Source: a virus. Taken from it: a stretch of DNA of 64,000 nt. The first letter of the stretch is position 1. Each line of letters begins with the position of its first letter. The position numbers were made by a program, and so were the translations under genes. Below the pieces are notes generated by a model. That model worked only from the letters and a program-made list of their open reading frames with translations, did no database searches and was not told the origin of the DNA. The DNA is taken from the IMG/VR virus record IMGVR_UViG_3300003323_000550, positions 1-64,000 of that record; one strand, given 5' to 3'. Shown here piece after piece: positions 1 to 64,000 of the stretch.

Positions 1-24
1 GCCGTACAGGGGGAGAGGACGTAG

Positions 25-618
25 ATGGGCCTCAGCCCGGAAGCACTGAAGGCGGCGTCGCCTGCGCTCGTTGAAATTTGCCGCTCGATGGCGAAAGACC
101 TGTTCGAGCACGCCACTGGTCGCAGGCCGCAGGACGGCGAAGTCGGCGCAATGGCGATGTACCTTTATCGCTGCTGCACAACTGGCGCGCTCAACGAAGC
201 ATACCTCGCCGCCTCCTATCCATCACCGCCAGCGATAGCAGACCTGGTTGTGTGGCTGCGCGCGATGGTGAGGCACACGCCGGACGGGAAGGCGTGGGAC
301 GCCGACGGGCGTTTTCTCGAAGCCGCCGACGCCCTCACTGCCTATGCCCGACAGGTAGAGGAACTGACGCTGGAGCGGGACGACGCACATGGCCTAGCTG
401 CTCATCAAGCGACACTCCAGCGCAAGGCTGAAGCCGAGGTTGCCACCCTCGAATCTCAACTGGAGCGAGCGAGGGAAGCGCTGCGGCAAATCCTGCGCTG
501 CGAATATGACGGTGTAGGCCTGCGAGACTGCACCGACAACACAGGCGCGCCGTACCAGTCGCAGGACTTGGCAAACCGCATTGCCGAAGCCGAAGCCTTC
601 CTCAAGGAGATCGAATGA
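25..618 (+). CDS. Hypothetical protein with C-terminal coiled coil
   Basis: 197-residue protein of unknown function. The N-terminal half is mixed alpha/beta-like and the C-terminal third (about residues 110-160) is rich in E, R, L and A with heptad character, suggesting a coiled coil. A purine-rich ribosome site (GGGGAGAGGA) sits 7-10 bases before the ATG. It overlaps the next gene by four bases (ATGA), so it is the first visible member of a translationally coupled group. No family was recognised. Confidence 0.7.
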   Translation: MGLSPEALKAASPALVEICRSMAKDLFEHATGRRPQDGEVGAMAMYLYRCCTTGALNEAYLAASYPSPPAIADLVVWLRAMVRHTPDGKAWDADGRFLEAADALTAYARQVEELTLERDDAHGLAAHQATLQRKAEAEVATLESQLERAREALRQILRCEYDGVGLRDCTDNTGAPYQSQDLANRIAEAEAFLKEIE

Positions 619-950
619 TGGCCGGTAAGCTGACGAACCAGGATCGCGTCTGGAATGCTCTGCACCACCGTCTCTGGCTGCTGGAAGGGCCGTGTCCTTA
701 CGAACCGCGCTGGTGGCAGTTCGCGCTCCGCAAGCGGGACCGCTACGTCCGATCAGTCTTGGCATCTGCCGGGTTGCCGCCGCTCACTGAGGCTGGTCGT
801 CAACGCTACTACGCGGCTGATCCGCAGGGTTTCGAAGATGCCGGCGTAGCATGGTCGCGGAAATGGTGCGCGGCGCTCGGGCTGTCTTACGAGGACGCAT
901 TTTACGACTATATCTATCCCGCCATTCCCCGACGAGAGAGGCGGCAATGA
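615..950 (+). CDS. Hypothetical tryptophan/tyrosine-rich protein
   Basis: 111-residue cytoplasmic protein of unknown function, rich in aromatic residues (several W and Y) and basic at both ends. ATG codons occur at 615 and 618; the first overlaps the stop of the upstream gene and an AAGGAG box lies just before it. It overlaps the following small membrane gene by four bases. No motif was recognised. Confidence 0.65.
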   Translation: MMAGKLTNQDRVWNALHHRLWLLEGPCPYEPRWWQFALRKRDRYVRSVLASAGLPPLTEAGRQRYYAADPQGFEDAGVAWSRKWCAALGLSYEDAFYDYIYPAIPRRERRQ

Positions 951-1114
951 GCGCCTGGCAGATCTGCGCCATCGCGGTGCTCTACATCCTCGCGCTCTGG
1001 GTCGGAGTTTCCTCCCGCGGCCCGATCTGCCTTACCCTGCCATCCCCTTCGCACTGCGCTCAGCCGGAGCTCGGTGCCGAGGCGATGTTGCCTCGATCAG
1101 GAGACCATCCATGA
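947..1114 (+). CDS. Small membrane protein
   Basis: 55-residue reading frame starting with an ATG that overlaps the previous stop, and ending at a TGA that overlaps the ATG at 1111. Residues 3-20 form one hydrophobic segment that could be a membrane anchor. The rest is short and polar. The perfect stop-start overlaps on both sides are the main support. Function unknown. Confidence 0.5.
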   Translation: MSAWQICAIAVLYILALWVGVSSRGPICLTLPSPSHCAQPELGAEAMLPRSGDHP

Positions 1115-1614
1115 AACGCCTGCTGTTTATCGCCATTGCCTCGCTGCTGCTGCTCACCGGCACCGCCAGCGCCGGCTCCCATCACCCGACCAAGGACGAG
1201 CTCAAGCAGTTCCTCGCCGACACCACCTGCTCGGCATCCGGCCACTCCCTCACCTGCACCAACGCCAAGGACGGCAGCTATCTCAAGCAGCTTCCCGACG
1301 GCACGCTGGTGATCGTCGGCCCCTCGACCTCGCAGGGGCAGATCGGCCGCGGCATTGGCTGCGAGGACGTCTTCCATTGGGGCGTGGCCTGCCCCATGCA
1401 TTCGACCGCCGAGGACAGTTTCTACCACGGCGCCAATGTCACCACGAAGATCCTGCCCGGTGGCAAGGTGGTGCAGGTCACCTGCACCCGCTCGAGCGCG
1501 ACCCTCGACTATACCGGCCGCACCTCGGGCGTGGGCGCGATCATCGACCACCTCAACCCCGATAAGTACGATCTCAGCACCTCCGGCCCGACCACGACCG
1601 ACGGCGCCTGCTGA
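1111..1614 (+). CDS. Small secreted protein with Sec signal peptide
   Basis: 167 residues. The N-terminus (MKRLLF, then a run of I, A and L, then TASAGS) is a classical signal peptide with an ASA cleavage box near residue 21. The mature part has six cysteines, consistent with a periplasmic disulfide-bonded protein. A GGAGA box lies eight bases upstream of the ATG. It is the last gene before a terminator. The fold is not recognised; a cell-envelope or superinfection role would be a guess. Confidence 0.65.
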   Translation: MKRLLFIAIASLLLLTGTASAGSHHPTKDELKQFLADTTCSASGHSLTCTNAKDGSYLKQLPDGTLVIVGPSTSQGQIGRGIGCEDVFHWGVACPMHSTAEDSFYHGANVTTKILPGGKVVQVTCTRSSATLDYTGRTSGVGAIIDHLNPDKYDLSTSGPTTTDGAC

Positions 1615-1676
1615 AAACCCCGACACCCCTAGTCATACGAGGCCGAACCAGATAGCGTCAGCCTCGCATGATGGAT

Positions 1677-1690
1677 GGGACTTCGGTCCC
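1677..1690 (+). other. UUCG tetraloop hairpin
   Basis: Perfect GGGAC/GTCCC stem closing a TTCG loop (C(UUCG)G type, an exceptionally stable RNA tetraloop). It lies in the 3' untranslated region 63 bases after the stop at 1614 and just before a rho-independent terminator, so it may protect the transcript end. Confidence 0.55.
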
Positions 1691-1706
1691 GTCTCCTCCC
1701 TTGACT

Positions 1707-1739
1707 GGCCTCGCAACCCTATGCGGGGCCTTTTCTTTT
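1707..1739 (+). terminator. Rho-independent terminator
   Basis: Stem GGCCTCGC / GCGGGGCC (one G-T wobble) with an eight-base loop, followed directly by TTTTCTTTT. It closes the operon ending at 1614 and separates it from the late block that starts near 1962. Confidence 0.8.
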
Positions 1740-1898
1740 CTCCCATCAGGCATATGCTGATCCGGTTCCACCTGCATTCCAGCAGTCCCAGGTCGACGCT
1801 CCTGATCTGCCCCGTGCTCGAGGACGCTTTCGATCTCCTGATCGGCCCGTGCCCCAAGCTCGCCAGCCCAAGGCACGGGTAATCAGCCAGAAATCAGT

Positions 1899-1927
1899 TT
1901 GACCTCTCTGTGCAAGCGTGGAATCAA
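1899..1927 (+). promoter_or_regulatory. Weak candidate promoter for the late block
   Basis: TTGACC, a 17-base spacer, then AATCAA, 35 bases before the ATG of the small terminase candidate at 1962. The -35 box is good and the -10 box poor. The remaining DNA from 1740 to 1898 shows no convincing gene. Support is mainly the position: the first + strand gene after a terminator needs a promoter. Confidence 0.3.
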
Positions 1928-1961
1928 ACACCCCATGCCAACCACTGGTTTTCATTCATAA

Positions 1962-2360
1962 ATGCCACGCGGCGGTGCACGACCCAACGCAGGTCGCAAA
2001 AAAGGCTCGGTCAACCGAAACAGTTCCATCCGCGCCGCAAAGGCTGCAAAGACCGGCATTCTCCCCGCCGACGTCCTGCTCGAGGCCATGCGCTACCACC
2101 ACGCCAGAGCCCAGACCGAACTCAGGAAGCCCAAGCCCAAAGCCGCCATCGTCAAGGCCGAACTCGCGCTGGCCGGCGGTTTCGCCAAGGACGCCGCGCC
2201 CTACTACCACAGCCGCCTCGCCACGCTGCAGACCAAGCTTGCCGTGACCGGCAAGATCAGCCTGCTCGACTTGGTGATGCAGTCGATCCCGAGCGCCGCG
2301 AACTCGAACACGCCGGCCGAGGTGGTCGAAGGCGTGGAAGAAACAGCCGCCGACGCATAA
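1962..2360 (+). CDS. Terminase small subunit-like protein
   Basis: 132 residues. The basic N-terminus MPRGGARPNAGRKKGS is the signature start of many phage small terminases and related DNA-binding packaging proteins. The remainder is helical, with a short Lys/Pro linker. Small terminase binds the packaging site and recruits the large subunit, which lies 3.4 kb downstream at 5715; that separation is larger than usual, so the assignment is probable, not certain. The gene ends in the first of three TAAGTGCTAC repeats. Confidence 0.6.
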   Translation: MPRGGARPNAGRKKGSVNRNSSIRAAKAAKTGILPADVLLEAMRYHHARAQTELRKPKPKAAIVKAELALAGGFAKDAAPYYHSRLATLQTKLAVTGKISLLDLVMQSIPSAANSNTPAEVVEGVEETAADA

Positions 2361-2408
2361 GTGCTACATAGCGCTTGCGGTAAGTGCTACGCCATGCATA
2401 AGTGCTAC
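2358..2408 (+). repeat. Three direct repeats TAAGTGCTAC
   Basis: Exact copies of TAAGTGCTAC at 2358-2367, 2381-2390 and 2399-2408; the first and third extend to GCATAAGTGCTAC. The first copy contains the stop codon of the upstream gene and the third ends just before the ATG at 2411. The array fills the gap between a small terminase candidate and the next gene, a plausible place for a packaging (cos/pac) or regulatory site. Confidence 0.6.
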
Positions 2409-2410
2409 GC

Positions 2411-2899
2411 ATGATCGAGACGATCTGCAACGACTGCGGCGCGCGCTATCGGCCAGGCACAGACCACGTGTGCCCGAAGCGTCGTCCCGCCAAGAAATCG
2501 ACGGCAGCACGGAAGGACGTGCAGGCAACTACGCTCAAAGAGGATAGGTCTCGGTCGCCAGCGTTGGGAACTGGCGGCAAGGCTCGGCACCGTAGCGACA
2601 CGGGGAATATTCAGGAGACCGGAACCGCAAAGACAGTGGCAACTACAGGTGCGGCCGCCACTGCGTCCTCCAGACTCGCGAGCGCCCCCAAAATAGCGGG
2701 TACTCAAGCCCCGCCCGTCGATACTCTCACGCAGGCCGAAGCGGCAGCAGCGCATCTCGCTCCCGACCTGACCAAGCGCGGCACACCGCGGCAGCGCGCC
2801 CCGAAGGGCACGTTCGACCGGAAGGCGTATCAGCGCGAGAAGGCGCGGGAGCGCCGCGCCGAAAAAGCTCGCCTGCGCGCAGCACAGGAGCCGAAATGA
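2411..2899 (+). CDS. Hypothetical protein with N-terminal zinc-knuckle-like motif
   Basis: 162 residues from the ATG at 2411; an in-frame GTG at 2402 is possible. Residues 5-20 read CNDCGARYRPGTDHVC, a CxxC...HxxC arrangement that could bind one zinc ion. The middle is low complexity (T, A, S, K rich) and the C-terminal part is highly basic with KxRERRAEKARLR character, suggesting nucleic-acid binding. It overlaps the next gene by four bases. Family not recognised. Confidence 0.6.
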   Translation: MIETICNDCGARYRPGTDHVCPKRRPAKKSTAARKDVQATTLKEDRSRSPALGTGGKARHRSDTGNIQETGTAKTVATTGAAATASSRLASAPKIAGTQAPPVDTLTQAEAAAAHLAPDLTKRGTPRQRAPKGTFDRKAYQREKARERRAEKARLRAAQEPK

Positions 2900-3033
2900 T
2901 CGTCTTCGACCTCCTCGCGTGGCTCGGTGCTGCTGGCGGGCTACGCCTCACGTATGCCGTTGTCGGCTGGCCAGCATTTGTCGTCTGGGCTTCCGCCGTG
3001 CTGTTCGCTCAATGGGTGGTGCAGCCGAAATGA
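2896..3033 (+). CDS. Small membrane protein
   Basis: 45-residue frame, ATG overlapping the preceding TGA. Almost the whole chain is hydrophobic (residues 2-12 and 20-40, rich in L, A, V and W), consistent with one or two membrane passes. Function unknown. Confidence 0.5.
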   Translation: MIVFDLLAWLGAAGGLRLTYAVVGWPAFVVWASAVLFAQWVVQPK

Positions 3034-3104
3034 CCAAGACGGCAATAACTGGCCGAAATCCTTCACCCTCATGGGGTTCGAGTTCATCAGATCGGAGGCC
3101 CAGC

Positions 3105-3539
3105 ATGGGTGAAGCCAAACGCCAAGAAGCCGCGCAGATGCAGGCCGCGGCAGTCCACTACGACCTCGCCCAAGCCGAAGCCGCCATGCGCAAGGGCATC
3201 GAGGAAACCGTCCGCGCGGGCGACGAGGCGATCGCCGAAGGTCGCGCCGAGGCCGCCTTCATCGCCGCCCAGCGCAAGTTCGATGAGTCCCGGATCCAGT
3301 TCGTCCTCGCCGGCATGGCCGCGGTCAACGACGGCATCAGCCGCGACGAGATGTTCACCGCCGGCGGCATGGCGCTGGGTCTGATGATGGGCGGGCTGAT
3401 GAACGTCTGCATCGGCAACCGTGAGCGCAACCAGGTCGACCACGCCTTCCGGCAGGCATTCGCCGACTGTGTCGCCCAGAACGCCGCCAGCAAACAGACC
3501 GAGGTCAAGATGGACCCGATGCCAGCGGGGCGCGCATGA
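3105..3539 (+). CDS. Hypothetical alanine/glutamate-rich helical protein
   Basis: 144 residues starting MGEAKRQEAAQMQ. The start at 3105 is chosen because GGAGG lies eight bases upstream; an in-frame ATG at 3030 overlapping the previous stop would add 25 residues of less protein-like sequence. The chain is mostly helical, with a more hydrophobic stretch at about residues 85-105 (rich in G and M). No family recognised. Confidence 0.6.
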   Translation: MGEAKRQEAAQMQAAAVHYDLAQAEAAMRKGIEETVRAGDEAIAEGRAEAAFIAAQRKFDESRIQFVLAGMAAVNDGISRDEMFTAGGMALGLMMGGLMNVCIGNRERNQVDHAFRQAFADCVAQNAASKQTEVKMDPMPAGRA

Positions 3540-3709
3540 ACGAAGCCGATCGCTCAAAATTCATGGCGGCGTCATCGGCGTGGCATCGTGCAATCTATGC
3601 GGGCGCCAGCCCGTTCTATACCGACCACATCAACCGCACCAAGCGCCACTGCCGCATCGGCAGGATCAAGCCAACGCTCGCCGCTTGGGCCTATTTCGGA
3701 TTTCCATGA
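3536..3709 (+). CDS. Small hypothetical basic protein
   Basis: 57 residues, start and stop both in ATGA-type overlaps with neighbours. Basic and aromatic, with RTKRHCRIGRIK in the second half. Function unknown; supported by the overlapping gene arrangement. Confidence 0.5.
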   Translation: MNEADRSKFMAASSAWHRAIYAGASPFYTDHINRTKRHCRIGRIKPTLAAWAYFGFP

Positions 3710-3927
3710 TGAACAATCTGTTGGAGCCGAAAGCTGAAGCCTGCCTCAAGGGTCAGGCACCATCAGCGCCGTCCGAGGTCTATGACCGGCTCGTGGCGAC
3801 CTCGCAGGCCATCAGCCTCAAGCGCATCGCCGACGCACTGGAACTGATGGCGGCGCCGGTGATTACCGGTCGACCGATCGATCTACTCGATCCAAATTGG
3901 CGCGATCATCTGAGAGACATGGGATAG
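3706..3927 (+). CDS. Small hypothetical protein
   Basis: 73 residues; tandem ATG codons at 3706/3709, the first overlapping the upstream stop. The middle (EVYDRLVATSQAISLKRIADALELM) looks like two amphipathic helices of the kind common in phage accessory proteins. No function can be assigned. Confidence 0.5.
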   Translation: MMNNLLEPKAEACLKGQAPSAPSEVYDRLVATSQAISLKRIADALELMAAPVITGRPIDLLDPNWRDHLRDMG

Positions 3928-3936
3928 GAGGCACAC

Positions 3937-4041
3937 ATGAAACTCATCGCCATTTGGCTCGCTTGGATTATCGACAAGCGCCTCGCTCGTGTGCACGATC
4001 TCGATGACGCCGATCTGCAGCGCCTGGTGTCATCGATATGA
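3937..4041 (+). CDS. Very small hypothetical protein
   Basis: 34 residues, preceded by a strong ribosome site (ATAGGAGG, spacing 6) and ending in a four-base overlap with the next gene. N-terminal hydrophobic stretch MKLIAIWLAWII, then a charged helix. Possibly a membrane-anchored micropeptide. Confidence 0.45.
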   Translation: MKLIAIWLAWIIDKRLARVHDLDDADLQRLVSSI

Positions 4042-4490
4042 CCCCGCTCGCGCTCGAAATGCTGCTCTGGTTCTGCACGCGGACGGCCGAAGCGGGCCCG
4101 TTCCCGAACCTCAAAACCCATGAGCCGCAGAAAGAAATCCGCAACTGGATGCTGGCCGACGGCATCATCGAACCGTGGGACTTTTTCAGCCGGGAACCGA
4201 TCTACCGCGCGACCGACAAGGGCCGCGCCTGGCTGGACATGATCCTCGCCACCCCGATGCCCGAGCAGAAGTGGGTCGACCCGCGCACCGAGGTGAGCAA
4301 CAAGTCCCCTCTCGATATCCAAGCCGAACTCATGGAACAAATCCCGTGGGTGTCAGGCCAAACCCCGCGCCGCCCCGACCGCGCCGAGGACTTCGCCATG
4401 TGGTGGACCACCAGGACCGGCGAAGCCGCTGGCTGGACCCCGATGCGCGCCCTTGAGGAGTGGCGCAAAGAGAAGGGATTTGCAGTATGA
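4038..4490 (+). CDS. Conserved phage hypothetical protein, winged-helix-like
   Basis: 150 residues. The segment around residues 45-80 (ADGII...YRATDKGRAWLDMILATPMPEQKW) follows a pattern shared by many phage and prophage proteins: a helix, a T-D-K-G-R turn and a strand, reminiscent of a winged helix. Its role is unknown. It overlaps both neighbours by four bases. Confidence 0.55.
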   Translation: MTPLALEMLLWFCTRTAEAGPFPNLKTHEPQKEIRNWMLADGIIEPWDFFSREPIYRATDKGRAWLDMILATPMPEQKWVDPRTEVSNKSPLDIQAELMEQIPWVSGQTPRRPDRAEDFAMWWTTRTGEAAGWTPMRALEEWRKEKGFAV

Positions 4491-4783
4491 ACCGCCGCTC
4501 CCTCATCCTCGGCGGCGCTGCCCTGATCGCAGCACCAGCCGTCGTGCGCGCCGAGTCGCTGATGAAAATCGTGGTGCCGAAGCCTGCGCTGATCCCGTGG
4601 TCCGAAGTGCCGCTGACCGTGCGTGAGCTCCGACTGCGCAAGATCGAGTCCGACCTGATCATCAAAATGCTCTACATGCCGGCCATCGAATTGCCGGACG
4701 GCGGCTATGAGATCATGGACAGCGCTCCAGTTCTCGCCCAGTGGCGCGAGGTCAGGCGGCAGATCGAGGAACTGCGCGCATGA
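4487..4783 (+). CDS. Small exported protein with Tat-like signal
   Basis: 98 residues. The start MNRRSLILGGAALIAAPAVVRA has a twin arginine, a hydrophobic core and an alanine-rich cleavage region near residue 22, i.e. a Tat- or Sec-type export signal. The mature 75 residues are charged and helical. The ATG at 4487 overlaps the previous stop and is preferred to a GTG at 4460. Export of a protein encoded between packaging genes is unexpected; function unknown. Confidence 0.55.
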   Translation: MNRRSLILGGAALIAAPAVVRAESLMKIVVPKPALIPWSEVPLTVRELRLRKIESDLIIKMLYMPAIELPDGGYEIMDSAPVLAQWREVRRQIEELRA

Positions 4784-4923
4784 ACACCGCCAAACTCACC
4801 GAGTTCGACAAGGACGAGTTCCGGGACATCGCCCGCAAGATCGACCCCAAGATCACCGATGAGGAGTTCGAGCGCGCCTGGGCCGAGTTCGTCGAGCTCA
4901 AACGGAAGCGAGCACTCAACTGA
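4780..4923 (+). CDS. Small acidic helical protein
   Basis: 47 residues (MNTAKLTEFDKDEF...), strongly charged and probably all helical; residues 9-45 resemble a single helix-turn-helix hairpin. Four-base overlap with the upstream gene. Function unknown. Confidence 0.5.
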   Translation: MNTAKLTEFDKDEFRDIARKIDPKITDEEFERAWAEFVELKRKRALN

Positions 4924-4924
4924 G

Positions 4925-5203
4925 ATGGTCACCTACCTGTCGGAATCCTATATCGACGGGGTACTGCAGCATCTGCGCAGAGAGCCTGTTCAACTCGATC
5001 CCGATGGCGAAGTCCCGCCTACGACCGGCATTGATCGCCGGCGTGACGCGCTGATGGAACTAGTCCATCGTGGTGTGGCCGAGATCGACGATATGCAGGT
5101 GGTGCGCGTGAAGCGGGCCAAGACGCCCGATGTCCCAAGGTCATACGAGGTTACACCCGCGATGGAAGCGCTCCGTGCACGCAGAAAGGCACTTGACCGA
5201 TGA
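4925..5203 (+). CDS. Hypothetical protein
   Basis: 92 residues, ATG one base after the previous TGA. Predominantly charged and helical, with a basic C-terminus (ALRARRKALDR). It overlaps the phosphatase-like gene by four bases, so the two are probably translated together. No recognised domain. Confidence 0.5.
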   Translation: MVTYLSESYIDGVLQHLRREPVQLDPDGEVPPTTGIDRRRDALMELVHRGVAEIDDMQVVRVKRAKTPDVPRSYEVTPAMEALRARRKALDR

Positions 5204-5718
5204 TCGAGGTCTACCCGCACCTTTGGGTCGGTGCTCAAACCGACCTCGTGCACGTGCAGGATCATGATCATGTTGATGGCCAAGTGCACATCAAGGATGG
5301 CTGGTTCGTCGTCACCGCGGCCAAGGAGCCGTGGCACCGCCAAGCGCTGGGCTACACCGGCCGCGCCGCCAGCAAGGACCATCCCGAATATCTCTGGGCG
5401 GAGCGCCAGCGCCGCGTCATTCTCAACCTCGTTGACGTCGACGATCCAGCCTATATCCGGCGCGAGATCATGGACCACGCCGCCAGCTGGATCTCGCGCG
5501 CCCTCACCATGCCCGCAGTCGATGGCCGCATGCCGCGTGTCCTCGTGCACTGCAACCAAGGCCAGTCGCGCGCCCCAACGGTCGCCCTCTGGTTCATGCA
5601 CAAGCACACCGACGCCCTGCCCGCCGATCGCGAAGAAGCCATCGCCCTGTTCAAATCCAAGTATCCGGCCTACGAACCCGCCCAAGGCATGGCGAAGTGG
5701 ATCGAGGCCAATTGGTGA
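5200..5718 (+). CDS. Dual-specificity/tyrosine phosphatase-like protein
   Basis: 172 residues. Residues 117-126 read HCNQGQSRAP, the C-x5-R P-loop of cysteine phosphatases (nucleophile Cys118, Arg124), with the preceding strand VLVHC and a following helix typical of dual-specificity phosphatases. The N-terminal part (LWVGAQTD...) matches the usual strand that begins this fold. The general-acid Asp is not certain; Asp95-Asp96 (VDVDDP) are candidates. Such enzymes remove phosphate from Ser/Thr/Tyr or small molecules. It is wedged against the terminase gene with a four-base overlap. Confidence 0.75.
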   Translation: MIEVYPHLWVGAQTDLVHVQDHDHVDGQVHIKDGWFVVTAAKEPWHRQALGYTGRAASKDHPEYLWAERQRRVILNLVDVDDPAYIRREIMDHAASWISRALTMPAVDGRMPRVLVHCNQGQSRAPTVALWFMHKHTDALPADREEAIALFKSKYPAYEPAQGMAKWIEANW

Positions 5719-7181
5719 CGGAATCCCCCAGCGCACGCATCCGCCGGTGGCGCGAGAAGCCGTCCGACATGGTGCGGGAACTGTTCGGCGTCGAGCCGGA
5801 CCTGTGGCAGATCGAAGCCCTCGACGCCTTCCCCACCAATCCGCGCCTCGCGATGAAGGCGTGCAAGGGGCCAGGCAAGACCACGGTGCTCGCGTGGCTC
5901 GCCTGGAACTTCCTCCTCACCCGGCCACATCCCAAAGTGATCGCCACGTCGATTTCGGGGTCGAACCTGAGCGACGGCCTTTGGACCGAAATGGCCAAAT
6001 GGCAGCAGCGGTCCGAACTGCTCAAGCAGACGTTCACCTGGACCAAGACGCGCATTTTCGCCAACGACCACCCCGAGACGTGGTTCATGACGGCGCGCAA
6101 CTGGTCTCGCTCAGCCGATAAAGAACAGCAGGAAAATACCCTCGCCGGCCTGCATGCCGACTACATCTTGTTCATCCTCGACGAGAGCGGCGGCATTCCC
6201 GACGCCGTGATGGCGGCGGCAGAAGCTGCATTGTCGACCGGCATCGAAATGCACATCGTGCAGGCCGGCAACCCGACCCACCTCGAGGGGCCGTTGTATC
6301 GCGCCTGCTCGACCGAAAAAAACCTCTGGTACGTCATCGAGATCACCGGCGATCCGGACGACCCGAAGCGCAGTCCGCGCGTCAGCGTCGAATGGGCACG
6401 CCAGCAGATCCAGAAGTATGGCCGAGAGAACCCGTGGGTGCTGGTCAACGTGTTCGGCAAGTTCCCGCCGAGCTCGATCAACGCCCTGATCGGCCCGGAT
6501 GCGGTCAACGATTCCATGCGCCGGGTCTACACCGAGTATCAGGTGGGCAACGCGGCCCTGATCCTCGGGGTCGACGTCGCGCGTTTCGGCAACGCGGCCT
6601 CGGTGGTGTTCCCCCGCCGCGGCATCCAGATGTTCACCCCCACCAAGGTGCGCAACTACGACTCTGTGCAGGGAGCCGGCCTCGTGTCGCGCATCTGGCA
6701 CAACACCAACGCCGACGCATGCTTTGTCGATGACACCGGTGGGTTCGGCTCAGGCTGGATCGACCAGCTACGTGTGCTCAAGCGCTCCCCGATCCCAGTG
6801 CACTTCGCGGGCCAGGCGCACCAAAGCGACAAATACGCCAACAAGCGGACCGAGATGTATTTCGACTACACACAGTGGATCAAGGACGGCGGCGCCATGC
6901 CGAACGTTCCCGAACTCGCTGCCGCGTTGCCGGCCACCACCTACTCGTTCACCAAGTCGGGCCTTTTGCTGCTCGAGCCCAAGGAACTGGTCGAGGCCAA
7001 AATCGGCTACAGCCCTGACGATGCCGACGCCGGCGCACTCACCTTTGCTGAGCCCGTTGCACCTGCGCAGGTCAATGCCGGGCCGCGACCGACGAATGTG
7101 GCGGCCCAGAATTTCAACCCCTACGCTGAGAACCGGACCGACATCGCCAGCGCGGTCAACGGCAGCTACAAGCCCTTCTAG
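5715..7181 (+). CDS. terL: Terminase large subunit
   Basis: 488 residues from GTG 5715, which overlaps the previous TGA and follows a CGAGG box; an upstream in-frame GTG at 5697 is less likely. The motor ATPase shows a Walker A motif at residues 52-57 (GPGKTT) and Walker B at about 151-157 (ILFILDE). The C-terminal nuclease domain shows acidic residues typical of the RNase-H-like fold: Asp287 in ILGVDVARFG and Asp339-Asp340 in CFVDDTGGFG. It drives headful or site-specific DNA packaging into the prohead through the portal (8104). Confidence 0.92.
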   Translation: MTESPSARIRRWREKPSDMVRELFGVEPDLWQIEALDAFPTNPRLAMKACKGPGKTTVLAWLAWNFLLTRPHPKVIATSISGSNLSDGLWTEMAKWQQRSELLKQTFTWTKTRIFANDHPETWFMTARNWSRSADKEQQENTLAGLHADYILFILDESGGIPDAVMAAAEAALSTGIEMHIVQAGNPTHLEGPLYRACSTEKNLWYVIEITGDPDDPKRSPRVSVEWARQQIQKYGRENPWVLVNVFGKFPPSSINALIGPDAVNDSMRRVYTEYQVGNAALILGVDVARFGNAASVVFPRRGIQMFTPTKVRNYDSVQGAGLVSRIWHNTNADACFVDDTGGFGSGWIDQLRVLKRSPIPVHFAGQAHQSDKYANKRTEMYFDYTQWIKDGGAMPNVPELAAALPATTYSFTKSGLLLLEPKELVEAKIGYSPDDADAGALTFAEPVAPAQVNAGPRPTNVAAQNFNPYAENRTDIASAVNGSYKPF

Positions 7182-7220
7182 CCTTGCTCGGAACCGGCGT
7201 CGGCGGTATCACTGCGCTCC

Positions 7221-7541
7221 ATGCACGACTTCGATCCCTCGATCAGCAGCCAGATGGCCGAAGCCCACGAGACCTATATCGAGGCGCATTTCCAACGCCG
7301 CGTCGTGGTGATAATGGGCGCCGTGTGCTCGGTGGCCTATCAGGTCTGTTGTTTCGTCGCCGGGCTCGTCCTCCACAATCAGACCGCCGTTATCTTCGCG
7401 CTCATCACCATGGGCAGCGTGTATCTGATGGCGCTGGCGCAGACCGTGATCGGGCCGAAGATGTCGCTTGTGCCTACCGCCCTGTTGGCCGCATCGATCT
7501 TCTGCGGCCTCGCGGCCGGCATCTCGCTGCTCGGGGGCTGA
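7221..7541 (+). CDS. Small membrane protein between terminase and portal
   Basis: 106 residues. A charged N-terminus of about 27 residues is followed by three hydrophobic segments (about 28-51, 55-77 and 82-104). A gene for an integral membrane protein between the terminase and portal genes is unusual. No ribosome site stronger than CTCC-region purines is visible. Function unknown. Confidence 0.6.
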   Translation: MHDFDPSISSQMAEAHETYIEAHFQRRVVVIMGAVCSVAYQVCCFVAGLVLHNQTAVIFALITMGSVYLMALAQTVIGPKMSLVPTALLAASIFCGLAAGISLLGG

Positions 7542-7544
7542 AAC

Positions 7545-7670
7545 ATGGCCGACGCGCCCAATCCACCGATCCAGGCGCAGCCCAAGCCGCCGCGACCCAT
7601 CCCGAAGCCGACAGCACCGCGTGGCGGACCCATGCCAACCGTCACCCGCCGCGAACTCAAGGGAGGCTGA
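7545..7670 (+). CDS. Small proline-rich protein
   Basis: 41 residues (MADAPNPPIQAQPKPPRP...), about one third proline with Lys/Arg interspersed; probably unstructured. It ends with GGGAGG inside the last codons, which serves as the ribosome site for the following non-ATG gene. Comparable Pro-rich micropeptides precede portal genes in related phages (inference). Confidence 0.5.
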   Translation: MADAPNPPIQAQPKPPRPIPKPTAPRGGPMPTVTRRELKGG

Positions 7671-7671
7671 C

Positions 7672-7890
7672 ATCTCGTTTCTTGCGCCCAAGGCCGACAA
7701 CGCCGGCGTGCCGCCCCCACCGATCCCAGCTACGCTCGCCAACCCCAACGTCAAGGCGCAGTCGAGCCAAGCCCGCGCTGCCGCTGCCGCTGCGGCGGGC
7801 AAGGTGAGCGGCTTCGGCCGTACCGTCGATACCTCGGCCCGCGGCGCAGCGCCCGCCACCACCGCCAAAACCTCGCTGTTCGGGACGTGA
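7672..7890 (+). CDS. Conserved small phage protein with apparent ATC start
   Basis: Open frame reading ISFLAPKADNAGVPPPPIP..., then an Ala-rich helix, a G-F-G-R-T turn and TTAKTSLFGT at the end; 72 residues if ATC at 7672 is the start. This matches a recurrent phage protein type that begins MSFL.P and ends in K-T-x-L-G next to portal genes. GGGAGG at 7660-7665 is six bases upstream of the ATC. No ATG, and no GTG or TTG near position 7672, is available; the only other start is a GTG at about 7708, which would remove the conserved N-terminus. Confidence 0.6.
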   Translation: MSFLAPKADNAGVPPPPIPATLANPNVKAQSSQARAAAAAAAGKVSGFGRTVDTSARGAAPATTAKTSLFGT

Positions 7891-7891
7891 C

Positions 7892-8104
7892 ATGGAAACC
7901 AGGCCGGGGACAAAGCTGATCGGAGATCTGCCGACGGGTGGCCAATGGCAGATCAAGGCGTTCGATGGGGTAGTGATCCTTGTCGATCTGACCGGCACGC
8001 ATCCTCCCATGATCGTGGAAGGCGACGAATTGCGCGTCCTCAAGCCCGTCGAGGGTGAAGTCTACGTCGAAGCGCAGTGCCTGATGCTGACGGCGAAAAA
8101 CTGA
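7892..8104 (+). CDS. Small hypothetical protein before portal
   Basis: 70 residues, predicted mostly beta (QIKAFDGVVILVDLTG..., EGDELRVLKP...EVYVEAQCLML). It ends in an ATGA-type overlap with the portal start at 8104. No family recognised. Confidence 0.55.
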   Translation: METRPGTKLIGDLPTGGQWQIKAFDGVVILVDLTGTHPPMIVEGDELRVLKPVEGEVYVEAQCLMLTAKN

Positions 8105-9921
8105 TGCCCGACGGCTCGAGCGTCACCATCACCGAAACCGCCGATTACATGGGGCCGTCGCTGCTCGCGCAGCAGCCGGTGACGCAACGCCGCTCGGCCG
8201 CCGACATGGCCCGGGAATGGACCGTCGCGTTCTCCAAGCTGGAATCGCGGCTGCTGATGCTGCGCTCGTGGCGGTTCTCGTGGTGGGTCTACTGGTCGAG
8301 CCTCGCCGCCTATTTCAATCCCAGACGCTACATCTGGCTGGTCGTGCCCAACCGTATGTGGCGCGGCTCCTCAATCAACGACCAGATCATCGACAGCACC
8401 GGGCTGCAGGCCGTTCGCACCTGCGCCGCCGGCATGTGGACCGGGCTGACCTCGCCTTCCCGGCCATGGTTCGCGATCGAGCTCGCCGGGCCTGAGACCG
8501 AGCTGGACGCCGACGCCAAGGCATGGATCGAGGACACCCAGAGCAAGGTCTATACGGTTCTGGCCAACTCGAATTTCTACAACACCATGGCGCAGGCGTT
8601 CGAGGACGTGACCGTGTTCGGCACGGCACCGGTGGTGCTGTATGAGGATTTCGAGAACGTCATCCGTCTCTACCTACCGGCCGCCGGCGAATATTACCTG
8701 GGCGTCGGCCCGGACCTGAGCACCGACACGTTCTACCGCGAGTTCACCTACACCGTGGCGCAGATCATCGGGCGGTGGCAGGTCGAGAACGTGCCGCCGG
8801 TGATTGCTACGCTTTGGATGCAGGGCGGCGGCTCGCTCGAGCAGGAGTTCGTCATCGCGCACTCGATCGAGCCGAACTTCGCTTTCAACGACGGTGCCGA
8901 CACACCGATTCGTCTGCTGCCCGAGGACTTCACTTGGCGCGAGGTCTACTGGGTGCGCGGCACCCGCTCGCCTCAGCCGCTCGAAATCCACGGCTTCCGC
9001 AGCCAGCCCATGTTCGCCGCGCGCTGGTCGACGGTGAGCAACGATGCCTACGGTCGATCGCCCTGTATGGACGCCCTGGGCGACAACAAGCAGGTCCAGT
9101 TCGAAACGCTGCGCAAGGCCGAGTTCATCGAAAAGGGCGTGCGCCCGCCGATGGGTGCCGACCCGGCGCTCAAGAACGAGCCCGCATCGATCATTCCGGG
9201 CAACATCACCTATGTCGGTGCCGATGGCGGCAAGAAAGGCTTCTGGCCGCTGTTCGAGCCCAACTACGGCTGGCTCACGGCCATCACCAACGACATCGAC
9301 AAGGTCAACGCCCGCATCGAGAAATGCCTGTTCGTCGACCTGTTCATGGCGATCAGCAGGATGGAAGGCGTCCAGCCGCGGAACGAGCTCGAACTGACGC
9401 AGCGCAACATGGAGCGGCTGCAGGAGCTTGGCCCGTTCATCCACATGTTCGAGACCGAGTTCGCCACTCCGCTGCTGCAGCGCATCATCGACATCATGAT
9501 GCGCAAGGGCATGCTGCTCCCGTTGCCGCCCTCGCTGCGCGGCCGGCCGCTCAAGATCACCTTCACCTCGATCATGCGCCAGGCGCAGCGGTCGATGGAA
9601 TCGGTGGCCATGAAAGACGTGCTCAATGTCGGCGGCCTGATGTCGGCGGCGGCGCGCAACGCCGGCCTGCCTGACCCGCTGCGCAATCTCAACCTCGATA
9701 AGGCATACCGCCGCTACGGCACCCTCAACGACTTCGATCAGGATCTGTGGTTCACCGTCGATGAGGTCGAGCAGCACGATCAGGCGCGCGAGCAGGCCAA
9801 GGCGCAGGCACAGGCACTGCCCGATGCCATGGCTGCAGCACAGGGCGCCAAGACGCTGGCCGAAACCCCACTGGAGAACGGCACCATGCTGTCCTCCCTC
9901 CTCGGACGATCACCTGCATGA
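8104..9921 (+). CDS. Portal protein (podovirus head-tail connector)
   Basis: 605 residues from ATG 8104. It resembles the podoviral head-tail connector family: an early segment with W-rich helices (WRFSWWVYWSSLAAYFNPRR), a region ...STGLQAVRTCAAGMWTGLTSPSRPWF, the SRMEGVQPRNELELTQRNMERLQELGPF helix typical of the stem/wing, and an Ala/Gln-rich C-terminal tail. Twelve copies form the ring through which DNA is packaged and ejected. A GTG at 8077 would add nine residues but lacks the stop-start overlap. Confidence 0.88.
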   Translation: MPDGSSVTITETADYMGPSLLAQQPVTQRRSAADMAREWTVAFSKLESRLLMLRSWRFSWWVYWSSLAAYFNPRRYIWLVVPNRMWRGSSINDQIIDSTGLQAVRTCAAGMWTGLTSPSRPWFAIELAGPETELDADAKAWIEDTQSKVYTVLANSNFYNTMAQAFEDVTVFGTAPVVLYEDFENVIRLYLPAAGEYYLGVGPDLSTDTFYREFTYTVAQIIGRWQVENVPPVIATLWMQGGGSLEQEFVIAHSIEPNFAFNDGADTPIRLLPEDFTWREVYWVRGTRSPQPLEIHGFRSQPMFAARWSTVSNDAYGRSPCMDALGDNKQVQFETLRKAEFIEKGVRPPMGADPALKNEPASIIPGNITYVGADGGKKGFWPLFEPNYGWLTAITNDIDKVNARIEKCLFVDLFMAISRMEGVQPRNELELTQRNMERLQELGPFIHMFETEFATPLLQRIIDIMMRKGMLLPLPPSLRGRPLKITFTSIMRQAQRSMESVAMKDVLNVGGLMSAAARNAGLPDPLRNLNLDKAYRRYGTLNDFDQDLWFTVDEVEQHDQAREQAKAQAQALPDAMAAAQGAKTLAETPLENGTMLSSLLGRSPA

Positions 9922-10415
9922 GCCTGCACGAATCCGACATCATGGACCGGCTGCGGTCCTCGACGCGCGAAGCGATCCAAGCCTGCCGCGAACTCTCGGT
10001 GCAATCCCGCCGCGGATCGCCTTATGAGACCCTGCGCGACAATCTGGTGCTGATCGAGGGCTGCTGTCGCCAGATGGCCATCTATCGGGACGATGGCCGG
10101 TGGCTGCCGTTCGGCGTCTTCGCCGCCAATATCCACCAGCGCGCTGGCGACTGGCTACGCGGTTACGTCAAGAACGGCGTGCATATCATCTGGACTCCAG
10201 GCCACATCAACGAGGCGTTCGTCAAACTGGCGGGCGAGCTCGCAGTAGTGCTCGAGGGGCTGGAAAACCTCGCGGTGATGAAGACGGGCCGACGTGGGCC
10301 AATCCTGCCCGCCACACCGGCCGAGGAACGCCGCATGGGGCGTCCGGCATTCGACAATCGGCCGAAAAAGGCGCAAACCCTGTTGCTTCCGCCGAAATAT
10401 CGGCAACCTGCATAA
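9918..10415 (+). CDS. Conserved hypothetical protein downstream of portal
   Basis: 165 residues. Helical, with two cysteines near residue 50 and a basic, proline-containing C-terminus (GRPAFDNRPKKAQT). It overlaps the portal gene by four bases and sits where BPP-1-like phages carry small unassigned genes. Function unknown. Confidence 0.6.
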   Translation: MSLHESDIMDRLRSSTREAIQACRELSVQSRRGSPYETLRDNLVLIEGCCRQMAIYRDDGRWLPFGVFAANIHQRAGDWLRGYVKNGVHIIWTPGHINEAFVKLAGELAVVLEGLENLAVMKTGRRGPILPATPAEERRMGRPAFDNRPKKAQTLLLPPKYRQPA

Positions 10416-10454
10416 ATTGGGCGATTTTTGCATAAACGGGAGGTCTGGCGACCG

Positions 10455-10664
10455 ATGACTGAGGCGATCCAACTTACGCCCACCAAATCCGACACCGAAA
10501 AAGCGCAGGACTACAAGGCCGAGATCACGCCCGTGCTTGAACAGGCGTGCCGCATCATCAGCAGCGCGCGCCGCGAGGGCCTGGACATCAATTTCGCCTT
10601 GGGACCGGATCAATTCGGTGTTCAGCGCATCCAGATGCTCACCATCACAAAATCGCTGCTGTGA
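10455..10664 (+). CDS. Small hypothetical protein
   Basis: 69 residues from ATG 10455, with GGGAGG 11 bases upstream; an in-frame TTG at 10428 is a weaker alternative. Likely two helices and a short hairpin (TEKAQDYKAEITPVLEQACRI...). Four-base overlap with the next gene. Resembles the small conserved genes near the scaffold in podoviruses, but no name can be given. Confidence 0.55.
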   Translation: MTEAIQLTPTKSDTEKAQDYKAEITPVLEQACRIISSARREGLDINFALGPDQFGVQRIQMLTITKSLL

Positions 10665-11104
10665 CCCCGGACGTTCCCGGCCCATCGTTCGATGAGCCCG
10701 ACCCCGAACCGGCTTCGGCGCTCGAGGGCAACACCGCCAATGCCGCCGAACCCGAGGCTGTGCGCCGACAGGCCAAATCACAGGCGCAGCGTCAGCGCGA
10801 CACGGCCGAGTTCTGGCGCAGCATCTTCGCCACTGTCGACGGACGAGCGGCGATGTGGGGCATCCTCGCCGACGTCAAGACGTTCGAGATCGTCGCTGGC
10901 GTCAGCGCCAATGGTGCCTATGATCCAGAAGTGACGGCCTTCAACAAGGGCAAGCAGTCGGTCGGCCAATCGCTGTTCCTCGCGTGGCTCGGCTATGATC
11001 GAGAGGGTGTGCTGACCATGCTCGCCGAGCACCAGCCGACCACGAAAGAGGCCGCCAAGAATGTCGCTCCACGACGGCGGACGCGAAAACCCCTACCGGA
11101 ATAG
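10661..11104 (+). CDS. Bbp19-like phage protein
   Basis: 147 residues from GTG 10661. After a disordered acidic/Pro-rich N-terminus (about 45 residues), residues 50-115 follow the Bbp19 family pattern known from Bordetella phage BPP-1 and relatives: FWRSIFATVDGRAAMWGIL, then a loop, then FNKGKQSVGQSLFLAWLG. Members lie just before the scaffold and capsid genes, as here. The molecular role is unknown. Confidence 0.7.
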   Translation: MTPDVPGPSFDEPDPEPASALEGNTANAAEPEAVRRQAKSQAQRQRDTAEFWRSIFATVDGRAAMWGILADVKTFEIVAGVSANGAYDPEVTAFNKGKQSVGQSLFLAWLGYDREGVLTMLAEHQPTTKEAAKNVAPRRRTRKPLPE

Positions 11105-11196
11105 TCTTTGACCGCCGCAAAACTCATGCTATTGGTGCGGCCCAACGCACAACCCCCGCTTCGTTTGTCTGGCGACGAGCTCGAAGCGAGAATTGA

Positions 11197-12141
11197 ATGC
11201 CTGGACCGGATGACAAGCCTGTAGACGCCGCCGTCGCGGCTCCGGCTGTTCCGGACAATTCCCCCCCATCGGCACCGCCGGAAGCGCCGGGCTCGGCGCC
11301 GCCAGACCCGGCTGCTGCTGCATCACCTGCGCCGGCCGCGGACGCCGCTCCAGCGACCGGCGCAGATGCAGTTCCTGTCGAGGCCGCCAAGCCGGCCGAA
11401 GATGTCGACGCCACGCTGCTCGACAAGTTCGATGAAAAGAACAAGGCACCGGCCGAGGCCAAGCCCGACGAGGCGGCGAAGCCAGACGACCAGCCAAAGC
11501 CCGTCGAGGAGCCCAAGCCCGAAGACGGCAAGCCGGTCGAGGAGCCGCCGAAAGAGGACGCCCAGGCCAACGCGCTGGTGCCGGTCGATTACTTCGCGGC
11601 CGAGACCGGGATCAAGCTGCCCGAAACCATCACGATGGACGATGCCCTCAAGGGCGAGTTCACCACGGCGCTGGATCTGCTGCGCACCGATCCGCTCAAG
11701 GGCGCTCAGGCGCTGGTCGATCTGCACAATGCCCAGATGGTGGCCTACGACGAGTTCAAGACCCAAGAGCAGTGGCGCGCGTTCCGCGAGACCAAGGCCG
11801 AGTGGGTCAAGCAGGTGATGGCCGACCCCATCCTCGGTGGCGCGGGCCACGACACCGCGATGGCGCAGGTGGCGACCGCCCGCGACATGCTCGCGTCCCG
11901 CGCCAAGCCAGGGTCCGAGCAGTATGCCCGCGAGCTCGCTGAACTGAACACCGCGCTGAAGGTCACGGGTGCGGGCGACAATCCGGCCATCCTCAGGTTC
12001 ATGCACAACGCCGCGCGCTATGTCCGCGAGGCGAGCCTGCCGCCACCCAACCCGAAACCGCCGGCCGATATCGGCAAGAACCCCAACACTCGGGGCAAGG
12101 CGCTCATGTACGACAACCCGACTTCCCAGCCGCAAACCTAA
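11197..12141 (+). CDS. Scaffolding protein
   Basis: 314 residues. The first 110 residues are a low-complexity A/P/E/K/D sequence. The second half is helical (TKAEWVKQVM...AMAQVATARDMLASR) and ends in a proline-rich tail with basic residues. This composition, and the position directly before the major capsid gene, are typical of podoviral scaffold proteins (Bbp18-like in BPP-1), which guide prohead assembly and then leave. Sequence conservation is low in such proteins, so position carries much of the weight. Confidence 0.75.
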   Translation: MPGPDDKPVDAAVAAPAVPDNSPPSAPPEAPGSAPPDPAAAASPAPAADAAPATGADAVPVEAAKPAEDVDATLLDKFDEKNKAPAEAKPDEAAKPDDQPKPVEEPKPEDGKPVEEPPKEDAQANALVPVDYFAAETGIKLPETITMDDALKGEFTTALDLLRTDPLKGAQALVDLHNAQMVAYDEFKTQEQWRAFRETKAEWVKQVMADPILGGAGHDTAMAQVATARDMLASRAKPGSEQYARELAELNTALKVTGAGDNPAILRFMHNAARYVREASLPPPNPKPPADIGKNPNTRGKALMYDNPTSQPQT

Positions 12142-12156
12142 CCAGGAGCACGCATT

Positions 12157-13206
12157 ATGCCGACCGGCGCTTGGCCGACCCTCCTCGATGCCGCATCGCG
12201 CAGCGAACCCGATGGCAACATCCCCCGCATTGCGGAGATGATGAGCCAGCACAATGCGATCGGCGGCGACATGCCGTACAAGGAAGCGAGCGAAATGACG
12301 GGGCACACCTTCGTGTTCCGCTCCTCGATCCCGACCGGCGCATTCCGCCAGTATAACCAGGGCACCCCCTACGGGAAGTCGACCACGGCCAAGGCCCGCG
12401 TCGGCATGGCGATGTTGCGCGGCTACAGCCAGATCGATCGCGATCTCGCCAACCACACCGGCAATGCCCAGCGCTTCCGCGAGACCGAGGACATCGCGTT
12501 CCTCGAGGGCATGGGCCAGACCATCGTCCAGACCCTGATCTACGGCAACACCATGGTGGATCCGACCCAGTTCATGGGCCTCGCCACCTTCTACAACACG
12601 ATCAACACCGCCGTGGCGCAGAACGCTGCGAACGTCATCAACGCCGGCGGCGTCGGCACCGACAACACCTCGATGTGGCTGATCGGCTGGGGCCTGCAGT
12701 CGATCTATGGCGTCTTCCCGCGCGGCTCCAAGGCCGGCCTCAACATGGAAGACAAGGGCTCGATCGTTCCGGCCTACGACTCGGCGGGCAACCGGTTCGA
12801 GGCATGGACGACCTGGTTCGGCCAGGATATCGGCCTCGTGCCCGAGGACTGGCGCTACGCCGTCCGCATCGCCAACATCGACACCACCGCCGGTCCGAAC
12901 GGGCTTGCCGGCGCCTCGCCGCCGGACCTGTTCGCCTACATGGCGAACGCGATCATGCTGCCGCCGGACACCAACATGCAGCTTTCGGGCATCGACGGCA
13001 CGGACGCCCCGGCCGACGACAGCCAGAAGCGCTGGTGCTGGTACACCAACCGAACCCTGCGCTACTGGCTGGACATCCAGTCGATCCGCAACCGCAACGT
13101 CCTGCTCACCGACAAGGACTACGCGGGCAATCCGGTCACCACCTGGCGCGGCATCCAGATCGATGTCGTCGACCGCATCATCAACACCGAAGCGGCGCTC
13201 ACCTGA
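12157..13206 (+). CDS. Major capsid protein (BPP-1 Bbp17-like)
   Basis: 349 residues with a strong ribosome site (CCAGGAGC). The N-terminus MPTGAWPTLLDAASRSEPDG, the following helix with IAEMMSQHNAIGGDMPY, and ETEDIAFLEGMGQTIVQTLIYGN match the capsid type of BPP-1-like and several other podoviruses (HK97 fold by family knowledge). It is followed by a cement protein as in BPP-1. No N-terminal prodomain is obvious, so scaffold functions come from the separate upstream gene. Confidence 0.88.
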   Translation: MPTGAWPTLLDAASRSEPDGNIPRIAEMMSQHNAIGGDMPYKEASEMTGHTFVFRSSIPTGAFRQYNQGTPYGKSTTAKARVGMAMLRGYSQIDRDLANHTGNAQRFRETEDIAFLEGMGQTIVQTLIYGNTMVDPTQFMGLATFYNTINTAVAQNAANVINAGGVGTDNTSMWLIGWGLQSIYGVFPRGSKAGLNMEDKGSIVPAYDSAGNRFEAWTTWFGQDIGLVPEDWRYAVRIANIDTTAGPNGLAGASPPDLFAYMANAIMLPPDTNMQLSGIDGTDAPADDSQKRWCWYTNRTLRYWLDIQSIRNRNVLLTDKDYAGNPVTTWRGIQIDVVDRIINTEAALT

Positions 13207-13233
13207 GCGCAGGCGAGATCAAGGAGAACTGAG

Positions 13234-13791
13234 ATGCTGATTGACTCGCTTGTAAGCTTCATCCCGCCGGGCTCGCCGCTGTCACTGGTTGCCGGTGCCG
13301 GCGTTTCCATTCCGTCCAACGTGATCGATCTGCTCGGCCTCGGTGCCGGCATTGCGCCATCGAGTTCGGCGATCATCGGCAACGTCACCACATTCGGCGC
13401 CGATCTGGGTATCGGCGAACTGAAGGGTCAGCTCGAAGTGTTGTTCACCACCGGCTTGGTGGCGGTCGGCGGCTCGACGCTGAACATTCAGTTCCAGGTC
13501 GCCCCGGAAGATGCGACCACGCATCAGCCGGGGACTTGGCAGACGCTGGTCGAAACCGGCCCAATGACGGCGGCCAACCTTGGCATCAACAAGCGGGCCG
13601 CGCGCTTCGACTATCCGCCGGTGTTCCCGGAGACCCTGCGTCCGCGCTTCGCCCGGCTACTGTTCTCGCCTTCGGCGGGCGGCAGTTTCTCGGCGGGTGC
13701 AGTCGTGGCCCCGGTCACCATGCAGCGCGACGACGTCGCCAACCTCAACCAGCCGCGCAACTACGCGGTCAAGAGCCCGACCGGCACCTGA
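13234..13791 (+). CDS. Bbp16-like capsid cement protein
   Basis: 185 residues, mostly beta: MLIDSLVSFIPPGSPLSLV, a G/A-rich loop, and a jelly-roll-like region (LEVLFTTGLVAVGGSTLNIQFQV...). It matches the Bbp16 family, the trimeric cement protein that staples BPP-1 capsomers on the outside of the head. Its place immediately after the major capsid gene is the same as in BPP-1. Confidence 0.8.
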   Translation: MLIDSLVSFIPPGSPLSLVAGAGVSIPSNVIDLLGLGAGIAPSSSAIIGNVTTFGADLGIGELKGQLEVLFTTGLVAVGGSTLNIQFQVAPEDATTHQPGTWQTLVETGPMTAANLGINKRAARFDYPPVFPETLRPRFARLLFSPSAGGSFSAGAVVAPVTMQRDDVANLNQPRNYAVKSPTGT

Positions 13792-13797
13792 TAGGCG

Positions 13798-14718
13798 ATG
13801 CCGTACAAGCCGACAGGAAAACCGCCGGGGCGCCCGCGTTTAGACGGGCTCCCCGCCGGTTCTGCGAAGAAGGGAGCCGAGATGGCTAACGAGAACGAGA
13901 CCACGCCGAAGGCTGCTGCTCCGGCTTCCGAGTCGCCCAAGACCGAAGCTCCGGTGCTGGTGATGACGCAGGAGCAGTTGGACGAGATCATCGCCGCCGC
14001 GACCAACGCCGCGCGCACTGATGTCATGGGCGACGTGGTCAAGTTGCTGGCCGGCCGTCAGGCCGAAGGCGCCAGCGACACGTCCTCGATGATCTCCGAG
14101 CTCGCCGTGGCCATCGCCGGCATGTCGGATCAGGGCCAGAACCGCCGCATCATTCCGCCGGCCGAGGCCAAGCGCCGCGAGGAAGCCGCGCTGCGGATGG
14201 GCGCGATCCTGATACGGATCGACGCCGATCCGTCCCTGCGCCCGCATTACGAGGTCGTGGCCAAGACTTGGCTTGACGACACCCTGATCGAGGAATGGGT
14301 GCCCGACGGCGATACCAAGTGGAAGCGTAACGAGATCATCTGGCGCGGTGCCCCCAACAGCGCCATGCGGCCCAAGAATGCCATCGCCGAGGAGGTGTTC
14401 ACCGCCTATCTGGAATCGATCGGCGGCACCACCAAGAATATGTCGGGCGTACGTGACCAGCCCTCATGGGTAGGCAATGGCGGCCTGCAGATCGTCGGCC
14501 AGAGCACCACGGCGGCGGCGCACGGTCTCGTTCGTGAGCCGGCCGAACCGGCAACGCTCGGTGCCAAGCTCACCTCGAGCAATGAACTGACCACATCGGA
14601 CAACGCCGCCGACAACCCAAATGCGGACAAAATCCGCATCCTCGGCAAGACGATGGCGCCGGCGGAGCGGACGGCCCGCGGCAAGCAGCCCTCGCTCTCG
14701 TTCCCCTCGTCCAACTAA
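13798..14718 (+). CDS. Structural-region hypothetical protein
   Basis: 306 residues from ATG 13798 (MPYKPTGKPPGRPR, a basic start like AT-hook or small-terminase tails). A second good start at 13882 has GGGAG upstream and would remove 28 residues. The middle (about residues 120-220) is well folded in appearance, with several W residues, and the C-terminus is S/T/N-rich. Its place in the head-to-fibre region suggests a virion or assembly role; family not recognised. Confidence 0.6.
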   Translation: MPYKPTGKPPGRPRLDGLPAGSAKKGAEMANENETTPKAAAPASESPKTEAPVLVMTQEQLDEIIAAATNAARTDVMGDVVKLLAGRQAEGASDTSSMISELAVAIAGMSDQGQNRRIIPPAEAKRREEAALRMGAILIRIDADPSLRPHYEVVAKTWLDDTLIEEWVPDGDTKWKRNEIIWRGAPNSAMRPKNAIAEEVFTAYLESIGGTTKNMSGVRDQPSWVGNGGLQIVGQSTTAAAHGLVREPAEPATLGAKLTSSNELTTSDNAADNPNADKIRILGKTMAPAERTARGKQPSLSFPSSN

Positions 14719-14727
14719 GGGCATGAA

Positions 14728-15744
14728 ATGGCGTCGCGCATTGCTGGTCGGCTGATCGGGCTCGCTGCCCTGCTCATCGCAGGGCTGTTGCCCACGGTCG
14801 CCCTTGGCGCGACGCTCTACGTCACCGAGTTCGCATCGCCGATCTCGCAGGATCGCTCGCAAACCGCCCAGAATCTGCCGCAGCCGGCCATCACCTCGCA
14901 GACGGTGACGTTCAGCGGCGCATCGGTCCAATCGGCCGCCTTCAACGCCAACACCCACGGCATCCAGGTTTACTGCGATGCCGGTTGTTCGGTCGTGGTC
15001 GGTGCCAATCCGACAGCCACCACGTCCAATCAGGTGCTCACCGCCAATCAGCCGCAGACCTTCACGGTGGTGCCCGGTCAGATCATCGCGGTGATCGCCA
15101 ATTCGAGCGGTAATCCTGCCGCCGGAACGCCCACCGGCATCACCAGCGTGAACCTCAACCAGGTTGGTGGCGCATCATTTTCGCAGGGTCAGAAGGCGAT
15201 GGCGGCCAGCCTCCCGGTGGTCATTGCCAGCGATCAAAGCGCAGTGTCGGTCTCGAATTTCAATGGCGCACTGCAGTCCGACGGTGACGGTATCTCGAAC
15301 ACCAACAGCACCGTGCAGGTGCTCAACTCGGCTGGCCTATCAGCGCACGGATATTCGATCTATCCGTGGGTCTACAACAACAGCACTTGGGACCGGATGC
15401 GCTCTGGCGGCGTCACCGGCATGGTTGGTGTTACGCCACAGGCGACACCGAGCGGCGGCGCCAGCTACACGCACATTGCGGCAGGTCAGGCGACCACGAC
15501 GGTCAAATCGGGAGCCGGCACGATCTACGCCATCATCTTCAACACCAAGGCCACGGCGACCAACGTAACGACGCTCTACGACAACACGGCTGGCTCGGGT
15601 ACGGTGATCGGCATCCCCGACGCGGTCAATGTGGCGGTAGGGCAAGCGATCAGTTACGGCCCGGTCGGACTGGCGTTTTCGACCGGCTTAACCATCGTCA
15701 CGGCGACCGCCAATGGTAGCGACATGACCGTGGTCTACAAATGA
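14728..15744 (+). CDS. Signal-peptide fibre/appendage-like protein
   Basis: 338 residues. Residues 1-28 (basic start, long hydrophobic core, then VALGA) form a Sec-type signal peptide. The rest is S/T/N/G-rich and beta in character. It includes GQKAMAASLPVVIASDQSAV, a motif frequent in phage appendage proteins, and a C-terminal domain with alternating V/T/A. By family knowledge this is virion-like, yet virion proteins normally lack export signals. It is the first of several such genes in this cluster. Confidence 0.65.
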   Translation: MASRIAGRLIGLAALLIAGLLPTVALGATLYVTEFASPISQDRSQTAQNLPQPAITSQTVTFSGASVQSAAFNANTHGIQVYCDAGCSVVVGANPTATTSNQVLTANQPQTFTVVPGQIIAVIANSSGNPAAGTPTGITSVNLNQVGGASFSQGQKAMAASLPVVIASDQSAVSVSNFNGALQSDGDGISNTNSTVQVLNSAGLSAHGYSIYPWVYNNSTWDRMRSGGVTGMVGVTPQATPSGGASYTHIAAGQATTTVKSGAGTIYAIIFNTKATATNVTTLYDNTAGSGTVIGIPDAVNVAVGQAISYGPVGLAFSTGLTIVTATANGSDMTVVYK

Positions 15745-15764
15745 TCGGAAAAGGAACCGTATCC

Positions 15765-16148
15765 ATGAAAAATCTGCGCATTTTGTTGCTCGCGATCCTC
15801 TGCATCGGGATAGGCAGCACCATCGGCGCCTTCGGTGCCTTTCAGTCGGGCGTACTGACGCTGACCGGCTTCCCCACCTTGGGACGCATTCCGATCGACA
15901 ACGGTGGCCCCGAGTTCACCAATTTGCGCGAGGCCGCCGGCACGGTGACGCTGAACGGCGCGACGCCGGTCACGGTCACCAACGCAAACATCACCACCGG
16001 CTCGGTCATCATCTTCACCCTCAAAACGGTCGGCGGCACGGTGAGCCCGAATGCACCGAACGTTCTGACCATCACGCCAGGCACCGGTTTCACCGTCGGC
16101 GGCACGGCGCTGGATACGTCGACTTACAATTTTGTCATTCTGGGATGA
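15765..16148 (+). CDS. Small signal-peptide beta-rich protein
   Basis: 127 residues from ATG 15765, chosen for the AAGGAA box nine bases upstream; an in-frame ATG at 15741 overlaps the previous stop. Residues 1-25 (MKNLRILLLAILCIGIG...) are a signal peptide or membrane anchor. The remaining part is T/V/N/G-rich beta (GTVTLNGATPVTVTNANITTGS). The last 14 bases are overlapped by an HNH gene on the other strand. Confidence 0.6.
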   Translation: MKNLRILLLAILCIGIGSTIGAFGAFQSGVLTLTGFPTLGRIPIDNGGPEFTNLREAAGTVTLNGATPVTVTNANITTGSVIIFTLKTVGGTVSPNAPNVLTITPGTGFTVGGTALDTSTYNFVILG

Positions 16149-16629
16149 ATCGGCGGTAGCCCTTATGAGCCCACGGACGAGCACCGCTGACCACCTGAAA
16201 CATGGCTCCCTGATTGAGTCCGTGTTCCCGGCAGAACTTCGTGAGGTTAATACCGTGGATCACCGTTCCATCTGGGGCGATGACGGAAAAGGGCTTCTGT
16301 TTACGCTTCCGCATGGCCTCTTTGTTGGCATCGGAAGTAGTCTTCCCGAAGTACGGATGGGCCTCTCCCTTCGGAAAGCGATATGCACGAGAATTTCGAC
16401 CCTTTGCGGCGCAGTCCTTCATATTGTCCGACTGCGTGCCCTGAAACAGATGCTCCAAGCGAACGCATCTCGTGTTATCGCAATGATGCAAAACGTAGAG
16501 CTTCGGATGCATCGGGCCGTAGACCTGCTCGGCGTAAGCCTTTCGATGTGGGCCATAGCCGGAGCCATTGACGGCTCCGGTCCAATTCCAGCATTCATCC
16601 GTCTTGTCGACGCGCGACCAATCAACCAT
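16135..16629 (-). CDS. HNH homing endonuclease, antisense insertion
   Basis: 164 residues on the opposite strand to the whole late block. The HNH core spans about residues 10-80: CWNWTG at 13-18, then LHHCDNTRCVRLEHLFQGTQSDNM with His48-His49, Cys50, Cys55, His60 and Asn69, the HNH_3-type zinc and catalytic pattern. The C-terminal 50 residues (HGINLTKFCREHGL...W..KGYRRF) resemble the DNA-binding repeats attached to homing endonucleases. It overlaps the end of the upstream gene by 14 bp and sits between two signal-peptide genes. Stand-alone mobile endonucleases of this kind copy themselves between related phages. Confidence 0.85.
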   Translation of the reverse strand: MVDWSRVDKTDECWNWTGAVNGSGYGPHRKAYAEQVYGPMHPKLYVLHHCDNTRCVRLEHLFQGTQSDNMKDCAAKGRNSRAYRFPKGEAHPYFGKTTSDANKEAMRKRKQKPFSVIAPDGTVIHGINLTKFCREHGLNQGAMFQVVSGARPWAHKGYRRFIPE

Positions 16630-16702
16630 GCGCCGACGATATGCCGTAGACCGTCAATCTTCAACTACGCCGTCGTTTGACGCGAACCCAAGGAGAATCC
16701 AC

Positions 16703-17995
16703 ATGAAACTCACTCATCTCGCTGGGCTCGCGATTGCGGCCCTTCTCACTCTGGGGGCGGCAGTTGCCGATGCCCAGACCCTACCGCAGGTCACCTCGAT
16801 CAACCCCACGGATTTGATCCAGGTCATTCCCCGCGGCGTGCCATCGGCCGGTAATCAGTATGCCAGCACCACACAGTTGGCCGGCTTCGGCATTTCAGCG
16901 GCGACCAAGATCAACGCTCTGATCGGCGGCGATGCCGGCACCAATCTGTTCCAGCGCGCCACGACCGGCTCGAGCGTCACGACCACCATCACCTATGGCG
17001 GCCCGGACCGCTGGGCCTACTGGTCTGGCACGAATACGGCGATGACCGTCAGCCGCGACACCACGGCGGCCGATCTTCCCGCCAGCGGTAGCTACCAGGC
17101 CGCGTTCAAGATGGCGCGTACGTCCGGCCAGACCGGCGTCGTGCCGCTCTGCATGGTGCAGGAAGTCGAGTCGGTGAACTCCTACATGTTCCAAGGAGCC
17201 ACCGCCGAACTCGATTTCTGGGCGACTGCGGGGGCCAATTTCTCGGCGGCAAATAGCGCGCTGACGGCCTACATCATCACCGGCACCGGCACCGATGAAG
17301 GCGTCTCCAAGATGGCCTTCGCCTTCAATGCGGGTGGAGGCGGCTCCAGCACTTGGACCGGTCAGGCGACGACCGTAGCCGATGTGGCGACGATCAGCAC
17401 CGTGCCGACCCGGTTCGCGGCGGTCGGCGTGATCCCGGCGGGCACCACCGAGATCGGCGTGGTGTTCTGCTATACCCCGGTGGGGACGGCGGGCACCAAT
17501 GACTATGTGGCGCTGACCGGCATTCAGTTGAGCCGCAATGCGGCGCTGACTTCGATCGCTTCGCAGACCACGGCGACCGACTGCTCGACGATCAACTGCT
17601 CGTCCTATGACCGGCGTCTGATCGGACAGGAAACCGCCCTGCAGCAGCGCTACTTCTACAAGATCGCGGAAAGCGCTGCGATTACGGTCATCGCTCCATG
17701 CGCCAACTCGACCACGTCATTGGCGCTGTGTCAGGTGCCTTTCCCGACGACTATGCGAACGGCACCGACGATGACCTATACGACCGGCTTTGCGGCCAAC
17801 ACCACCACGGCCATGACCGCTGTGACGGCGTGCACGTCCCTCGGCACTTCCACGGCGGTTGCCTCGACCGCTGCAAACGTACAAGGTGTCTTGGTGGCGT
17901 GCGGATCATCGGCCGGCTTCGGCGCGGCTGGCACGACCAGCTTCCTATATTCCAACAACGGCTCAGGCGTCATCAACGCCAGCGCCGAACTCTGA
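16703..17995 (+). CDS. Signal-peptide fibre-like protein
   Basis: 430 residues from ATG 16703, which follows AGGAG; reading further upstream only enters DNA antisense to the HNH gene. The first 23 residues (MKLTHLAGLAIAALLTLGAAVADA) are a clear Sec signal with an ADA cleavage box. The following segment (TLPQVTSINPTDLIQVIPRG...NQYASTTQLAGF) is a motif at the start of many phage fibre/lectin-type proteins. Residues 100-300 look like a beta-sandwich, carbohydrate-binding-like region. Cysteine pairs near the C-terminus would suit oxidising periplasm. Confidence 0.65.
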   Translation: MKLTHLAGLAIAALLTLGAAVADAQTLPQVTSINPTDLIQVIPRGVPSAGNQYASTTQLAGFGISAATKINALIGGDAGTNLFQRATTGSSVTTTITYGGPDRWAYWSGTNTAMTVSRDTTAADLPASGSYQAAFKMARTSGQTGVVPLCMVQEVESVNSYMFQGATAELDFWATAGANFSAANSALTAYIITGTGTDEGVSKMAFAFNAGGGGSSTWTGQATTVADVATISTVPTRFAAVGVIPAGTTEIGVVFCYTPVGTAGTNDYVALTGIQLSRNAALTSIASQTTATDCSTINCSSYDRRLIGQETALQQRYFYKIAESAAITVIAPCANSTTSLALCQVPFPTTMRTAPTMTYTTGFAANTTTAMTAVTACTSLGTSTAVASTAANVQGVLVACGSSAGFGAAGTTSFLYSNNGSGVINASAEL

Positions 17996-18005
17996 CGAGG
18001 TCGAT

Positions 18006-18257
18006 GTGAGCGAGTTCGGCTTCATCACGGTCCAGTTCACGGGACGTAACGGATCGGGGACTATCAGCGTCCCCGGTCTCAAGAGCGGCGACAAGGTGAT
18101 CTGGTCCGCCTACACCAGAAGCCCTGCTCCGCAGCTTTACAGCGCGCCCGGAGCCTTCATCGACTTTCAGGTGACGGTCGATGACCAGATCGAACAGATC
18201 GACACCTCGAATAACAGCAGCGCCACCATTGACGCGCTGATCTATCGGGGCGGTTGA
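18006..18257 (+). CDS. Small beta-rich hypothetical protein
   Basis: 83 residues from GTG 18006 (MSEFGFITVQFTGRNGSGTISVPGLKSGDKV...). Alternating hydrophobic pattern and G/S-rich turns indicate an all-beta domain, such as an appendage accessory. GAGG lies close upstream. It ends one base into the next ATG. Confidence 0.55.
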   Translation: MSEFGFITVQFTGRNGSGTISVPGLKSGDKVIWSAYTRSPAPQLYSAPGAFIDFQVTVDDQIEQIDTSNNSSATIDALIYRGG

Positions 18258-18442
18258 TGCCGTTCAAGTCGCAGGCGCAGCGCGGACTCATGTACGCGGC
18301 TGCATCACACAAGGGAGGCGCCGGTGGCGTCTCCCAATCCGCTGCCAAGAAGATGATCGCCGACGATCAGCCAGGCAAACTGCCCGAGCATGTCAGCGAC
18401 AAGAAGCGGAAGGGGCTCAGCTACAAATCGATGGGTAGCTGA
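18257..18442 (+). CDS. Small basic virion-region protein
   Basis: 61 residues, starting MPFKSQAQRGLMYAAASHKGG, a pattern seen in many short phage proteins (K-S-x-A-Q-R-x-x-M). Basic and probably helical with a flexible tail. ATG overlaps the upstream TGA and its own TGA overlaps the next ATG. Possibly a minor structural or DNA-associated protein. Confidence 0.55.
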   Translation: MPFKSQAQRGLMYAAASHKGGAGGVSQSAAKKMIADDQPGKLPEHVSDKKRKGLSYKSMGS

Positions 18443-18717
18443 TGCCGTCGCCCACCCTCATCGACGCCGCCTCGAGGACGATGCCCATGGCCGACAAGCC
18501 GAAGCGCAAGAACTGGATCCAGAAGGCCGTTCCCGACAAGAACAAGGGCAAGTTCGCCGCCAAGGCCAAAGCCGCCGGCAAGACCACCAGCGAATATGCA
18601 TCCGAGCATGCAGGGGATAGCGGGACGCTGGGCAAAGAAGCTCGCCTCGCCCAGACCCTGATGGGTATGCGCAAGAAGAAGTCGCTCACCTACTCCAATT
18701 CCAAGATGAAGGACTGA
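18442..18717 (+). CDS. Small lysine-rich protein
   Basis: 91 residues (or 76 if the ATG at 18487 with GAGGA upstream is used). The core KNWIQKAVPDKNKGKFAAKAKAAGKTT is strongly basic and resembles short conserved proteins encoded near phage head genes, which may contact DNA. Function unproven. Confidence 0.55.
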   Translation: MPSPTLIDAASRTMPMADKPKRKNWIQKAVPDKNKGKFAAKAKAAGKTTSEYASEHAGDSGTLGKEARLAQTLMGMRKKKSLTYSNSKMKD

Positions 18718-18721
18718 CGCC

Positions 18722-19123
18722 ATGGCCCTCAAATACAATTCGATGGAAAAGGCCAAGGCCGAGGAACCCAAGACCGAGCCCAAGCCGGAGGAAAAGCCCG
18801 CGCCCAAAGATGGCGAAAAGCCCGCCGAGAGCAAGGTCATGGCCAGCGACGACGAGTCGGCAGGCACTGCGGCGGCGGATGCGCGCAGCACCATGATGGG
18901 GAAGCATTCCGAGGCCCGTAAGGGGCTGATGAAGACCCATCTCGCCGAGCGCCGCGACATGAACGGTCGCCATCGCGACGAAATCAAGCAGATGCATGAT
19001 CGCCATGAGAAGGCGATCCAGGACATGCTCGACGCTCACGACCTCGAACTCAATGGTGCCCAGCCCGCCGAGGCCACGCCTGCCGAGGAGAAGCAGGCGA
19101 ACACCGAAGCCGGAAACGAGTGA
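18722..19123 (+). CDS. Coiled-coil, charge-rich protein
   Basis: 133 residues. N-terminal K/E/P-rich disordered segment (about residues 8-40), then a long helix rich in H, R, D, M and K (residues 55-110: KHSEARKGLMKTHLAERRDMNGRHRDEIKQMHDRHEK region) of coiled-coil type. May be an assembly chaperone or minor virion protein; not recognised. Confidence 0.55.
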   Translation: MALKYNSMEKAKAEEPKTEPKPEEKPAPKDGEKPAESKVMASDDESAGTAAADARSTMMGKHSEARKGLMKTHLAERRDMNGRHRDEIKQMHDRHEKAIQDMLDAHDLELNGAQPAEATPAEEKQANTEAGNE

Positions 19124-19130
19124 GGCCGCG

Positions 19131-19496
19131 ATGAAACTCAATCCGATGGTCTCGATGGAACTGGACGAGGAAGAAAGCCTCGACACGGTCATGCCCATCC
19201 CGATGGACGAAAAGCCGGAGTATCCATACGGCCTGCGCATCTGCCTCACCGACGCCGAGATGACCAAATTGGGCATCGATCCGTCTGAAGCGGTGACCGG
19301 CATCGGCGGTCTCGTGCACATCCACGCCTTGGCCCGCATCACCTCGGCCAGCCTCGATCAGAACGCCGATGGTGCTCGCGCCCGCGTCGAGCTCCAGATC
19401 GAAGACATGGCGGTCGAGAGCGAAGATGACGAAAACGGCGAGGCGGACGACGCGCCCGTTGCCAAGAAGCGCTCGCTGATCTACGCCTCCTCCTAA
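19131..19496 (+). CDS. Capsid staple-like protein
   Basis: 121 residues. After an acidic N-terminus, residues 20-90 follow the pattern of the phage capsid staple family: EYPYGLRICLTDAEMTKLGID...GLVHIHALARITSAS...ARVELQIEDMAVE. These small proteins bridge capsomers in several tailed phages and are usually encoded near head genes. The C-terminus is acidic with a short basic end. It is separated from the capsid gene here by the fibre cluster. Confidence 0.6.
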   Translation: MKLNPMVSMELDEEESLDTVMPIPMDEKPEYPYGLRICLTDAEMTKLGIDPSEAVTGIGGLVHIHALARITSASLDQNADGARARVELQIEDMAVESEDDENGEADDAPVAKKRSLIYASS

Positions 19497-19516
19497 CCCT
19501 GTCCGAGGTCACATCG

Positions 19517-21523
19517 ATGTCCCTGCTCCGCGGTGCCGTGCTCGCTTTCATCCTCGCGCTGGCCCCTGCGGCAGCCGAGGCGCAATCGACGGTGTTGCAG
19601 GCCGGTCCTTGGGCCTCCGGCCACGCGCCGATGTATACCAACTCGGGCGGCAGTCAGCCGATCGTGGTCGACAGCGGCACGGCGGGCGGTGGGGGCGCCG
19701 GCGTCGGGCTCAAGGAGCTCGGCATCACGGTGCGCGGCACCGGCACGCCGCCCTATGCCAATGCCGGCACCGGGCCGAACGGCGAGAACATCTGCGACTA
19801 CGACGCGCCGACCACCAACGCCACCGGCTACCACTATCTCTGCATGTCGCCCAATGCCCAGGGTGGCGGTCTCATCAGCTACGGCGCGGCGGGAGCGGCG
19901 ACGACGTTGCCCCTCAACTTCCTCGTTAACGGCACCAGCTACGAGTTCCCATTCTCGATCGGCGGTGTCGTCGGCCCTGCCTCGTCGGTGGTCAATGATG
20001 CGGCCTGCTGGAACAATACCTCGGGCACGCTGCTCAAGGATTGCGGCGCGTTCGTTACCGTCGGCGGCAACAATACCTGGACTGGAACGAACAATTTTAC
20101 CGGTCCCTTCCAGATCAACTCGGTGCCGCAGACCTTCCCGCCCAGTGGCAACATCGTCGGCACCTCGGACAGCCAGACGCTGACCAATAAGTCGATCGGT
20201 GCCAGCCAGATCAACTCCGGCACCTTGCCCGCCACTGTGATGCCGGCGCTCACCGGCGATGTCACTTCATCGGCCGGCACGGTGTCGACCACGATCGCCA
20301 ACGGTGTGGTCACCAATGCCAAACTGGCGACCGCAACGCAGAACACGGTCAAGGGCGCTGCAGTCTCGACGGCGGTGACCGACCTGGCCGTGCCATCGTG
20401 CTCGAGCGCCAACAATGCGTTGCAGTGGACCACCAATACCGGCTTCTCCTGCGCGACGGTCACGGCCTCGACCGCCGGGTTCGGCATCAATCTAAGTGGC
20501 GGCGTCTTTTCGATTTCCCAGACCCAGCCGCCTTACGGCTTCGATATGCCCGTCAACATGGGGCTGACGGCCAGTGTCGGCGGCTCCAACCTGACGATCA
20601 ACGTCGTCGGCGCGAATGGATCGGCACCCAGTGCGTCCAACCCGGTGATGATCCCATTCCGGTCGACGACGTTGACCACGGGAACGCCTGTGTGGGTCGC
20701 GATCACGTCCGCCCAGTCGCTGGTAATTCCCTCGGGTGCCACTTTGGGGACGTCCAACGGCGTGCCGTTCAGGATCTGGCTGTTCGAGACTTACAGCTCG
20801 GGCACACCGCAGATCGGCGCGGCCATCTGCACGGTCTCGCCGACGACTTACCCTTGCTCATCGTGGGAAACCACCCGCCAGACATCGACCACGATCACCG
20901 GCCTGTCGACGTCGCCTGGAACCCTCTACACGACGACGGGTGTCTCGAACGATGCAGTTCGGATCATTGGCTATGCCGAGTATGCCAATGGCCTGACCAC
21001 CGCCGGTCTCTATGCTTCGGTGCCAACAACGCTACAATTGATGGGACCGGGCGTCGCTCGTCCAGGCACAATCATCCAGAGCCCGCGCACCGATACCGGA
21101 GCCGTGGCCACGGGCACCACAGTTATTCCGGCTGACGACACGATCCCTCAGAATACCGAAGGCGACCAGTATATGTCGCAGGCGATCACGCCTCGCAGCA
21201 CCTGCAATTTGCTGCGCGTTTCGGTTCTGGCTGGCGCTCTCTCGAACACGACCGGCGCAGGCATCTTTATGACTGGAGCACTGTTTCAGGACAGCGTTGC
21301 CAGCGCATTGGCGGCTGGCGGCTTCGTTGAGACCAATGCGCAGTACAACTGGCCGATGACCATGAATGTGACCGTTCTGGCCAACACCGTCAGCACCACG
21401 ACGTTCAAATTTAGGGCTGGAGCTTCGTCTGCCGGCACCACGACATTCAACGGTGTCAATGGTGTTCGGCGCTATGGCGGAGTCATCAATTCCTACATGC
21501 AAGTCGACGAGATCATGGGGTGA
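19517..21523 (+). CDS. Large signal-peptide tail-fibre-like protein
   Basis: 668 residues. Residues 1-22 (MSLLRGAVLAFILALAPAAAEA) are a signal peptide with an AEA box. The body has fibre signatures: repeated N-T-W-T-G-T-N-N-F-T, SQTLTNKSIGASQINSGTLPATVMPALTGDVTS and VVTNAKLAT segments, i.e. G/T/N-rich beta repeats that form trimeric shafts in phage collar and tail fibres. The C-terminal 250 residues look like a globular receptor-binding domain. An exported fibre is unexpected; see findings. Confidence 0.7.
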   Translation: MSLLRGAVLAFILALAPAAAEAQSTVLQAGPWASGHAPMYTNSGGSQPIVVDSGTAGGGGAGVGLKELGITVRGTGTPPYANAGTGPNGENICDYDAPTTNATGYHYLCMSPNAQGGGLISYGAAGAATTLPLNFLVNGTSYEFPFSIGGVVGPASSVVNDAACWNNTSGTLLKDCGAFVTVGGNNTWTGTNNFTGPFQINSVPQTFPPSGNIVGTSDSQTLTNKSIGASQINSGTLPATVMPALTGDVTSSAGTVSTTIANGVVTNAKLATATQNTVKGAAVSTAVTDLAVPSCSSANNALQWTTNTGFSCATVTASTAGFGINLSGGVFSISQTQPPYGFDMPVNMGLTASVGGSNLTINVVGANGSAPSASNPVMIPFRSTTLTTGTPVWVAITSAQSLVIPSGATLGTSNGVPFRIWLFETYSSGTPQIGAAICTVSPTTYPCSSWETTRQTSTTITGLSTSPGTLYTTTGVSNDAVRIIGYAEYANGLTTAGLYASVPTTLQLMGPGVARPGTIIQSPRTDTGAVATGTTVIPADDTIPQNTEGDQYMSQAITPRSTCNLLRVSVLAGALSNTTGAGIFMTGALFQDSVASALAAGGFVETNAQYNWPMTMNVTVLANTVSTTTFKFRAGASSAGTTTFNGVNGVRRYGGVINSYMQVDEIMG

Positions 21524-21526
21524 GCG

Positions 21527-22099
21527 GTGCCCGTCACCAGCAACGATATCGTCAATCAGGCGATCATGCTGATCGGCGACAATCAGACCGCCGTTATCGG
21601 AAACGCGCCGAACTTCGATAATAGCGCTGCGGGAAAGGCGGCACAGCGACTCTATGCACCATGCGTCGCGACCGTCATGCGGGAGTTCGGTTGGGACGCC
21701 GCTCGGCGCTCGGTTGCTCTGACGCTTAGCGGCAATCCGGCGCCCCTGCCGGGCTGGATCGAATACCTCTATCCGACCAACGGTATCCAAGTCTGGACTC
21801 TGCGGCCGGCAGACGCCGACATCGATCTCAACAATCCTTTCCCAATCAACTTCGTGGTAGCGAACGCCGTCGTCGCTGCGGTTCAGAAGAAGGTCATCCA
21901 GACGCCATTGGCCAACGCAGTCGCGGTCTACAACAACAACCCGACCGAGGATAACTGGGATCCACTGCTGCGTGAAGCCGTGGTGCGGCTGCTCGCCAGC
22001 GAGATGGCGGTGGCTCTCGCCGGAAAACCGACCACGGCCGAGTTGAACGTGAAAACCGGTGCCGCATTCGAGACCTTGGGTGAGGCCCGGCAAGACTGA
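21527..22099 (+). CDS. Tail adaptor, T7 gp11-like, copy 1
   Basis: 190 residues from GTG 21527. The N-terminus TSNDIVNQAIMLIGDN..., followed by A-x-x-L-Y-x-P and W-D-A-A-R-R, matches the head-tail adaptor / tail tubular protein A fold (T7 gp11, P22 gp4 relatives) that joins the portal to the tail nozzle. It is the first of three adjacent related genes and overlaps copy 2 by one base. Confidence 0.7.
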   Translation: MPVTSNDIVNQAIMLIGDNQTAVIGNAPNFDNSAAGKAAQRLYAPCVATVMREFGWDAARRSVALTLSGNPAPLPGWIEYLYPTNGIQVWTLRPADADIDLNNPFPINFVVANAVVAAVQKKVIQTPLANAVAVYNNNPTEDNWDPLLREAVVRLLASEMAVALAGKPTTAELNVKTGAAFETLGEARQD

Positions 22100-22704
22100 T
22101 GGCAAACGTCCTCTCCACAGCCGCCGACTTCGTCAATGCCGCCCTCATCAACATCGGCGTCAAACGCCAGATCGGTACGCTCTACGATGGGTCCGACGAG
22201 GCCAATGCGGCGCTGGCGGTCTACGGACAGACCCGTGATCTGCTGATCCGAACCGGCGACTGGCAGTTCGCGCAGCGCACGATCGCGCTCGAGCTCCTGA
22301 AGACCGCGCCCGCCTCCTACTTGGGCCAGTGGACCAATGCCTATCCGCCGCAGCCATGGTTGTTCGAGTATGCGTATCCCGAGGACATGATCAAGTTGCG
22401 GATCGTCAAGCCGACGGCGGTGCTGTTTCCAGATTTCGACCCGCAGCCCAGTCCGTGGACCATCTACAATGACACCGGCTACAACCCGCCGCGGCGCACC
22501 ATCCTGTCGAGCGTCCCAGACGCGCTTGGAGTTTTTGCGGGCCAGATCACCGATCCGCTGACATGGCCACCGGATTTCGGGCAGGCACTTATCGATGCGC
22601 TCGCGCTCGCCCTCACCACGGCCCTCGCCAGCCCGCAGAGCATTCCGGTCGAGGCAGCGGAAAGTGCTAAAGATACCGCTGCCGCGAAAATGGAGCAGGG
22701 TTGA
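22099..22704 (+). CDS. Tail adaptor, T7 gp11-like, copy 2
   Basis: 201 residues. Same layout as its neighbours: ADFVNAALINIGVKRQIGTL, then SDEANAALAVYG, then WQFAQRTIAL, then a hydrophobic-aromatic middle with FEYAYPEDMIKLR and a C-terminal helix LIDALALALTTALA. This indicates the gp11-like helical-bundle adaptor. ATGs and stops overlap neighbours by one to three bases, so expression is coupled. Confidence 0.75.
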   Translation: MANVLSTAADFVNAALINIGVKRQIGTLYDGSDEANAALAVYGQTRDLLIRTGDWQFAQRTIALELLKTAPASYLGQWTNAYPPQPWLFEYAYPEDMIKLRIVKPTAVLFPDFDPQPSPWTIYNDTGYNPPRRTILSSVPDALGVFAGQITDPLTWPPDFGQALIDALALALTTALASPQSIPVEAAESAKDTAAAKMEQG

Positions 22705-23624
22705 TGGCAGGGGTGGTAGGAGGAGGGACGCCGACCGACGTCGTCAACCAGGCACTCGACGCTATCTTGTGGCCAACGCCGATCGGTGATCTGCAGGATG
22801 GTACTGAGCAGGCACAGGTCGCACTCCGGCACTATGGTCCTTGTCGCCAGCAACTGCTCCGCGCTGCGCACTGGAATTTCGCCCGCTCGGAAGCGCCAAT
22901 GTTACTGCTCGCTGATCGGACAGGGCAGACCCCGGATGTGGGCACTCTGGTGCCGGGAGGCTGGACCTACGAGTATGCCTACCCACAAGATGCGGTGAAA
23001 GCGCGCTTTGTACCGTGGAACCGCGAGCAGCCATTCATCCCGGCTGGAAACGACCAGATTCCGACGACGGTGCCGCTGACGAGCGGACTGCAGAACCAGC
23101 CGGCTGCGTTCCCGGGGCAGGCGCGCGTCGCCCGCTTCCTCGAGACGGTCGACACCAACTATCCGGTGGACCTGGGACAGGTGAACTGGGATACCCCGAA
23201 CGTAAGCCCGCAGGGACGCAGGGTGATCCTCACCAACGTGCAGGATGCTAAGCTGGTCTACACCCGGGACATCCTCTACCCGGCATTGTGGGATGCGCTG
23301 TTCCGCTCGGCGTTGGTTGCGTACCTCGCCGCCGAGCTCGCCGGGCCGATCTGGTCGAAGGCCGGCAAGGAGAAGTTCGGTCTGCAACTGCGCGACGACC
23401 AGAGCGCCATCGTCAAAGCCAAGGTCGTCGAGGCGCGCATGGCCGACGGCAATGAGGGTATCCATACCTCCGATATCCGGGTCGACTGGATGGACAACCG
23501 CCGCGCCGGCGGTTGGGGCAACAACTGGTTCGGCGCCGGTGGTGGCCCGGGCCTCGGGTACGGTGATGGCGTCACCGGCTACGGGTGGGACAGCTTGGCG
23601 TTGCCCGGCGGCGCGGTGTTCTGA
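22704..23624 (+). CDS. Tail adaptor, T7 gp11-like, copy 3 (extended)
   Basis: 306 residues, longer than the other two. PTDVVNQALDAILWPTPIGDLQDGTEQAQVALRHYG...WNFARSEAPML repeats the N-terminal pattern of copies 1 and 2, and YEYAYPQDAVKARFVPW repeats the middle motif. The C-terminus ends in a glycine-rich tail (about residues 270-306). It is probably a gatekeeper/adaptor of the neck; which of the three is the true gp11 equivalent cannot be told from sequence alone. Confidence 0.72.
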   Translation: MAGVVGGGTPTDVVNQALDAILWPTPIGDLQDGTEQAQVALRHYGPCRQQLLRAAHWNFARSEAPMLLLADRTGQTPDVGTLVPGGWTYEYAYPQDAVKARFVPWNREQPFIPAGNDQIPTTVPLTSGLQNQPAAFPGQARVARFLETVDTNYPVDLGQVNWDTPNVSPQGRRVILTNVQDAKLVYTRDILYPALWDALFRSALVAYLAAELAGPIWSKAGKEKFGLQLRDDQSAIVKAKVVEARMADGNEGIHTSDIRVDWMDNRRAGGWGNNWFGAGGGPGLGYGDGVTGYGWDSLALPGGAVF

Positions 23625-26600
23625 TGGCGGTCCCGCTTCTGGACCTCGCATTTGCCACGGGCGAGCTCGCGCCGTCGCTCTATGGTCGCGTCGACATCGA
23701 CCGGCAGCGCATCGCCTCGTCCACCTCGCGCAACATGGCGGTGGATTACCGCGGCGCCGCGATCAGCCGAGCCGGCACCAAGTTCGTGGGATTCTCGAAA
23801 CAGACGGGTCGTGATTTCCCTCCGCGTCTGATCCCGTTCCAGTTCTCGATCAAGCAGGGCCTCGCGCTCGAGTTCGGACACCGCTACATGCGCGTGATCG
23901 CAGATGGCGGTTTCGTCACCGAGACCCCGATCGCAATCGCTGGCGTGACGCAGGCGAATCCAGCCGTCATGAGCTTCGGCGCCAGCGGCGCTCAGACCGC
24001 GATCCCGGTGAACACGGGTGTGGTATTCTCCTATGCCCCAGGAGACCAAATCACACTGGCGGGCGGCGAAGCGCTGACCGAGGCAGTGCTGAGCGTCGAC
24101 ACCAGCCAACTCGTATCGATCCTCACCAATTCGCGCGGTAGCGGCTATGCGCCAGGCGATACCATCACGCTTGGCGGTGGCACGGCGGCTCCGGCTGCGG
24201 TACTAACGGTAAATACTGTCGCGCCGGTTGCCGCCCGCGGCTTTATCGCGTTCAGCGCCAATCCGACCGATGGCAGCACGATCACGCTCAATGGCGTGGC
24301 GTGGACCTTCAAAACCACGCCAGTCGGAGCAAACCAGACACAGATACAGGCGACCTTGGCCGGAACGCTTGTCCAGTTGGCGTCGGACCTCAATGCTTCG
24401 GCCAACGCCAGCCTTATGGTGGCCACCTACTCGGCAAATTCGACCGTGCTTTCGGTGGTCTATGACACCACCGGTGTCGGTGGAAATGCCTACACGCTGG
24501 TGGCTGGTGCAGGCAGCAACGGAACCGTCAGCGGCGCGACGCTCACGGGAGGCACGGCCAGCGGCATCGACACCATTACGATCAGTAACGCGGGCATCTA
24601 CACGGCGTTGCCGGGCGGTGGGGTGATGACGCAGTCTGCGACCTCGGGCGGCGGCACTGGAGCGACATTCCAGACGGCCGTATTCGGACCGCATGCAGTC
24701 TCGATCACCAATCCCGGTGTCTACACTACGGTGCCACCAAATCCGGTCGGGCAAGATTTCAGCACTGGCGTGGGACAGGGCGCGCAGTTCATCATGACAT
24801 GGGCTGCGGTGCCTCCATTCGCCAATGGTGATGAGGTGTTCATCACCGGGGTTCAGGGCATGACCGAATTGAACGGTAATGCCTATTTTCTGGCCGCTGT
24901 AACTCCGACCACTGCGGCGCTGGTCGACGTCTACGGCGTGCCGGTGGATTCCACCACCTTTCATGCCTACACCGGCGGCGGCACCGCAGCGCGCATCTAC
25001 ACACTGCCGACGATCTACAACGAGGAGGACTTGCGCTGGATCAAGTTCGTCCAGTCGGCGGATGTGATGACCCTATGCTGCGTCAATCAGGACACGCAGA
25101 CCGAATACCCGCCTCAGGATCTCTCCCGCTTCAGCAACATCGACTGGTCGTTCTCCGATGTCGTGGCGGTCTCGTCGGTCGATCCTCCGGCATCGGTGGC
25201 GGCGGTCAGCAGCGGTGCCGGCACGACGTTCTATGAATACGTAGTCACGGCGATCTCACCGATCGACGGCAGCGAGAGTATCGCGTCATCGATCGCGGCA
25301 GTGGAAGGGGTTTCGATCTCGACCACGGCGGGCCAGAACACGATCTCGTGGTCGCCGGTCGAAGGGGTAAGCGAATACAACATCTACAAGGCCCAGCCCA
25401 GTTTGGGCTCGCCGGTGCCCGCTGGCTCGCTGTTCGGCTATATCGGCTCGGCCTACGGCACGCAGTTCATCGACAGCAATATCGTCCCCGCCTTCGCTCA
25501 GGTGCCGCCGCGGCACGTCAACCCATTCGCCCGGGGTGCGGTGATCGGCGTGTCCATCATGAGCGGCGGATCGGGCTACACCACCGCTTCGGCGGCGATC
25601 ACCTCGGCCACCGGCTCAGGTGCCGTCCTCGAGGTCGTGGTGCAGAACGGCGCGGTGGTCTCGGTGGTTATCGATGATGCGGGTGCCAACTACCAGAATG
25701 GTGACACGATCATCATCAACGGCACTGGCACTGGCGCGACCGCAGCACTGCTGATCGGCGCGCAGGATGGCACCTATCCCTCGGTCCCGGGCTATTTCCA
25801 GCAGCGTCGGGCCTACGCGGATTCGCTCAATCAACCCGACACCTACGATATGTCGCAGCCGGGAGCCTATACCAATTTCGACCGTCGCATTCCGCCGATC
25901 GACACCGACGCGCTCACCGGCTCGCCATGGGGCGTGCAGGTCAACGGCATCCAGTTCATGGTCCAGAGCCAGGCGGGATTGGTCATGTTCACTGGCCTGT
26001 CGTCATGGCTGCTGAACGGGGCCGGCAGCTTCGCCACCAATTCCGGCCCGATCACGCCGTCGAGCCAGGATGCGAATCCGCAGCCCTTCACCGGCTGCTC
26101 GCCAACGGTGCCGCCGATCAAGATCAACAACGACATTATCTATGTCACGGCGATCGCCGGGCTCTACTACGACCTGCCTTACCAGTTGAACCTTTCCGAG
26201 CCGCTGGACCTCACCCAGTATTCGACCCACTTGTTCACCAACCACAGCGTGCTCGAGCACGCTTGGTGCGAGCAGCCCAACAAAATCGTCTGGGTGGTCC
26301 GCGACGACGGCATCATGCTCAGCCTGACCTACCTCAAGGCCGAGAACATCGCTGGTTGGGCGCGGCATGACACGAACGGACAGTTCTGGTCGGTGTGCTC
26401 GATCATCGAGCCGCCGGTGGATGCGCTCTATCTGGCGACCCAGCGGTTCCCAGGAGGCAAGAACGCCTACATGATCGAACGCATGGACAACCGCCTGTGG
26501 GATCAGGTGGAGAACTGCTGGTGCGTGGATTGCGCACTGGCGCTGCCGCAGCCAACCCCGAGCGCCACGCTGACGGCCGACACGCCGACCGGCCTCGGCG

Positions 26601-27583
26601 CCCTGACCGGCGCCACCGTACTGACCGGCGGTAGCGGGTATTCGGCCTCGACGCAGGTGCAGGTCGAGGATGAGGTTGGGGAGGGTTCGGGAGCGGACTT
26701 CACCGTCACGATCGATGGAAGCGGCGCGATCACCGCGCTCAATCTGGTCACGCCCGGATCCGGCTACATCTACCCCAAGATTTCGTTCCTTGACCCGGAA
26801 GGAACGGGGCAGGACGCGACGGCACATGCTGGGCTCGATAACTCAGCCACTTTCACCGCTTCGGCGGCGGTGTTCGCCGTGGGCGACGTCGGCAAGGTCA
26901 TCCGCATGGGAAACGGCGTCGCGACCATTACCGGCTTCACCGATACCCAGACCGTCACGGCGCAGATTACCTCACCGATCACCAAGCTCCGGCCCAATAC
27001 CGACGACATCGTGCTGCCGCAGGGTCCAGGCGATTGGACGATGACGCGCCCAATCACGCTGGTCGATGGCCTCGGACATCTGGCAGGCGAGATGGTGACC
27101 GGCCTCGCAGATGGCGTCGTGATCACTCCACAGGTCGTGACTTCCGATGGCACCATCACCTTGGATGCGCCAGCGAGCTCGATCGTCGTCGGCCTCGGCT
27201 TTCGTGCACAATTACAGTCGGTCTATGCCGATGCGGGTTCGCCGACCATTCAGGGCCAGCGCAAGAAGGTCGCTGGCGTCAGTGCGCTGCTCGAGGCGTC
27301 ACGCGATATCCAGGTCGGCAGCAATCAGGTGGACGGTTCGACGCTCAATCCACCGCAGATCGCGCCGCCGTGGTCCGACCTCGATCCCTACGACAATCTG
27401 CTGCGCGCCCCCTATAACAGCATCACCGTTCCGCTCTATAACGGCTACGTCCGCACCACCGTGCAGGGCGGATTCCAGAAGCCGGGCCAGATCGCGTTGC
27501 AGCAGGATTTCCCCCTCCCGATGAATGTGCTGAGCCTCGTGCCGGAACTCGACCCCGGAGACCAGCCGGAGAACAATGGATGA
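23624..27583 (+). CDS. Stabilisation / tail tubular B-like structural protein
   Basis: 1319 residues from ATG 23624. The start VPLLDLAFATGELAPSLYGRVDIDRQRIASSTSRNMAVDYRG... is the hallmark of podoviral stabilisation/tail-tube proteins (functional analogue of T7 gp12), which form the nozzle below the adaptor. Several inserted G/S/T-rich repeats carry the motif T-x-G-G-S-G-Y...G-S-G-A (near 24150, 25555 and 26620), resembling short beta-solenoid decorations. It overlaps the gp13-like gene by four bases. Confidence 0.8.
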   Translation: MAVPLLDLAFATGELAPSLYGRVDIDRQRIASSTSRNMAVDYRGAAISRAGTKFVGFSKQTGRDFPPRLIPFQFSIKQGLALEFGHRYMRVIADGGFVTETPIAIAGVTQANPAVMSFGASGAQTAIPVNTGVVFSYAPGDQITLAGGEALTEAVLSVDTSQLVSILTNSRGSGYAPGDTITLGGGTAAPAAVLTVNTVAPVAARGFIAFSANPTDGSTITLNGVAWTFKTTPVGANQTQIQATLAGTLVQLASDLNASANASLMVATYSANSTVLSVVYDTTGVGGNAYTLVAGAGSNGTVSGATLTGGTASGIDTITISNAGIYTALPGGGVMTQSATSGGGTGATFQTAVFGPHAVSITNPGVYTTVPPNPVGQDFSTGVGQGAQFIMTWAAVPPFANGDEVFITGVQGMTELNGNAYFLAAVTPTTAALVDVYGVPVDSTTFHAYTGGGTAARIYTLPTIYNEEDLRWIKFVQSADVMTLCCVNQDTQTEYPPQDLSRFSNIDWSFSDVVAVSSVDPPASVAAVSSGAGTTFYEYVVTAISPIDGSESIASSIAAVEGVSISTTAGQNTISWSPVEGVSEYNIYKAQPSLGSPVPAGSLFGYIGSAYGTQFIDSNIVPAFAQVPPRHVNPFARGAVIGVSIMSGGSGYTTASAAITSATGSGAVLEVVVQNGAVVSVVIDDAGANYQNGDTIIINGTGTGATAALLIGAQDGTYPSVPGYFQQRRAYADSLNQPDTYDMSQPGAYTNFDRRIPPIDTDALTGSPWGVQVNGIQFMVQSQAGLVMFTGLSSWLLNGAGSFATNSGPITPSSQDANPQPFTGCSPTVPPIKINNDIIYVTAIAGLYYDLPYQLNLSEPLDLTQYSTHLFTNHSVLEHAWCEQPNKIVWVVRDDGIMLSLTYLKAENIAGWARHDTNGQFWSVCSIIEPPVDALYLATQRFPGGKNAYMIERMDNRLWDQVENCWCVDCALALPQPTPSATLTADTPTGLGALTGATVLTGGSGYSASTQVQVEDEVGEGSGADFTVTIDGSGAITALNLVTPGSGYIYPKISFLDPEGTGQDATAHAGLDNSATFTASAAVFAVGDVGKVIRMGNGVATITGFTDTQTVTAQITSPITKLRPNTDDIVLPQGPGDWTMTRPITLVDGLGHLAGEMVTGLADGVVITPQVVTSDGTITLDAPASSIVVGLGFRAQLQSVYADAGSPTIQGQRKKVAGVSALLEASRDIQVGSNQVDGSTLNPPQIAPPWSDLDPYDNLLRAPYNSITVPLYNGYVRTTVQGGFQKPGQIALQQDFPLPMNVLSLVPELDPGDQPENNG

Positions 27584-28044
27584 AGGCCGAACTCGTCGAC
27601 GCCAGGCCGCACCATTGCGGGCAGATCGCCCGACGGCTCCGGCGCGACCACGCGGCGGTCCTCGTTCGTATGGGAGTTTCGGCACACCGCGACCTGCGGC
27701 AGCGCTTCGATGCGTCCGCCTACCGCAAGGCATGGCTGGTCGATGGCAAGCTGATGGCGGTGGGCGGCATCGAGGGGCCGCTGGGCAGCGGCGATGGGTG
27801 GGGCTGGATGGCCTTCGCCGAAGACATTGGCCTCGCCAGCAATCACGTCGCGCGGATGATCCTGCGGGAACTGGACCGGGCGTTCCTCGTGAAACAGTCG
27901 ATCCGCACGTTCGTCCTCAAGGACGACGAGGCTTCCCTGCGATTTGCCTACTTCCTCGGCTTTCGGGCCGAAAAGACGGAAATCCGCCACGGCGTGCCGG
28001 TCATGACCATGGTCGCCGAGCGGCAGATCAGAAAGGTGGCGTAG
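27580..28044 (+). CDS. T7 gp13-like internal protein with GNAT-type fold
   Basis: 154 residues. The pattern AYRKAWLVDGKLMAVGGIEGP...ARMILRELDRAFLVKQSIRTFVLKDDEASLRFAYFLGF has the strand-helix order of GNAT acetyltransferases, as seen in the T7 gp13 / DUF2833 group. These proteins are encoded just before the internal core proteins and are thought to be structural or assembly factors rather than active enzymes; the acetyl-CoA loop is not convincing here. Confidence 0.65.
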   Translation: MKAELVDARPHHCGQIARRLRRDHAAVLVRMGVSAHRDLRQRFDASAYRKAWLVDGKLMAVGGIEGPLGSGDGWGWMAFAEDIGLASNHVARMILRELDRAFLVKQSIRTFVLKDDEASLRFAYFLGFRAEKTEIRHGVPVMTMVAERQIRKVA

Positions 28045-28581
28045 ATGGCATTTCTTGCAGCCGCAGCCCCGATCATCGGCACCATCGCCACCGTGGCGGG
28101 CACCGGCATCGCAGCGGCGGGTGCGCTTGAGGGCGGGGCCTACGCCGCTCAGGTGGCGCGGAACAACAAGACGCTGGCGCTGCAGAATGCCGATTATGCG
28201 CGCAACGCCGGACAGGCGCAGGCCGCCATCACCTCAATGAAAGGGGCGGCCAAGTCCGGTGCCCTGAAGGCGGGCCAGGCGGCGAGCGGCGTGGACGTCA
28301 ACACCGGCTCGGCGGTCGATGTGCAGGCCGGTGAGCGTGAGGCCGACACCCTCGACGCCGAGACCGTGCTGACCAACGCCGAATTGCAGGCTTACGGCTA
28401 CACCACGCAGGCCGCGAATTTCGAGGCCGAGGCGCAGCAGGATGAGACCGCATCCATGTTCGACGCGCTCGGCACGATCGCCTCTGGCGTCGGTAGCGTG
28501 GCATCGAAATGGGGCACGCCGGGGAAGTCTCCCTCCTCGCCCATCCGGGCCGGGGCAAGCTTCGCTCAGGGCGTGACCTGA
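28045..28581 (+). CDS. T7 gp14-like internal virion protein
   Basis: 178 residues. Hydrophobic N-terminus (MAFLAAAAPIIGTIATVAGTGIAAAG) followed by a long helical part with the family-typical GQAASGVDVNTGSAVDVQAGEREADTLDAETVLTNAELQAYGYTTQA arrangement. In T7, gp14 is ejected first and forms a pore in the outer membrane. Here it is followed by the two other core proteins, as in T7. Confidence 0.72.
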   Translation: MAFLAAAAPIIGTIATVAGTGIAAAGALEGGAYAAQVARNNKTLALQNADYARNAGQAQAAITSMKGAAKSGALKAGQAASGVDVNTGSAVDVQAGEREADTLDAETVLTNAELQAYGYTTQAANFEAEAQQDETASMFDALGTIASGVGSVASKWGTPGKSPSSPIRAGASFAQGVT

Positions 28582-28582
28582 G

Positions 28583-31222
28583 ATGGCGGCCTACGATGGC
28601 GTCCCCAGCGTCATGCCGGACACCACGGTGCCCGACAATTACATCCGGGTTCAGGACAAAATCAGTCCAGCGGTCCGCCGCTTCGGCGCGTCGGTCGCTG
28701 ACGTCGGGGATGTGTTTACGCAAGCCTCGAGTGACAATGCGTTCAACCTCTACCAGCAGGATGTGTCCAAGCTTCTCCGCGGGGATCCGTCGAACAGCAG
28801 CATGGGGCCGGACGGAAAGCCGATCGAGGACACCGGCTATCTCGGTCTCAACGGGCGCAGCGCCATGGACGCACGCCCCTCGATCGAGGAGCAGATCAAC
28901 AAGCTGCACGAAAAATACCTGTCGGACCTCAAGACCAATCCGGTCGCCCAGAACCTTTTCGACAAGGCCGCAACGCCGTTCAAAACCCAGACCCTCGGGC
29001 AGATCAGTTCGCACGCCGACCAGCAGTCCAAGGTCTGGTACACCTCGGTCAACCAAGCCAGCGAGGACAATGCGCTTGCCCGCATCGCCGCGGCGCCAAG
29101 CAGCAAGAGCGCCGTCGCCGGCGGAACAGCCGACCTCATCAATGCCCGGGTGAAGCAGGCGCAACTCCTCGGCGCGCAGCCGGGTGACGAGGTGTGGAAT
29201 GCCGCGATGGCGGGGGGCAAGCGGGACGCCCTCAAGGCGCGTGTGCTGGCGATCGGCGCTACCGATCCATCGACTGCCCTCAAAGTACTCAAGGCGAACC
29301 AAGCCGATGCCGGTACGTCCTACGATGAGATCTACAACAGTCTCCGGGCGCGGGCCGATGAGCAGGATGGCAATGCCGCGGCCGATGCCGCGCTGGCGGC
29401 GGCCACTGCCGACGATGCCGCCACCGCACAGACCTCCTATGCCAATCCGGCGCAGCCGATCTATCGCGAGGCCACGACCACCGTTCCGGGTGGAATGACG
29501 GCCACCGGCCTTGCGCGCACGGTCCAGATCGAAAGTGGCGGCAAGCCGGACATCGACAATGCCTCGGGGCACAAGGGGCTCGGTCAGTTTTCCGATGCGA
29601 CCTGGGCGGCCTATGGCGGCGGGGGCGATCCGCACGACCCGGAGGCGTCGATCGTCGCCATCCAGCGCTACGCTGCCGACAACGCCAAATTCCTGACGCC
29701 GATCCTCGGCCGGCCGCCGACCGATGCCGAACTCTATCTGGCGCACCAGCAGGGGCCGGGCGGAGCCGCGAAGCTGTTCCGAAACCCCGACGCCTCGGCA
29801 GCAGCACTGATCGGCACCAAGGCCGTGATCCAGAACGGCGGCACGCAGGGCATGACGGCCCGCGAGTTCGTCGCGATGTGGGCGCATCGGTTCAACGGCA
29901 CGACGCCGCGCGATGGGGCGCTGGCCCCTTCGGTGCGCGCCAGCTATCAGCCGCCGGTGGCGGTCGCGGGGACGCCTGCAGTGCCCGTTGCACCGGAAGG
30001 GCCTATCGTTGCACAGCCGGGCGCCGATGTTGCGCGTGCCGCCCCGCTCAGTGCTCCGGCGGCGATGCCGGTGCCAGAACTCGCCCAGACCCCAAAGGCG
30101 ACGGCGATGCAGGCGGTGCTCGATGATCCCAATCTTACCCCCGAGGCGCGGCGCATCGCGATCACCCGCGTCAACCAGCAATATGCCGCCATGCAGGTCG
30201 CCGCTGACGCGACCGCGACGCAGAAAAAGCAGATCAACGATGCGACGGCAAACCAGTATATGACGCGCATCCTGACCGGCGACGTGGCCGGGCTCGATCA
30301 GGCCATCGCCAACGATCCGAATCTCGAGTGGAATACCAAGTCGACGCTGACCACGGCGCTGCTGGCTCATGCGGACCAGAGCGTCACCGGCGCGACCGCA
30401 TTCTATGGCCCGGGCTTCTGGGCGGCCTACCAGCAGGTGGTGGCGGCGCCGGGCGATCCCTCCCGCATCGCCGATATGGGGGATTTGCTGCGTCGCGCCG
30501 GCCCAGGTGGCGATCTGACGCTCGCGGGCGTGCAGAAACTCGGCGGCATCATGACCTCGGCCGCCAAGAGCGTCGATGGTCAGGCGGTGCAGACGACCAA
30601 GGCCGGATTGCTCAACTATGCGAAATCCAAGCTCAGCTTCCAGCAGGATACCGGTCCGGTGCAGATCAGGGACCCGGCCGGCGAGGCACTGTTCAATTCG
30701 CGCTTCATCCCGCGGTTCGAGGCGTCCTACGACGCATGGGAAAAGTCCGGGAAAAACCCGTGGGAGTTCCTGACGCAGGAGAACGTCGACAAGATGGTGG
30801 CTGGACTGCGCAATCCGCGCGAGATGGCGATGGCGCAGGTCATGGCGCAGCAGACCGGCGTCGACATCGACCAGATGACGGCACCACAGGCACCGGCCGG
30901 CGTGGATGATCAGGGCTGGAAACTGCTGTTCAATGCCGCCCCCAAGAACCCCACCACTCAGGCCCCGCTCGCGCCGGATAAGTGGCAGGGCATCATCGAG
31001 ACGCTGCTGACCGATCCGTCCGACGCGACCAAGGCAGCGTTCGACCGCCATTTCGCCGCATCTGGGATCACTGCGGCGAGCGTGCTGGATCTGCTCACGC
31101 CGCCGGGTGGTAAACTGCCAAAGTTCGAGCGCAAGGCCGCCGCAGCGCCGACCGACTATCCGGGACCACATCCGGTGATTAATGGTGTAGAAGACCTCGG
31201 TCTTGCTCTACCCGTGCAGTGA
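28583..31222 (+). CDS. Internal virion protein with lytic transglycosylase domain
   Basis: 879 residues, rich in Ala and helical. Residues about 310-420 form a lysozyme-like transglycosylase domain: Glu317 in VQIESGG is the likely catalytic acid, with GLGQF at 332-336 and a later AELYLAHQQGPGGAAKLF stretch. The flanking helical regions resemble T7 gp15/gp16 tube proteins, which are ejected and cut peptidoglycan during DNA entry. It overlaps the next gene by one base. Confidence 0.82.
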   Translation: MAAYDGVPSVMPDTTVPDNYIRVQDKISPAVRRFGASVADVGDVFTQASSDNAFNLYQQDVSKLLRGDPSNSSMGPDGKPIEDTGYLGLNGRSAMDARPSIEEQINKLHEKYLSDLKTNPVAQNLFDKAATPFKTQTLGQISSHADQQSKVWYTSVNQASEDNALARIAAAPSSKSAVAGGTADLINARVKQAQLLGAQPGDEVWNAAMAGGKRDALKARVLAIGATDPSTALKVLKANQADAGTSYDEIYNSLRARADEQDGNAAADAALAAATADDAATAQTSYANPAQPIYREATTTVPGGMTATGLARTVQIESGGKPDIDNASGHKGLGQFSDATWAAYGGGGDPHDPEASIVAIQRYAADNAKFLTPILGRPPTDAELYLAHQQGPGGAAKLFRNPDASAAALIGTKAVIQNGGTQGMTAREFVAMWAHRFNGTTPRDGALAPSVRASYQPPVAVAGTPAVPVAPEGPIVAQPGADVARAAPLSAPAAMPVPELAQTPKATAMQAVLDDPNLTPEARRIAITRVNQQYAAMQVAADATATQKKQINDATANQYMTRILTGDVAGLDQAIANDPNLEWNTKSTLTTALLAHADQSVTGATAFYGPGFWAAYQQVVAAPGDPSRIADMGDLLRRAGPGGDLTLAGVQKLGGIMTSAAKSVDGQAVQTTKAGLLNYAKSKLSFQQDTGPVQIRDPAGEALFNSRFIPRFEASYDAWEKSGKNPWEFLTQENVDKMVAGLRNPREMAMAQVMAQQTGVDIDQMTAPQAPAGVDDQGWKLLFNAAPKNPTTQAPLAPDKWQGIIETLLTDPSDATKAAFDRHFAASGITAASVLDLLTPPGGKLPKFERKAAAAPTDYPGPHPVINGVEDLGLALPVQ

Positions 31223-34200
31223 TGGACGAAACCGACCCGTTCGCTCAGTTCCTGACTCCTGAACCGGCCGCGCCAGCCCCTGCGGCTCAGGCGGACAATA
31301 CCAAGCCTGCCGACCCGTTTGCGGCGTTCCTTGAGCCCGAGCCGGGGTCGGACACCGATCCGTTCAGCGCCTTTGCCCACGCGTTCGAGCGCAACATTGC
31401 GCCAGCGGCGGGCGGCCTCGCTGCAGCGGGTGCCGGTGCCGAGATCGGTGGAGCGCTCGGGCTTGCTGCGGGACCGGCTGCCCCGATCGCGTCGCCGATT
31501 TTGGCGATTGGCGGCGGCCTCGTGGGCGCCATCGGCGGATCGGCGGCTGTCTCGGCAGCGCAGGACTGGGCGCTCAAGGCCCTTCCCGAGTCCTGGCAGG
31601 ACTTCCTCGGCCAGAGCGAGCAGCAGCGCGCCAAGGAGGAGACCTATCAGCCGACGGCCTCATTCCTCGGCGGCACGGTGCCCTATGTGCTGAGCATGAA
31701 GCCAGGCGGCTTCCGCTCTGCCGCCAAACTGCCGCCCAATGCGACAGCGTTCCAGCGCATCGCGGCGAACCCGGCGACCGGCCACATCTTCGGTGGCGCG
31801 CTGGCGGGTGGCATGGAGGCGGGCACCGAATATGCCCGCGGCGAACCGGTCGATCCCACCAAGGTCGCCATCGCGACTGGGTTCGGGCTGGTGTTCAACG
31901 AAACCAACCGCATCGGCGCGCGGCTGACCGAGATGGGCGCTGGTCCAGCGCGGCGTGTGCTTGGTCGACCGGAACCTGAGACTGCCGCGCCAGCGGTCCC
32001 GAAACCGGAGACCCCTGAACCGACCGTCGCGCAGGCCATGGACGCCAAAGTGGTCGGTCCCGGCGCCACCGAAGAAACCTTCATGGGCACGCACCAGCAG
32101 GCCCCCGACGCCGCGATGTCGGCGCAGGACGCCGCACGCACCGAGGCCATGCTGTCGGCGCAGCCCACGATCCCCGACGTCGTCGCCACGGCGCGCCGTA
32201 TGGAGCCGGAAGCCTTCAGCGAATATGACGCCTTGCTCGACCAGCGCGACGACCTTGCCGCGCGCTTGGCGCAGGTCCGCGATCCCGTGGCCGAGGTGCA
32301 GCCGGCCGAAGCCGCCGCGCTGCAGTTGCAGATCAACGCCACTGATCGCCGCCTGCGCGAGCTCGGGCCGCAGGTCGCCGCGGCGCACCGCCGGGCCGCC
32401 GATGCTATCGGCGCGGAAGTGATTGAGCCGGAAGTGGCCAGCCCAGCGGCGATTCCGTCAACCGTTTCGCCGGAAGTGACAAATGATCTGGGCGTTCCGT
32501 CAACCAAGCCCATCGAGCAGCAGGTCGCCGAGATCGCCGCCGATGTGGCGCAGCAACTGATCGCCGCTGGTCGTCCGAAAGAGGAAGCCGACGCTGCCGC
32601 GCAACTGATCGCGCATCGCTACCGCACGCGCGCCGCGCGGCTGGGCGACACCATCAGCCCCGAGGCGCTGTACCAGGCCGAAGGGGCGAGCATCCGCCGT
32701 GGCAGCGCGCCCCCTGTCCCGGCCGCGCCATTGATGCCGACGATCGAGCGCCCGAACCTGCGTGCGCCAGCGCCCGAAATCCCGGCGCCAGCCCCAGCCG
32801 AAGCATTGGCCCCAGCGCCGGCACCGAGCGTTTCCGAGCCAGCATCGGCGCAAAAAAGCGATATCGAATCTCTGGACCCATCGACCATCGGCGTCGATGC
32901 CGAACGGTTCCAGTTCAAGGGCGGCGGAGACGAGGAGGGCGTTACCGAGCGGCTACAGGACATCGGCAAATGGGATCCGCGCCTCGCCGGCACGGCGCTG
33001 GTCTTCCGCGACGCCGATGGCAAGAACTGGATCGCCGATGGCCACCAGCGCCTGGGTCTCGCCAAGCGCCTGATGGAAGGCGGCCACCCGCCGATCAAGA
33101 TCAACGCATTCGTCCTCGACGCCAAGGACGGCATCACAGATGTTGACGCCCGCGCCATTGCTGCGGTCAAGAACATCGCCGAGGGCACCGGCACGGCCAC
33201 GGACGCCGCCAAGGTGCTGCGCGCCGCCAAGGACTCAGGGATCGACCTGCCGCCCCTGCCGCCGCGCTCAGCGCTGGTGCGCGATGGCCGAGCTCTGGCC
33301 AATCTTTCTCCCGAGGCTTTCGGGATCATCGTTAACGAGGTGGTGCCGACCGCCCAGGGTGCCATCGTCGGCCGCATGGTGCGCGTGCCGGAACAGCAGG
33401 TCGAGGCCCTGCGACTGCTCGCCACGCTCAAGCCGGACAATCTGCAGCAGGCCGAGATGGTCGTGCGCGACATGCTCAGTTCCGGCACGACCGAGGGCCG
33501 GATGGAAAGCCTGTTCGGGACCGAGGACTTTGCGTCGTCGATCGTGCTCGAGCGCGCCAAGATCGCCGATGAGGCGATGAAGCAGCTTCGCAAGGACAAG
33601 CAGACGTTCAAGACGCTGGTGGATGAAGCGGGCCGGATCGAGGGCGCCGGCGCGAACGTACTTGACCAGACCGCAAATCAGGGGCGATTGTCGACCGATG
33701 AGCAAGCCAGCGACTTCCTCAAGCAACTCGCATTCCGCGCCGGGCCAGTCTCCGACGCGCTCAGCGACGTCGCGCGCAAACTCAAGTCCGGCGAAATCAA
33801 AGTCGGCGAAGCTGCCCGAACCTTTCTCGGGGATGTCCGGCGAGCAGTTGAAGCGGGCGTGGTCGAGGGGCGAGACGCTGGCGGCACTGAGCCTGGCACA
33901 GGCGGCCCAGACCTAGAAGGCCCGACATTCTTCCAGCGCGCCAAGCCGCCTCTCTGGAAAGAGGGTGATATGCTCGGCGAGTTCGAGACCGAGCGCGGGC
34001 AGGAGGGGTTCGGCCAGGCGCTGGTCCCCGGCGTCAAGCCCCTCACCGATGCCCAGCGACTCGCTGCTGCGATGGCCAAACCGCTCAAGGGCGGTGAGGC
34101 ACCGCCGGCGCGCGGCCATCGCTTCCTAGATCAGGGGTCGCGCGGAATTTCACAGCAAGTGAAAGCTGCCGAGGATGCCGTGACCTATTGGAAGGGCGTG

Positions 34201-37200
34201 GGAGATGCCGACAAAATCGCGACTGCCGAACGAGCACTGGCGGCGGCGAAGAAGATCGATGACGAAGCTCGATCACACAACTACGTCATCTACGACGACA
34301 GCCGCGTGACCATCCGCAATTTCGAGCAGACCAAGCGCGGCCTCATCCAACTCGCCGAGGGCCAGAAGCCGATCATCAAACTGTTCAAGGACGCCGACGC
34401 CTCGACCTTCATCCACGAGACCGGGCATCAGTGGCTCGAGGAACTGATGCGCGATGCCGTGCATCCCTCGGCTAGCGACGTGCTCAAGGACGACGCCCAG
34501 ACCGTGCGCGACTGGCTCGGCATCGGCGACGCCGGCGAGCCCATCAAGACCCGCCAGCACGAGAAATTCGCCCGCGCGTTCGAGCAGTATGTCCGCGAGG
34601 GTGTGGCGCCGAACGCCAAGCTGGCCCGCGTCTTCGCCCAGTTCCGGCAGTGGCTGACCTCGATCTACCAGACCATCCGCGGCCTCGGCGCGCCGATCAA
34701 TGAGGACATCCGCCAGGTCTTCGACCGCATGATCGAGGTCGAACCCAACCGCACCGTGATCGCGCCAGAGCGCGAGGGCGCGGAAGGGCTGGCCGCAGTC
34801 CACGAGACCGATGCCGCCACAATCCCGGCGCATGAAGCCGAACCGGCGATGGATCGCATCATCTCCGAGCGCGACCGCTATCTCGCCGAGCAGCCCCCTG
34901 AGGTGCAGAATGAACTCCTCGCAGCCGAAGCCGAGCAAGCAGCCGCTGCCGCCAGTACCACTGGACCAAAAGCTGGCGCAGGCGCAGGCGGAGAGCCTGA
35001 AGTGGTCGCAGGTGGCGGCGAACCCGAAGCTCAGCCCACAGGCGGCGCGGGTGGCGGCGAACCTGGCGCGGAGCTCAGCGGCAGCCGTGCTGTTGGGCCA
35101 GAAGGCGTTCTCGCTCGTGGCGAAGGGCCAGCCGCTGGACAAAATGCCGATCCCGGATTACGGGGCGAGCGACCCGGCGCTGCTGACCCTGCTCGGACTC
35201 AGCCCCTCGCCCCTCGCCCCGCCAACCTCATCGGCGCCCGAGAGTCCCCCTTCACCGACCTCGCCGGAAACATCCGCATAGAGAACCTGACCTCCGATCA
35301 GGATGTGGCGCAGGCCATCCGCGATGCGGCGCAGGAGAACAACGACTTCATCGGTGATCGCCGCGGCGTGGTGACCGATGGCCAAGTGCTCGACCTCGCC
35401 GAAGCGCTGGGCATGGACGCCGAGCAGTTGAACAAGCGCAAGATCGGGCAGGCGTTCAACGCCGAGCAGGTGGTGGCCGCGCGCAAGCTGCTGATCCAGT
35501 CCGCCACCGACGTCGCCGCCGCCATGAAGCGCGCCGCGGTGGGCACCGATGAGGACGTGCTGGCCTACGCCCGGGCGAAGTCACGGCACCAGATGATCCA
35601 AGGCCAGGTCGCCGGGATCACCGCCGAGGCCGGCCGCGCGCTGCGCGCCTTCCGCTCGCTGGCCGGACAAGAGGCGGTGCAGGGCGTCGACCAGTTCATC
35701 CGCGACGCCACCGGCAAGACCCTGTTCCAGTTGAAAGAGGAAGCCAAGCTCGGCTCCCTGCTCGAGACCCCGGAGCAGGTCAGCAAATTCACCCGCGACG
35801 CGCGCCAGCGCACGTTCGGCGGCATGATCCTCGAATACTGGATCAACGGGCTGGTCTCCGGCCCCCGGACCCACGTCACCAACACCATCGGCAACATGCT
35901 GATGTCGATGCAGGTGGCAGGACCGGAAACGGCCGCTGCAGCGCTGATCGGTGCCGTGCGCTCGGCCACTGGTCGGCAGGGCACCCGCGTGCGGCTGGGC
36001 GAGGTCGGGGCTCAACTGCGCGCCGGTGCCGCATCGCTACCCACGGCCACCAAGGCGGCGATCGACGCGCTGCGCACCGGCCGGAGCGTGCTGCTGCCGG
36101 GCGAGGAGGCCAAGGCGCTTCCATACGAGTCCCCGAACGCTGCGTCGGTGAAGCCGGCGCCGATCGATGAGGCCGCGACCTATGCCGATATCGCGCCTGA
36201 TCTGTTTGGCCTGCTCCGCGGTGCGCTCGACGGCGCGGTGGCAATCGGCAAGCTCGTCTCGACCGGAGGCGAGCAGGGATCGCCGCTGGTGCATCTCAAG
36301 TTCTCGCCGCTCGGCCAGATCCCCGACATCGCTGTCCGCGGCACCACGGTGCTCCCGGTTGGCACGGCGTTCCGCCTGCCGACGCGGTTCCTCGCGGCCG
36401 GCGACAGTTTTTTCCGCGCTGCCAACTACTCGATGCAGAAATCCGCCATGGCCTACCGCGCTGCGGCGGACGCGGGTCTCACCGGCTCGGCTTTCGATGC
36501 CAAGGTGGCCGACGTCTACATGAACCCGACGCCGGAGATCATGGAGCAGGCGCGCGGCACCGCCGCCGAGCTCACCTTCATGGGACACCGCAGCGAGTTC
36601 GTGAAGGCACTGAGCCGGCTGAGCAACGTGCCGCTCCTCGGCATGCCGATCTTCAAGTTCGTGGCGCCGTTCATCAACACGCCATCGGCGATCATCGAGC
36701 AGACCATTCTCCACCGCACGCCTGTCGGCCTGTTCTCTCCCGAGATTCGCGCCGACCTCATGGGCAAGAACGGCAACATCGCGCAGGACACCGCGATGGC
36801 CCGCATGCTGGTCGGCTCGGTCTACGCCATCGGCTTCGGCGCGCTGGCGGCGCGCGGCCTGCTCAGCGGCTCGGGACCGACCGATGACAGCCAGCGCGCC
36901 CTCTGGCGGCAGGCGGGCAACCAGGCCCACAGCGCCCGCATCGGTGATCTCTGGTATGACATGCGCGCCCTCGGGCCGCTGGGCATGTTGGCGGGCATCT
37001 CTGCCGATCTCTACGACGTCGCGCACGCCGCCGAGGAAGGCGACATCGCCACGGTGAGCAATACCCTGCTACACGCCTTCATGCAGAACATCCTCGATGC
37101 CAGTTTCATGACCGGTCCGAGCGACCTGATCCAGGCGCTGGAAGACCCGGCGCGCTACGGCGATCAGTATATCCGGGGTTTCCTGTCGGGGTTTGTGCCG

Positions 37201-37716
37201 TTCTCCGGCGCCATGGGGCAGGCCGCTCGAGCGACCGATCCGTATTCGCGGCAGGCGCGCACCTCGATCGACGCGGTCAAGGCCAAGGTGCCCGGTCTGT
37301 CGCAGACGCTCTGGCCGCGGCGCGATATCTGGGGTGAGGAGATGCCGGCCGGAACCTCGTTCGGCCCCACCTGGCTATCGGCGATCTACACCACGCAGTT
37401 GAGCCAAGACCCGGTCAACATCGCCATGCTGCAGGGTGGCTATTGGCCCGGCCAGCCGGATCGGAAAATCCGCGGTGTCGAACTCACCGACGAACAGTTC
37501 GACCTTTACTCGATGCTCGCCGGCCGCATGGCCAAAAAGAACCTCGACCGCATCGTGACGTCGGGCCAGTGGCAACAGTGGCCTCCGAGCGTCAAGCACG
37601 ACGTCATCGCCGAAACCATCCGGCAATCTCGCGAGACCGCTCGGGGCATGGTAATGATGCGCTTCCCGCAGATCATCCGCGATGCGACAAATCTGAAGCT
37701 CGCCAAGCTGCAATAG
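31222..37716 (+). CDS. Giant polyvalent virion-associated protein: ParB/DdrB-like domain plus HETGH motif
   Basis: 2164 residues from ATG 31222. Features in order: three DPFxxF motifs in the first 50 residues; an A/G-rich hydrophobic stretch at about 60-115; a ParB/DdrB-like domain at about 548-680 with IADGHQRLGLAKRL; an HETGH zinc-protease-like motif at 1065-1069 after the typical ADASTFIHE lead; a long low-complexity linker near 1260-1340; VSGPRTHVTNTIGN at about 1545; and a C-terminal region with several hydrophobic helices resembling large polyvalent protein domain LPD38. Such proteins are carried in virions and ejected with the DNA. Its place after the gp14/gp15-16-like genes fits an ejected T7 gp16-type role. 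Confidence 0.75.
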   Translation: MDETDPFAQFLTPEPAAPAPAAQADNTKPADPFAAFLEPEPGSDTDPFSAFAHAFERNIAPAAGGLAAAGAGAEIGGALGLAAGPAAPIASPILAIGGGLVGAIGGSAAVSAAQDWALKALPESWQDFLGQSEQQRAKEETYQPTASFLGGTVPYVLSMKPGGFRSAAKLPPNATAFQRIAANPATGHIFGGALAGGMEAGTEYARGEPVDPTKVAIATGFGLVFNETNRIGARLTEMGAGPARRVLGRPEPETAAPAVPKPETPEPTVAQAMDAKVVGPGATEETFMGTHQQAPDAAMSAQDAARTEAMLSAQPTIPDVVATARRMEPEAFSEYDALLDQRDDLAARLAQVRDPVAEVQPAEAAALQLQINATDRRLRELGPQVAAAHRRAADAIGAEVIEPEVASPAAIPSTVSPEVTNDLGVPSTKPIEQQVAEIAADVAQQLIAAGRPKEEADAAAQLIAHRYRTRAARLGDTISPEALYQAEGASIRRGSAPPVPAAPLMPTIERPNLRAPAPEIPAPAPAEALAPAPAPSVSEPASAQKSDIESLDPSTIGVDAERFQFKGGGDEEGVTERLQDIGKWDPRLAGTALVFRDADGKNWIADGHQRLGLAKRLMEGGHPPIKINAFVLDAKDGITDVDARAIAAVKNIAEGTGTATDAAKVLRAAKDSGIDLPPLPPRSALVRDGRALANLSPEAFGIIVNEVVPTAQGAIVGRMVRVPEQQVEALRLLATLKPDNLQQAEMVVRDMLSSGTTEGRMESLFGTEDFASSIVLERAKIADEAMKQLRKDKQTFKTLVDEAGRIEGAGANVLDQTANQGRLSTDEQASDFLKQLAFRAGPVSDALSDVARKLKSGEIKVGEAARTFLGDVRRAVEAGVVEGRDAGGTEPGTGGPDLEGPTFFQRAKPPLWKEGDMLGEFETERGQEGFGQALVPGVKPLTDAQRLAAAMAKPLKGGEAPPARGHRFLDQGSRGISQQVKAAEDAVTYWKGVGDADKIATAERALAAAKKIDDEARSHNYVIYDDSRVTIRNFEQTKRGLIQLAEGQKPIIKLFKDADASTFIHETGHQWLEELMRDAVHPSASDVLKDDAQTVRDWLGIGDAGEPIKTRQHEKFARAFEQYVREGVAPNAKLARVFAQFRQWLTSIYQTIRGLGAPINEDIRQVFDRMIEVEPNRTVIAPEREGAEGLAAVHETDAATIPAHEAEPAMDRIISERDRYLAEQPPEVQNELLAAEAEQAAAAASTTGPKAGAGAGGEPEVVAGGGEPEAQPTGGAGGGEPGAELSGSRAVGPEGVLARGEGPAAGQNADPGLRGERPGAADPARTQPLAPRPANLIGARESPFTDLAGNIRIENLTSDQDVAQAIRDAAQENNDFIGDRRGVVTDGQVLDLAEALGMDAEQLNKRKIGQAFNAEQVVAARKLLIQSATDVAAAMKRAAVGTDEDVLAYARAKSRHQMIQGQVAGITAEAGRALRAFRSLAGQEAVQGVDQFIRDATGKTLFQLKEEAKLGSLLETPEQVSKFTRDARQRTFGGMILEYWINGLVSGPRTHVTNTIGNMLMSMQVAGPETAAAALIGAVRSATGRQGTRVRLGEVGAQLRAGAASLPTATKAAIDALRTGRSVLLPGEEAKALPYESPNAASVKPAPIDEAATYADIAPDLFGLLRGALDGAVAIGKLVSTGGEQGSPLVHLKFSPLGQIPDIAVRGTTVLPVGTAFRLPTRFLAAGDSFFRAANYSMQKSAMAYRAAADAGLTGSAFDAKVADVYMNPTPEIMEQARGTAAELTFMGHRSEFVKALSRLSNVPLLGMPIFKFVAPFINTPSAIIEQTILHRTPVGLFSPEIRADLMGKNGNIAQDTAMARMLVGSVYAIGFGALAARGLLSGSGPTDDSQRALWRQAGNQAHSARIGDLWYDMRALGPLGMLAGISADLYDVAHAAEEGDIATVSNTLLHAFMQNILDASFMTGPSDLIQALEDPARYGDQYIRGFLSGFVPFSGAMGQAARATDPYSRQARTSIDAVKAKVPGLSQTLWPRRDIWGEEMPAGTSFGPTWLSAIYTTQLSQDPVNIAMLQGGYWPGQPDRKIRGVELTDEQFDLYSMLAGRMAKKNLDRIVTSGQWQQWPPSVKHDVIAETIRQSRETARGMVMMRFPQIIRDATNLKLAKLQ

Positions 37717-37726
37717 GAGATCGCCG

Positions 37727-38449
37727 ATGCCCGTCCGCCAGCCGAACACGGTGACTCCACTCAAGGGCGGGCCATTCTACGGTAATCCGGCGGGCCTCAA
37801 TTACGAAACCATCCCCTGTGTCGCCGAGACCATCGTGGATGCAGGCGCCACCTATATCGAACTCTCACTACCCAAGCTGATCGAATGGTGGGGTTCGCCG
37901 CTCACGCAGCAGATTTTCAGTTTTGTGGCTGATGCCGGAGGAACCGGCAACATCTCCGCGCTGGTTGCGGGTCTTGGTCCCTACAAGATTTACCTGAACA
38001 ATGCTCAAGCTGCCGGTCCAGATATCGCGGCAGGGGACTTCATCTTTCTGGCGTACGATCAGGATCTGGATGCAGGCAATGGCGGCCTGCACATGCTCAA
38101 CTGGTCGCAGCTTGGCGGTGGACCATCTCAAGGCACGACGCAGATCGTCACCGGTGCCGGAACGGTCACGGTGCTTGCCACCGACACGCTGATCGCAATC
38201 AAGAAAGCGGCCCCAAGCGCTACGCCGATCAATCTGCCCGACGTCGCCAGCCGCGGCGGCCATGGCGTGCAGATCACGGATTTTTCTGACAACGGCGGGC
38301 CGATCACGATCACGCCTGCGGTCGGAGAAACCATCATGGGCTCGGCCTCGATCGTGCTCAACTCGAACGGCACTGGCCCCTTGGGCACCGGCGGTGCCAT
38401 CACACTCTATCCGAACACCGACCTCGATGGGTGGTATATCGCGCCATGA
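37727..38449 (+). CDS. Hypothetical appendage-region protein
   Basis: 240 residues with a good ribosome site (TAGGAGA). G/T/A-rich, beta in character, ending [16 protein letters not shown], a C-terminal pattern (W-Y at the end of a strand) often seen in tail-fibre-associated proteins. No signal peptide, unlike the next two genes. Four-base overlap with the following fibre. Confidence 0.55.
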
Positions 38450-40776
38450 AAAAGCTCCTCGCCCTTTTCGCCATTTTGCTGTTTGTCGCTCCGGCACTGG
38501 CGCAGCAGGTGCCCGTTCACACGATTCCGATCGGCAAGGGGGCGGGGCAGCAGGGCTTCAACAACACCGGCACTGGCACGGCGGGACAGGTTCTCACCAG
38601 CAATGGTGCCGCATCTGATCCGACCTGGCAGTCCAGTGGTGGCGGATCGGGCACCGTCACTTCGGTCTCGGTAGTCTCGGCCAACGGCCTCGCGGGCTCG
38701 GTCGCCAACGCCACCACGACACCGGCGATTACGCTCTCGACGTCGGTCACGGGCATCCTGTCGGGCAACGGCACGGCGATCTCGGCCGCCTCGACCACGG
38801 GCTCCGGCGCTGTGGTGCTGGCCACCAGCCCGACGCTGGTCACGCCAGCGCTGGGAACGCCCGCCTCGGGCGTGGCGACCAACCTGACGGGGCTACCGCT
38901 CACCACGGGCACCACCGGCACGCTTCCGGTCAACAAGGGCGGCACCAACCTCACCAGCGGCATCAGTGGGGGCGTGCTGGGCTTTACTGGTGCGGGCACC
39001 ATCGCTTCATCGGCGGCGCTCGGTGCCAGTGAGATCGTGATCGGCGGTGGCGCGGGTGCGACGCCGACAAGTCTAGGCACGCTGGGGACCACTACGACGG
39101 TGCTGCACGGCAATGCGGCCGGTGCGCCGACCTTCGGCGCAGTGAACCTCGCGACGGAGGTCACGGGCAATCTGCCGGTCACCAATCTCGACTCCGGCAC
39201 ATCGGCTTCCAGTTCGACGTTCTGGCGCGGCGATGGAACCTGGGCGACGCCGGCCGGCGGCGGCACGGTCACCCACACGGGCAACCTGACGGCCAATTCG
39301 CTGGTCCTGGGCAACGGTAGCGCGGACACCATCGTTGCAGCGGGCCTCACCACCGATGGAATCAGCGTCATCAACTTGGGAACAGCGGGAGCCACAGTTG
39401 GAGGTGTCGTCTTCTCCAATTCGACCTCGGGCAGCATCACACTCAATCCAGCCACGGGTGCGCTGGGAAGTTCGGTTTTGACGCTACCTGCCGCGACAGA
39501 CACGCTGGTCGGAAAAGCCACGACCGACACGCTGACCAACAAGACCTTCGACACAGCCGGTTCGGGCAATAGTTTCTCAATCAATGGCGTCGCAGTCACG
39601 GCCAATACCGGAACGGGCGCCGTGGCTCGGGCCGCCAGCCCAACCTTCACTACCCCGACCCTGGGCGTAGCCTCGGCGACCTCGATCAACAAAGTCGCCA
39701 TCACTGCTCCGGCTTCGAGCGCAACCCTGACAATTGCCGATGGCAAGACACTGACCGCCAACAATTCGATCACGCTGGGGGGCACCGACAGCACCACCAT
39801 GACGTTTCCGTCGACCAGCGCGACGATCGCACGCACCGATGCGGGGCAGACCTTCACCGGAACCCAGACGTTCAGCACTGCGATTGCGGCCACCAGCGGA
39901 GGCACTGCGCAATCGACCTACACCACTGGCGATATTCTCTATGCCTCGGGCGCGAACACGCTATCCAAGCTCGCCGTGGGCTCAAGCAACCAGATCCTGA
40001 CGGTCAGCGGCGGTGTCCCGTCCTGGCAGAATGCCCCAGCCGGTTCGGGCACTGTGACCAACACGGGGACACTTACGGCCAATCGGATCATCATCGGCAA
40101 CGGAACGACCGATGTCACGACTGCGGCAGGTCTTGTGACCGATGGTGCCAGCGTCATCACCCTAGGCGTTGCCGGCTCGTCGGTCGGCGGTGTGGCCTTC
40201 AACAATGCCACTTCGGGCAGCATTACGCTGCAGCCGACAACCGGCGCATTGGGCTCGTCGGTCCTTACCCTTCCGGCCGCCACAGATACCTTGGTGGGCA
40301 AGGCGACCACCGACACTCTGACCAACAAGTCGATCAGCGGCACGACCAACACGTTCACCAATATTCCCTATTCCGGGCTCGCTTCAGCGGCCATCGCCAC
40401 GGCGGGTAATTATCAGGCCAATGCTGCGAGCACTCTGCTCGGTCCGAATGCGGTATGGTCTGCGGCCAGCACAGTCGCCTTGACCGATGCCGCGACCATT
40501 GCGGTGGACATGTCGACGGGCATCAATTTCACCGTCACTCTGGGGGGCAACCGTACTCTCGGTGCTCCCTCCAATACCAAAGTCGGCCAGACCGGGGTCA
40601 TCCGCGTTGCGCAGGATGGAACCGGCTCACGGACCCTGGCCTACAACAGCGCCTACAAGTTTCCGGGCGGCACAGCTTGCACCTTGACCACCACCGCGAG
40701 CCATGTGGATTACCTGTTCTATTGGGTCTTTTCGAGCACAGAAGTCCTCGTCAACTGCGTCCTCAACGTGAGCTAA
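38446..40776 (+). CDS. Long repetitive signal-peptide tail fibre
   Basis: 776 residues from ATG 38446. Residues 1-20 ([20 protein letters not shown]) are a textbook signal peptide. The body is a G/T/S/N-rich shaft with recurrent L-T-N-K, G-T-G-A-V-A and A-T-S-P-T-L-V-T-P-x-L-G-T-P motifs typical of phage side-tail fibres. A module ending [25 protein letters not shown] occurs twice, at about 39360-39545 and 40150-40335, 263 codons apart. The C-terminal 90 residues likely form the tip. Confidence 0.72.
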
Positions 40777-41664
40777 ATGAAGCGTCTCGGGCTGCTTTTC
40801 GTCACTCTCGCCTTTCTGTGCGCTGGTCTTGTGCCGTCTTCGGCGATGCTGCCTGGTATCATTCAGGGCGGCGGATTTCAGCCGATCCAGATCACCTACC
40901 TTGTGGTGGCTGGCGGTGGCGGCGGCGGGCGTTTCGGTGGCGGCGGCGGCGCCGGCGGGATGCTCACCGGATCGGACGTCATCTACCCCGGATCATCAGC
41001 CAGCGTCACCGTGGGCGGTGGTGGCAACGGATCAACGTCGCGTGGCTCAAATGGCGCCAACGGGTCGAACAGTGTTTTCCTGACACATACGGCAACCGGA
41101 GGCGGTGGCGGCAACTCCGGCAACGTCGCTGGTGCCGGCAATGGTGGGTCCGGCGGCGGCCTCGGCAATAATAACGGCACATCCTCCGGCACCGGCGGCA
41201 CCGGAACTGGAGGCCAGGGCAACAATGGAGGCGGTAACAGCGCGGCGGCGGTCGTGTGCGGTGGTGGTGGCGGTGCCTCGGCCATCGGTGGAACGGGTAA
41301 CGATACTGGCTCCGTGGGAGGCAATGGCGGCAATGGTACGGCTTCAAGCATCAGCGGATCGTCGGTAACTTATGCGGGCGGCGGCGGTGGATGTGCTCTC
41401 ACGACTGCTGGCACTGGTGGTGCTGGTGGAGGCGGTGCTGGTGCCACTGGAACTTCAAATGGCACTGCAGGGACCGCCAATACAGGCGGTGGAGGCGGCG
41501 GCTCGCGAGATAATGCTGGCGGCGGTGGCAACGGCGGCAACGGCGGAAGCGGGATCGTCATCGTCAGATATCTCGGTTCCGCTCGATGCACTGGCGGCAC
41601 GATCACATCGTCTGGAGGTGCCACCATTCACTCGTTCACCAGCAACGGGACGCTGGCCTGCTGA
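40777..41664 (+). CDS. Glycine-rich adhesin-like protein with signal peptide
   Basis: 295 residues, about one third glycine in long runs of G with N, S, T and A. This is the polyglycine sandwich composition of phage receptor-binding tips (T4-like gp38 type). The motifs YLVVAGGGGGG at the start and GGSGIVIVRYLG near the end are diagnostic of that fibre-tip group. Residues 1-23 (MKRLGLLFVTLAFLCAGLVPSSA) are a signal peptide. The ATG directly follows the stop of the long fibre, implying coordinated production. Confidence 0.75.
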   Translation: MKRLGLLFVTLAFLCAGLVPSSAMLPGIIQGGGFQPIQITYLVVAGGGGGGRFGGGGGAGGMLTGSDVIYPGSSASVTVGGGGNGSTSRGSNGANGSNSVFLTHTATGGGGGNSGNVAGAGNGGSGGGLGNNNGTSSGTGGTGTGGQGNNGGGNSAAAVVCGGGGGASAIGGTGNDTGSVGGNGGNGTASSISGSSVTYAGGGGGCALTTAGTGGAGGGGAGATGTSNGTAGTANTGGGGGGSRDNAGGGGNGGNGGSGIVIVRYLGSARCTGGTITSSGGATIHSFTSNGTLAC

Positions 41665-41678
41665 AAGGTAAAATCAAG

Positions 41679-42212
41679 GTGGACAAGTCCATTCCCAAAC
41701 CAGCGGTCATTTTACTGAGGTTCATCTACGGGTTCGAGAGCCGGAATAGCTACACCACGGTCTACGGCAACCATGAGGATGAACTGACCAAGCCGATCAC
41801 CTCGATGACGCTGGATGAACTCGCGGCAGCACAGAAATTCCTCGGCAAGCGCCACGGATCATCTGCTGCCGGTGCGGCGCAATTCATGCCGCCGACGATC
41901 ATCGACCTGCGCACCAGCATGAAACTGACTGGTCAGGACGTATTCTCGCCTGATCTGCAGGATCGCATGGCTTACACGCTGCTCAGGCGCCGGGGCTACG
42001 CCAGTTTTATGTCCGGCAGTCTCAGTCTTATCGGGTTTGGCCGTAACCTCGCGATGGAGTGGGCTTCCATGCCGGTGCTGGCCGCTGGACCAGGCGCGCA
42101 TCGCAAGGTAGCTCGCGGCGAGACTTATTATGCAGGGGACAAGCTCAATCGCGCCCTGGTCGACCCAGCAAAAGTCGAAGCCGTCCTTGCCCAAGTGCTC
42201 AAGGCAGCGTAA
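41679..42212 (+). CDS. Endolysin, lysozyme-like muramidase
   Basis: 177 residues from GTG 41679 (AAAGGT upstream). FIYGFESRNSYTTVYGNH holds the likely catalytic Glu20, and KPITSMTLDELAAAQKFLGKRHGSSAAGAAQFM is the substrate-cleft signature of phage lysozyme-like muramidases that process peptidoglycan. No signal peptide is visible, so release would need a holin, candidates for which follow. It opens the lysis cassette. Confidence 0.75.
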   Translation: MDKSIPKPAVILLRFIYGFESRNSYTTVYGNHEDELTKPITSMTLDELAAAQKFLGKRHGSSAAGAAQFMPPTIIDLRTSMKLTGQDVFSPDLQDRMAYTLLRRRGYASFMSGSLSLIGFGRNLAMEWASMPVLAAGPGAHRKVARGETYYAGDKLNRALVDPAKVEAVLAQVLKAA

Positions 42213-42242
42213 TTCGGTTCCAGTCTTTCGGGAGATCAGTCG

Positions 42243-42803
42243 GTGATACCCTCGGAGTCAGACCGCGCAATTATGAGGGCCTGGCAAAAAACGCTGCAGG
42301 ATGCTGCAGTGGCCGACGGCCTTCCGAATCCGCTCCCGAAATTCGGTGCCGATGGCCTAGGCGGACGTGAGACCCAAGCCGCCATCGTCGATTTCCAGAA
42401 ACGCCGGGGGATCATGCCGATCACCGGCCAGTTCGATGCCTCCACCCGGACTGCACTGAATCCGGTTCGGGCCAAGACGCTCAATCCGCTCGAGATCGCC
42501 TTACTCGAAACGGCGCTCGACGCGATCATCCCTCCGTCACCAGCAAAGGAATTTCTGATGTTCAATTTCCCCAACATCGTCAAGTTCGTCATCGGCCTTC
42601 TCCCTGGTCTGCCCGATGACGTGAATAAAATCCGGGCTGCGATCGGCGAACTCGTCACCGATGCGCAGGACAAGAACGGGATCGAGGGGCTTCGCGACTC
42701 GGCTCGCTTCGCCCGTATCGTCGCTGACGAGCTCGACAAAGTGGCCGATGCACTCGATCCGTCGGGTGCGATCCAGCCGGCGAACCCGCTCATCAACAAG
42801 TGA
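42243..42803 (+). CDS. Peptidoglycan-binding-domain protein
   Basis: 186 residues from GTG 42243 (GGGAG upstream). Residues about 5-75 fit the PG_binding_1 three-helix repeat (MRAWQKTLQDAAVADGLP...DGLGGRETQAAIVDFQKRRGIMPITGQFDASTRTAL). The second half is helical, with a hydrophobic stretch IVKFVIGLLPGLP. It is probably a cell-wall-targeting partner of the neighbouring lysozyme, encoded separately rather than fused to it. Confidence 0.7.
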   Translation: MIPSESDRAIMRAWQKTLQDAAVADGLPNPLPKFGADGLGGRETQAAIVDFQKRRGIMPITGQFDASTRTALNPVRAKTLNPLEIALLETALDAIIPPSPAKEFLMFNFPNIVKFVIGLLPGLPDDVNKIRAAIGELVTDAQDKNGIEGLRDSARFARIVADELDKVADALDPSGAIQPANPLINK

Positions 42804-43219
42804 TACTCGACGCCTTCGGACCCGACTCAGGCCCACTCCTTGCTGCCGGCGCGCTCGGTGGCTTGGTGCGCGGCCTCGTCGTGTTCCGAAGCGTCCTCGC
42901 CAAGGGGCCGGTGACACGGGCAATCGCCCTTGCGTCATTGCTCGACACCGGCACCTCGGTCATCATCGGGGCGATCATCGCCCTGTTTCTGCATGGCACA
43001 GGTGAAGCCGTGCTCGAGCTTCCCGTTCTCAACCAGATCGTCCTCGAGGGCACCGCGCGCACCGCGACCTCGGGATTCCTCGCCGGCTTCGGATCGATTG
43101 CGATCGCTGGCGCAGTGTGGGATTTCTTCTCCGGGGTGGATTTTGCCGCGCTGTTCAAGCGCAAGGACATCCAGCCACCGGCACCACCTCCTCCAATCAA
43201 CGAACCGGGCGCACCATGA
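42800..43219 (+). CDS. Membrane protein, holin candidate
   Basis: 139 residues from GTG 42800, overlapping the previous stop. Three hydrophobic segments are visible (about 13-33, 42-64 and 90-112), and a Pro-rich cytoplasmic tail (PPAPPPPINEPGAP) ends the chain. Size, topology and position next to the lysozyme make it a holin candidate, but several neighbours compete for that role. Confidence 0.55.
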   Translation: MILDAFGPDSGPLLAAGALGGLVRGLVVFRSVLAKGPVTRAIALASLLDTGTSVIIGAIIALFLHGTGEAVLELPVLNQIVLEGTARTATSGFLAGFGSIAIAGAVWDFFSGVDFAALFKRKDIQPPAPPPPINEPGAP

Positions 43220-43392
43220 ACCAGTCCGTCGCCAAGGCCGCTAAACACACCGGCATCAATGTCCTTCTCTATGTGGCGATCTGCGCCATCATCGCCGTGG
43301 GCTACATCGCTTGGGACACCGACTTTTTCACCAAGCAGCCGAGTTGGTGGCAGGCCCGCCAGTCACTCGGCTACGCCACCTCTCGCAACTAG
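43216..43392 (+). CDS. Small single-pass membrane protein
   Basis: 58 residues, one hydrophobic segment (about 13-33: GINVLLYVAICAIIAVGYIA) with basic residues before and an aromatic tail (QPSWWQARQS). Overlaps the previous gene by four bases. Possible lysis accessory or antiholin. Confidence 0.5.
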   Translation: MNQSVAKAAKHTGINVLLYVAICAIIAVGYIAWDTDFFTKQPSWWQARQSLGYATSRN

Positions 43393-43401
43393 GAGCGTCA
43401 C

Positions 43402-43731
43402 ATGCCCGCAGATATCGCTAGCGGATCGGTCTACATGGGCGGCGTCGACATCGCCGCCTCGACCATCGAGTCCATCCTCAACACCCAGATCGCCAATCTG
43501 ATCGATGACGTCTATGCGGATGGCAAGATCAGCAACGCCAAGCGCGTAGCGCTCAAGAAGCGCTGCCAAGCCGTCGGTGCCCGGATCAGTGAACTCGCGC
43601 TGAACCTCCATACCGACCTGATCGATGCGGCCCAGGCTGCGGACATTGATCTGCCGCCGCCCTCCGATGGCACCGAGGAGTTCATCGAGGTGATGAACAC
43701 GATGGTGCATCCGCTCGGCGGCACGCGGTGA
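43402..43731 (+). CDS. Hypothetical helical protein in lysis cassette
   Basis: 109 residues with a GGAGCG box upstream. Soluble and helical (IANLIDDVYADGKISNAKRVALKKRCQAVGARISEL). No membrane segment or lipobox. Role unknown; conserved position only. Confidence 0.55.
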   Translation: MPADIASGSVYMGGVDIAASTIESILNTQIANLIDDVYADGKISNAKRVALKKRCQAVGARISELALNLHTDLIDAAQAADIDLPPPSDGTEEFIEVMNTMVHPLGGTR

Positions 43732-44216
43732 GCGTGTACGAGCTCATCTTCCTGCTCGCGGCGGCCGGCGTCGTGGTGCTGGCCATGCTCAGCGCCCACT
43801 TCCGCGGCGCGTTCTGGGTATTCGCGATCGTCACCGACGCCGTGATCTCGGACGCCTGGATCTCGGCCGGCTGGCCGCTGCCCGACGCCTTCATGGCCTT
43901 CGCCGATTTCTGCGTCTGTGCTGGGGTGTATTATTTAGCTGCACACCGTTGGGAATTGTGGCTTTGGTTGGTGATGCAGACCTCGATGCTGGTGAGCCTC
44001 GTTCACCTCGGGGCGAGCATCGTGGCGCCGAACTGGATCGACCAAGGCGATTACCTGTCGGTCCTCGAATTTTGCAACTATGCCGCGATATTGCTGATTG
44101 GGAGCATTACCGGCTTTGTTGCTGTTCATCGTAAAACTGGTCGTGCTTTTGGTCCTTGGCGTCGCATTCGTTGGCTTGTCCATCCTTCACAGCGCGAAGG
44201 CGCGGCAGGTCAGTAG
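43728..44216 (+). CDS. Four-helix membrane protein
   Basis: 162 residues from GTG 43728 (GTGA overlap). Four hydrophobic segments (about 5-24, 30-50, 58-90 and 110-130) and a basic C-terminal tail (RRIRWLVHPSQREG). An integral membrane protein of unknown function in the lysis region. Confidence 0.55.
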   Translation: MSVYELIFLLAAAGVVVLAMLSAHFRGAFWVFAIVTDAVISDAWISAGWPLPDAFMAFADFCVCAGVYYLAAHRWELWLWLVMQTSMLVSLVHLGASIVAPNWIDQGDYLSVLEFCNYAAILLIGSITGFVAVHRKTGRAFGPWRRIRWLVHPSQREGAAGQ

Positions 44217-44224
44217 AGGACAAA

Positions 44225-44509
44225 ATGGCCGAAGGCGGCGCTCTTGAAATTCCAACGCTGCCGATCGATCACGCAGCCGAAACGCTCCTCGCAGCGAACC
44301 CCGTTCTGGGGGCCGTCATCGTGCTTGAGGCCGCAGCGATCATTGTCCTCGCCATCTACATCGCTCGCCTGAGCAAGGCCAAGGATGAGGAACTGGCGGC
44401 CGCGAAAGCCGAACATATCGCTGACGTGAAGGTGATGATTCCGGCTCTGCATGATCTGCGGGAAACGGTTCTCGCCGCGATCCAGCAAATCCCGCGGAGG
44501 CGTACATGA
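44225..44509 (+). CDS. Single-pass membrane protein with coiled coil, spanin candidate
   Basis: 94 residues. A hydrophobic segment at about 29-50 (GAVIVLEAAAIIVLAIYIA) is followed by a charged helix (RLSKAKDEELAAAKAEHIADVK...). This order, and its position at the end of a lysis cassette, resembles inner-membrane spanins; however no overlapping lipoprotein partner is found, so the assignment is weak. AGAGG lies upstream. Confidence 0.5.
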   Translation: MAEGGALEIPTLPIDHAAETLLAANPVLGAVIVLEAAAIIVLAIYIARLSKAKDEELAAAKAEHIADVKVMIPALHDLRETVLAAIQQIPRRRT

Positions 44510-44691
44510 TGCGGGAGATCATCGCCATGCTTCGCGGCCAGCCAAGTCAGCAGGTCGAGATTCAAAACCGAGAGTTGCAGGCGCTGCGTCCCAAACTCAG
44601 GACAGAAGTCCTCGGGCTCAAGCGCGCCAACATCGTGGCCCGAACCACCTTACTTAACGAATTGATCGACGGTCCCAAGAGGCACCAATGA
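44506..44691 (+). CDS. Small charged helical protein
   Basis: 61 residues; ATGATG start overlapping the previous stop. Helical (QNRELQALRPKLRTEVLGLKRANIV), no signal or lipobox. Unknown. Confidence 0.5.
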   Translation: MMREIIAMLRGQPSQQVEIQNRELQALRPKLRTEVLGLKRANIVARTTLLNELIDGPKRHQ

Positions 44692-45179
44692 GAATCACCC
44701 GCCCGCGCCTTTTATTGGGCGCCCTGATCCTGACGCTGATCTACTGGATACCGGCGTTCTGGTTCGCTGACCAGGCGCGTTCGGCCGTCAATGCCGCCTA
44801 TTTTCTACTCGCCATGATGACGAGTTTTCTGCTGCTTCCCGACGTCATCGACGTGTTCCGAACCGATGCGGATGGAATGCGCTGGCAGGTGGTATTCGCC
44901 AAATTGGGCATCTTCCTTCTCGCCGCCTCGTTCACACTCAGCCGGGCGTGGGGCTTGTTCATCAGCTATCAAGGATACCCGGACGATCTCCTCCACAGCC
45001 CGACGGGCGGGTACTTTGTCTATGTGCAGGGGCTGGGATTGGGCGGCATCTTCCTCGGCTTGAGCAATCCCGGCACGGTGTCGCCCAACCTGAGCGCCCG
45101 CAGCGCGGTCATCATCGCCTGCGCCTGCGGCATCGTCATCGGCATCGCGCTTGGCCGGGTGCCGATTCCGGCAGCATAA
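44688..45179 (+). CDS. Multi-pass membrane protein
   Basis: 163 residues with hydrophobic segments at about 8-28, 35-55, 68-90, 108-125 and 135-155. Last gene of the late block, followed immediately by a bidirectional terminator. No family recognised. Confidence 0.55.
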   Translation: MRITRPRLLLGALILTLIYWIPAFWFADQARSAVNAAYFLLAMMTSFLLLPDVIDVFRTDADGMRWQVVFAKLGIFLLAASFTLSRAWGLFISYQGYPDDLLHSPTGGYFVYVQGLGLGGIFLGLSNPGTVSPNLSARSAVIIACACGIVIGIALGRVPIPAA

Positions 45180-45182
45180 CAA

Positions 45183-45209
45183 AAGGCCCCGGTACGATGC
45201 CGGGGCCTT
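45183..45209. terminator. Bidirectional rho-independent terminator
   Basis: Perfect 10-bp stem AAGGCCCCGG / CCGGGGCCTT with a seven-base loop, placed exactly between the end of the + strand late block (45179) and the end of the - strand operon (45230). A-rich bases on the left and a short T stretch on the right let it serve both directions. Confidence 0.85.
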
Positions 45210-45229
45210 CATCCATCTTGGAGACTTGA

Positions 45230-45958
45230 TCAGGCAGTCGGCGGTACGGGCGGCGTCGGCGGCACCGGCGCGGGCTCGTTGGCGCCCGGAGGGGGGACGT
45301 TGGTGGTCTCGACCGGCTGACCGGCGGGCACGGTGAAGACGCCCGGATTGCTGTCGCCCTGCGACGTAGTGACCAGCACGACCAGATCGTTCGCCGCGGT
45401 GCCCTCGGGCACCGTCGCGGTCACATGCTCGGCGTCGGGCCCGGCAAAGACCGTCGCCGGAACGCCGCCGAAGCTGACGCCAGTGAGACCGTCGAGATCG
45501 CGGCCGGTGATGGTGACCTGGGTGCCCGCCGGACCGGACGCCGGTTCGACGCTGGTGATGTAGGGAGGCATCAGATCCTTGACCGGATCGGCGGGATTGA
45601 GCGGTTCGCCGTCGGCGCTGATCGCCGCAGTGATGTCGGCGAGGTCGGCGTGGAACTTCTGGTGCAGGTCATCGATCTTGGTCTGCACGTCGCCGGGGAT
45701 GGTGGGGTTGTTCTTGAGCGTGTTGAGCTCGGCCAGCAGGTCGCCGACCATATGGATCAACTTGGTGGTGCCGTCTTTCAGCGCGGCCTCATCGGCCTCG
45801 ATATCTTCGATTTTAGCCATGGTCACTCGTCCTTGGTTGAGAATCAGGTGGTCGTCGTGGGCAACAACCCCGAGCAACTGCAGCACGGCATCAAGTTTGA
45901 CTTCGATGCGATGGGCCTGAGCGCCGGAGGCCAATAGTCCGTAACTCTGCTGGGTCAT
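45230..45958 (-). CDS. IPT/TIG-domain protein with coiled coil
   Basis: 242 residues. Residues 132-212 form an IPT/TIG immunoglobulin-like domain (PPYITSVEPASGPAGTQVTITGRDLDGLTGVSFGGVPA...). The N-terminal half is helical, and a Pro-rich tail ends the chain. The start at 45958 overlaps the upstream stop (ATGA). An internal ATG at 45820 with AAGGA ten bases upstream would give a 196-residue form, so two products are possible. TIG domains are common on phage surface appendages, yet this gene sits at the end of the early operon. Confidence 0.65.
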   Translation of the reverse strand: MTQQSYGLLASGAQAHRIEVKLDAVLQLLGVVAHDDHLILNQGRVTMAKIEDIEADEAALKDGTTKLIHMVGDLLAELNTLKNNPTIPGDVQTKIDDLHQKFHADLADITAAISADGEPLNPADPVKDLMPPYITSVEPASGPAGTQVTITGRDLDGLTGVSFGGVPATVFAGPDAEHVTATVPEGTAANDLVVLVTTSQGDSNPGVFTVPAGQPVETTNVPPPGANEPAPVPPTPPVPPTA

Positions 45959-46218
45959 CGGGGGTTGCCTGTGTTGAAAGGGAACGACCCGATCTGCGTA
46001 GGGCTTGGGGGCGCGGTGATGACCGGATCGTTCCGTCTTTGGAGGCTGTCGGGAACTGCAGGGGGCGAGTCCTTCATTCCCGACGCAGATGCACTACCAC
46101 TGTCCCCCGTCACGGTCGAGTGCGGTTCCAGAAAAACCCCGACTTCATTCACATCTATCCCCTCGTGCGCGATGACGGACTGTAAGTAGAGCACGATGGC
46201 AAGGCTGGCCTTGGTCAT
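45955..46218 (-). CDS. Small hypothetical protein behind an RBS-burying hairpin
   Basis: 87 residues. A short hydrophobic N-terminus (MTKASLAIVLYLQSVIA) could be a weak signal or membrane segment; the rest is S/P/T-rich and probably disordered. The TGAGGGG ribosome site is the 3' arm of a perfect hairpin (46226-46252), so translation is likely regulated. Four-base overlap with the TIG gene. Confidence 0.5.
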   Translation of the reverse strand: MTKASLAIVLYLQSVIAHEGIDVNEVGVFLEPHSTVTGDSGSASASGMKDSPPAVPDSLQRRNDPVITAPPSPTQIGSFPFNTGNPR

Positions 46219-46252
46219 GAAAAATCCCCTCAGGTGAGTGGTTCCTGAGGGG
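46219..46252 (-). promoter_or_regulatory. Hairpin sequestering a ribosome binding site (terminator-like)
   Basis: On the - strand: CCCCTCAGG, a nine-base loop, CCTGAGGGG, then A, TTTTT, C and the ATG at 46218. The 9-bp stem is perfect and its 3' arm holds the Shine-Dalgarno sequence; the T run after the stem also fits an intrinsic terminator. It could therefore act as an attenuator, a translational switch, or both. Confidence 0.6.
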
Positions 46253-46299
46253 AAGTTTTGACGCTGAGACCTTTATGTCGGGTTAACGCCCGGCTGCGG

Positions 46300-46440
46300 T
46301 CAGAGGTTCAATTTTGCCGCGATGCGATCAAGGCGGCGGGTCAGCGGGCCGGTGACCAGTAGCCGCCGGAACAGGCAGGTGTCCCGCTGCTCCTGCTTTT
46401 TGCGCAGTTCCTCAAGAATTACGTTGGGTGTCGGCTTCAT
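46300..46440 (-). CDS. Small basic protein
   Basis: 46 residues (MKPTPNVILEELRKKQEQRD...RLDRIAAKLNL), highly basic and helical. AGGAGCAGG lies just upstream of the ATG. It overlaps the end of the preceding coiled-coil gene by 29 bases. DNA-binding is possible but unproven. The DNA between its stop and the hairpin at 46252 shows no further gene. Confidence 0.55.
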   Translation of the reverse strand: MKPTPNVILEELRKKQEQRDTCLFRRLLVTGPLTRRLDRIAAKLNL

Positions 46441-46906
46441 CGCCCTGCTCCTGCTTGTAGGCTGCATCCCGCGCAGCGTTATCGCGCTCAGCCTTCCGGT
46501 GGTCCCGCACGACCAGGGCGCCGGTCAGCATCTCCTTGGTCAGGGTCAGGTCGTCGATCCGCCGCAGAAGATCGGCCTGCTTGACAGCAAACTCCTCCTC
46601 GATCTTGGCGATCGCACGGTTCTTTTCCTGCTCGGCGCCGTTGAGTTCCGACTGCAGGGTGATGATGCCGGCCTCGTAGGCGGCGATCTTGATCTGGGTT
46701 TCGTTCGCCAACACGTCGGCATGGACGATATGCGGGGACATCGAGGTGTCCAAGTTCTTTTGCTCGAGCGTGGCCGGAACAGGGTCTGGTGCTGGCGGCG
46801 CGGCCGGAGGTGCCTCGGGCTCGGGCGCTGGTGAGTTGGCGATCTGCGTGATCTCCGGGACTTCGGTCCCCTCGGTAGATGCCTTGGCGGCGGTTCTTGT
46901 CGGCAT
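46412..46906 (-). CDS. Coiled-coil protein with Pro/Ala-rich N-terminus
   Basis: 164 residues. The first 50 are A/P/E-rich and disordered; residues 60-150 form a long helix with heptad pattern (LQSELNGAEQEKNRAIAKIEEEFAVKQADLLRRIDDL). GGAGACC precedes the ATG. Function unknown. Confidence 0.55.
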   Translation of the reverse strand: MPTRTAAKASTEGTEVPEITQIANSPAPEPEAPPAAPPAPDPVPATLEQKNLDTSMSPHIVHADVLANETQIKIAAYEAGIITLQSELNGAEQEKNRAIAKIEEEFAVKQADLLRRIDDLTLTKEMLTGALVVRDHRKAERDNAARDAAYKQEQGDEADTQRNS

Positions 46907-46923
46907 GATGGTCTCCTTTGGGA

Positions 46924-47550
46924 TTAGGCGTTCTCGTATCGAGCTCGCAGCCCATCATCGCGGGCGACGTTGATCTCCGACATGAGGGCATCCGAGCCGC
47001 CATTGTCGGGGTGGGCGTTGCGGGCTTTCTCTCGCCATGCGGCATTGATCTGGTCTGGCGTAGCGTGCTGCGAGACGCCGAGCACGTCCCACCACGCGCG
47101 CTTGGCGGCCGGCGCCGGAATGGCCACGAACCCTTCAAAGGCCCGTTCCATCATGGTGCCGCCCCCGAGGTCTTCGACACCTCGCAGATATTTCAGGACG
47201 AGCGCCAAGGCCCGCAGGTTTTCTTCGGCGCGGGTATGGCCATCCTGGGCCATGACCATCTGGCGACCTTTGAGCGTGAAGTAGATCGCCACGCCCTGAT
47301 CCTCCGGCGCACCGAGGTTCTTGGACGGAAGGCCGTATTGGGTCAGGCGAAAGTTGGTGCTCAGCACGACGTTGCTCGCGCCAGCGCGGTCGAGTTCAGC
47401 GAAAAGCTCATCTCGCGCCTCGGCGAAGCTCCAAGGGCGCTTGGCCTTCCCCTTTTCCTGTTTCCCCCAGCGCCGCCGCGATTCCTGATGCATGTGACGT
47501 GGGGTTCGCTTCCAACCTGGCGGCCATTGCAGTGGATAGGCTTCTGTCAT
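46924..47550 (-). CDS. J-domain protein (DnaJ-like co-chaperone)
   Basis: 208 residues. The C-terminal 57 residues form a J domain: AWWDVLGVSQHATPDQINAAWREKARNAHPDNGG with the invariant HPD at 180-182, which activates Hsp70 ATPase. The N-terminal 150 residues (YPLQWPPGWKRT...) form a separate conserved phage domain with beta strands. No zinc finger or G/F region is present. It probably recruits host DnaK to a phage complex; its neighbours are nucleases and a recombinase. Confidence 0.8.
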   Translation of the reverse strand: MTEAYPLQWPPGWKRTPRHMHQESRRRWGKQEKGKAKRPWSFAEARDELFAELDRAGASNVVLSTNFRLTQYGLPSKNLGAPEDQGVAIYFTLKGRQMVMAQDGHTRAEENLRALALVLKYLRGVEDLGGGTMMERAFEGFVAIPAPAAKRAWWDVLGVSQHATPDQINAAWREKARNAHPDNGGSDALMSEINVARDDGLRARYENA

Positions 47551-47996
47551 TTCGGTGCCCTCTGCTGGATCTTACGGCTGCCTTTCGGCGGCCAGTTCGG
47601 TTTGGATTGGATCGGGGTGCGCTCCTCTTTGGGCTTGCGCACGATGCGGCTGCGATGGGTGGCCTTCGGACGGTCGCCGACGATCACCAGCACCTTGGCC
47701 TCGATGCGGCCCTCCAAGGTGCGCTGCAACGCCCGCAGTGAGTAGAACAGCCAGTCGGTTTCGGTGATGTAGGTGCCGTCGTCCATCTTGGCGCGGCGGT
47801 CCATCACATTGTGGCAGGAAAAGCACCCATCGGCGACGCTGATGTCGCTGGCCTTCTGAGCGCCGCCGGTATGGTCATCGCGGATGTGGCAGGGCACGGT
47901 GGTATCGGTGCCGCCTTGGCAGATGCCGGGGATCTGGAACTTGCAGGTCTGGCCCCGCGAAGCATCGAGGTAGCGCTGGCTTGTGATGCGGCTCAC
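47547..47996 (-). CDS. DUF1364 / Ref-like nuclease
   Basis: 149 residues from GTG 47996, which overlaps the upstream stop. RGQTCKFQIPGICQGGTDTTVPCHIRD...DGCFSCHNVMDRRAKM shows the Cys/His pattern of the DUF1364 family, related to the phage P1 Ref HNH-type nuclease that acts with RecA. The C-terminus is basic. It fits a recombination/processing role beside the RecT-like gene. Confidence 0.7.
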   Translation of the reverse strand: MSRITSQRYLDASRGQTCKFQIPGICQGGTDTTVPCHIRDDHTGGAQKASDISVADGCFSCHNVMDRRAKMDDGTYITETDWLFYSLRALQRTLEGRIEAKVLVIVGDRPKATHRSRIVRKPKEERTPIQSKPNWPPKGSRKIQQRAPK

Positions 47997-48196
47997 TCGA
48001 TCACCTTCGGCGCGATCTTCTCCCGCGGCCAATTGCTCTCGCCCGGCAGCAGCCGGTACGGCGCGACCAGAACTGGCAATTTTGGCTGCGGTCGGTCGCT
48101 CGGGTCATCCCGCGAGATCATCGCCGCGAGCGTCAGGGTGTCATAATCCTCGGCGCGGATGGCATGGGTGAGTTTGTTCCGGTGTCCGACGTTCAT
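47993..48196 (-). CDS. Small hypothetical protein
   Basis: 67 residues from ATG 48196, overlapping neighbours at both ends by four bases. Sequence MNVGHRNKLTHAIRAEDYDTLTLAAMISRDDPSD... is partly helical with a Pro-rich second half. Unknown. Confidence 0.5.
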   Translation of the reverse strand: MNVGHRNKLTHAIRAEDYDTLTLAAMISRDDPSDRPQPKLPVLVAPYRLLPGESNWPREKIAPKVIE

Positions 48197-48657
48197 CTGT
48201 TCCCCATGTGCTGCTGATCGGCGTAGTCCTGCCACGGCTCCATGCCGAAGGCCGCGAGGCAGTAAGTGCGCGTCTGCTCGAGGCAATCGCGGAGCTCATC
48301 GAGCGCCATTACGTCCATGGCCATGCTCTGGACCTCGAGCTTGTAGGTGCCGTCCCGGCGGTAGACCGGTTCGGCAAAGCCGATGGCGCGCAGGATATGG
48401 CGGCGAAGGTGATTGGGCGTCGGCCACTTCCGGCCGTAGCCGCAATCCGGGCGATCATCGAAGATGCGCTTGATGCCGACCATGTAGAACGCCAGCACAC
48501 GCCGATGCTCCTCCTGAGCGCCGTCGACGTCCTCGGGCCGGACGTGGAAGACCCGACCGACCGGCAGCGTCAGGATTTGCTCCTGCGCATACTGGTCGAC
48601 CGGCACCAGGCGGCCCATGTCCGAGCGGACGGCGATCGGCGGGGTTTCGTCTTTCAC
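48193..48657 (-). CDS. Conserved phage hypothetical protein (recombination operon)
   Basis: 154 residues with a conserved-looking core (VGRVFHVRPEDVDGAQEEHRRVLAFYMVGIKRIFDD...HILRAIGFAEPVY). It loosely resembles DUF1367-type phage proteins that occur beside ninB/recombination genes; the match is by eye. Role unknown. Confidence 0.5.
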   Translation of the reverse strand: MKDETPPIAVRSDMGRLVPVDQYAQEQILTLPVGRVFHVRPEDVDGAQEEHRRVLAFYMVGIKRIFDDRPDCGYGRKWPTPNHLRRHILRAIGFAEPVYRRDGTYKLEVQSMAMDVMALDELRDCLEQTRTYCLAAFGMEPWQDYADQQHMGNR

Positions 48658-48881
48658 GGCTTCCCTGCGTAGCTGATGCGCTTGAACGGCTTGCGCAGTC
48701 GGCCGCCGATGGCCTCGCGCAGGCGCTGCCGGGCCAGATGCTCAGACGGCAATGTGATGCCGATGCGGCCGACGATACTGCGCACCGTGTTCGTGGGAAT
48801 GCCAGTGGCGCTGGAGATCGCGCCAGCGGTCCATTCCGGATGGGCGATGTGAGCGTCGAGGATGGCCTGCTTGTCGTTCAT
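48654..48881 (-). CDS. Small helix-turn-helix protein
   Basis: 75 residues. ILDAHIAHPEWTAGAISSATGIPTNTVRSIVGRIGI is a canonical HTH segment (about residues 7-42) followed by a basic tail (RQRLREAIGGRLRKPFKRI). Likely a DNA-binding regulator or adaptor. Confidence 0.65.
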   Translation of the reverse strand: MNDKQAILDAHIAHPEWTAGAISSATGIPTNTVRSIVGRIGITLPSEHLARQRLREAIGGRLRKPFKRISYAGKP

Positions 48882-49417
48882 AGCCAGCCGTCCCCGTCGA
48901 CGTCACCGTGGTAGGGGCGGCCAGTGACGTCGGACAGCACCTCGCCATCAGATGGCGGCGCCCAGTTCCAGAACCCCTGCGCTCCCTTGATCGGCACCGG
49001 GATGCCGAACCGCTTCACGTCCCGCATCGGCCAGCCGAAGACCTGATGATCGATGCGGTCGCTGTCGCCCTTGAAGTCTTTGCCATAGGCTTGGCGCACG
49101 GCCTCGGCCGCAGGCACGGGCTGACCGATGACGGCAGTGCCCAGCATCGAGGACAGCGGGATGCGCTCAGGGTGCGCCTGCATGTCGAGCAGCAGGTCCA
49201 GCGCCTCGGGTTTCAGGGCTGTGCCCCAGCCCTGTTCGAGCCGCATGGCGGCGATCAGTTCATCGATCTCGGCCGGCTTGACCTTGCGAGCGCCGGCATG
49301 GATGCCGATGCGCTGGTCCCATATCCATTTCGGCGCGGGCCAGCGGCGGAACTCGAACGGCTTGACCTCATAGACGACCAGCGTCGCCCATGGCTGCCAG
49401 AGGGTGAGGGCCTTCAT
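48878..49417 (-). CDS. ASCH-domain protein
   Basis: 179 residues from ATG 49417, overlapping the RecT-like gene. The N-terminus KALTLWQPWATLVVYEVKPFEFRRW is the ASCH signature (RNA/modified-base-binding PUA-like fold), followed by RIGIHAGARKV. Phage ASCH proteins are thought to bind RNA or act on modified nucleosides; the exact role here is unknown. Confidence 0.7.
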   Translation of the reverse strand: MKALTLWQPWATLVVYEVKPFEFRRWPAPKWIWDQRIGIHAGARKVKPAEIDELIAAMRLEQGWGTALKPEALDLLLDMQAHPERIPLSSMLGTAVIGQPVPAAEAVRQAYGKDFKGDSDRIDHQVFGWPMRDVKRFGIPVPIKGAQGFWNWAPPSDGEVLSDVTGRPYHGDVDGDGWL

Positions 49418-50709
49418 TCCGGCACCTGCGGCAGGCTGTCGAGTAGATTGCCCTGTCCCTGCTCGGCTTCGGCGACGGCCCGGTTGAGGCCATCGATCCG
49501 GTTGAGGTGCCTGGCCTTGAGTTCTGCGGCCCACGCCAGAGCCTCAGGCTTTCCGGCCAGTTGCTCCTCGACCTTGGCATCATCCCACGCATTGAGAAAA
49601 TCCAGGTCGGTCTCGTAGGGCGCCATCTCCTCATCGAGACGGGTGAAATAGGCGTCCATGTCCGGCGCCGGCGACGTATTGGTCATCGGCTCGCCGGTCG
49701 CTGGGTGGCGCACGTCGCTTTCATCGTGGCTGAAATCGTCCGCCGCCTCGGCCGCCGAGTTGCTGTTTTGCGCAACTTCGCTATTCGGCTGTTCCGCTTC
49801 ACTTTTCCCGCCTTCTGGAAGGTCGGATTTCGGAAGTGGCTCATCCTCCGGCACCTCCGGCAGGATCTCGGACGGACGCAAGTCGGCAGGACGTGACGAC
49901 GTCGGCGTGACGTCGACCATGCCGCTGATCTCGCGCGCCTCCCAATCATCGGTGATGCCACCGAGCACGTCGCCGAACAGTTCGCGTAGGCAGAAGCCCG
50001 CCGCACGCCAGCCGAGCATGCGTTCCGGGTAGCGCCACCACGGCGAGTCGTTCGGCACCTGCTCGCGCTTGCTGGTGCGGTTGCCCTTCGGACCGCTCCA
50101 GACGTCTTTCCACACCAGCGCATCGGTCTGCCAGAGACCGGCGCGCTTGGCTTGGGCGACGGTGAAGATCACCACCTTGGACTCGCCGCTGTCGACCCGC
50201 TCGGCGTCGCAGTAGCCGCCCGTGCGCTCATCGATCGGCAATGCAAGGAACTCCTCGCGGATGGATGCTAGGTCTGCCGCCAGTGCCTCGGGCGTTTCGC
50301 CATAGGGCTCGCGCAGTTTTCCCGCCCGGATGAACAGGCGGAAATCGGTGCCCGACGTGTATTCGACCCGCAGCTTTTTGGCCCGGCCACTGCGGCGAAC
50401 CACGTTGATGAGGCCATCGCCGTAGAGTGCCGGCCGCCCGTTGATCGCGGTGAAGCTGCGCAGCGACACCATCGGAGGAAGACCGAGTTCGGCGCCCGCC
50501 ATGATGACGATCGCCACGGCGCTGGTGGCGCGGGTCACGTCAGCGGGAGTATCGAGCCTGCCGGTCAGCGCGTATGGCGCGAGGCCGGATTTCACGACGC
50601 CACTCGATACGCGGAAGATTTCCTCCACGGTCTGGGGGACCACGGCCACTACTTGGCCGCCAGCAGGCATCACCTGCGGCAGCGCTGTCTTCTGCACGGT
50701 CTCGGTCAA
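49414..50709 (-). CDS. RecT-like single-strand annealing protein
   Basis: 431 residues. The core at about 30-270 has the pattern of phage RecT-type annealing proteins: AIVIMAGAELGLPPMVSLRSFTAINGRPALYGDGLINVV..., then VVIFTVAQAKRAGLW...SPWWRYPERMLGWRAAGFCLRELFGDVLGGI. The C-terminal 150 residues are acidic and disordered. It would pair strands during recombination-dependent replication. No lambda-type exonuclease is recognised beside it. Confidence 0.78.
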   Translation of the reverse strand: MTETVQKTALPQVMPAGGQVVAVVPQTVEEIFRVSSGVVKSGLAPYALTGRLDTPADVTRATSAVAIVIMAGAELGLPPMVSLRSFTAINGRPALYGDGLINVVRRSGRAKKLRVEYTSGTDFRLFIRAGKLREPYGETPEALAADLASIREEFLALPIDERTGGYCDAERVDSGESKVVIFTVAQAKRAGLWQTDALVWKDVWSGPKGNRTSKREQVPNDSPWWRYPERMLGWRAAGFCLRELFGDVLGGITDDWEAREISGMVDVTPTSSRPADLRPSEILPEVPEDEPLPKSDLPEGGKSEAEQPNSEVAQNSNSAAEAADDFSHDESDVRHPATGEPMTNTSPAPDMDAYFTRLDEEMAPYETDLDFLNAWDDAKVEEQLAGKPEALAWAAELKARHLNRIDGLNRAVAEAEQGQGNLLDSLPQVPE

Positions 50710-50939
50710 TTCAGCCTCCGGTGGTTGCGGTAGTCGCGCACGATGTCGGCGCAGTTCTCATAGCTCATGGCCTGCAGGTCCGAGATCGCCTTGTCGGTCT
50801 CGGTGGTGTCGTGCTTTTCGGACGAACCGCGGATGCCATCGATCAGCCAGCGCATCATTGCCTCGGCATTTTCCAGTGCCTCGGCATCGGTCATCGGATC
50901 ACTGGGAGATTTGCCGGAGAAAGGCTCTCGGTCCGTCAC
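50706..50939 (-). CDS. Small hypothetical acidic protein
   Basis: 77 residues, helical, with DAEALENAEAMMRWLIDGI and a basic end (DYRNHRRLN). Overlaps the genes on both sides by four bases. Unknown; possibly a partner of the RecT-like protein. Confidence 0.5.
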   Translation of the reverse strand: MTDREPFSGKSPSDPMTDAEALENAEAMMRWLIDGIRGSSEKHDTTETDKAISDLQAMSYENCADIVRDYRNHRRLN

Positions 50940-51997
50940 TGCAACTGCTCCTCAACGATGACGCCGGGAAGCACTATGCCGCCCTTGAGCGCCTTGTCGG
51001 CGCGGCCTTGGAAATAGGCGATGACGTCGGCATCGGCGCCGCCCTCGCCGAACACCAGCGCGTTGACCAGCTTGGGCAGGTCATCGATCTTGGCGACCTT
51101 CACCTTGCGCAAGCCCTGCGCGCGACCGTGGGCGGTGCCGACCGTGGCGCGCTTGGTCTCCACCACCGGCTCGGCGATGGGCGTGCGGTCGGGCTCCATG
51201 CCCATCTGCTCGGCCTGCTCGTTGACCTTGGCCTGCTTGTCCTCGGCCTCCTTGCGCAGCCTATCGCGCTCGTCGGCGGCCTCCTTGTCGAGTCGCGCCT
51301 GCTCCTTGCGCAGCCATGACTTCTGGCGCGCGGTGCCGTCTCGGTAGGCGTTGCCGCCGGGCTCTCCGATTGCCTTCCAGCGCGCATCGACGTCGCGACC
51401 GCCCTGCAAAAATGGCTCTTTCTCGCGGATCCTCTCGGTCTCGGCGAGTTGCAGCAGCCGCCGCATCTTGTCGAGCCGGCCGGCCAGCACCTCGGCCTCA
51501 TCCTTGTTGGTCGGTTCCTTGGTGCCCGCGATGAGTTCGGCCAGGTTCTTGATCTGGTCGGCCAGCGATTCCTCGACCGGCGGATTGTTGCCGCCCGAGG
51601 TGGTGTCGATCCCAAGCTTTTCATCGGCCGACATTTCGCGCGCCGGCTTGTTGTCGCTCGGCCAGCGGCCGGTCTTGAGCGCCGCGGCATAGTCCTCGCG
51701 CGTCACCGCGACGCAGTGCAGCCAGCCGGTCTGGATGAAGCGGTTCCAGTCCTCGGCGTTGGTGACCGTGTCCTTGGGACGGTAACTGCCCTCCTGCCAG
51801 ACCGTCGCCTCGAGCGGGTTGCCTTCGGCATCCTTGTCGGTGAAAATCATCACCGGCATATCTGGTTTCGTGCGCGCGGCCTCGCGGCGCCAGTAGCCGG
51901 TGATCTGCAGCCGGTCGGTCGGGCGCCTGTCGCGGTCCGCCTCCGGCGTCGAGAATTTGAGCTCGGCCTTGTAAAGGGTCCACGACACCTGAGGCAT
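50936..51997 (-). CDS. First gene of leftward operon: coiled-coil protein
   Basis: 353 residues from ATG 51997 (GGAGAACG upstream). N-terminal 110 residues appear folded (PDMPVMIFTDKDAEGNPLEATVWQEGSYRPKD). Residues 150-270 form a long charged coiled coil (DQIKNLAELIAGTKEP...EKEPFLQGGRDVDARWKAIGE...). The central E-P-F-L-x-x-x-R-D-V-D-A-R-W motif recurs in phage proteins encoded near recombinases. The exact role is unknown. Confidence 0.65.
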   Translation of the reverse strand: MPQVSWTLYKAELKFSTPEADRDRRPTDRLQITGYWRREAARTKPDMPVMIFTDKDAEGNPLEATVWQEGSYRPKDTVTNAEDWNRFIQTGWLHCVAVTREDYAAALKTGRWPSDNKPAREMSADEKLGIDTTSGGNNPPVEESLADQIKNLAELIAGTKEPTNKDEAEVLAGRLDKMRRLLQLAETERIREKEPFLQGGRDVDARWKAIGEPGGNAYRDGTARQKSWLRKEQARLDKEAADERDRLRKEAEDKQAKVNEQAEQMGMEPDRTPIAEPVVETKRATVGTAHGRAQGLRKVKVAKIDDLPKLVNALVFGEGGADADVIAYFQGRADKALKGGIVLPGVIVEEQLQ

Positions 51998-52021
51998 CTG
52001 TTCGTTCTCCAAAACGCGTTG

Positions 52022-52050
52022 TTGAAAATCGTTACGCTTCGTCGTATAGG
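52022..52050 (+). promoter_or_regulatory. Sigma-70-type promoter of rightward operon
   Basis: TTGAAA, 17 bases, TATAGG: 5/6 and 4/6 matches to consensus with ideal spacing, 33 bases before the ATG at 52084. On the other strand TTGACG (52057-52052) may serve the leftward operon. CGTTAC at 52030 and GTAACG at 52075 form an inverted pair that could be an operator for the adjacent repressor. Confidence 0.6.
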
Positions 52051-52083
52051 TCGTCAACAAGATTTTACGGAGACGTAACGGCA

Positions 52084-52251
52084 ATGCCAGACGAAATCGC
52101 ACCAGAAGACATGGCCGTCACCCAGATCGAACTCTCCAAAGACCTGCGCGACCGCATCATGGCGCAGGCGAAAGCCGACCGCCGAACGATCCGGCCCGAG
52201 ATGGTGGTGCTGCTGGAGGAAGCCGTGACGGCCAGGGAGCGGCGGAAGTGA
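52084..52251 (+). CDS. Arc-like ribbon-helix-helix repressor 1
   Basis: 55 residues. AVTQIELSKDLRDRIMAQAKADRRTIRPEMVVLLEEAV has the beta-strand (VTQIEL), helix A, turn, helix B order of Arc/MetJ-type repressors, which dimerise and insert the strand into the DNA major groove. It is the first gene after the divergent promoter region, the usual place for an autoregulated early repressor. Overlaps the next gene by four bases. Confidence 0.72.
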   Translation: MPDEIAPEDMAVTQIELSKDLRDRIMAQAKADRRTIRPEMVVLLEEAVTARERRK

Positions 52252-52682
52252 TCTCCGACCTCGACCGCGCCATCCTGACCGATCCGTGGCCCTACCGGTT
52301 CACCTACATCGAGTATGAGGAGGCCCGGCGCCGGAATGGTCTGGGCGTCGGCCTGCGCGGCCCGCTCACGCGACCGGAGGATCGAACACTGGCGCAGGTC
52401 CGATTCGACGGCGCTGTCGAGCGTGCCACTACGCCGACGATCACTGAATTGTTCCCAGCGCCGCCGCTGCGCGACGACATGCGGCCGATGAGCACGGCCC
52501 CGCGCGACGGCACCCACATCACGGTTCGCCGGAAGCCGCATCCGAATATGCGCCATCACATCGGGATCGTTTACTGGGTGGCCAGAACGATCTCGCGCGG
52601 GTTCTGGTCCGGCTTTTCCGCCGGCAATTCGATCTACGGCCAAGATGATGATTTCATCGGCTGGTGGGATGAAGAAAAGTGA
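52248..52682 (+). CDS. Hypothetical protein with DUF551-like C-terminus
   Basis: 144 residues from GTG 52248. The first half is helical; the second half begins MSTAPRDGTHITV and ends with a W-x-x-W pattern (FIGWWDEEK), resembling DUF551-type phage proteins. Role unknown. Confidence 0.55.
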   Translation: MISDLDRAILTDPWPYRFTYIEYEEARRRNGLGVGLRGPLTRPEDRTLAQVRFDGAVERATTPTITELFPAPPLRDDMRPMSTAPRDGTHITVRRKPHPNMRHHIGIVYWVARTISRGFWSGFSAGNSIYGQDDDFIGWWDEEK

Positions 52683-52870
52683 CCTCCGGCCTCACCAAGC
52701 CCCAGAAGCTGATGCTCAAGCGCCTCGTGGAAGACGGCCCGTTCACGCCGACGCGCGCCGAGTGGGTGACGTTCCGCGGCCTCGAGGCCATGAAACTGGC
52801 CGCCAAGGTGGAGTTCACGATCATCGCCACCGATATGGGGCGGCTGAAATTTCATGGAGACAATGCCTGA
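52679..52870 (+). CDS. Small hypothetical protein, winged-helix-like
   Basis: 63 residues from GTG 52679 (GTGA overlap). TKPQKLMLKRLVEDGPFTPTRAEWVTFRGLEAMKLA suggests a compact helical/winged fold. Unknown. Confidence 0.5.
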   Translation: MTSGLTKPQKLMLKRLVEDGPFTPTRAEWVTFRGLEAMKLAAKVEFTIIATDMGRLKFHGDNA

Positions 52871-53205
52871 TGGGCATGTACGACATGGACGGCTACTGGG
52901 ACGTCGAGACCGACGACAACCCCTATGACGACCCGCCCGAACCGAAGTCCCGCCAGCGCAAGCCGCTGATCCGCGGCGGCGCGGGAAAGCGCAAGGGCAA
53001 GAGCCCGCGCCAATACACCCGCAATTATCGGCGGACGCCCTCGCTCGGCTGGGGCGTCACCGTGATGCGCGATTGGGATTATGCCTGGTATCGGCTCGTC
53101 GTTCCTCAGTTCCGCGACAAGCCCATCGACGTCCGCAAGCTCTGGCACAAAAAGGTGCATCATGATCGCCGTGGCCGTCACCTGCGCCCACCGGTGGTAT
53201 TCTGA
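52870..53205 (+). CDS. Hypothetical basic protein
   Basis: 111 residues from ATG 52870, overlapping the upstream stop by one base. Acidic N-terminus (MDGYWDVETDDNPYDD), then a long basic middle and end (KSRQRKPLIRGGAGKRKGKS..., HHDRRGRHLR). Nucleic-acid binding is plausible. Family unknown. Confidence 0.5.
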   Translation: MGMYDMDGYWDVETDDNPYDDPPEPKSRQRKPLIRGGAGKRKGKSPRQYTRNYRRTPSLGWGVTVMRDWDYAWYRLVVPQFRDKPIDVRKLWHKKVHHDRRGRHLRPPVVF

Positions 53206-53429
53206 TGGCTGATCCCACGATCATCTCCGGCATGCGTGTCCGCGCCCGCGAGCCCCGCTGGTATTGCCTCTGCGGCCATTGTGTCGTCACCTCGAGCGAG
53301 ACGTTGACCGTGCGCGAGCGGAAGTTCTTTCCGGGGCTCGGGCCGATGGTCTCGTTCGAGGAGCATCAGGATGATGATCACCAGCCCTGGTTCCTCGCCA
53401 GCGGGTTCAACGTGAGGCACGACGGCTGA
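53205..53429 (+). CDS. Small hypothetical protein
   Basis: 74 residues with a C-L-C-G-H-C segment near residue 21 that could bind metal. One-base overlaps on both sides. Unknown. Confidence 0.5.
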   Translation: MADPTIISGMRVRAREPRWYCLCGHCVVTSSETLTVRERKFFPGLGPMVSFEEHQDDDHQPWFLASGFNVRHDG

Positions 53430-53824
53430 TGCGCGCCGCCCGGTTCAATCTCGGCCAGCACCTCGGCAACCGCCCGATCGGCAACGCCGAGGAGCAGTTC
53501 CAAATCAGCTTGATCGAGCACCTGAAGTGGTACGGCAACACCGACGTGCTGTGGTGGCACTGTCCCAATGGCGGCAAGCGCACCAAGGCTGCGGCCGGCA
53601 AGCTCAAGGCTATGGGCGTGCGGCCCGGCGTGCCGGACCTGCAGTTCATGTTCCCCGACGGGCGCGTGGCCTTCCTCGAACTCAAGGCCCAAGGCGGCAT
53701 CGTCTCCGACGAGCAGACCGTGTTCCTCAAATACTGCGAGCGTGCGGGCATCGAGGCCGCCATCGCCTACAATATCGACCAAGCGGTGAGCATCCTGCAG
53801 GCGTGGCGGGTGCTACCCCAATGA
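53429..53824 (+). CDS. VRR-NUC domain nuclease
   Basis: 131 residues, almost entirely a VRR-NUC (PD-(D/E)xK) domain: Glu21 in the first helix, MGVRPGVPDL with Asp70, then AFLELKA with Glu84 and Lys86. Stand-alone phage VRR-NUC proteins cut branched DNA such as Holliday junctions. It fits processing of replication or packaging intermediates and complements the RecT-like protein on the other operon. Confidence 0.85.
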   Translation: MRAARFNLGQHLGNRPIGNAEEQFQISLIEHLKWYGNTDVLWWHCPNGGKRTKAAAGKLKAMGVRPGVPDLQFMFPDGRVAFLELKAQGGIVSDEQTVFLKYCERAGIEAAIAYNIDQAVSILQAWRVLPQ

Positions 53825-54333
53825 TCTGGCAACTCAGCGACAGGTTTGATCCGAAGGCACGGGTGCTTGCTGACCGCCACTACAACCGACAGAAGATAGG
53901 GTCACCTCAGTTCGTGCCGCCTGGGCGCTGCATGGTGCTCTATGCCGAGACAGAGACCGGCCGAGCCTTCTGGGTCACCTCGTGGCCCTTCGCTAAGTAC
54001 GTAAAGCACGCATGGGCCGGCGCGTGGGTCTGTTCCGCATTTCGCAATGAAGGGGCCGGCGTCGCATCGGACCTGATTCGCGATGCCGTTGCCGCGACTA
54101 TTGAGTTTTTCGGCCCACCCCCCCCGCTTGGCCTGATCACCTTCGTCGATCGCAGCAAGGTCAAACCGACACGCGTGCGCGGCGCCGAGGTTTGGGGTTG
54201 GACTTATCGCAGGGCAGGTTTTGCCGAGGTCGGAGAGACCAAGGGCGGTCTGCTGGCGCTGCAACTGCTGCCGGCTGCAATGCCGCCTGCGCGCGCTGCG
54301 CTCGGGTTTCAGGCCCGCATAGCTTTCGCATAA
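53821..54333 (+). CDS. Conserved phage hypothetical protein
   Basis: 170 residues from ATG 53821. LADRHYNRQKIGSPQFVPPGRCMVLY...FWVTSWPFAKYVKHAWAGAWVCSAFRNEG recurs in phages of diverse proteobacteria and has a GNAT-like strand-helix rhythm, but no cofactor loop can be named. It overlaps the nuclease gene by four bases. Confidence 0.6.
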   Translation: MIWQLSDRFDPKARVLADRHYNRQKIGSPQFVPPGRCMVLYAETETGRAFWVTSWPFAKYVKHAWAGAWVCSAFRNEGAGVASDLIRDAVAATIEFFGPPPPLGLITFVDRSKVKPTRVRGAEVWGWTYRRAGFAEVGETKGGLLALQLLPAAMPPARAALGFQARIAFA

Positions 54334-54361
54334 ATTCACCGCCATTTTGCAAGGAGCACCC

Positions 54362-55018
54362 ATGGCAATGGAAGACGATCCAGACCTCATCAATGATCCC
54401 GACCGCCAGTTAGAGGCGAAAGCCTTCCAGCAGGCCGAGAAGTACCAGGCTAGCCGCGTCCGTTCTCGGAACGAAAACAAGGTCAAGGCCGACGGCCGCA
54501 AGGAGATCGAAAAGCTCGGTTTCGATACCGACGCCTATCAGGTCTCATTGCGGGTCGCTCGCGACAAGACGCCGGCCGAGCAGCGCAAATGGGTCCGCGA
54601 CCTGAAATTCTTCCTCAAGATCTTCGGCAACAAGCAGCAGGAGCTCTGGCCTGAGGATGCAGCCAAAGCCGAAGCCCGCGCCAAGCGGAAGCGGGAGAAG
54701 GCGGCCAAGGCTGCGGCAGCGGCCGGCAAGGAAACGCCCGAGCAGCAGGAGCGGCGCCTGGCGGCGGACACCAACCCGCGCTCCGATCCGAACCGGGGCG
54801 GCGCCAAGCCGCGCACGGGCCGCAAGGCCAAGGACAACGTCGTGAACCTCAACCGCGCCCCACTCGCCAGCGATGCGGAGAAGGTCGCAGCCGATGAGCA
54901 GAAGACCGGCGGCGAAATCCTCGACGGTGCTCTGCAGCAGATCAAGGATGCCGGCGGCGAGCCGAAGAGCCAGTCGGCTCAGGCGGCCGAGAAACGCGAC
55001 GAGGCGGGCATTCCCTGA
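54362..55018 (+). CDS. Hypothetical protein with GapR-like segment
   Basis: 218 residues from ATG 54362 (AAGGAGC upstream). Residues about 25-60 (SRNENKVKADGRKEIEKLGFDTDAYQVSLRVAR) loosely resemble the DUF2312/GapR helix pair that binds overtwisted DNA in alphaproteobacteria. The middle is a K/A/E-rich coiled coil and the C-terminal part disordered. Not a firm assignment. Confidence 0.5.
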   Translation: MAMEDDPDLINDPDRQLEAKAFQQAEKYQASRVRSRNENKVKADGRKEIEKLGFDTDAYQVSLRVARDKTPAEQRKWVRDLKFFLKIFGNKQQELWPEDAAKAEARAKRKREKAAKAAAAAGKETPEQQERRLAADTNPRSDPNRGGAKPRTGRKAKDNVVNLNRAPLASDAEKVAADEQKTGGEILDGALQQIKDAGGEPKSQSAQAAEKRDEAGIP

Positions 55019-55030
55019 TGGAGGGTCGTC

Positions 55031-55387
55031 ATGTCCGGCCTCAAGAAGCGCGGCCCGGCGCGACGGCATGGCAAACGCAGGAAGCGCGACCCCGGCAAGA
55101 TCTGCGCCTACTGCGGCCGGGGTCTCAGTGGCGGCGTGCGACCGGGCGTCATCGTGCCTGTGAACATGCACACCCGCGACCATGTGATCCCGGCGCACGC
55201 AGGCGGCACGATCAAGGTGCCGTGTTGTTTCGAGTGCAACCACCTCAAGGGCGGCATGTCGCCATCGGCGTGGCTGGCCTTCGTCATCGTCAATATGCCG
55301 CACCGCGCCGAGGCCGTGCGGAACGTCTTTCGATCTTTCAACCTGCGGTGGGATGAGCCCGCCGCGCAACCAGGAGAACGAGTATGA
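55031..55387 (+). CDS. HNH endonuclease
   Basis: 118 residues. Very basic start (GPARRHGKRRKRD), then CAYC at 25-28, MHTRDHVIP with Asp50-His51, and CFECNHLKGG at 66-75: the zinc-supported HNH nuclease pattern. Small HNH proteins of this type act in packaging or host DNA attack; being far from the terminase, its role is open. Overlaps the Tad2-like gene by four bases. Confidence 0.78.
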   Translation: MSGLKKRGPARRHGKRRKRDPGKICAYCGRGLSGGVRPGVIVPVNMHTRDHVIPAHAGGTIKVPCCFECNHLKGGMSPSAWLAFVIVNMPHRAEAVRNVFRSFNLRWDEPAAQPGERV

Positions 55388-55653
55388 ATTTCGGTGACGC
55401 CATTGCGGCCCTAAAAGAGGGCAAACGAGTTCGCCGTACCGGTTGGAACGGCAAGAATATGTTCCTGTTCCTCGTGCCGGGCTCGCAGTTCAAGGTCAAC
55501 CGCGAACCGCTGCTGTCGATCATGGGCGAAGGCACGGTGGTCGACTACCATGCCCACATCGACATGAAGACGGCGCAGGGCTACGTCGTGCCGTGGCTCG
55601 CCAGCCAGGCGGACATGCTCGATGAGGACTGGGAAGTCGTCCCGCTCGCCTGA
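55384..55653 (+). CDS. tad2: Thoeris anti-defence 2 (Tad2)-like, DUF2829
   Basis: 89 residues, a full-length match to the DUF2829/Tad2 type: MNFGDAIAALKEGKRVRRTGWNGKNMFLFLVPGS at 1-34, then HIDMKTAQGYVVPWLASQADMLDEDWEVV at 58-86. By published work on the family, Tad2 tetramers bind and sequester the cyclic nucleotide signal made by bacterial Thoeris defence. The assignment by sequence is strong; the signal bound here is unknown. Last gene before a 547-bp non-coding island. Confidence 0.88.
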   Translation: MNFGDAIAALKEGKRVRRTGWNGKNMFLFLVPGSQFKVNREPLLSIMGEGTVVDYHAHIDMKTAQGYVVPWLASQADMLDEDWEVVPLA

Positions 55654-55693
55654 GTTGGTATTCCCAAAACCCCGTCCTACTAGGGATGGTGGG

Positions 55694-55723
55694 TTGACGA
55701 CTGGCTGATGCGAGCCCCATAAA
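55694..55723 (+). promoter_or_regulatory. Candidate promoter at head of non-coding island
   Basis: TTGACG (55694-55699), 18-base spacer, CATAAA (55718-55723). It lies just upstream of the first strong stem and could drive a small RNA and/or the gene at 56201. Boxes match 5/6 and 4/6. Confidence 0.35.
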
Positions 55724-55848
55724 AGCGAACCGCCCCGAAGCGCACAGCAACGGGGCGGATCAACGAACTAGACGCTGGGTCCAGCAGCGAAATGTTCGGG
55801 TAACGGGTTCTTATATGCCCGCCTCCCCCGCACAATTCAAGCCATCCC

Positions 55849-55914
55849 GTCCGGTTCCACCAAGGAAAGCGGAAGTGTTCGGCTGTGTGCCAGCCCATTC
55901 CCCGCCGACCGGAC
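55849..55914 (+). ncRNA. Nested three-stem RNA-like element
   Basis: GTCCGGT (55849-55855) pairs perfectly with ACCGGAC (55908-55914). Inside, GCGG (55869) pairs with CCGC (55902), and GGCTG (55881-55885) with CAGCC (55891-55895) closing a five-base loop. Three collinear perfect stems in 66 bases suggest a selected RNA fold; no known family is recognised. Confidence 0.4.
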
Positions 55915-56200
55915 GACGTAGTGCCTACCGATCAGGAATGCGCTCCAAGACGGCGCCCCCGAGCCCGGAAGGCAGGGGATAAACGACGTGAAGTGGTGAG
56001 GTTGCCCAGCAATATCGGGCAGCATCCTCAGGAGGACGGCCCCTTAGCGCCCCCGGGAGCATCCGGAAGCAGCCGTGTCGATAAGGTCACCCTGATCGGA
56101 CACCCCATGGAATGCCACCAGGCGAAGGGTCATCCTCACCCTCCGTCTTGTTGATGGAATCAGAGGAACAGACACCGCGCGAGGGCGCACAGGAGACACG

Positions 56201-56776
56201 ATGGCGGCGACGATGACCAAGGGCGAGCGACAGGAGCTTGGCCAACTGATTCGTAAGCGCGAGAAGGTGATGCGCGCCCAAGCTCAAGAACGATCAGCAG
56301 CGCTGTTGGCTGAGTTCGATGCGCAGAGCGCCAAGATTTACCACTACGACGACGATCCGGTCTGGGCGAAGGTCGAGGCTGAGGCCCGGGAAGCCGTCGA
56401 GGCGGCGCAGCGGCAGATCAACGAGCGCTGCAAGGAACTCGGCATCCCGGAGGAATTTGCGCCAGGTCTGTCGTTCGGCTGGTACGGGCGAGGGCACAAC
56501 GCGGTCGCGCAGCGGCGCCAAGAACTGCGGCGAGCAGCAAAGTCCAAGATCGAAGCCCTCGAAAAAGAGGCGATCACCAAGATCGAACGGCTCAGTCTCG
56601 AGGCGCAGGAGCAGGTCATCTCGGCCGGTCTCGAAAGCGAAGCCGCCAAGGCGTTCCTACAGAACATGCCGACGATGGACGCGCTGATGCCGCCCATCGA
56701 GATCGGCGAAATTCAGGGCCTGATCGACAAGCGCCGCTCCGAAGCGCGCCACGGCATCGAGCATTACGATGCCTAA
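56201..56776 (+). CDS. Coiled-coil protein
   Basis: 191 residues with CAGGAGAC upstream. Nearly all helical, rich in E, A, R, K and Q; residues 55-85 and 105-160 have coiled-coil periodicity, with a short YGRGHNAV break. Unknown role; first gene after the non-coding island. Confidence 0.6.
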   Translation: MAATMTKGERQELGQLIRKREKVMRAQAQERSAALLAEFDAQSAKIYHYDDDPVWAKVEAEAREAVEAAQRQINERCKELGIPEEFAPGLSFGWYGRGHNAVAQRRQELRRAAKSKIEALEKEAITKIERLSLEAQEQVISAGLESEAAKAFLQNMPTMDALMPPIEIGEIQGLIDKRRSEARHGIEHYDA

Positions 56777-57170
56777 GCAAGCCTCGCTGTTCACCGCAAA
56801 CGACGAACTCGCCCAAGTGCTCGGGGAAGACCTCGCCCGCGAGTTCCTCGCGCACCGCAAGATCAAACGGGCGCCGATGACGCCCTACGCCGCCAAGCTG
56901 ATGGCGGCCAAGCTGCAGAAGATGCCCGACCCCATCGCCGCCGTGCAGCAGTCCATCCTCAAGGGCTGGACGGATGTCTATCCCGTGGCGGCCGAACAGC
57001 AAAATGCCCGTCAAAATGATAGGGTGACCGGCGTCGCCGCCGAGCGCGAAAAACTGAGACAGGAGATCGAAGGTGACCAGCATCGAGAGCAAAGCCAAGA
57101 AGGCGAAGGTTCTGGACCTCTTGGAAGGCTACAGCTCCTTGATTGGGAAAGACCTGTCCGGCCTCACTAG
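56769..57170 (+). CDS. Replication-protein-tail-like small protein
   Basis: 133 residues. The first 85 resemble the C-terminal domain of phage replication initiator/loader proteins: HRKIKRAPMTPYAAKLMAAKLQKM..PIAAVQQSILKGWTDVYPV. The last 33 residues lie in the 98-base overlap with the next gene and look unlike protein, so the frame may have lost its original stop. Possibly a helicase-loader fragment. Confidence 0.5.
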   Translation: MPKQASLFTANDELAQVLGEDLAREFLAHRKIKRAPMTPYAAKLMAAKLQKMPDPIAAVQQSILKGWTDVYPVAAEQQNARQNDRVTGVAAEREKLRQEIEGDQHREQSQEGEGSGPLGRLQLLDWERPVRPH

Positions 57171-57534
57171 GGCACTGTGCAGGGTCGCTGAGCCATACCC
57201 GCTCGATGTCGTCATCGACGCAACCGAGCGGCTGGCCGACACCAGCAGGTTTCCGCCGACGCCAGCCGAACTCGCAGAGGCGTGCGCCACGTTCAACGAC
57301 CTCCTCCACCCCAAGGTGGTGCAGCTTTACACCGGCATCATCGAGATGGATTTCGGCCACGGTCGCATCGACATGCGCGGCCTCACCCGCGCCGAGCAAG
57401 ACAGGATCATCGACAGCGGCGGCAAGATCGCCGGTCACAACGTGGCGTTGCTGTCGCTCGAACAGAAGCGATCGCTGATCGCCACCGGGAAACTGTCCGG
57501 CGCCGCGCCGCAGGCCCGATTGAGGAAGATGTGA
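57073..57534 (+). CDS. Hypothetical helical protein
   Basis: 153 residues from GTG 57073, well placed after AGGAGATCGAAG. Helical (SKAKKAKVLDLLEGYSSLIGKDLSGLTRALCRVAEPYPLDVVIDATERLADTSRFPPTPAELAEAC), a pattern seen in proteins encoded beside phage replication genes. It overlaps the preceding frame by 98 bases and the following gene by four. Confidence 0.6.
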   Translation: MTSIESKAKKAKVLDLLEGYSSLIGKDLSGLTRALCRVAEPYPLDVVIDATERLADTSRFPPTPAELAEACATFNDLLHPKVVQLYTGIIEMDFGHGRIDMRGLTRAEQDRIIDSGGKIAGHNVALLSLEQKRSLIATGKLSGAAPQARLRKM

Positions 57535-58286
57535 AGTTCTATGTTGGCCTTCACCAGCCGCATGATGCTCGCCATTTCGAGCGGGCCTGCATCTCGATCA
57601 ACCGGCTGCGCGGTCGGCGATCACCGGTAGAGTGCCCTGAGGTGCTGGTCGACAGCGGCGCGTTCACCGAACTGGCGACGCATGGCGGTTATCGGCACGA
57701 AGTCGAGGAGTATGCCGCCGAGCTCCGGCGCCTGCACTGGCACGGCGTGGTCAAGATCGTCGCTGCCGTCGCCCAAGACTTCATGTGCGAGGCGTTCATG
57801 CTCGAGCGCACCGGCATGACCATCCCGGACCACCAGCGCCTGACGATCGAGCGCTACGACGCCTTGGTGGCCGCACTGCCTGGCGTGCCGTTCCCGGTTC
57901 TGCCCGTGCTGCAGGGCTATGCCCCGACCGACTATGCTCGGCACGTCGAAGCCTATGGCGACCGGCTCAAGCCGGATATGTGGGTCGGCGTCGGCTCGGT
58001 CTGCAAGCGCAACGGCGATCCCGAGCGCATCGTTGAGGTGCTGTGGGAGATTCGCCGATTGCGACCTGACCTGCGCCTGCACGGTTTCGGAGTGAAGCGC
58101 ACCGCGCTACTGCACGCTGGCGTCCGCGATATGCTGGCGACCGCCGACAGCATGGCTTGGTCGCACGCCGAGCGCCGGATGAAGACCGGGCTGCAGAACG
58201 ATTGGCACCGCGCTGCCGCTTTCCACGATCACGTTCTCGATGCCGCGCTGCGCGCACCTGAGCCGTGGCAAATGCCCTTACTGTGA
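57531..58286 (+). CDS. DpdA-like 7-deazaguanine DNA transglycosylase
   Basis: 251 residues from GTG 57531 (overlapping TGA). It is a TGT-type TIM barrel of the DpdA kind: MKFYVGLHQPHDARHF start, VDSGAFTEL at 40-48, VAQDFMCE at 80-87, PVLQGY at 125-130, GVGSVCKRNG at 153-162, HGFGVK at 184-189 and DSMAWS at 206-211. DpdA proteins exchange guanine in DNA for 7-deazaguanine precursors, protecting phage DNA from restriction. No zinc site of tRNA enzymes is seen. No preQ0 synthesis genes lie in this window. Confidence 0.75.
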   Translation: MKFYVGLHQPHDARHFERACISINRLRGRRSPVECPEVLVDSGAFTELATHGGYRHEVEEYAAELRRLHWHGVVKIVAAVAQDFMCEAFMLERTGMTIPDHQRLTIERYDALVAALPGVPFPVLPVLQGYAPTDYARHVEAYGDRLKPDMWVGVGSVCKRNGDPERIVEVLWEIRRLRPDLRLHGFGVKRTALLHAGVRDMLATADSMAWSHAERRMKTGLQNDWHRAAAFHDHVLDAALRAPEPWQMPLL

Positions 58287-58293
58287 GAACGTG

Positions 58294-58761
58294 ATGCCTT
58301 TCTTTGACGAATGGAACTACGGCGCCGATGACGATCCCGACTACCGAGCTCGCGCGGTCAAGAACAACCTCGCCCGCATCGGCATCAGTCTCGATGGTGG
58401 GAAACTCGCCGGTGCTGATCCTGAGCGGAAATCCGACCGCCAGACTTGGCAGGCCACCGCCCGCTGGGACCAGCGCTACGATCACCGCGGCAACTACACC
58501 TCGCACCTCGAACGCTGCGACGAGCATCCCCGCCTCGAGCGACTGACCAAACTCTACATGGACGGCAAGGTCGTGCGGACCTGGTTCGTCAACGGTATCG
58601 GCCAGGGCACCGAGGCTGCCGCCATGGCCGAGCTCGAACGCGCCGAGGCCCAAGGCAAATACCCCGGCAGCACCGAAAGCTACCTGACCCGGCCGGATCC
58701 AGAGAAACCCCGCAAGCCAGCGTTCGCGGCCGGCGATGAACCCGAGGCGAATCCAGAATGA
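58294..58761 (+). CDS. Hypothetical protein
   Basis: 155 residues from ATG 58294. An in-frame ATG at 58240 would add MPRCAHLSRGKCPYCENV, which contains a possible C-x2-H...C-x2-C zinc knuckle, but it overlaps the DpdA-like gene by 47 bases. The body is charged, with W-rich patches (KSDRQTWQATARWDQRYDHRGNY) and a Pro/acidic tail. Unknown; overlaps the methyltransferase by four bases. Confidence 0.5.
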   Translation: MPFFDEWNYGADDDPDYRARAVKNNLARIGISLDGGKLAGADPERKSDRQTWQATARWDQRYDHRGNYTSHLERCDEHPRLERLTKLYMDGKVVRTWFVNGIGQGTEAAAMAELERAEAQGKYPGSTESYLTRPDPEKPRKPAFAAGDEPEANPE

Positions 58762-60086
58762 CCCGCACGACGTTCCTCGACGGTCGCGTGACCCTGCTGG
58801 CCGGCGACTGCCGCGAGCAGATCAAGACCATCCCCGACAACTCGATCGATAGCTGCTGCTGCGACCCGCCATATGCGCTGGTGTCTGTGGCGAAGCGCTT
58901 TGCGAACTCGCCGCGCAGCGAGAACACGGAGAACACGGAGAACCCCTATGGGCGCACTGGGCGCGGATTCATGGGCCAGCGCTGGGATACGGGCGAGTCC
59001 GCCTTCGCTGTCGATTTCTGGTCCCAAGTCTACCGCGTGCTCAAGCCGGGCGGCTACGTTCTCGCCTTCGGCGGGACGCGGACCTATCACCGGCTCGCCT
59101 GCGCGATCGAGGATGCGGGGTTCGAGATCCGCGACCAAATCGATTGGCTTTATGGGTCGGGCTTCCCAAAGTCGCTCGACCTCGCCAAGGCGATCGACAA
59201 GGCACAGGGCACGGTCGGCGAGCGCGTCCCCGCCGGCGCGCCGGTCAAGCGCATGATCCCCGGCGCCGATCAGAACAAAGATGGTTGGGAAAAGACCAAC
59301 GGCCGCGAATACCAGCCCGGCAGTTACGTCCCCGGTTCTCCCGAGGCCGAGCAGTGGAATGGCTGGGGCACCGCCCTCAAGCCGTCGCTTGAGCCCATCT
59401 GCATGGCCCGCAAGCCGATCGAAGGCACCAACGCCGAGAACGTACTGAGGTACGGTACGGGCGCGCTGAACATCGACGGGTGCCGCATACCCGGAGCGAA
59501 GCCCGACACAACACGTGGCGCATCCAACAAAGCGAGCTCGATGGTTGGAACGCTTGGCGCGCAAGGCCGCATCATCGACGACGGGCGCGGCCGCTGGCCC
59601 GCCAACGTCATCCACGACGGCAGCGATGAAGTGATCGACGCCTTTCCCAATTCAGAAGGCGGTCACTGGTCCGGCGAGACACCAAGCCTATCCGGCAAGC
59701 AGCGAGCAGCTGGGCCAGAGTCCTTCGACCTGGGTAAGGGGTCTGCAGCGCGCTTCTTTTTCTCGCCGAAAGCGGATGGGCATGATCGCCTCGGCTCCAA
59801 GCATCCAACGGTCAAGCCGCTCGACCTGATGCAATACCTCGTGCGGCTGGTGACGCCGCCGGGCGGGCTGGTGCTCGACCCGTTCGCCGGCACCGGAACC
59901 ACGGGCGAGGCCGCATGGCGCGAAGGCATGAACGCGATCCTGATCGAGCGGGAGGCCGAGTACCAAGCCGACATCGCCCGGCGCATGGACCTCGCGCTGC
60001 ATCCGACAAAGCGCGCCGCAGTGGCGAAGTCCAAGAACAAGCTGCAGGGCGCCGAAGGCACCCCGCTATTCGGGGATGCCGTCTAG
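58758..60086 (+). CDS. Beta-class DNA N6-adenine/N4-cytosine methyltransferase
   Basis: 442 residues. Catalytic DPPY at 36-39 precedes the SAM-binding motif DPFAGTGTT at 374-382: the order of beta-class amino-methyltransferases. Between them, VLKPGGYVLAFGGTRTYHRL and a long target-recognition insert (about 150-320) are seen. No partner restriction enzyme is adjacent, so it is an orphan modifying phage DNA, perhaps to evade host restriction. Ends in a CTAG shared with the convergent gene. Confidence 0.88.
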   Translation: MTRTTFLDGRVTLLAGDCREQIKTIPDNSIDSCCCDPPYALVSVAKRFANSPRSENTENTENPYGRTGRGFMGQRWDTGESAFAVDFWSQVYRVLKPGGYVLAFGGTRTYHRLACAIEDAGFEIRDQIDWLYGSGFPKSLDLAKAIDKAQGTVGERVPAGAPVKRMIPGADQNKDGWEKTNGREYQPGSYVPGSPEAEQWNGWGTALKPSLEPICMARKPIEGTNAENVLRYGTGALNIDGCRIPGAKPDTTRGASNKASSMVGTLGAQGRIIDDGRGRWPANVIHDGSDEVIDAFPNSEGGHWSGETPSLSGKQRAAGPESFDLGKGSAARFFFSPKADGHDRLGSKHPTVKPLDLMQYLVRLVTPPGGLVLDPFAGTGTTGEAAWREGMNAILIEREAEYQADIARRMDLALHPTKRAAVAKSKNKLQGAEGTPLFGDAV

Positions 60087-60931
60087 GCGGGACGGTAGGT
60101 CGCGGCGATGTAGCGGCTCAGCGTGATCGGGATCATGGCGATCTGGGCGCTGGCGGCTTTTCGCTGTGGCGATTTGGAACCGTAAAGGCGGGACATAGAC
60201 GGTTGAGCGGCATTAAACCAGTCGCCGCCTTGTTTAATGCCGCTCGATTCCGCTGGGTTGGTCAGATGCCGAGTGTGATCGAAGCCATCGCGCTGGTTGA
60301 TGTGGCCGATCGTCTTTAGGGCACGTTCCTCTCGCAGTTCACGACCTTGCGCTGCTGGGTTGAATGCCTGCCCTTTGCGATGGCGCGGATCGTCAGGGTG
60401 TTTCCAATCCAGACCGCCAACCTTCACCGCTCGCTTGGTCATCGGCATCAGCGCCGGCACGTCACCCCAAAGATAGAAACTGCCGAACGACCATCGAGCT
60501 CGTCCGACCCAAGGTTGGGCGCCCCGCACGTTCTCCACCACCATCGGGATGTGTCGTCCCGCCGCGAACGACGCCTCGCGCTGGATGCGGAAGCACTCAT
60601 TGAACAGCCGGTTGAGCGCGGCCAGTTTTTCGCCGGTCTCATCTGCACGGATCGCCGCAGCCTTTGCCTTCGCTCGCTTCCACGGCATCGCCATGTAGCT
60701 GTATTCCTGACAGGGCGGCGAAGCGACGATCAGCGCGACGTCGGCGAACTGCGCGCCGTGAAGCGTGGCGACGTCCTGCAGCACGAGGTTGCCCTGATAG
60801 CGCAGGTCGCCATAGGCGTGCTCCTCGATGTCGTAGCCAGTGACGTCATAACCCTCAGCGAGGAGGCCGTCGGTCCAGCCGCCGAGGCCGCAAAACAGAT
60901 CGATCGCTTTCGGCTTCAACGAATCGCCCAC
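60083..60931 (-). CDS. C5-cytosine DNA methyltransferase
   Basis: 282 residues from GTG 60931. Motif I AIDLFCGLGGWTDGL at 9-23, catalytic PCQ with Cys74 in VASPPCQEYS, and ENVRG at 133-137; a C-terminal helix IPITLSRYIAATY matches motif X of phage Dcm-like enzymes. At this length the target-recognition domain is short and a clear QxRxR motif is not seen. It is an orphan and ends tail to tail with the amino-methyltransferase. Confidence 0.85.
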   Translation of the reverse strand: MGDSLKPKAIDLFCGLGGWTDGLLAEGYDVTGYDIEEHAYGDLRYQGNLVLQDVATLHGAQFADVALIVASPPCQEYSYMAMPWKRAKAKAAAIRADETGEKLAALNRLFNECFRIQREASFAAGRHIPMVVENVRGAQPWVGRARWSFGSFYLWGDVPALMPMTKRAVKVGGLDWKHPDDPRHRKGQAFNPAAQGRELREERALKTIGHINQRDGFDHTRHLTNPAESSGIKQGGDWFNAAQPSMSRLYGSKSPQRKAASAQIAMIPITLSRYIAATYRPA

Positions 60932-61041
60932 ACGAAAACTGTGACTGCGGCACACACCAGCAGCACGATGCCGCACAGAATCTGGGTGTAGAGCGGGGCG
61001 GGAAAGACGAGGTCGTCGGGGTCAATGCGGCGGATGGTCAT
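60916..61041 (-). CDS. Small single-pass membrane protein
   Basis: 41 residues: a polar start (MTIRRIDPDDLVFPAPLY) and a hydrophobic segment at 20-39 (ILCGIVLLVCAAVTVFVWA). ATG overlaps the upstream stop; its end overlaps the start of the cytosine methyltransferase gene by 16 bases. Confidence 0.5.
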   Translation of the reverse strand: MTIRRIDPDDLVFPAPLYTQILCGIVLLVCAAVTVFVWAIR

Positions 61042-61283
61042 TTCAGAACTCCCATGGCCTCGAGCAGCGGCGGGATGCCCTGCCTGGGCCGATACTTGGT
61101 GCGGGCGATGTCGGAGCCGCGCGGGATCGGTCGGACGCTGCGCACGGTGATGCGGCGCTCGTTGTCGCCCTGCGACAGAAAGGCAGTGATGCTGCCGCGC
61201 ACCTCGGAACGGATGTCGGCGACCGGAATATCTGGTCGAGCCGTCACCGTCACGAGCATGGTGATCTTGCGGGGTTTGGTCAT
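61038..61283 (-). CDS. Small hypothetical protein
   Basis: 81 residues, beta then basic (KITMLVTVTARPDIPVADIRSEVRGSITAFLSQGDNERRITVRSVRP). Four-base overlaps with neighbours. Unknown. Confidence 0.55.
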   Translation of the reverse strand: MTKPRKITMLVTVTARPDIPVADIRSEVRGSITAFLSQGDNERRITVRSVRPIPRGSDIARTKYRPRQGIPPLLEAMGVLK

Positions 61284-61555
61284 AGTCGCCCGCTGCTCCC
61301 TTGAACCAGCCGAGGCTCGCTGGCGATGTAGGTGAAGGGGTATGAATATTGGACTTCGACCAACTTGCCGATGAGGGATTGCGGGTCGGTGCCGCGTAGC
61401 GTTCCATCGGTCATCAGGTCGATGCGGACAGTACCCAGAACCGTGCTGCGAGGATCATCGAACCGGCAAACATGATCACCGGTAAGCGTGTCATAGGAAA
61501 GGACGCGCAATGCGTGCGGTTCGTCCGCGATGTTCTCGTAGCGGGCGGCGCTCAT
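61280..61555 (-). CDS. Small hypothetical protein
   Basis: 91 residues from ATG 61555, overlapping the upstream stop. Compact alpha/beta look (YDTLTGDHVCRFDDPRSTVLGTVRIDLMTDGTLRG). Unknown. Confidence 0.5.
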   Translation of the reverse strand: MSAARYENIADEPHALRVLSYDTLTGDHVCRFDDPRSTVLGTVRIDLMTDGTLRGTDPQSLIGKLVEVQYSYPFTYIASEPRLVQGSSGRL

Positions 61556-61785
61556 TCGACGTTCACCAAATCCCAACCCGAGCCGATGGCGATCGACTCC
61601 GTGCTGTAGCGCCCATCCTCGTAGTAGGTCTCGACGCTCTCGATCTGATCACCGCTCGGCACTTCGTCGCCGGGGAACGCCTCGACCAGCGCCACGATAG
61701 GGCAAATCGAACGCGCATCGGTGGCGAGGATGCGGACGGCGCGACCGTCGCGGGTGCGGCAGGGCTTGTTGGGATCGAAGGTCAT
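61552..61785 (-). CDS. Conserved small phage protein
   Basis: 77 residues. MTFDPNKPCRTRDGRAVRILATDAR...VALVE...SGWDLVNVE follows a widespread phage pattern (D-P-x-K-P-x-x-T-R-D-G-R start, D-L-V-N-V end) of unknown function, a small beta domain. Confidence 0.65.
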   Translation of the reverse strand: MTFDPNKPCRTRDGRAVRILATDARSICPIVALVEAFPGDEVPSGDQIESVETYYEDGRYSTESIAIGSGWDLVNVE

Positions 61786-61943
61786 TTCATCAGCCTCCCG
61801 ATAGTCGGATGCGCCCTGAGAATTGCGAGGCTTTCAGCGATCAATTGAGCCTGCGTTTGGGGCTTCGCATACCGCTTTCCGGTCCAGACCGAATGCGTGT
61901 AAGTCGCGGCCTTCTGATCTTCCTTGGTCATCTTCTTCCCCAT
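61782..61943 (-). CDS. Small basic protein
   Basis: 53 residues (MGKKMTKEDQKAATYTHSVWTGKRYAKP...), basic and helical; perfect ATGA overlap with the next gene. Unknown function. Confidence 0.55.
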   Translation of the reverse strand: MGKKMTKEDQKAATYTHSVWTGKRYAKPQTQAQLIAESLAILRAHPTIGRLMK

Positions 61944-61945
61944 TT

Positions 61946-62263
61946 TCAGCGCGGGTCGTAGAGCGAGGCCGCACCAGCGACATATTCAGTGCCAGCCCAG
62001 ACCCGACCGTTCTGCGAGATGCGCGCCACAGCCACACCATTCTGGCGCAGGATGGCGGAGCGCGGATAGACCGTGCGATCCTCGGGGCCGCGATAGCCGA
62101 TCCGATCCTGAGCGGCGAGGAACTGCGCCGAAGCGGCGGCATAGTCCGCGACCGGCACCCACCTGCCATGCCCGTTGATCTGCATTTCCAGACCAGCAAC
62201 GGCGCGCGAGGCCATCACGGCGTCGAACAGGTTGATCGGCGGGTCTTGAACGATGATCTGCAT
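61946..62263 (-). CDS. First gene of second leftward operon, hypothetical
   Basis: 105 residues. Mixed alpha/beta (IIVQDPPINLFDAVMASRAVAGLEMQINGHGRWVPVADYAAA...). It starts 45 bases from an operator-like palindrome and is likely controlled by the divergent repressor gene at 62377. Family unknown. Confidence 0.55.
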   Translation of the reverse strand: MQIIVQDPPINLFDAVMASRAVAGLEMQINGHGRWVPVADYAAASAQFLAAQDRIGYRGPEDRTVYPRSAILRQNGVAVARISQNGRVWAGTEYVAGAASLYDPR

Positions 62264-62307
62264 TTTCCGTCCCCATCGGCATCAGTGCCGTGACCGAAAA
62301 CATGGGC

Positions 62308-62345
62308 GATAATATCTCTTGCGTCAATAGCGCAGTGATATTATC
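62308..62345. promoter_or_regulatory. Paired operator-like palindromes in a divergent promoter region
   Basis: GATAATATC (62308-62316) and GATATTATC (62337-62345) are exact reverse complements, each itself a GATAnTATC palindrome, 29 bases centre to centre. The right copy overlaps a candidate + strand -10 (TATCTT at 62342, with TTGCGT 17 bases upstream); the left copy lies in the spacer of a possible - strand promoter (TTGACG at 62327-62322). They probably bind the Arc-like protein encoded at 62377. Confidence 0.65.
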
Positions 62346-62376
62346 TTACTGGACACGGTAAGCAGGAGATTGAGCG

Positions 62377-62526
62377 ATGCCAGTGAACAAGGAGACCGAG
62401 GTGCAGTTCGCCCTCCGCCTTCCCAAGGACATCCATTCCAAGGTCGTCAAGAAGGCCCAGGCCGAACGCCGCAGCGTAAACGCGCAGATCGTTCGTGCGG
62501 TCGAAAAGGACGTGGCTGCAAAATGA
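62377..62526 (+). CDS. Arc-like ribbon-helix-helix repressor 2
   Basis: 49 residues: EVQFALRLPKDIHSKVVKKAQAERRSVNAQIVRAVEKDV has the strand (VQFALRL), helix, turn (RRSVN) and helix pattern of phage Arc, closer to it than repressor 1. AGGAGATTGAGCG precedes the ATG. As in repressor 1, it is the first gene right of a divergent promoter, so autoregulation through the neighbouring palindromes is likely. Overlaps the next gene by four bases. Confidence 0.78.
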   Translation: MPVNKETEVQFALRLPKDIHSKVVKKAQAERRSVNAQIVRAVEKDVAAK

Positions 62527-62846
62527 CGTCCGACCTCTTGATCGCAGAAGACCCGTTCTCGACCAGTCTCGACCGCGCCGTGCTCGCTGCTGGTCTTACC
62601 GGCTCCGACTTCAACGATGCCTATGCTTCTGCAGGTTGGAACGATCTTACACCAGCCGAACGCGCCAACATGCTCGAATACGCCCGAGCATGTGAGGATA
62701 ACGTTCAGTGGGACGCGATGATCCTGCGGCATTCGATGCGCGGCTGGCGGCTGACATTCGACATCGGCTGCATGGCTTGGACCAAGGTGCCTTGGACCGA
62801 TGCCGACAAAGCTCACGAGCGTCGGCAATTTCAGGGAGTTCGATGA
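62523..62846 (+). CDS. Hypothetical protein
   Basis: 107 residues from ATG 62523. Acidic N-terminus, central helix (LTPAERANMLEYARACEDNVQWDAM), W-rich end. Unknown; second gene of the repressor operon. Confidence 0.55.
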   Translation: MTSDLLIAEDPFSTSLDRAVLAAGLTGSDFNDAYASAGWNDLTPAERANMLEYARACEDNVQWDAMILRHSMRGWRLTFDIGCMAWTKVPWTDADKAHERRQFQGVR

Positions 62847-62847
62847 A

Positions 62848-62964
62848 ATGAAGGGCAACTTCAGCGTCCTGATCCTGATCATTCTCGCGGGCCTGCTGGC
62901 CTTCGGCTTCATACAGGCCGCGACAGATCACCAGCCGGACCAGCCAACGGAGCAACAGCCATGA
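62848..62964 (+). CDS. Small single-pass membrane protein
   Basis: 38 residues: hydrophobic segment at 5-23 (FSVLILIILAGLLAFGFI) and a Q/P/D-rich tail. GGGAG lies ten bases upstream. Its stop overlaps the next ATG. Confidence 0.5.
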   Translation: MKGNFSVLILIILAGLLAFGFIQAATDHQPDQPTEQQP

Positions 62965-63161
62965 ACTCCCACGCCCACGACCTGATGCTCAAGACCATCA
63001 TCGAGGTTGATCTGGAAGATGGCGCGCCAGCAGCTATCGACCATGCCCTTGCAGCCTACAGGGTGCTGACAGGCTGCACCGAGGCCGAAACGGCGAAGCT
63101 GTCCGTCAATGCCCTGCGCAAGGCTGCAAGGGCGTATGGGGCGAAGGAGGATAGAGGATGA
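62961..63161 (+). CDS. Small helical protein
   Basis: 66 residues, all helical (MLKTIIEVDLEDGAPAAIDHALAAYRVLTGCTEAETAKL). Four-base overlaps on both sides. Unknown. Confidence 0.5.
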   Translation: MNSHAHDLMLKTIIEVDLEDGAPAAIDHALAAYRVLTGCTEAETAKLSVNALRKAARAYGAKEDRG

Positions 63162-63787
63162 GCGAGACGATCTCACCACAAGACCCGCTGGCGATCATCG
63201 CCGGCATTCGGCAATTCGGGCTTGCGCCGGATGGCTCCGATCTTCGTGATTTGGAAGTCGCTCTCGTGCGCGCCGCTCGCCCTGTGGAGGTGACGGACGC
63301 GCAGGTTGAGGACGTGACGATCCCGAGAGACGTTGCCCAAGCGCTGTTCAGTTACGGGTGCGTCCATCCAGTGACCGGCGTCCACTACGCTATGACCCAC
63401 AAAGCGGCCCTTGAGAGACTGTCAGAGGCGATGCGTCCGCGCGCCGCCCTCGAAGCCGCCCGCCTCCCTGACCTGTCTGCCGTGCGACGGGAAGCGCTGG
63501 AGGAAGCGGCGCGCGATCTGCTCAGGTTCGGTGAAAGGGACAAGCTGTACGCCCATCAAGCTGCTGCCCGTGTCCGCGCCCTCATCGACACGCCAGCACC
63601 ACAGACGGACGGGATGGTGCTGACCAATGCGCTGATCAACAGGTTGGACAGCGACAGCTTGGACGTAATCATGGAAGTCGTCGGCGAAGGCCCCGAGTTT
63701 GCCCAATACAACAAGGGCAAGAGCGTCATGCGAGCTTGGTTCCTCGCCACGTTGCGCACTCTCGCCGCTTCCGGAGCCTCCCAATGA
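63158..63787 (+). CDS. Hypothetical protein
   Basis: 209 residues with GGAGG upstream. Helical, with internal segment DVAQALFSYGCVHPVTGVHYAMTHKAALERLSEAM and later AARDLLRFGERDKLYAHQAAARVRAL. Partly resembles small early phage proteins with repeated helical units; no family assigned. Confidence 0.55.
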   Translation: MSETISPQDPLAIIAGIRQFGLAPDGSDLRDLEVALVRAARPVEVTDAQVEDVTIPRDVAQALFSYGCVHPVTGVHYAMTHKAALERLSEAMRPRAALEAARLPDLSAVRREALEEAARDLLRFGERDKLYAHQAAARVRALIDTPAPQTDGMVLTNALINRLDSDSLDVIMEVVGEGPEFAQYNKGKSVMRAWFLATLRTLAASGASQ

Positions 63788-63996
63788 ACCCGGACCTTCG
63801 CAAAGGCGATACGGTCAACATCGTCACCGACAGCTATGCGGGCATCGTCCTGCACCCTGCGGTCGTCGTCGGCTTCACGGCGAAGCGCGTCCGTGTTCGG
63901 ATGACGTATCGAACTAAGCTGCCAAAAGGGTGGATCGAGGAGGGTGCGACGGCACTCGTTCCGGCCTACGCGCTCCAACGGGTGGCATCCCAATGA
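63784..63996 (+). CDS. Small beta-barrel-like protein
   Basis: 70 residues from ATG 63784. RKGDTVNIVTDSYAGIVLHPAVVVGFTAKRVRVRMTYRTKL looks like an SH3-like small barrel. Unknown role; overlaps the next start. Confidence 0.55.
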   Translation: MNPDLRKGDTVNIVTDSYAGIVLHPAVVVGFTAKRVRVRMTYRTKLPKGWIEEGATALVPAYALQRVASQ

Positions 63997-64000
63997 ACCC
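63993..64000 (+). CDS. Start of a gene cut by the window end
   Basis: ATGAACCC, with the ATG overlapping the preceding TGA in the same ATGA arrangement as the other genes. Only two full codons are visible. Confidence 0.35.

Follow-up and report, generated by a model that had tools for sequence, protein, structure and literature searches.

The window analysed here, i.e. the whole stretch of 64,000 nt corresponding to positions 1 to 64,000 of the IMG/VR record IMGVR_UViG_3300003323_000550, belongs to an epsilon15-like podovirus in which the major capsid protein (MCP; PF20911), the portal (PF12236) and the gp10-like protein are all present (Table 1). When 20 kb of the window were compared by megablast with 50,697 phage records, no match was obtained. 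Family alignments of genes 19517 and 16703 were searched against 84,980 species genomes of bacteria and archaea without finding a relative, and therefore neither a prophage nor a host identity was obtained; the sole hint of a diderm host comes from spanin-like lipoproteins that occur in some relatives only. Relatives of 14728 were obtained only via synteny of whole records, a single-protein scan of viral contigs having yielded none that could be confirmed.

Table 1. Features of the window; a slash marks the predicted cleavage site.
Feature	Position	Strand	Length	Predicted signal	Signal and cleavage	Mature N-terminal peptide (predicted start)	Remarks
Portal, PF12236	8077..9921	+					no signal; context
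Major capsid protein, PF20911 GP7	12157..13206	+					no signal; context
14728	14728..15744	+	338 aa	14728-14808	MASRIAGRLIGLAALLIAGLLPTVALG/ATLYV	ATLYVTEFASPISQDR (A28)	
15765	15765..16148	+	127 aa	about 15765-15839	MKNLRILLLAILCIGIGSTIGAFGA/FQSG		weakest cleavage site among 14728, 15765, 16703 and 19517
HNH endonuclease	16135-16629	-					
16703	16703..17995	+	430 aa	16703-16774	MKLTHLAGLAIAALLTLGAAVADA/QTLPQ	QTLPQVTSINPTDLIQVIPR (Q25)	
Epsilon15 gp10-like protein, PF21628	19131..19496	+					between 16703 and 19517; no signal; context
19517	19517..21523	+	668 aa	19517-19582	MSLLRGAVLAFILALAPAAAEA/QSTVL	QSTVLQAGPWASGHAPMYTNSGGSQPIVVDSGTAGGGGAGVGLK (Q23)	fibre-like
Tail nozzle 23585			1332 aa				large inserts/extra domains
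38446	38446..40776	+	776 aa				fibre-like, signal-bearing; slot of BPP-1 tail-fibre gene bbp9
40777	40777..41664	+	295 aa		MKRLGLLFVTLAFLCAGLVPSSA/MLPG		PF21722 glycine-rich domain; mtd slot

The initial annotation described 14728, 15765, 16703 and 19517 as four adjacent genes starting with export signals. The N-termini are indeed of the Sec/signal peptidase I type and in frame, and each start is preceded by a plausible Shine-Dalgarno-like ribosome site. The genes are not strictly adjacent, since the minus-strand HNH endonuclease gene intervenes and four small genes, including that of the gp10-like protein, separate 16703 from 19517. The set is also wider than four, with the fibre-like 38446 and 40777 having the same kind of signal.

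The mature part of 14728 consists of a domain of ca. 100 aa followed by a C-terminal extension and has a C-x3-C pair at residues 83/87, while the body of 15765 corresponds to PF24146 (K1-lyase_C), a tailspike C-terminal domain. In 16703, residues ca. 69-280 are predicted to adopt a CBM4/CBM16-like jelly roll resembling that of phage tailspikes, the model giving by VIA alignment a Z of 15 to CBM4 and of 13-14 to the tailspikes CBA120 TSP4 and K2-2 TSP. The 19517 product combines a conserved N-domain (QSTVLQAG..GHAPMY, with invariant Cys 93/109) and a C-terminal TNF/C1q-like knob (residues 518-668, about 21068-21520) whose model gives a Z of 16.5 to Pgp3, 13 to TNF-like lectins and 9.3 to a cyanophage short tail fibre. 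The C-terminus of 38446 matches fibre proteins of cyanophage and Caulobacter phage origin, and among signal-bearing siblings there are matches to tail-fibre and tail-spike PHROGs (best 2.7e-30); a sequence search of the PDB with 19517, 16703, 38446, 15765 and 40777 returned nothing credible. All these genes belong to the virion operon and map to, or close to, positions held by fibre genes in a relative; 38446 and 40777 occupy the bbp9 and mtd slots of the BPP-1 gene order. The bodies are thus glycan-binding-type fibre modules, with TNF-like knob, CBM4-like, Gly-rich and K1-lyase_C domains.

Signals were called with a rule-based scorer and not with SignalP. They display a positive n-region, an h-region of 9-14 residues and small residues at -3/-1, and are short (median 21 aa). 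The same rule passes only 16 of 1,942 shadow ORFs (0.8%), and in 126 core virion genes it made two calls, both artefacts: nozzle 23585, through an upstream GTG, and a small ORF of the relative G008 with a weak MCP match. For the 19517 family, 32 distinct N-termini were retrieved by a motif located in the mature part, and a signal was found in every 5'-complete homolog fetched in this way. Position -3 is A in 28 of the 32 (V, T or S in the others), -1 is A, G or S and +1 is Q in all of them, whereas the h-region cannot be aligned (19% identity, against 49% for the first 22 mature residues). In the 16703 family the signal occurs in 18/18 further homologs, despite swapping of the next domain among several types. 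No signal loss was seen in any 5'-complete homolog of these two families. Signals were absent from the fibres of BPP-1, from ca. 30 proteins of other phages sharing only the C-terminal knob and from the fibre genes of cultured records with short matches (RcZahn, ppBjS10J-1 and the Manatee Spring podoviruses); tblastn with mature N-domains from L053, L058 and the L147 type gave no match in cultured phages.

A different situation was encountered for 14728 and 15765, whose families include close relatives both with and without a signal. The K1-lyase_C domain of 15765 is signal-free in most relatives, and the ca. 100-aa domain of 14728 occurs alone and signal-free in sibling phages, where its start coincides with the residue predicted to follow cleavage: G007 has (M)ATLYISEF and G003 (M)AALYISEF, compared to ALG/ATLYVTEF in the window. 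The 14728 family has undergone repeated signal gain or loss (tree built with FastTree). Overall, the data support the presence on fibre modules of selected export signals of the cleavable type, and the signal-bearing fibre proteins are very probably exported and cleaved. The export half of what had been proposed is thus strongly supported at the sequence level, both by the -3/-1 site fixed in 32 homologs and by the signal-free homologs in nature, whose start matches the predicted mature N-terminus.

In ten genomes, ca. 39 fibre-like genes are signal-bearing by our count and a single large fibre candidate has no signal (G007:6012-8102). Within one genome, paralogs may share the same N-domain and differ in their C-termini (G002, G003, G006 and G008), the pattern that a common docking site would predict. 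Cysteine pairs suited to the periplasm had also been put forward, and this holds for part of the set: the mature products of 14728, 16703 and 19517 contain 2, 8 and 9 cysteines, respectively, and that of 15765 none. Cysteine reaches 1.38% in mature signal-bearing proteins versus 0.38% in core virion proteins, an argument that is weak because the count in mature 19517 is odd and other phage genes are Cys-rich as well (1.19%).

The scenario that we favour, at a level of confidence slightly short of even for the mechanism as a whole, is that fibres exported via Sec and cleaved dock on virions at lysis. The signal-bearing proteins would be secretory precursors of the glycan-binding fibres of the phage, exported by the host Sec pathway and trimmed of their signal by signal peptidase I. 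With their trimeric knobs, CBM-like modules and spike modules, and in several cases perhaps disulphide bonds, the mature fibres would gather in the periplasm, the host being presumably diderm, until lysis mixes them with cytoplasmic virions, on which they would dock via the conserved N-domains common to paralogs, a predicted docking role, so that the virion would be completed outside the cytoplasm. The periplasmic location, the docking at lysis and the role in adsorption are what we infer from these features. The initial annotation had considered two options, the hydrophobic N-terminus being reused as a virion anchor or the proteins being exported to the periplasm or surface to serve as decoys or to modify receptors; lysis-time docking is a further option that fits at least as well. 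As a counterpoint to this mechanism, nozzle 23585 could hold receptor binding, freeing the exported proteins for another job.

A doubtful but serious possibility is that the exported and cleaved proteins are not virion parts and act in soluble form, in the periplasm or outside the cell, as adhesins and depolymerases, which would mask or trim host glycan receptors, so as to limit superinfection or keep progeny from adhering to debris after lysis, or be released as decoys, with receptor binding by the virion located elsewhere, for instance in the nozzle inserts. The signals of the 19517 and 16703 families are equally expected in this case, and the lectin-like bodies and the large extra domains of 23585 agree with it, as does the existence of well-established exported phage proteins with an action on the envelope (T5 Llp, lambda Lom and T4 RI). 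Lom (PMC12309495) and RI (PMC8385771) have both been described as exported phage proteins. However, nearly all of the ten genomes would then lack any other recognisable fibre or spike, the genes lie within the virion operon and the fibre slots of the BPP-1 order, each phage has four to six large fibres, many for blockers, and the window proteins have neither a lipobox nor an outer-membrane translocator by which to reach the surface. No lipobox with +1 Cys (Llp/Cor type) was detected by a scan of the window's signal-bearing fibre genes, and their products have no Pfam match to an outer-membrane beta-barrel translocator (autotransporter/type V). Docking at lysis is preferred over soluble adhesins or decoys because the ten genomes hold almost no signal-free fibre gene.

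It is unlikely that inefficient or bypassed signals create a mixed pool, with unexported chains entering virions and the exported fraction serving another job. Both locations seem to be tolerated in the 14728 and 15765 families, since the signal is present or absent in close relatives, but the 16703 and 19517 families keep it in every 5'-complete homolog seen and no conserved internal start was noticed. Even less probable is an uncleaved hydrophobic N-terminus acting as a virion or membrane anchor: the model of 19517 does predict a hydrophobic helix and the cleavage site of 15765 is weak, but the signals are short, the -3/-1 rule and +1 Q are fixed although the helix itself is unconserved, and the body works without the helix, as the signal-free 14728 homologs start at the mature residue. 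An anchor at the other end, as in pIII of filamentous phages, was not found either, the C-termini being beta-strand ends (VINSYMQVDEIMG, GVINASAEL). Misassigned start codons or N-termini that are hydrophobic by chance, conceivable given the scorer used and the predicted starts, are hardly credible in view of the low shadow-ORF background, the Shine-Dalgarno-like sites and the conservation of signal and cleavage site, which refutes such an artefact for the 16703 and 19517 families.

Tailed phages are classically assembled wholly in the cytoplasm, and we know of no tailed phage that assembles exported fibres. Our literature search of open-licence papers retrieved neither a phage of this kind nor a description of tailed-phage fibres with signal peptides. 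According to PMC6199706, the target proteins of phage DGRs have no signal peptide. Complementation between heads and tail parts has been reported for P22 (Israel et al. 1967, cited in PMC3741392). Conserved cleavable signals on fibre modules imply either virion completion outside the cytoplasm in some tailed phages or secretion of lectin/spike arsenals as a second weapon. Either way, the annotation of receptor-binding proteins in uncultured phages is affected, a signal peptide in such a phage gene being easily misread as evidence of a host gene, and mature N-terminal peptides in viromes offer a direct mass-spectrometry test. More tentatively still, we propose a clade of tailed dsDNA phages with Sec-routed receptor-binding fibres, periplasmic maturation and virions finished at lysis, a strategy that may have arisen repeatedly and may occur in unrelated podovirus and myovirus contigs as well.

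The clade of the window shares with epsilon15/BPP-1-type podoviruses the capsid, portal and gp10-like proteins and a gene order in which the tail fibre and Mtd slots come last, but differs by genomes of 58-68 kb, by fibre genes added between the capsid and tail genes and, relative to BPP-1, by export signals on its fibres. Tail fibres and tailspikes such as the lambda central fibre, the A-1(L) short fibre, CBA120 TSP4 and K2-2 TSP resemble the window proteins in their late operons and in their modular TNF-like knobs, CBM-like, K1-lyase_C and Gly-rich modules; to our knowledge, they have no signal peptide and their assembly is cytoplasmic, whereas the proteins of the window are signal-bearing. 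The C-terminal fold of 19517 is also that of the secreted TNF-like bacterial lectins BC2L-C and PLTL and of chlamydial Pgp3 (Z 12-16.5), which are not phage fibres and with which identity is only 10-16%, the likeness in fold being no proof of sugar binding. The receptor-binding pIII of filamentous phages is likewise Sec-exported with cleavage of its signal, but it has a C-terminal membrane anchor, which the window proteins lack, and is assembled at the inner membrane during extrusion, while the phage described here is a tailed dsDNA podovirus. Finally, T5 Llp, lambda Lom/Bor and T4 RI are phage-encoded, exported and provided with a signal peptide; they are small and non-virion, whereas the proteins of the window have no lipobox and are large modular fibres of the virion operon.

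The window, 64.0 kb out of a 66.3-kb IMG/VR record with a GC content of 64%, belongs to an epsilon15/BPP-1-type podovirus, as identified by its capsid (PF20911, GP7), portal (PF12236), gp10-like (PF21628), phrog_394 and phrog_376 tail proteins and internal virion proteins. The Sec-type signals noticed in the initial annotation on four genes, designated by their start coordinates (14728, 15765, 16703 and 19517), were all recovered, each product displaying a charged n-region, a hydrophobic core of 9-14 residues and an A-x-A-like site, with Shine-Dalgarno-like sites at the start codons. Scanning all window ORFs of at least 60 aa further detected signals in 38446-40776 and 40777-41664, which are located shortly past the giant gene 31219, in the slot of tail fibre bbp9 and Mtd in BPP-1. 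Signals were called with a home-made rule-based scorer rather than SignalP, and genes with a home-made gene caller, on metagenomic contigs only. This scorer passes 16 of 1,942 shadow ORFs (0.8%) and 2 of 126 core virion genes in ten genomes (the window and nine relatives), both being artefacts. None of the BPP-1 tail-fibre genes passes, and no signal occurs in any of ca. 30 proteins from other phages having only the C-terminal module of 19517 in common.

Other features are listed in the table. The 1111-1614 product, for which no family match was found, is encoded upstream of the terminase and distant from the fibre genes. The HNH gene looks like a homing endonuclease insertion and lies on the strand opposite to the two signal-bearing fibre genes flanking it. 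The tRNA-like gene, antisense within the minus-strand ORF 45230-45958, is probably spurious. In 19517, 78 bp (20598-20675) match the opposite strand of the same gene at 73% (query 5871-5948), forming an imperfect inverted repeat.

Features in the window and in related phage records (G007, G008) or a viral contig (L053); a slash marks the predicted cleavage site
Feature	Location	Strand	Remarks
Protein, 167 aa, textbook signal MKRLLFIAIASLLLLTGTASA	window 1111-1614	+	6 mature cysteines
Small protein MNRRSLILGGAALIAAPAVVRA, Tat-type (twin-arginine) signal	window 4487-4783	+	weak PF10518 match
HNH endonuclease gene	window 16135-16629	-	PF13392, NUMOD3-like motif
Tail nozzle, 1332 aa	window 23585-27583	+	large extra domains, 8 cysteines
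tRNA-like gene, anticodon undetermined	window 45546-45640	+	ARAGORN
Fibre-like protein, 481 aa, Tat-type, start ..LLKRRSFALGLGTAVGALVVSKAQA/GNVGPLMARNNLADLNDASQAR	G007:685-2130	-	
N-terminus similar to window 4487-4783 protein, Tat-type	G008:48554-48844	-	
Fibre-like gene, ca. 1060 aa, export signal MKTLFAALAMIGVLLGACDFAQA/QSTINPNIPAANSS	L053:7435-10608		

Relatives of the 19517 N-domain were gathered with the motif HY[LFI]C[LM][SD][PA]N (37 loci), which is located inside the mature protein so that the search is unbiased for signals. All 5'-complete homologs carry one, the few with a long n-region that the scorer missed being plain by eye. Among 32 distinct N-termini, the residue at -1 is A, G or S and that at +1 is Q in every case, -3 is A in 28 and V, T or S in the others, and -2 is free; pairwise identity is 19% over the 15 residues before -3 versus 49% over the first 22 mature residues. 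Such a pattern is a signal peptidase I signature and not one of a membrane or virion anchor: of the two earlier interpretations, export is strongly supported by the fixed cleavage site, while reuse as a virion anchor is disfavoured by the poorly conserved hydrophobic part. In the 16703 family, signals occur throughout an alignment of 16 and in 18/18 further homologs, with several alternative domain types directly after them; export, rather than any given N-terminal domain, appears to be what is conserved.

The whole records of the nine relatives (58-68 kb) were mapped. For the 14728 family, the window, G005 and G006 have signal-bearing members (338-637 aa, extended at the C-terminus), whereas those of G003, G007 and G008 are signal-free (97-102 aa, domain alone), the latter ORFs starting just after the predicted cleavage (M-AALYISEF, M-ATLYISEF vs ALG/ATLYVTEF). 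Remoter versions in Pelagibacter phage HTVC106P, a Bradyrhizobium phage and a Planktothrix phage, all cultured, are lone, ca. 95 aa and signal-free, and in the first two the gene lies 2-3 genes behind a head-protein gene. In the 15765 family, the window and G004 have a signal and six others have none. Six concatenated virion proteins give a tree in which the window is sister to G007, the two being opposite in signal status for both families, and G003 is sister to G005/G006, from which its status also differs; signals have thus been gained or lost repeatedly. A C-x3-C pair is common to the signal-bearing 14728 proteins, a small hint of disulphide bonding, and signal-free ones lack that spacing. 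Immediately after its 14728 homolog, G007 encodes a 696-aa signal-free protein (6012-8102) whose start region, judged by eye, is similar to beta-helix spikes and for which no family match was found.

Judging from matches and models, the signal-bearing proteins have bodies made up of adhesin and spike modules, although a similar fold does not prove sugar binding. That of 15765 is a K1-lyase C-terminal domain and that of 40777 a glycine-rich domain (PF21722). The 19517 model (mean pLDDT 61, C-terminal 150 residues good) ends in a TNF/C1q-like knob, with Z 16.5 against Pgp3, 13 against two TNF-like lectins (PLTL and BC2L-C) and 9.3 against the cyanophage A-1(L) short tail fibre; that of 16703 (pLDDT 73) has a CBM4/16-like jelly roll at residues 69-280 (Z 15), also present in phage tailspikes CBA120 TSP4 and K2-2 TSP (Z 13-14). 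Signal-bearing siblings encoded on related contigs match tail-fibre (G005:50383, 2.7e-30) or tail-spike PHROGs (G003:54249); a right-handed beta helix is matched at G005:49277 and a lysophospholipase L1-like esterase at L012:4041. Cysteine content is 1.38% in mature signal-bearing proteins, 0.38% in core virion proteins and 1.19% in other phage genes, so that the contrast, weakly compatible with disulphides, mainly reflects Cys-poor core virion proteins. Cysteine pairs had been ascribed to several of the four proteins; after cleavage, 14728 would have 2 cysteines, 16703 8 and 19517 9 (Cys 93 and 109 being invariant across nine homologs), but 15765 none; 38446 and 40777 have 2 and 4.

Signal-bearing fibres also occur in contigs with no PF12236 portal match, among them one that has myovirus baseplate wedge and hub genes (L053, where LLGAC could alternatively be a lipobox) and contigs L057-L059, in whose proteins the 16703 body follows differing signals and N-domains, and hence are not a one-lineage quirk. 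A search of 84,980 species genomes found no relatives; the lack of prophage copies fits lytic phages. No description of export signals on such fibres was found in the open-licence papers searched.

Overall, the sequences show that the export signals on fibre modules are selected and of cleavable type, and we infer Sec export and a periplasmic pool of these proteins; a Tat-exported fibre, if G007:685-2130 is one, would leave the cytoplasm already folded. Our tentative preference is that exported fibres are virion parts docking at lysis. This is favoured by nearly all fibre-like genes being signal-bearing (about 39 in the ten genomes, by our own count and reading), G007:6012-8102 being the sole large signal-free candidate; late proteins of smaller size that lack a signal resemble head proteins. 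It is also favoured by the coexistence in G002, G003, G006 and G008 of paralogs that share their N-domain but differ at the C-terminus, as for socket-sharing fibres. A less probable alternative is that they are soluble adhesins, depolymerases or decoys acting on the envelope or after lysis, the virion relying on different components, for example the inserts of nozzle 23585, a possible alternative receptor-binding site. Its extra domains and cysteines set this nozzle apart from other core virion proteins, and it probably starts at the ATG of MAVPLLDLAFATGELAP rather than at the listed GTG. As for docking at lysis, in vitro joining of tail parts to heads occurs in P22 (Israel et al. 1967, cited in PMC3741392), which makes such late assembly physically possible.
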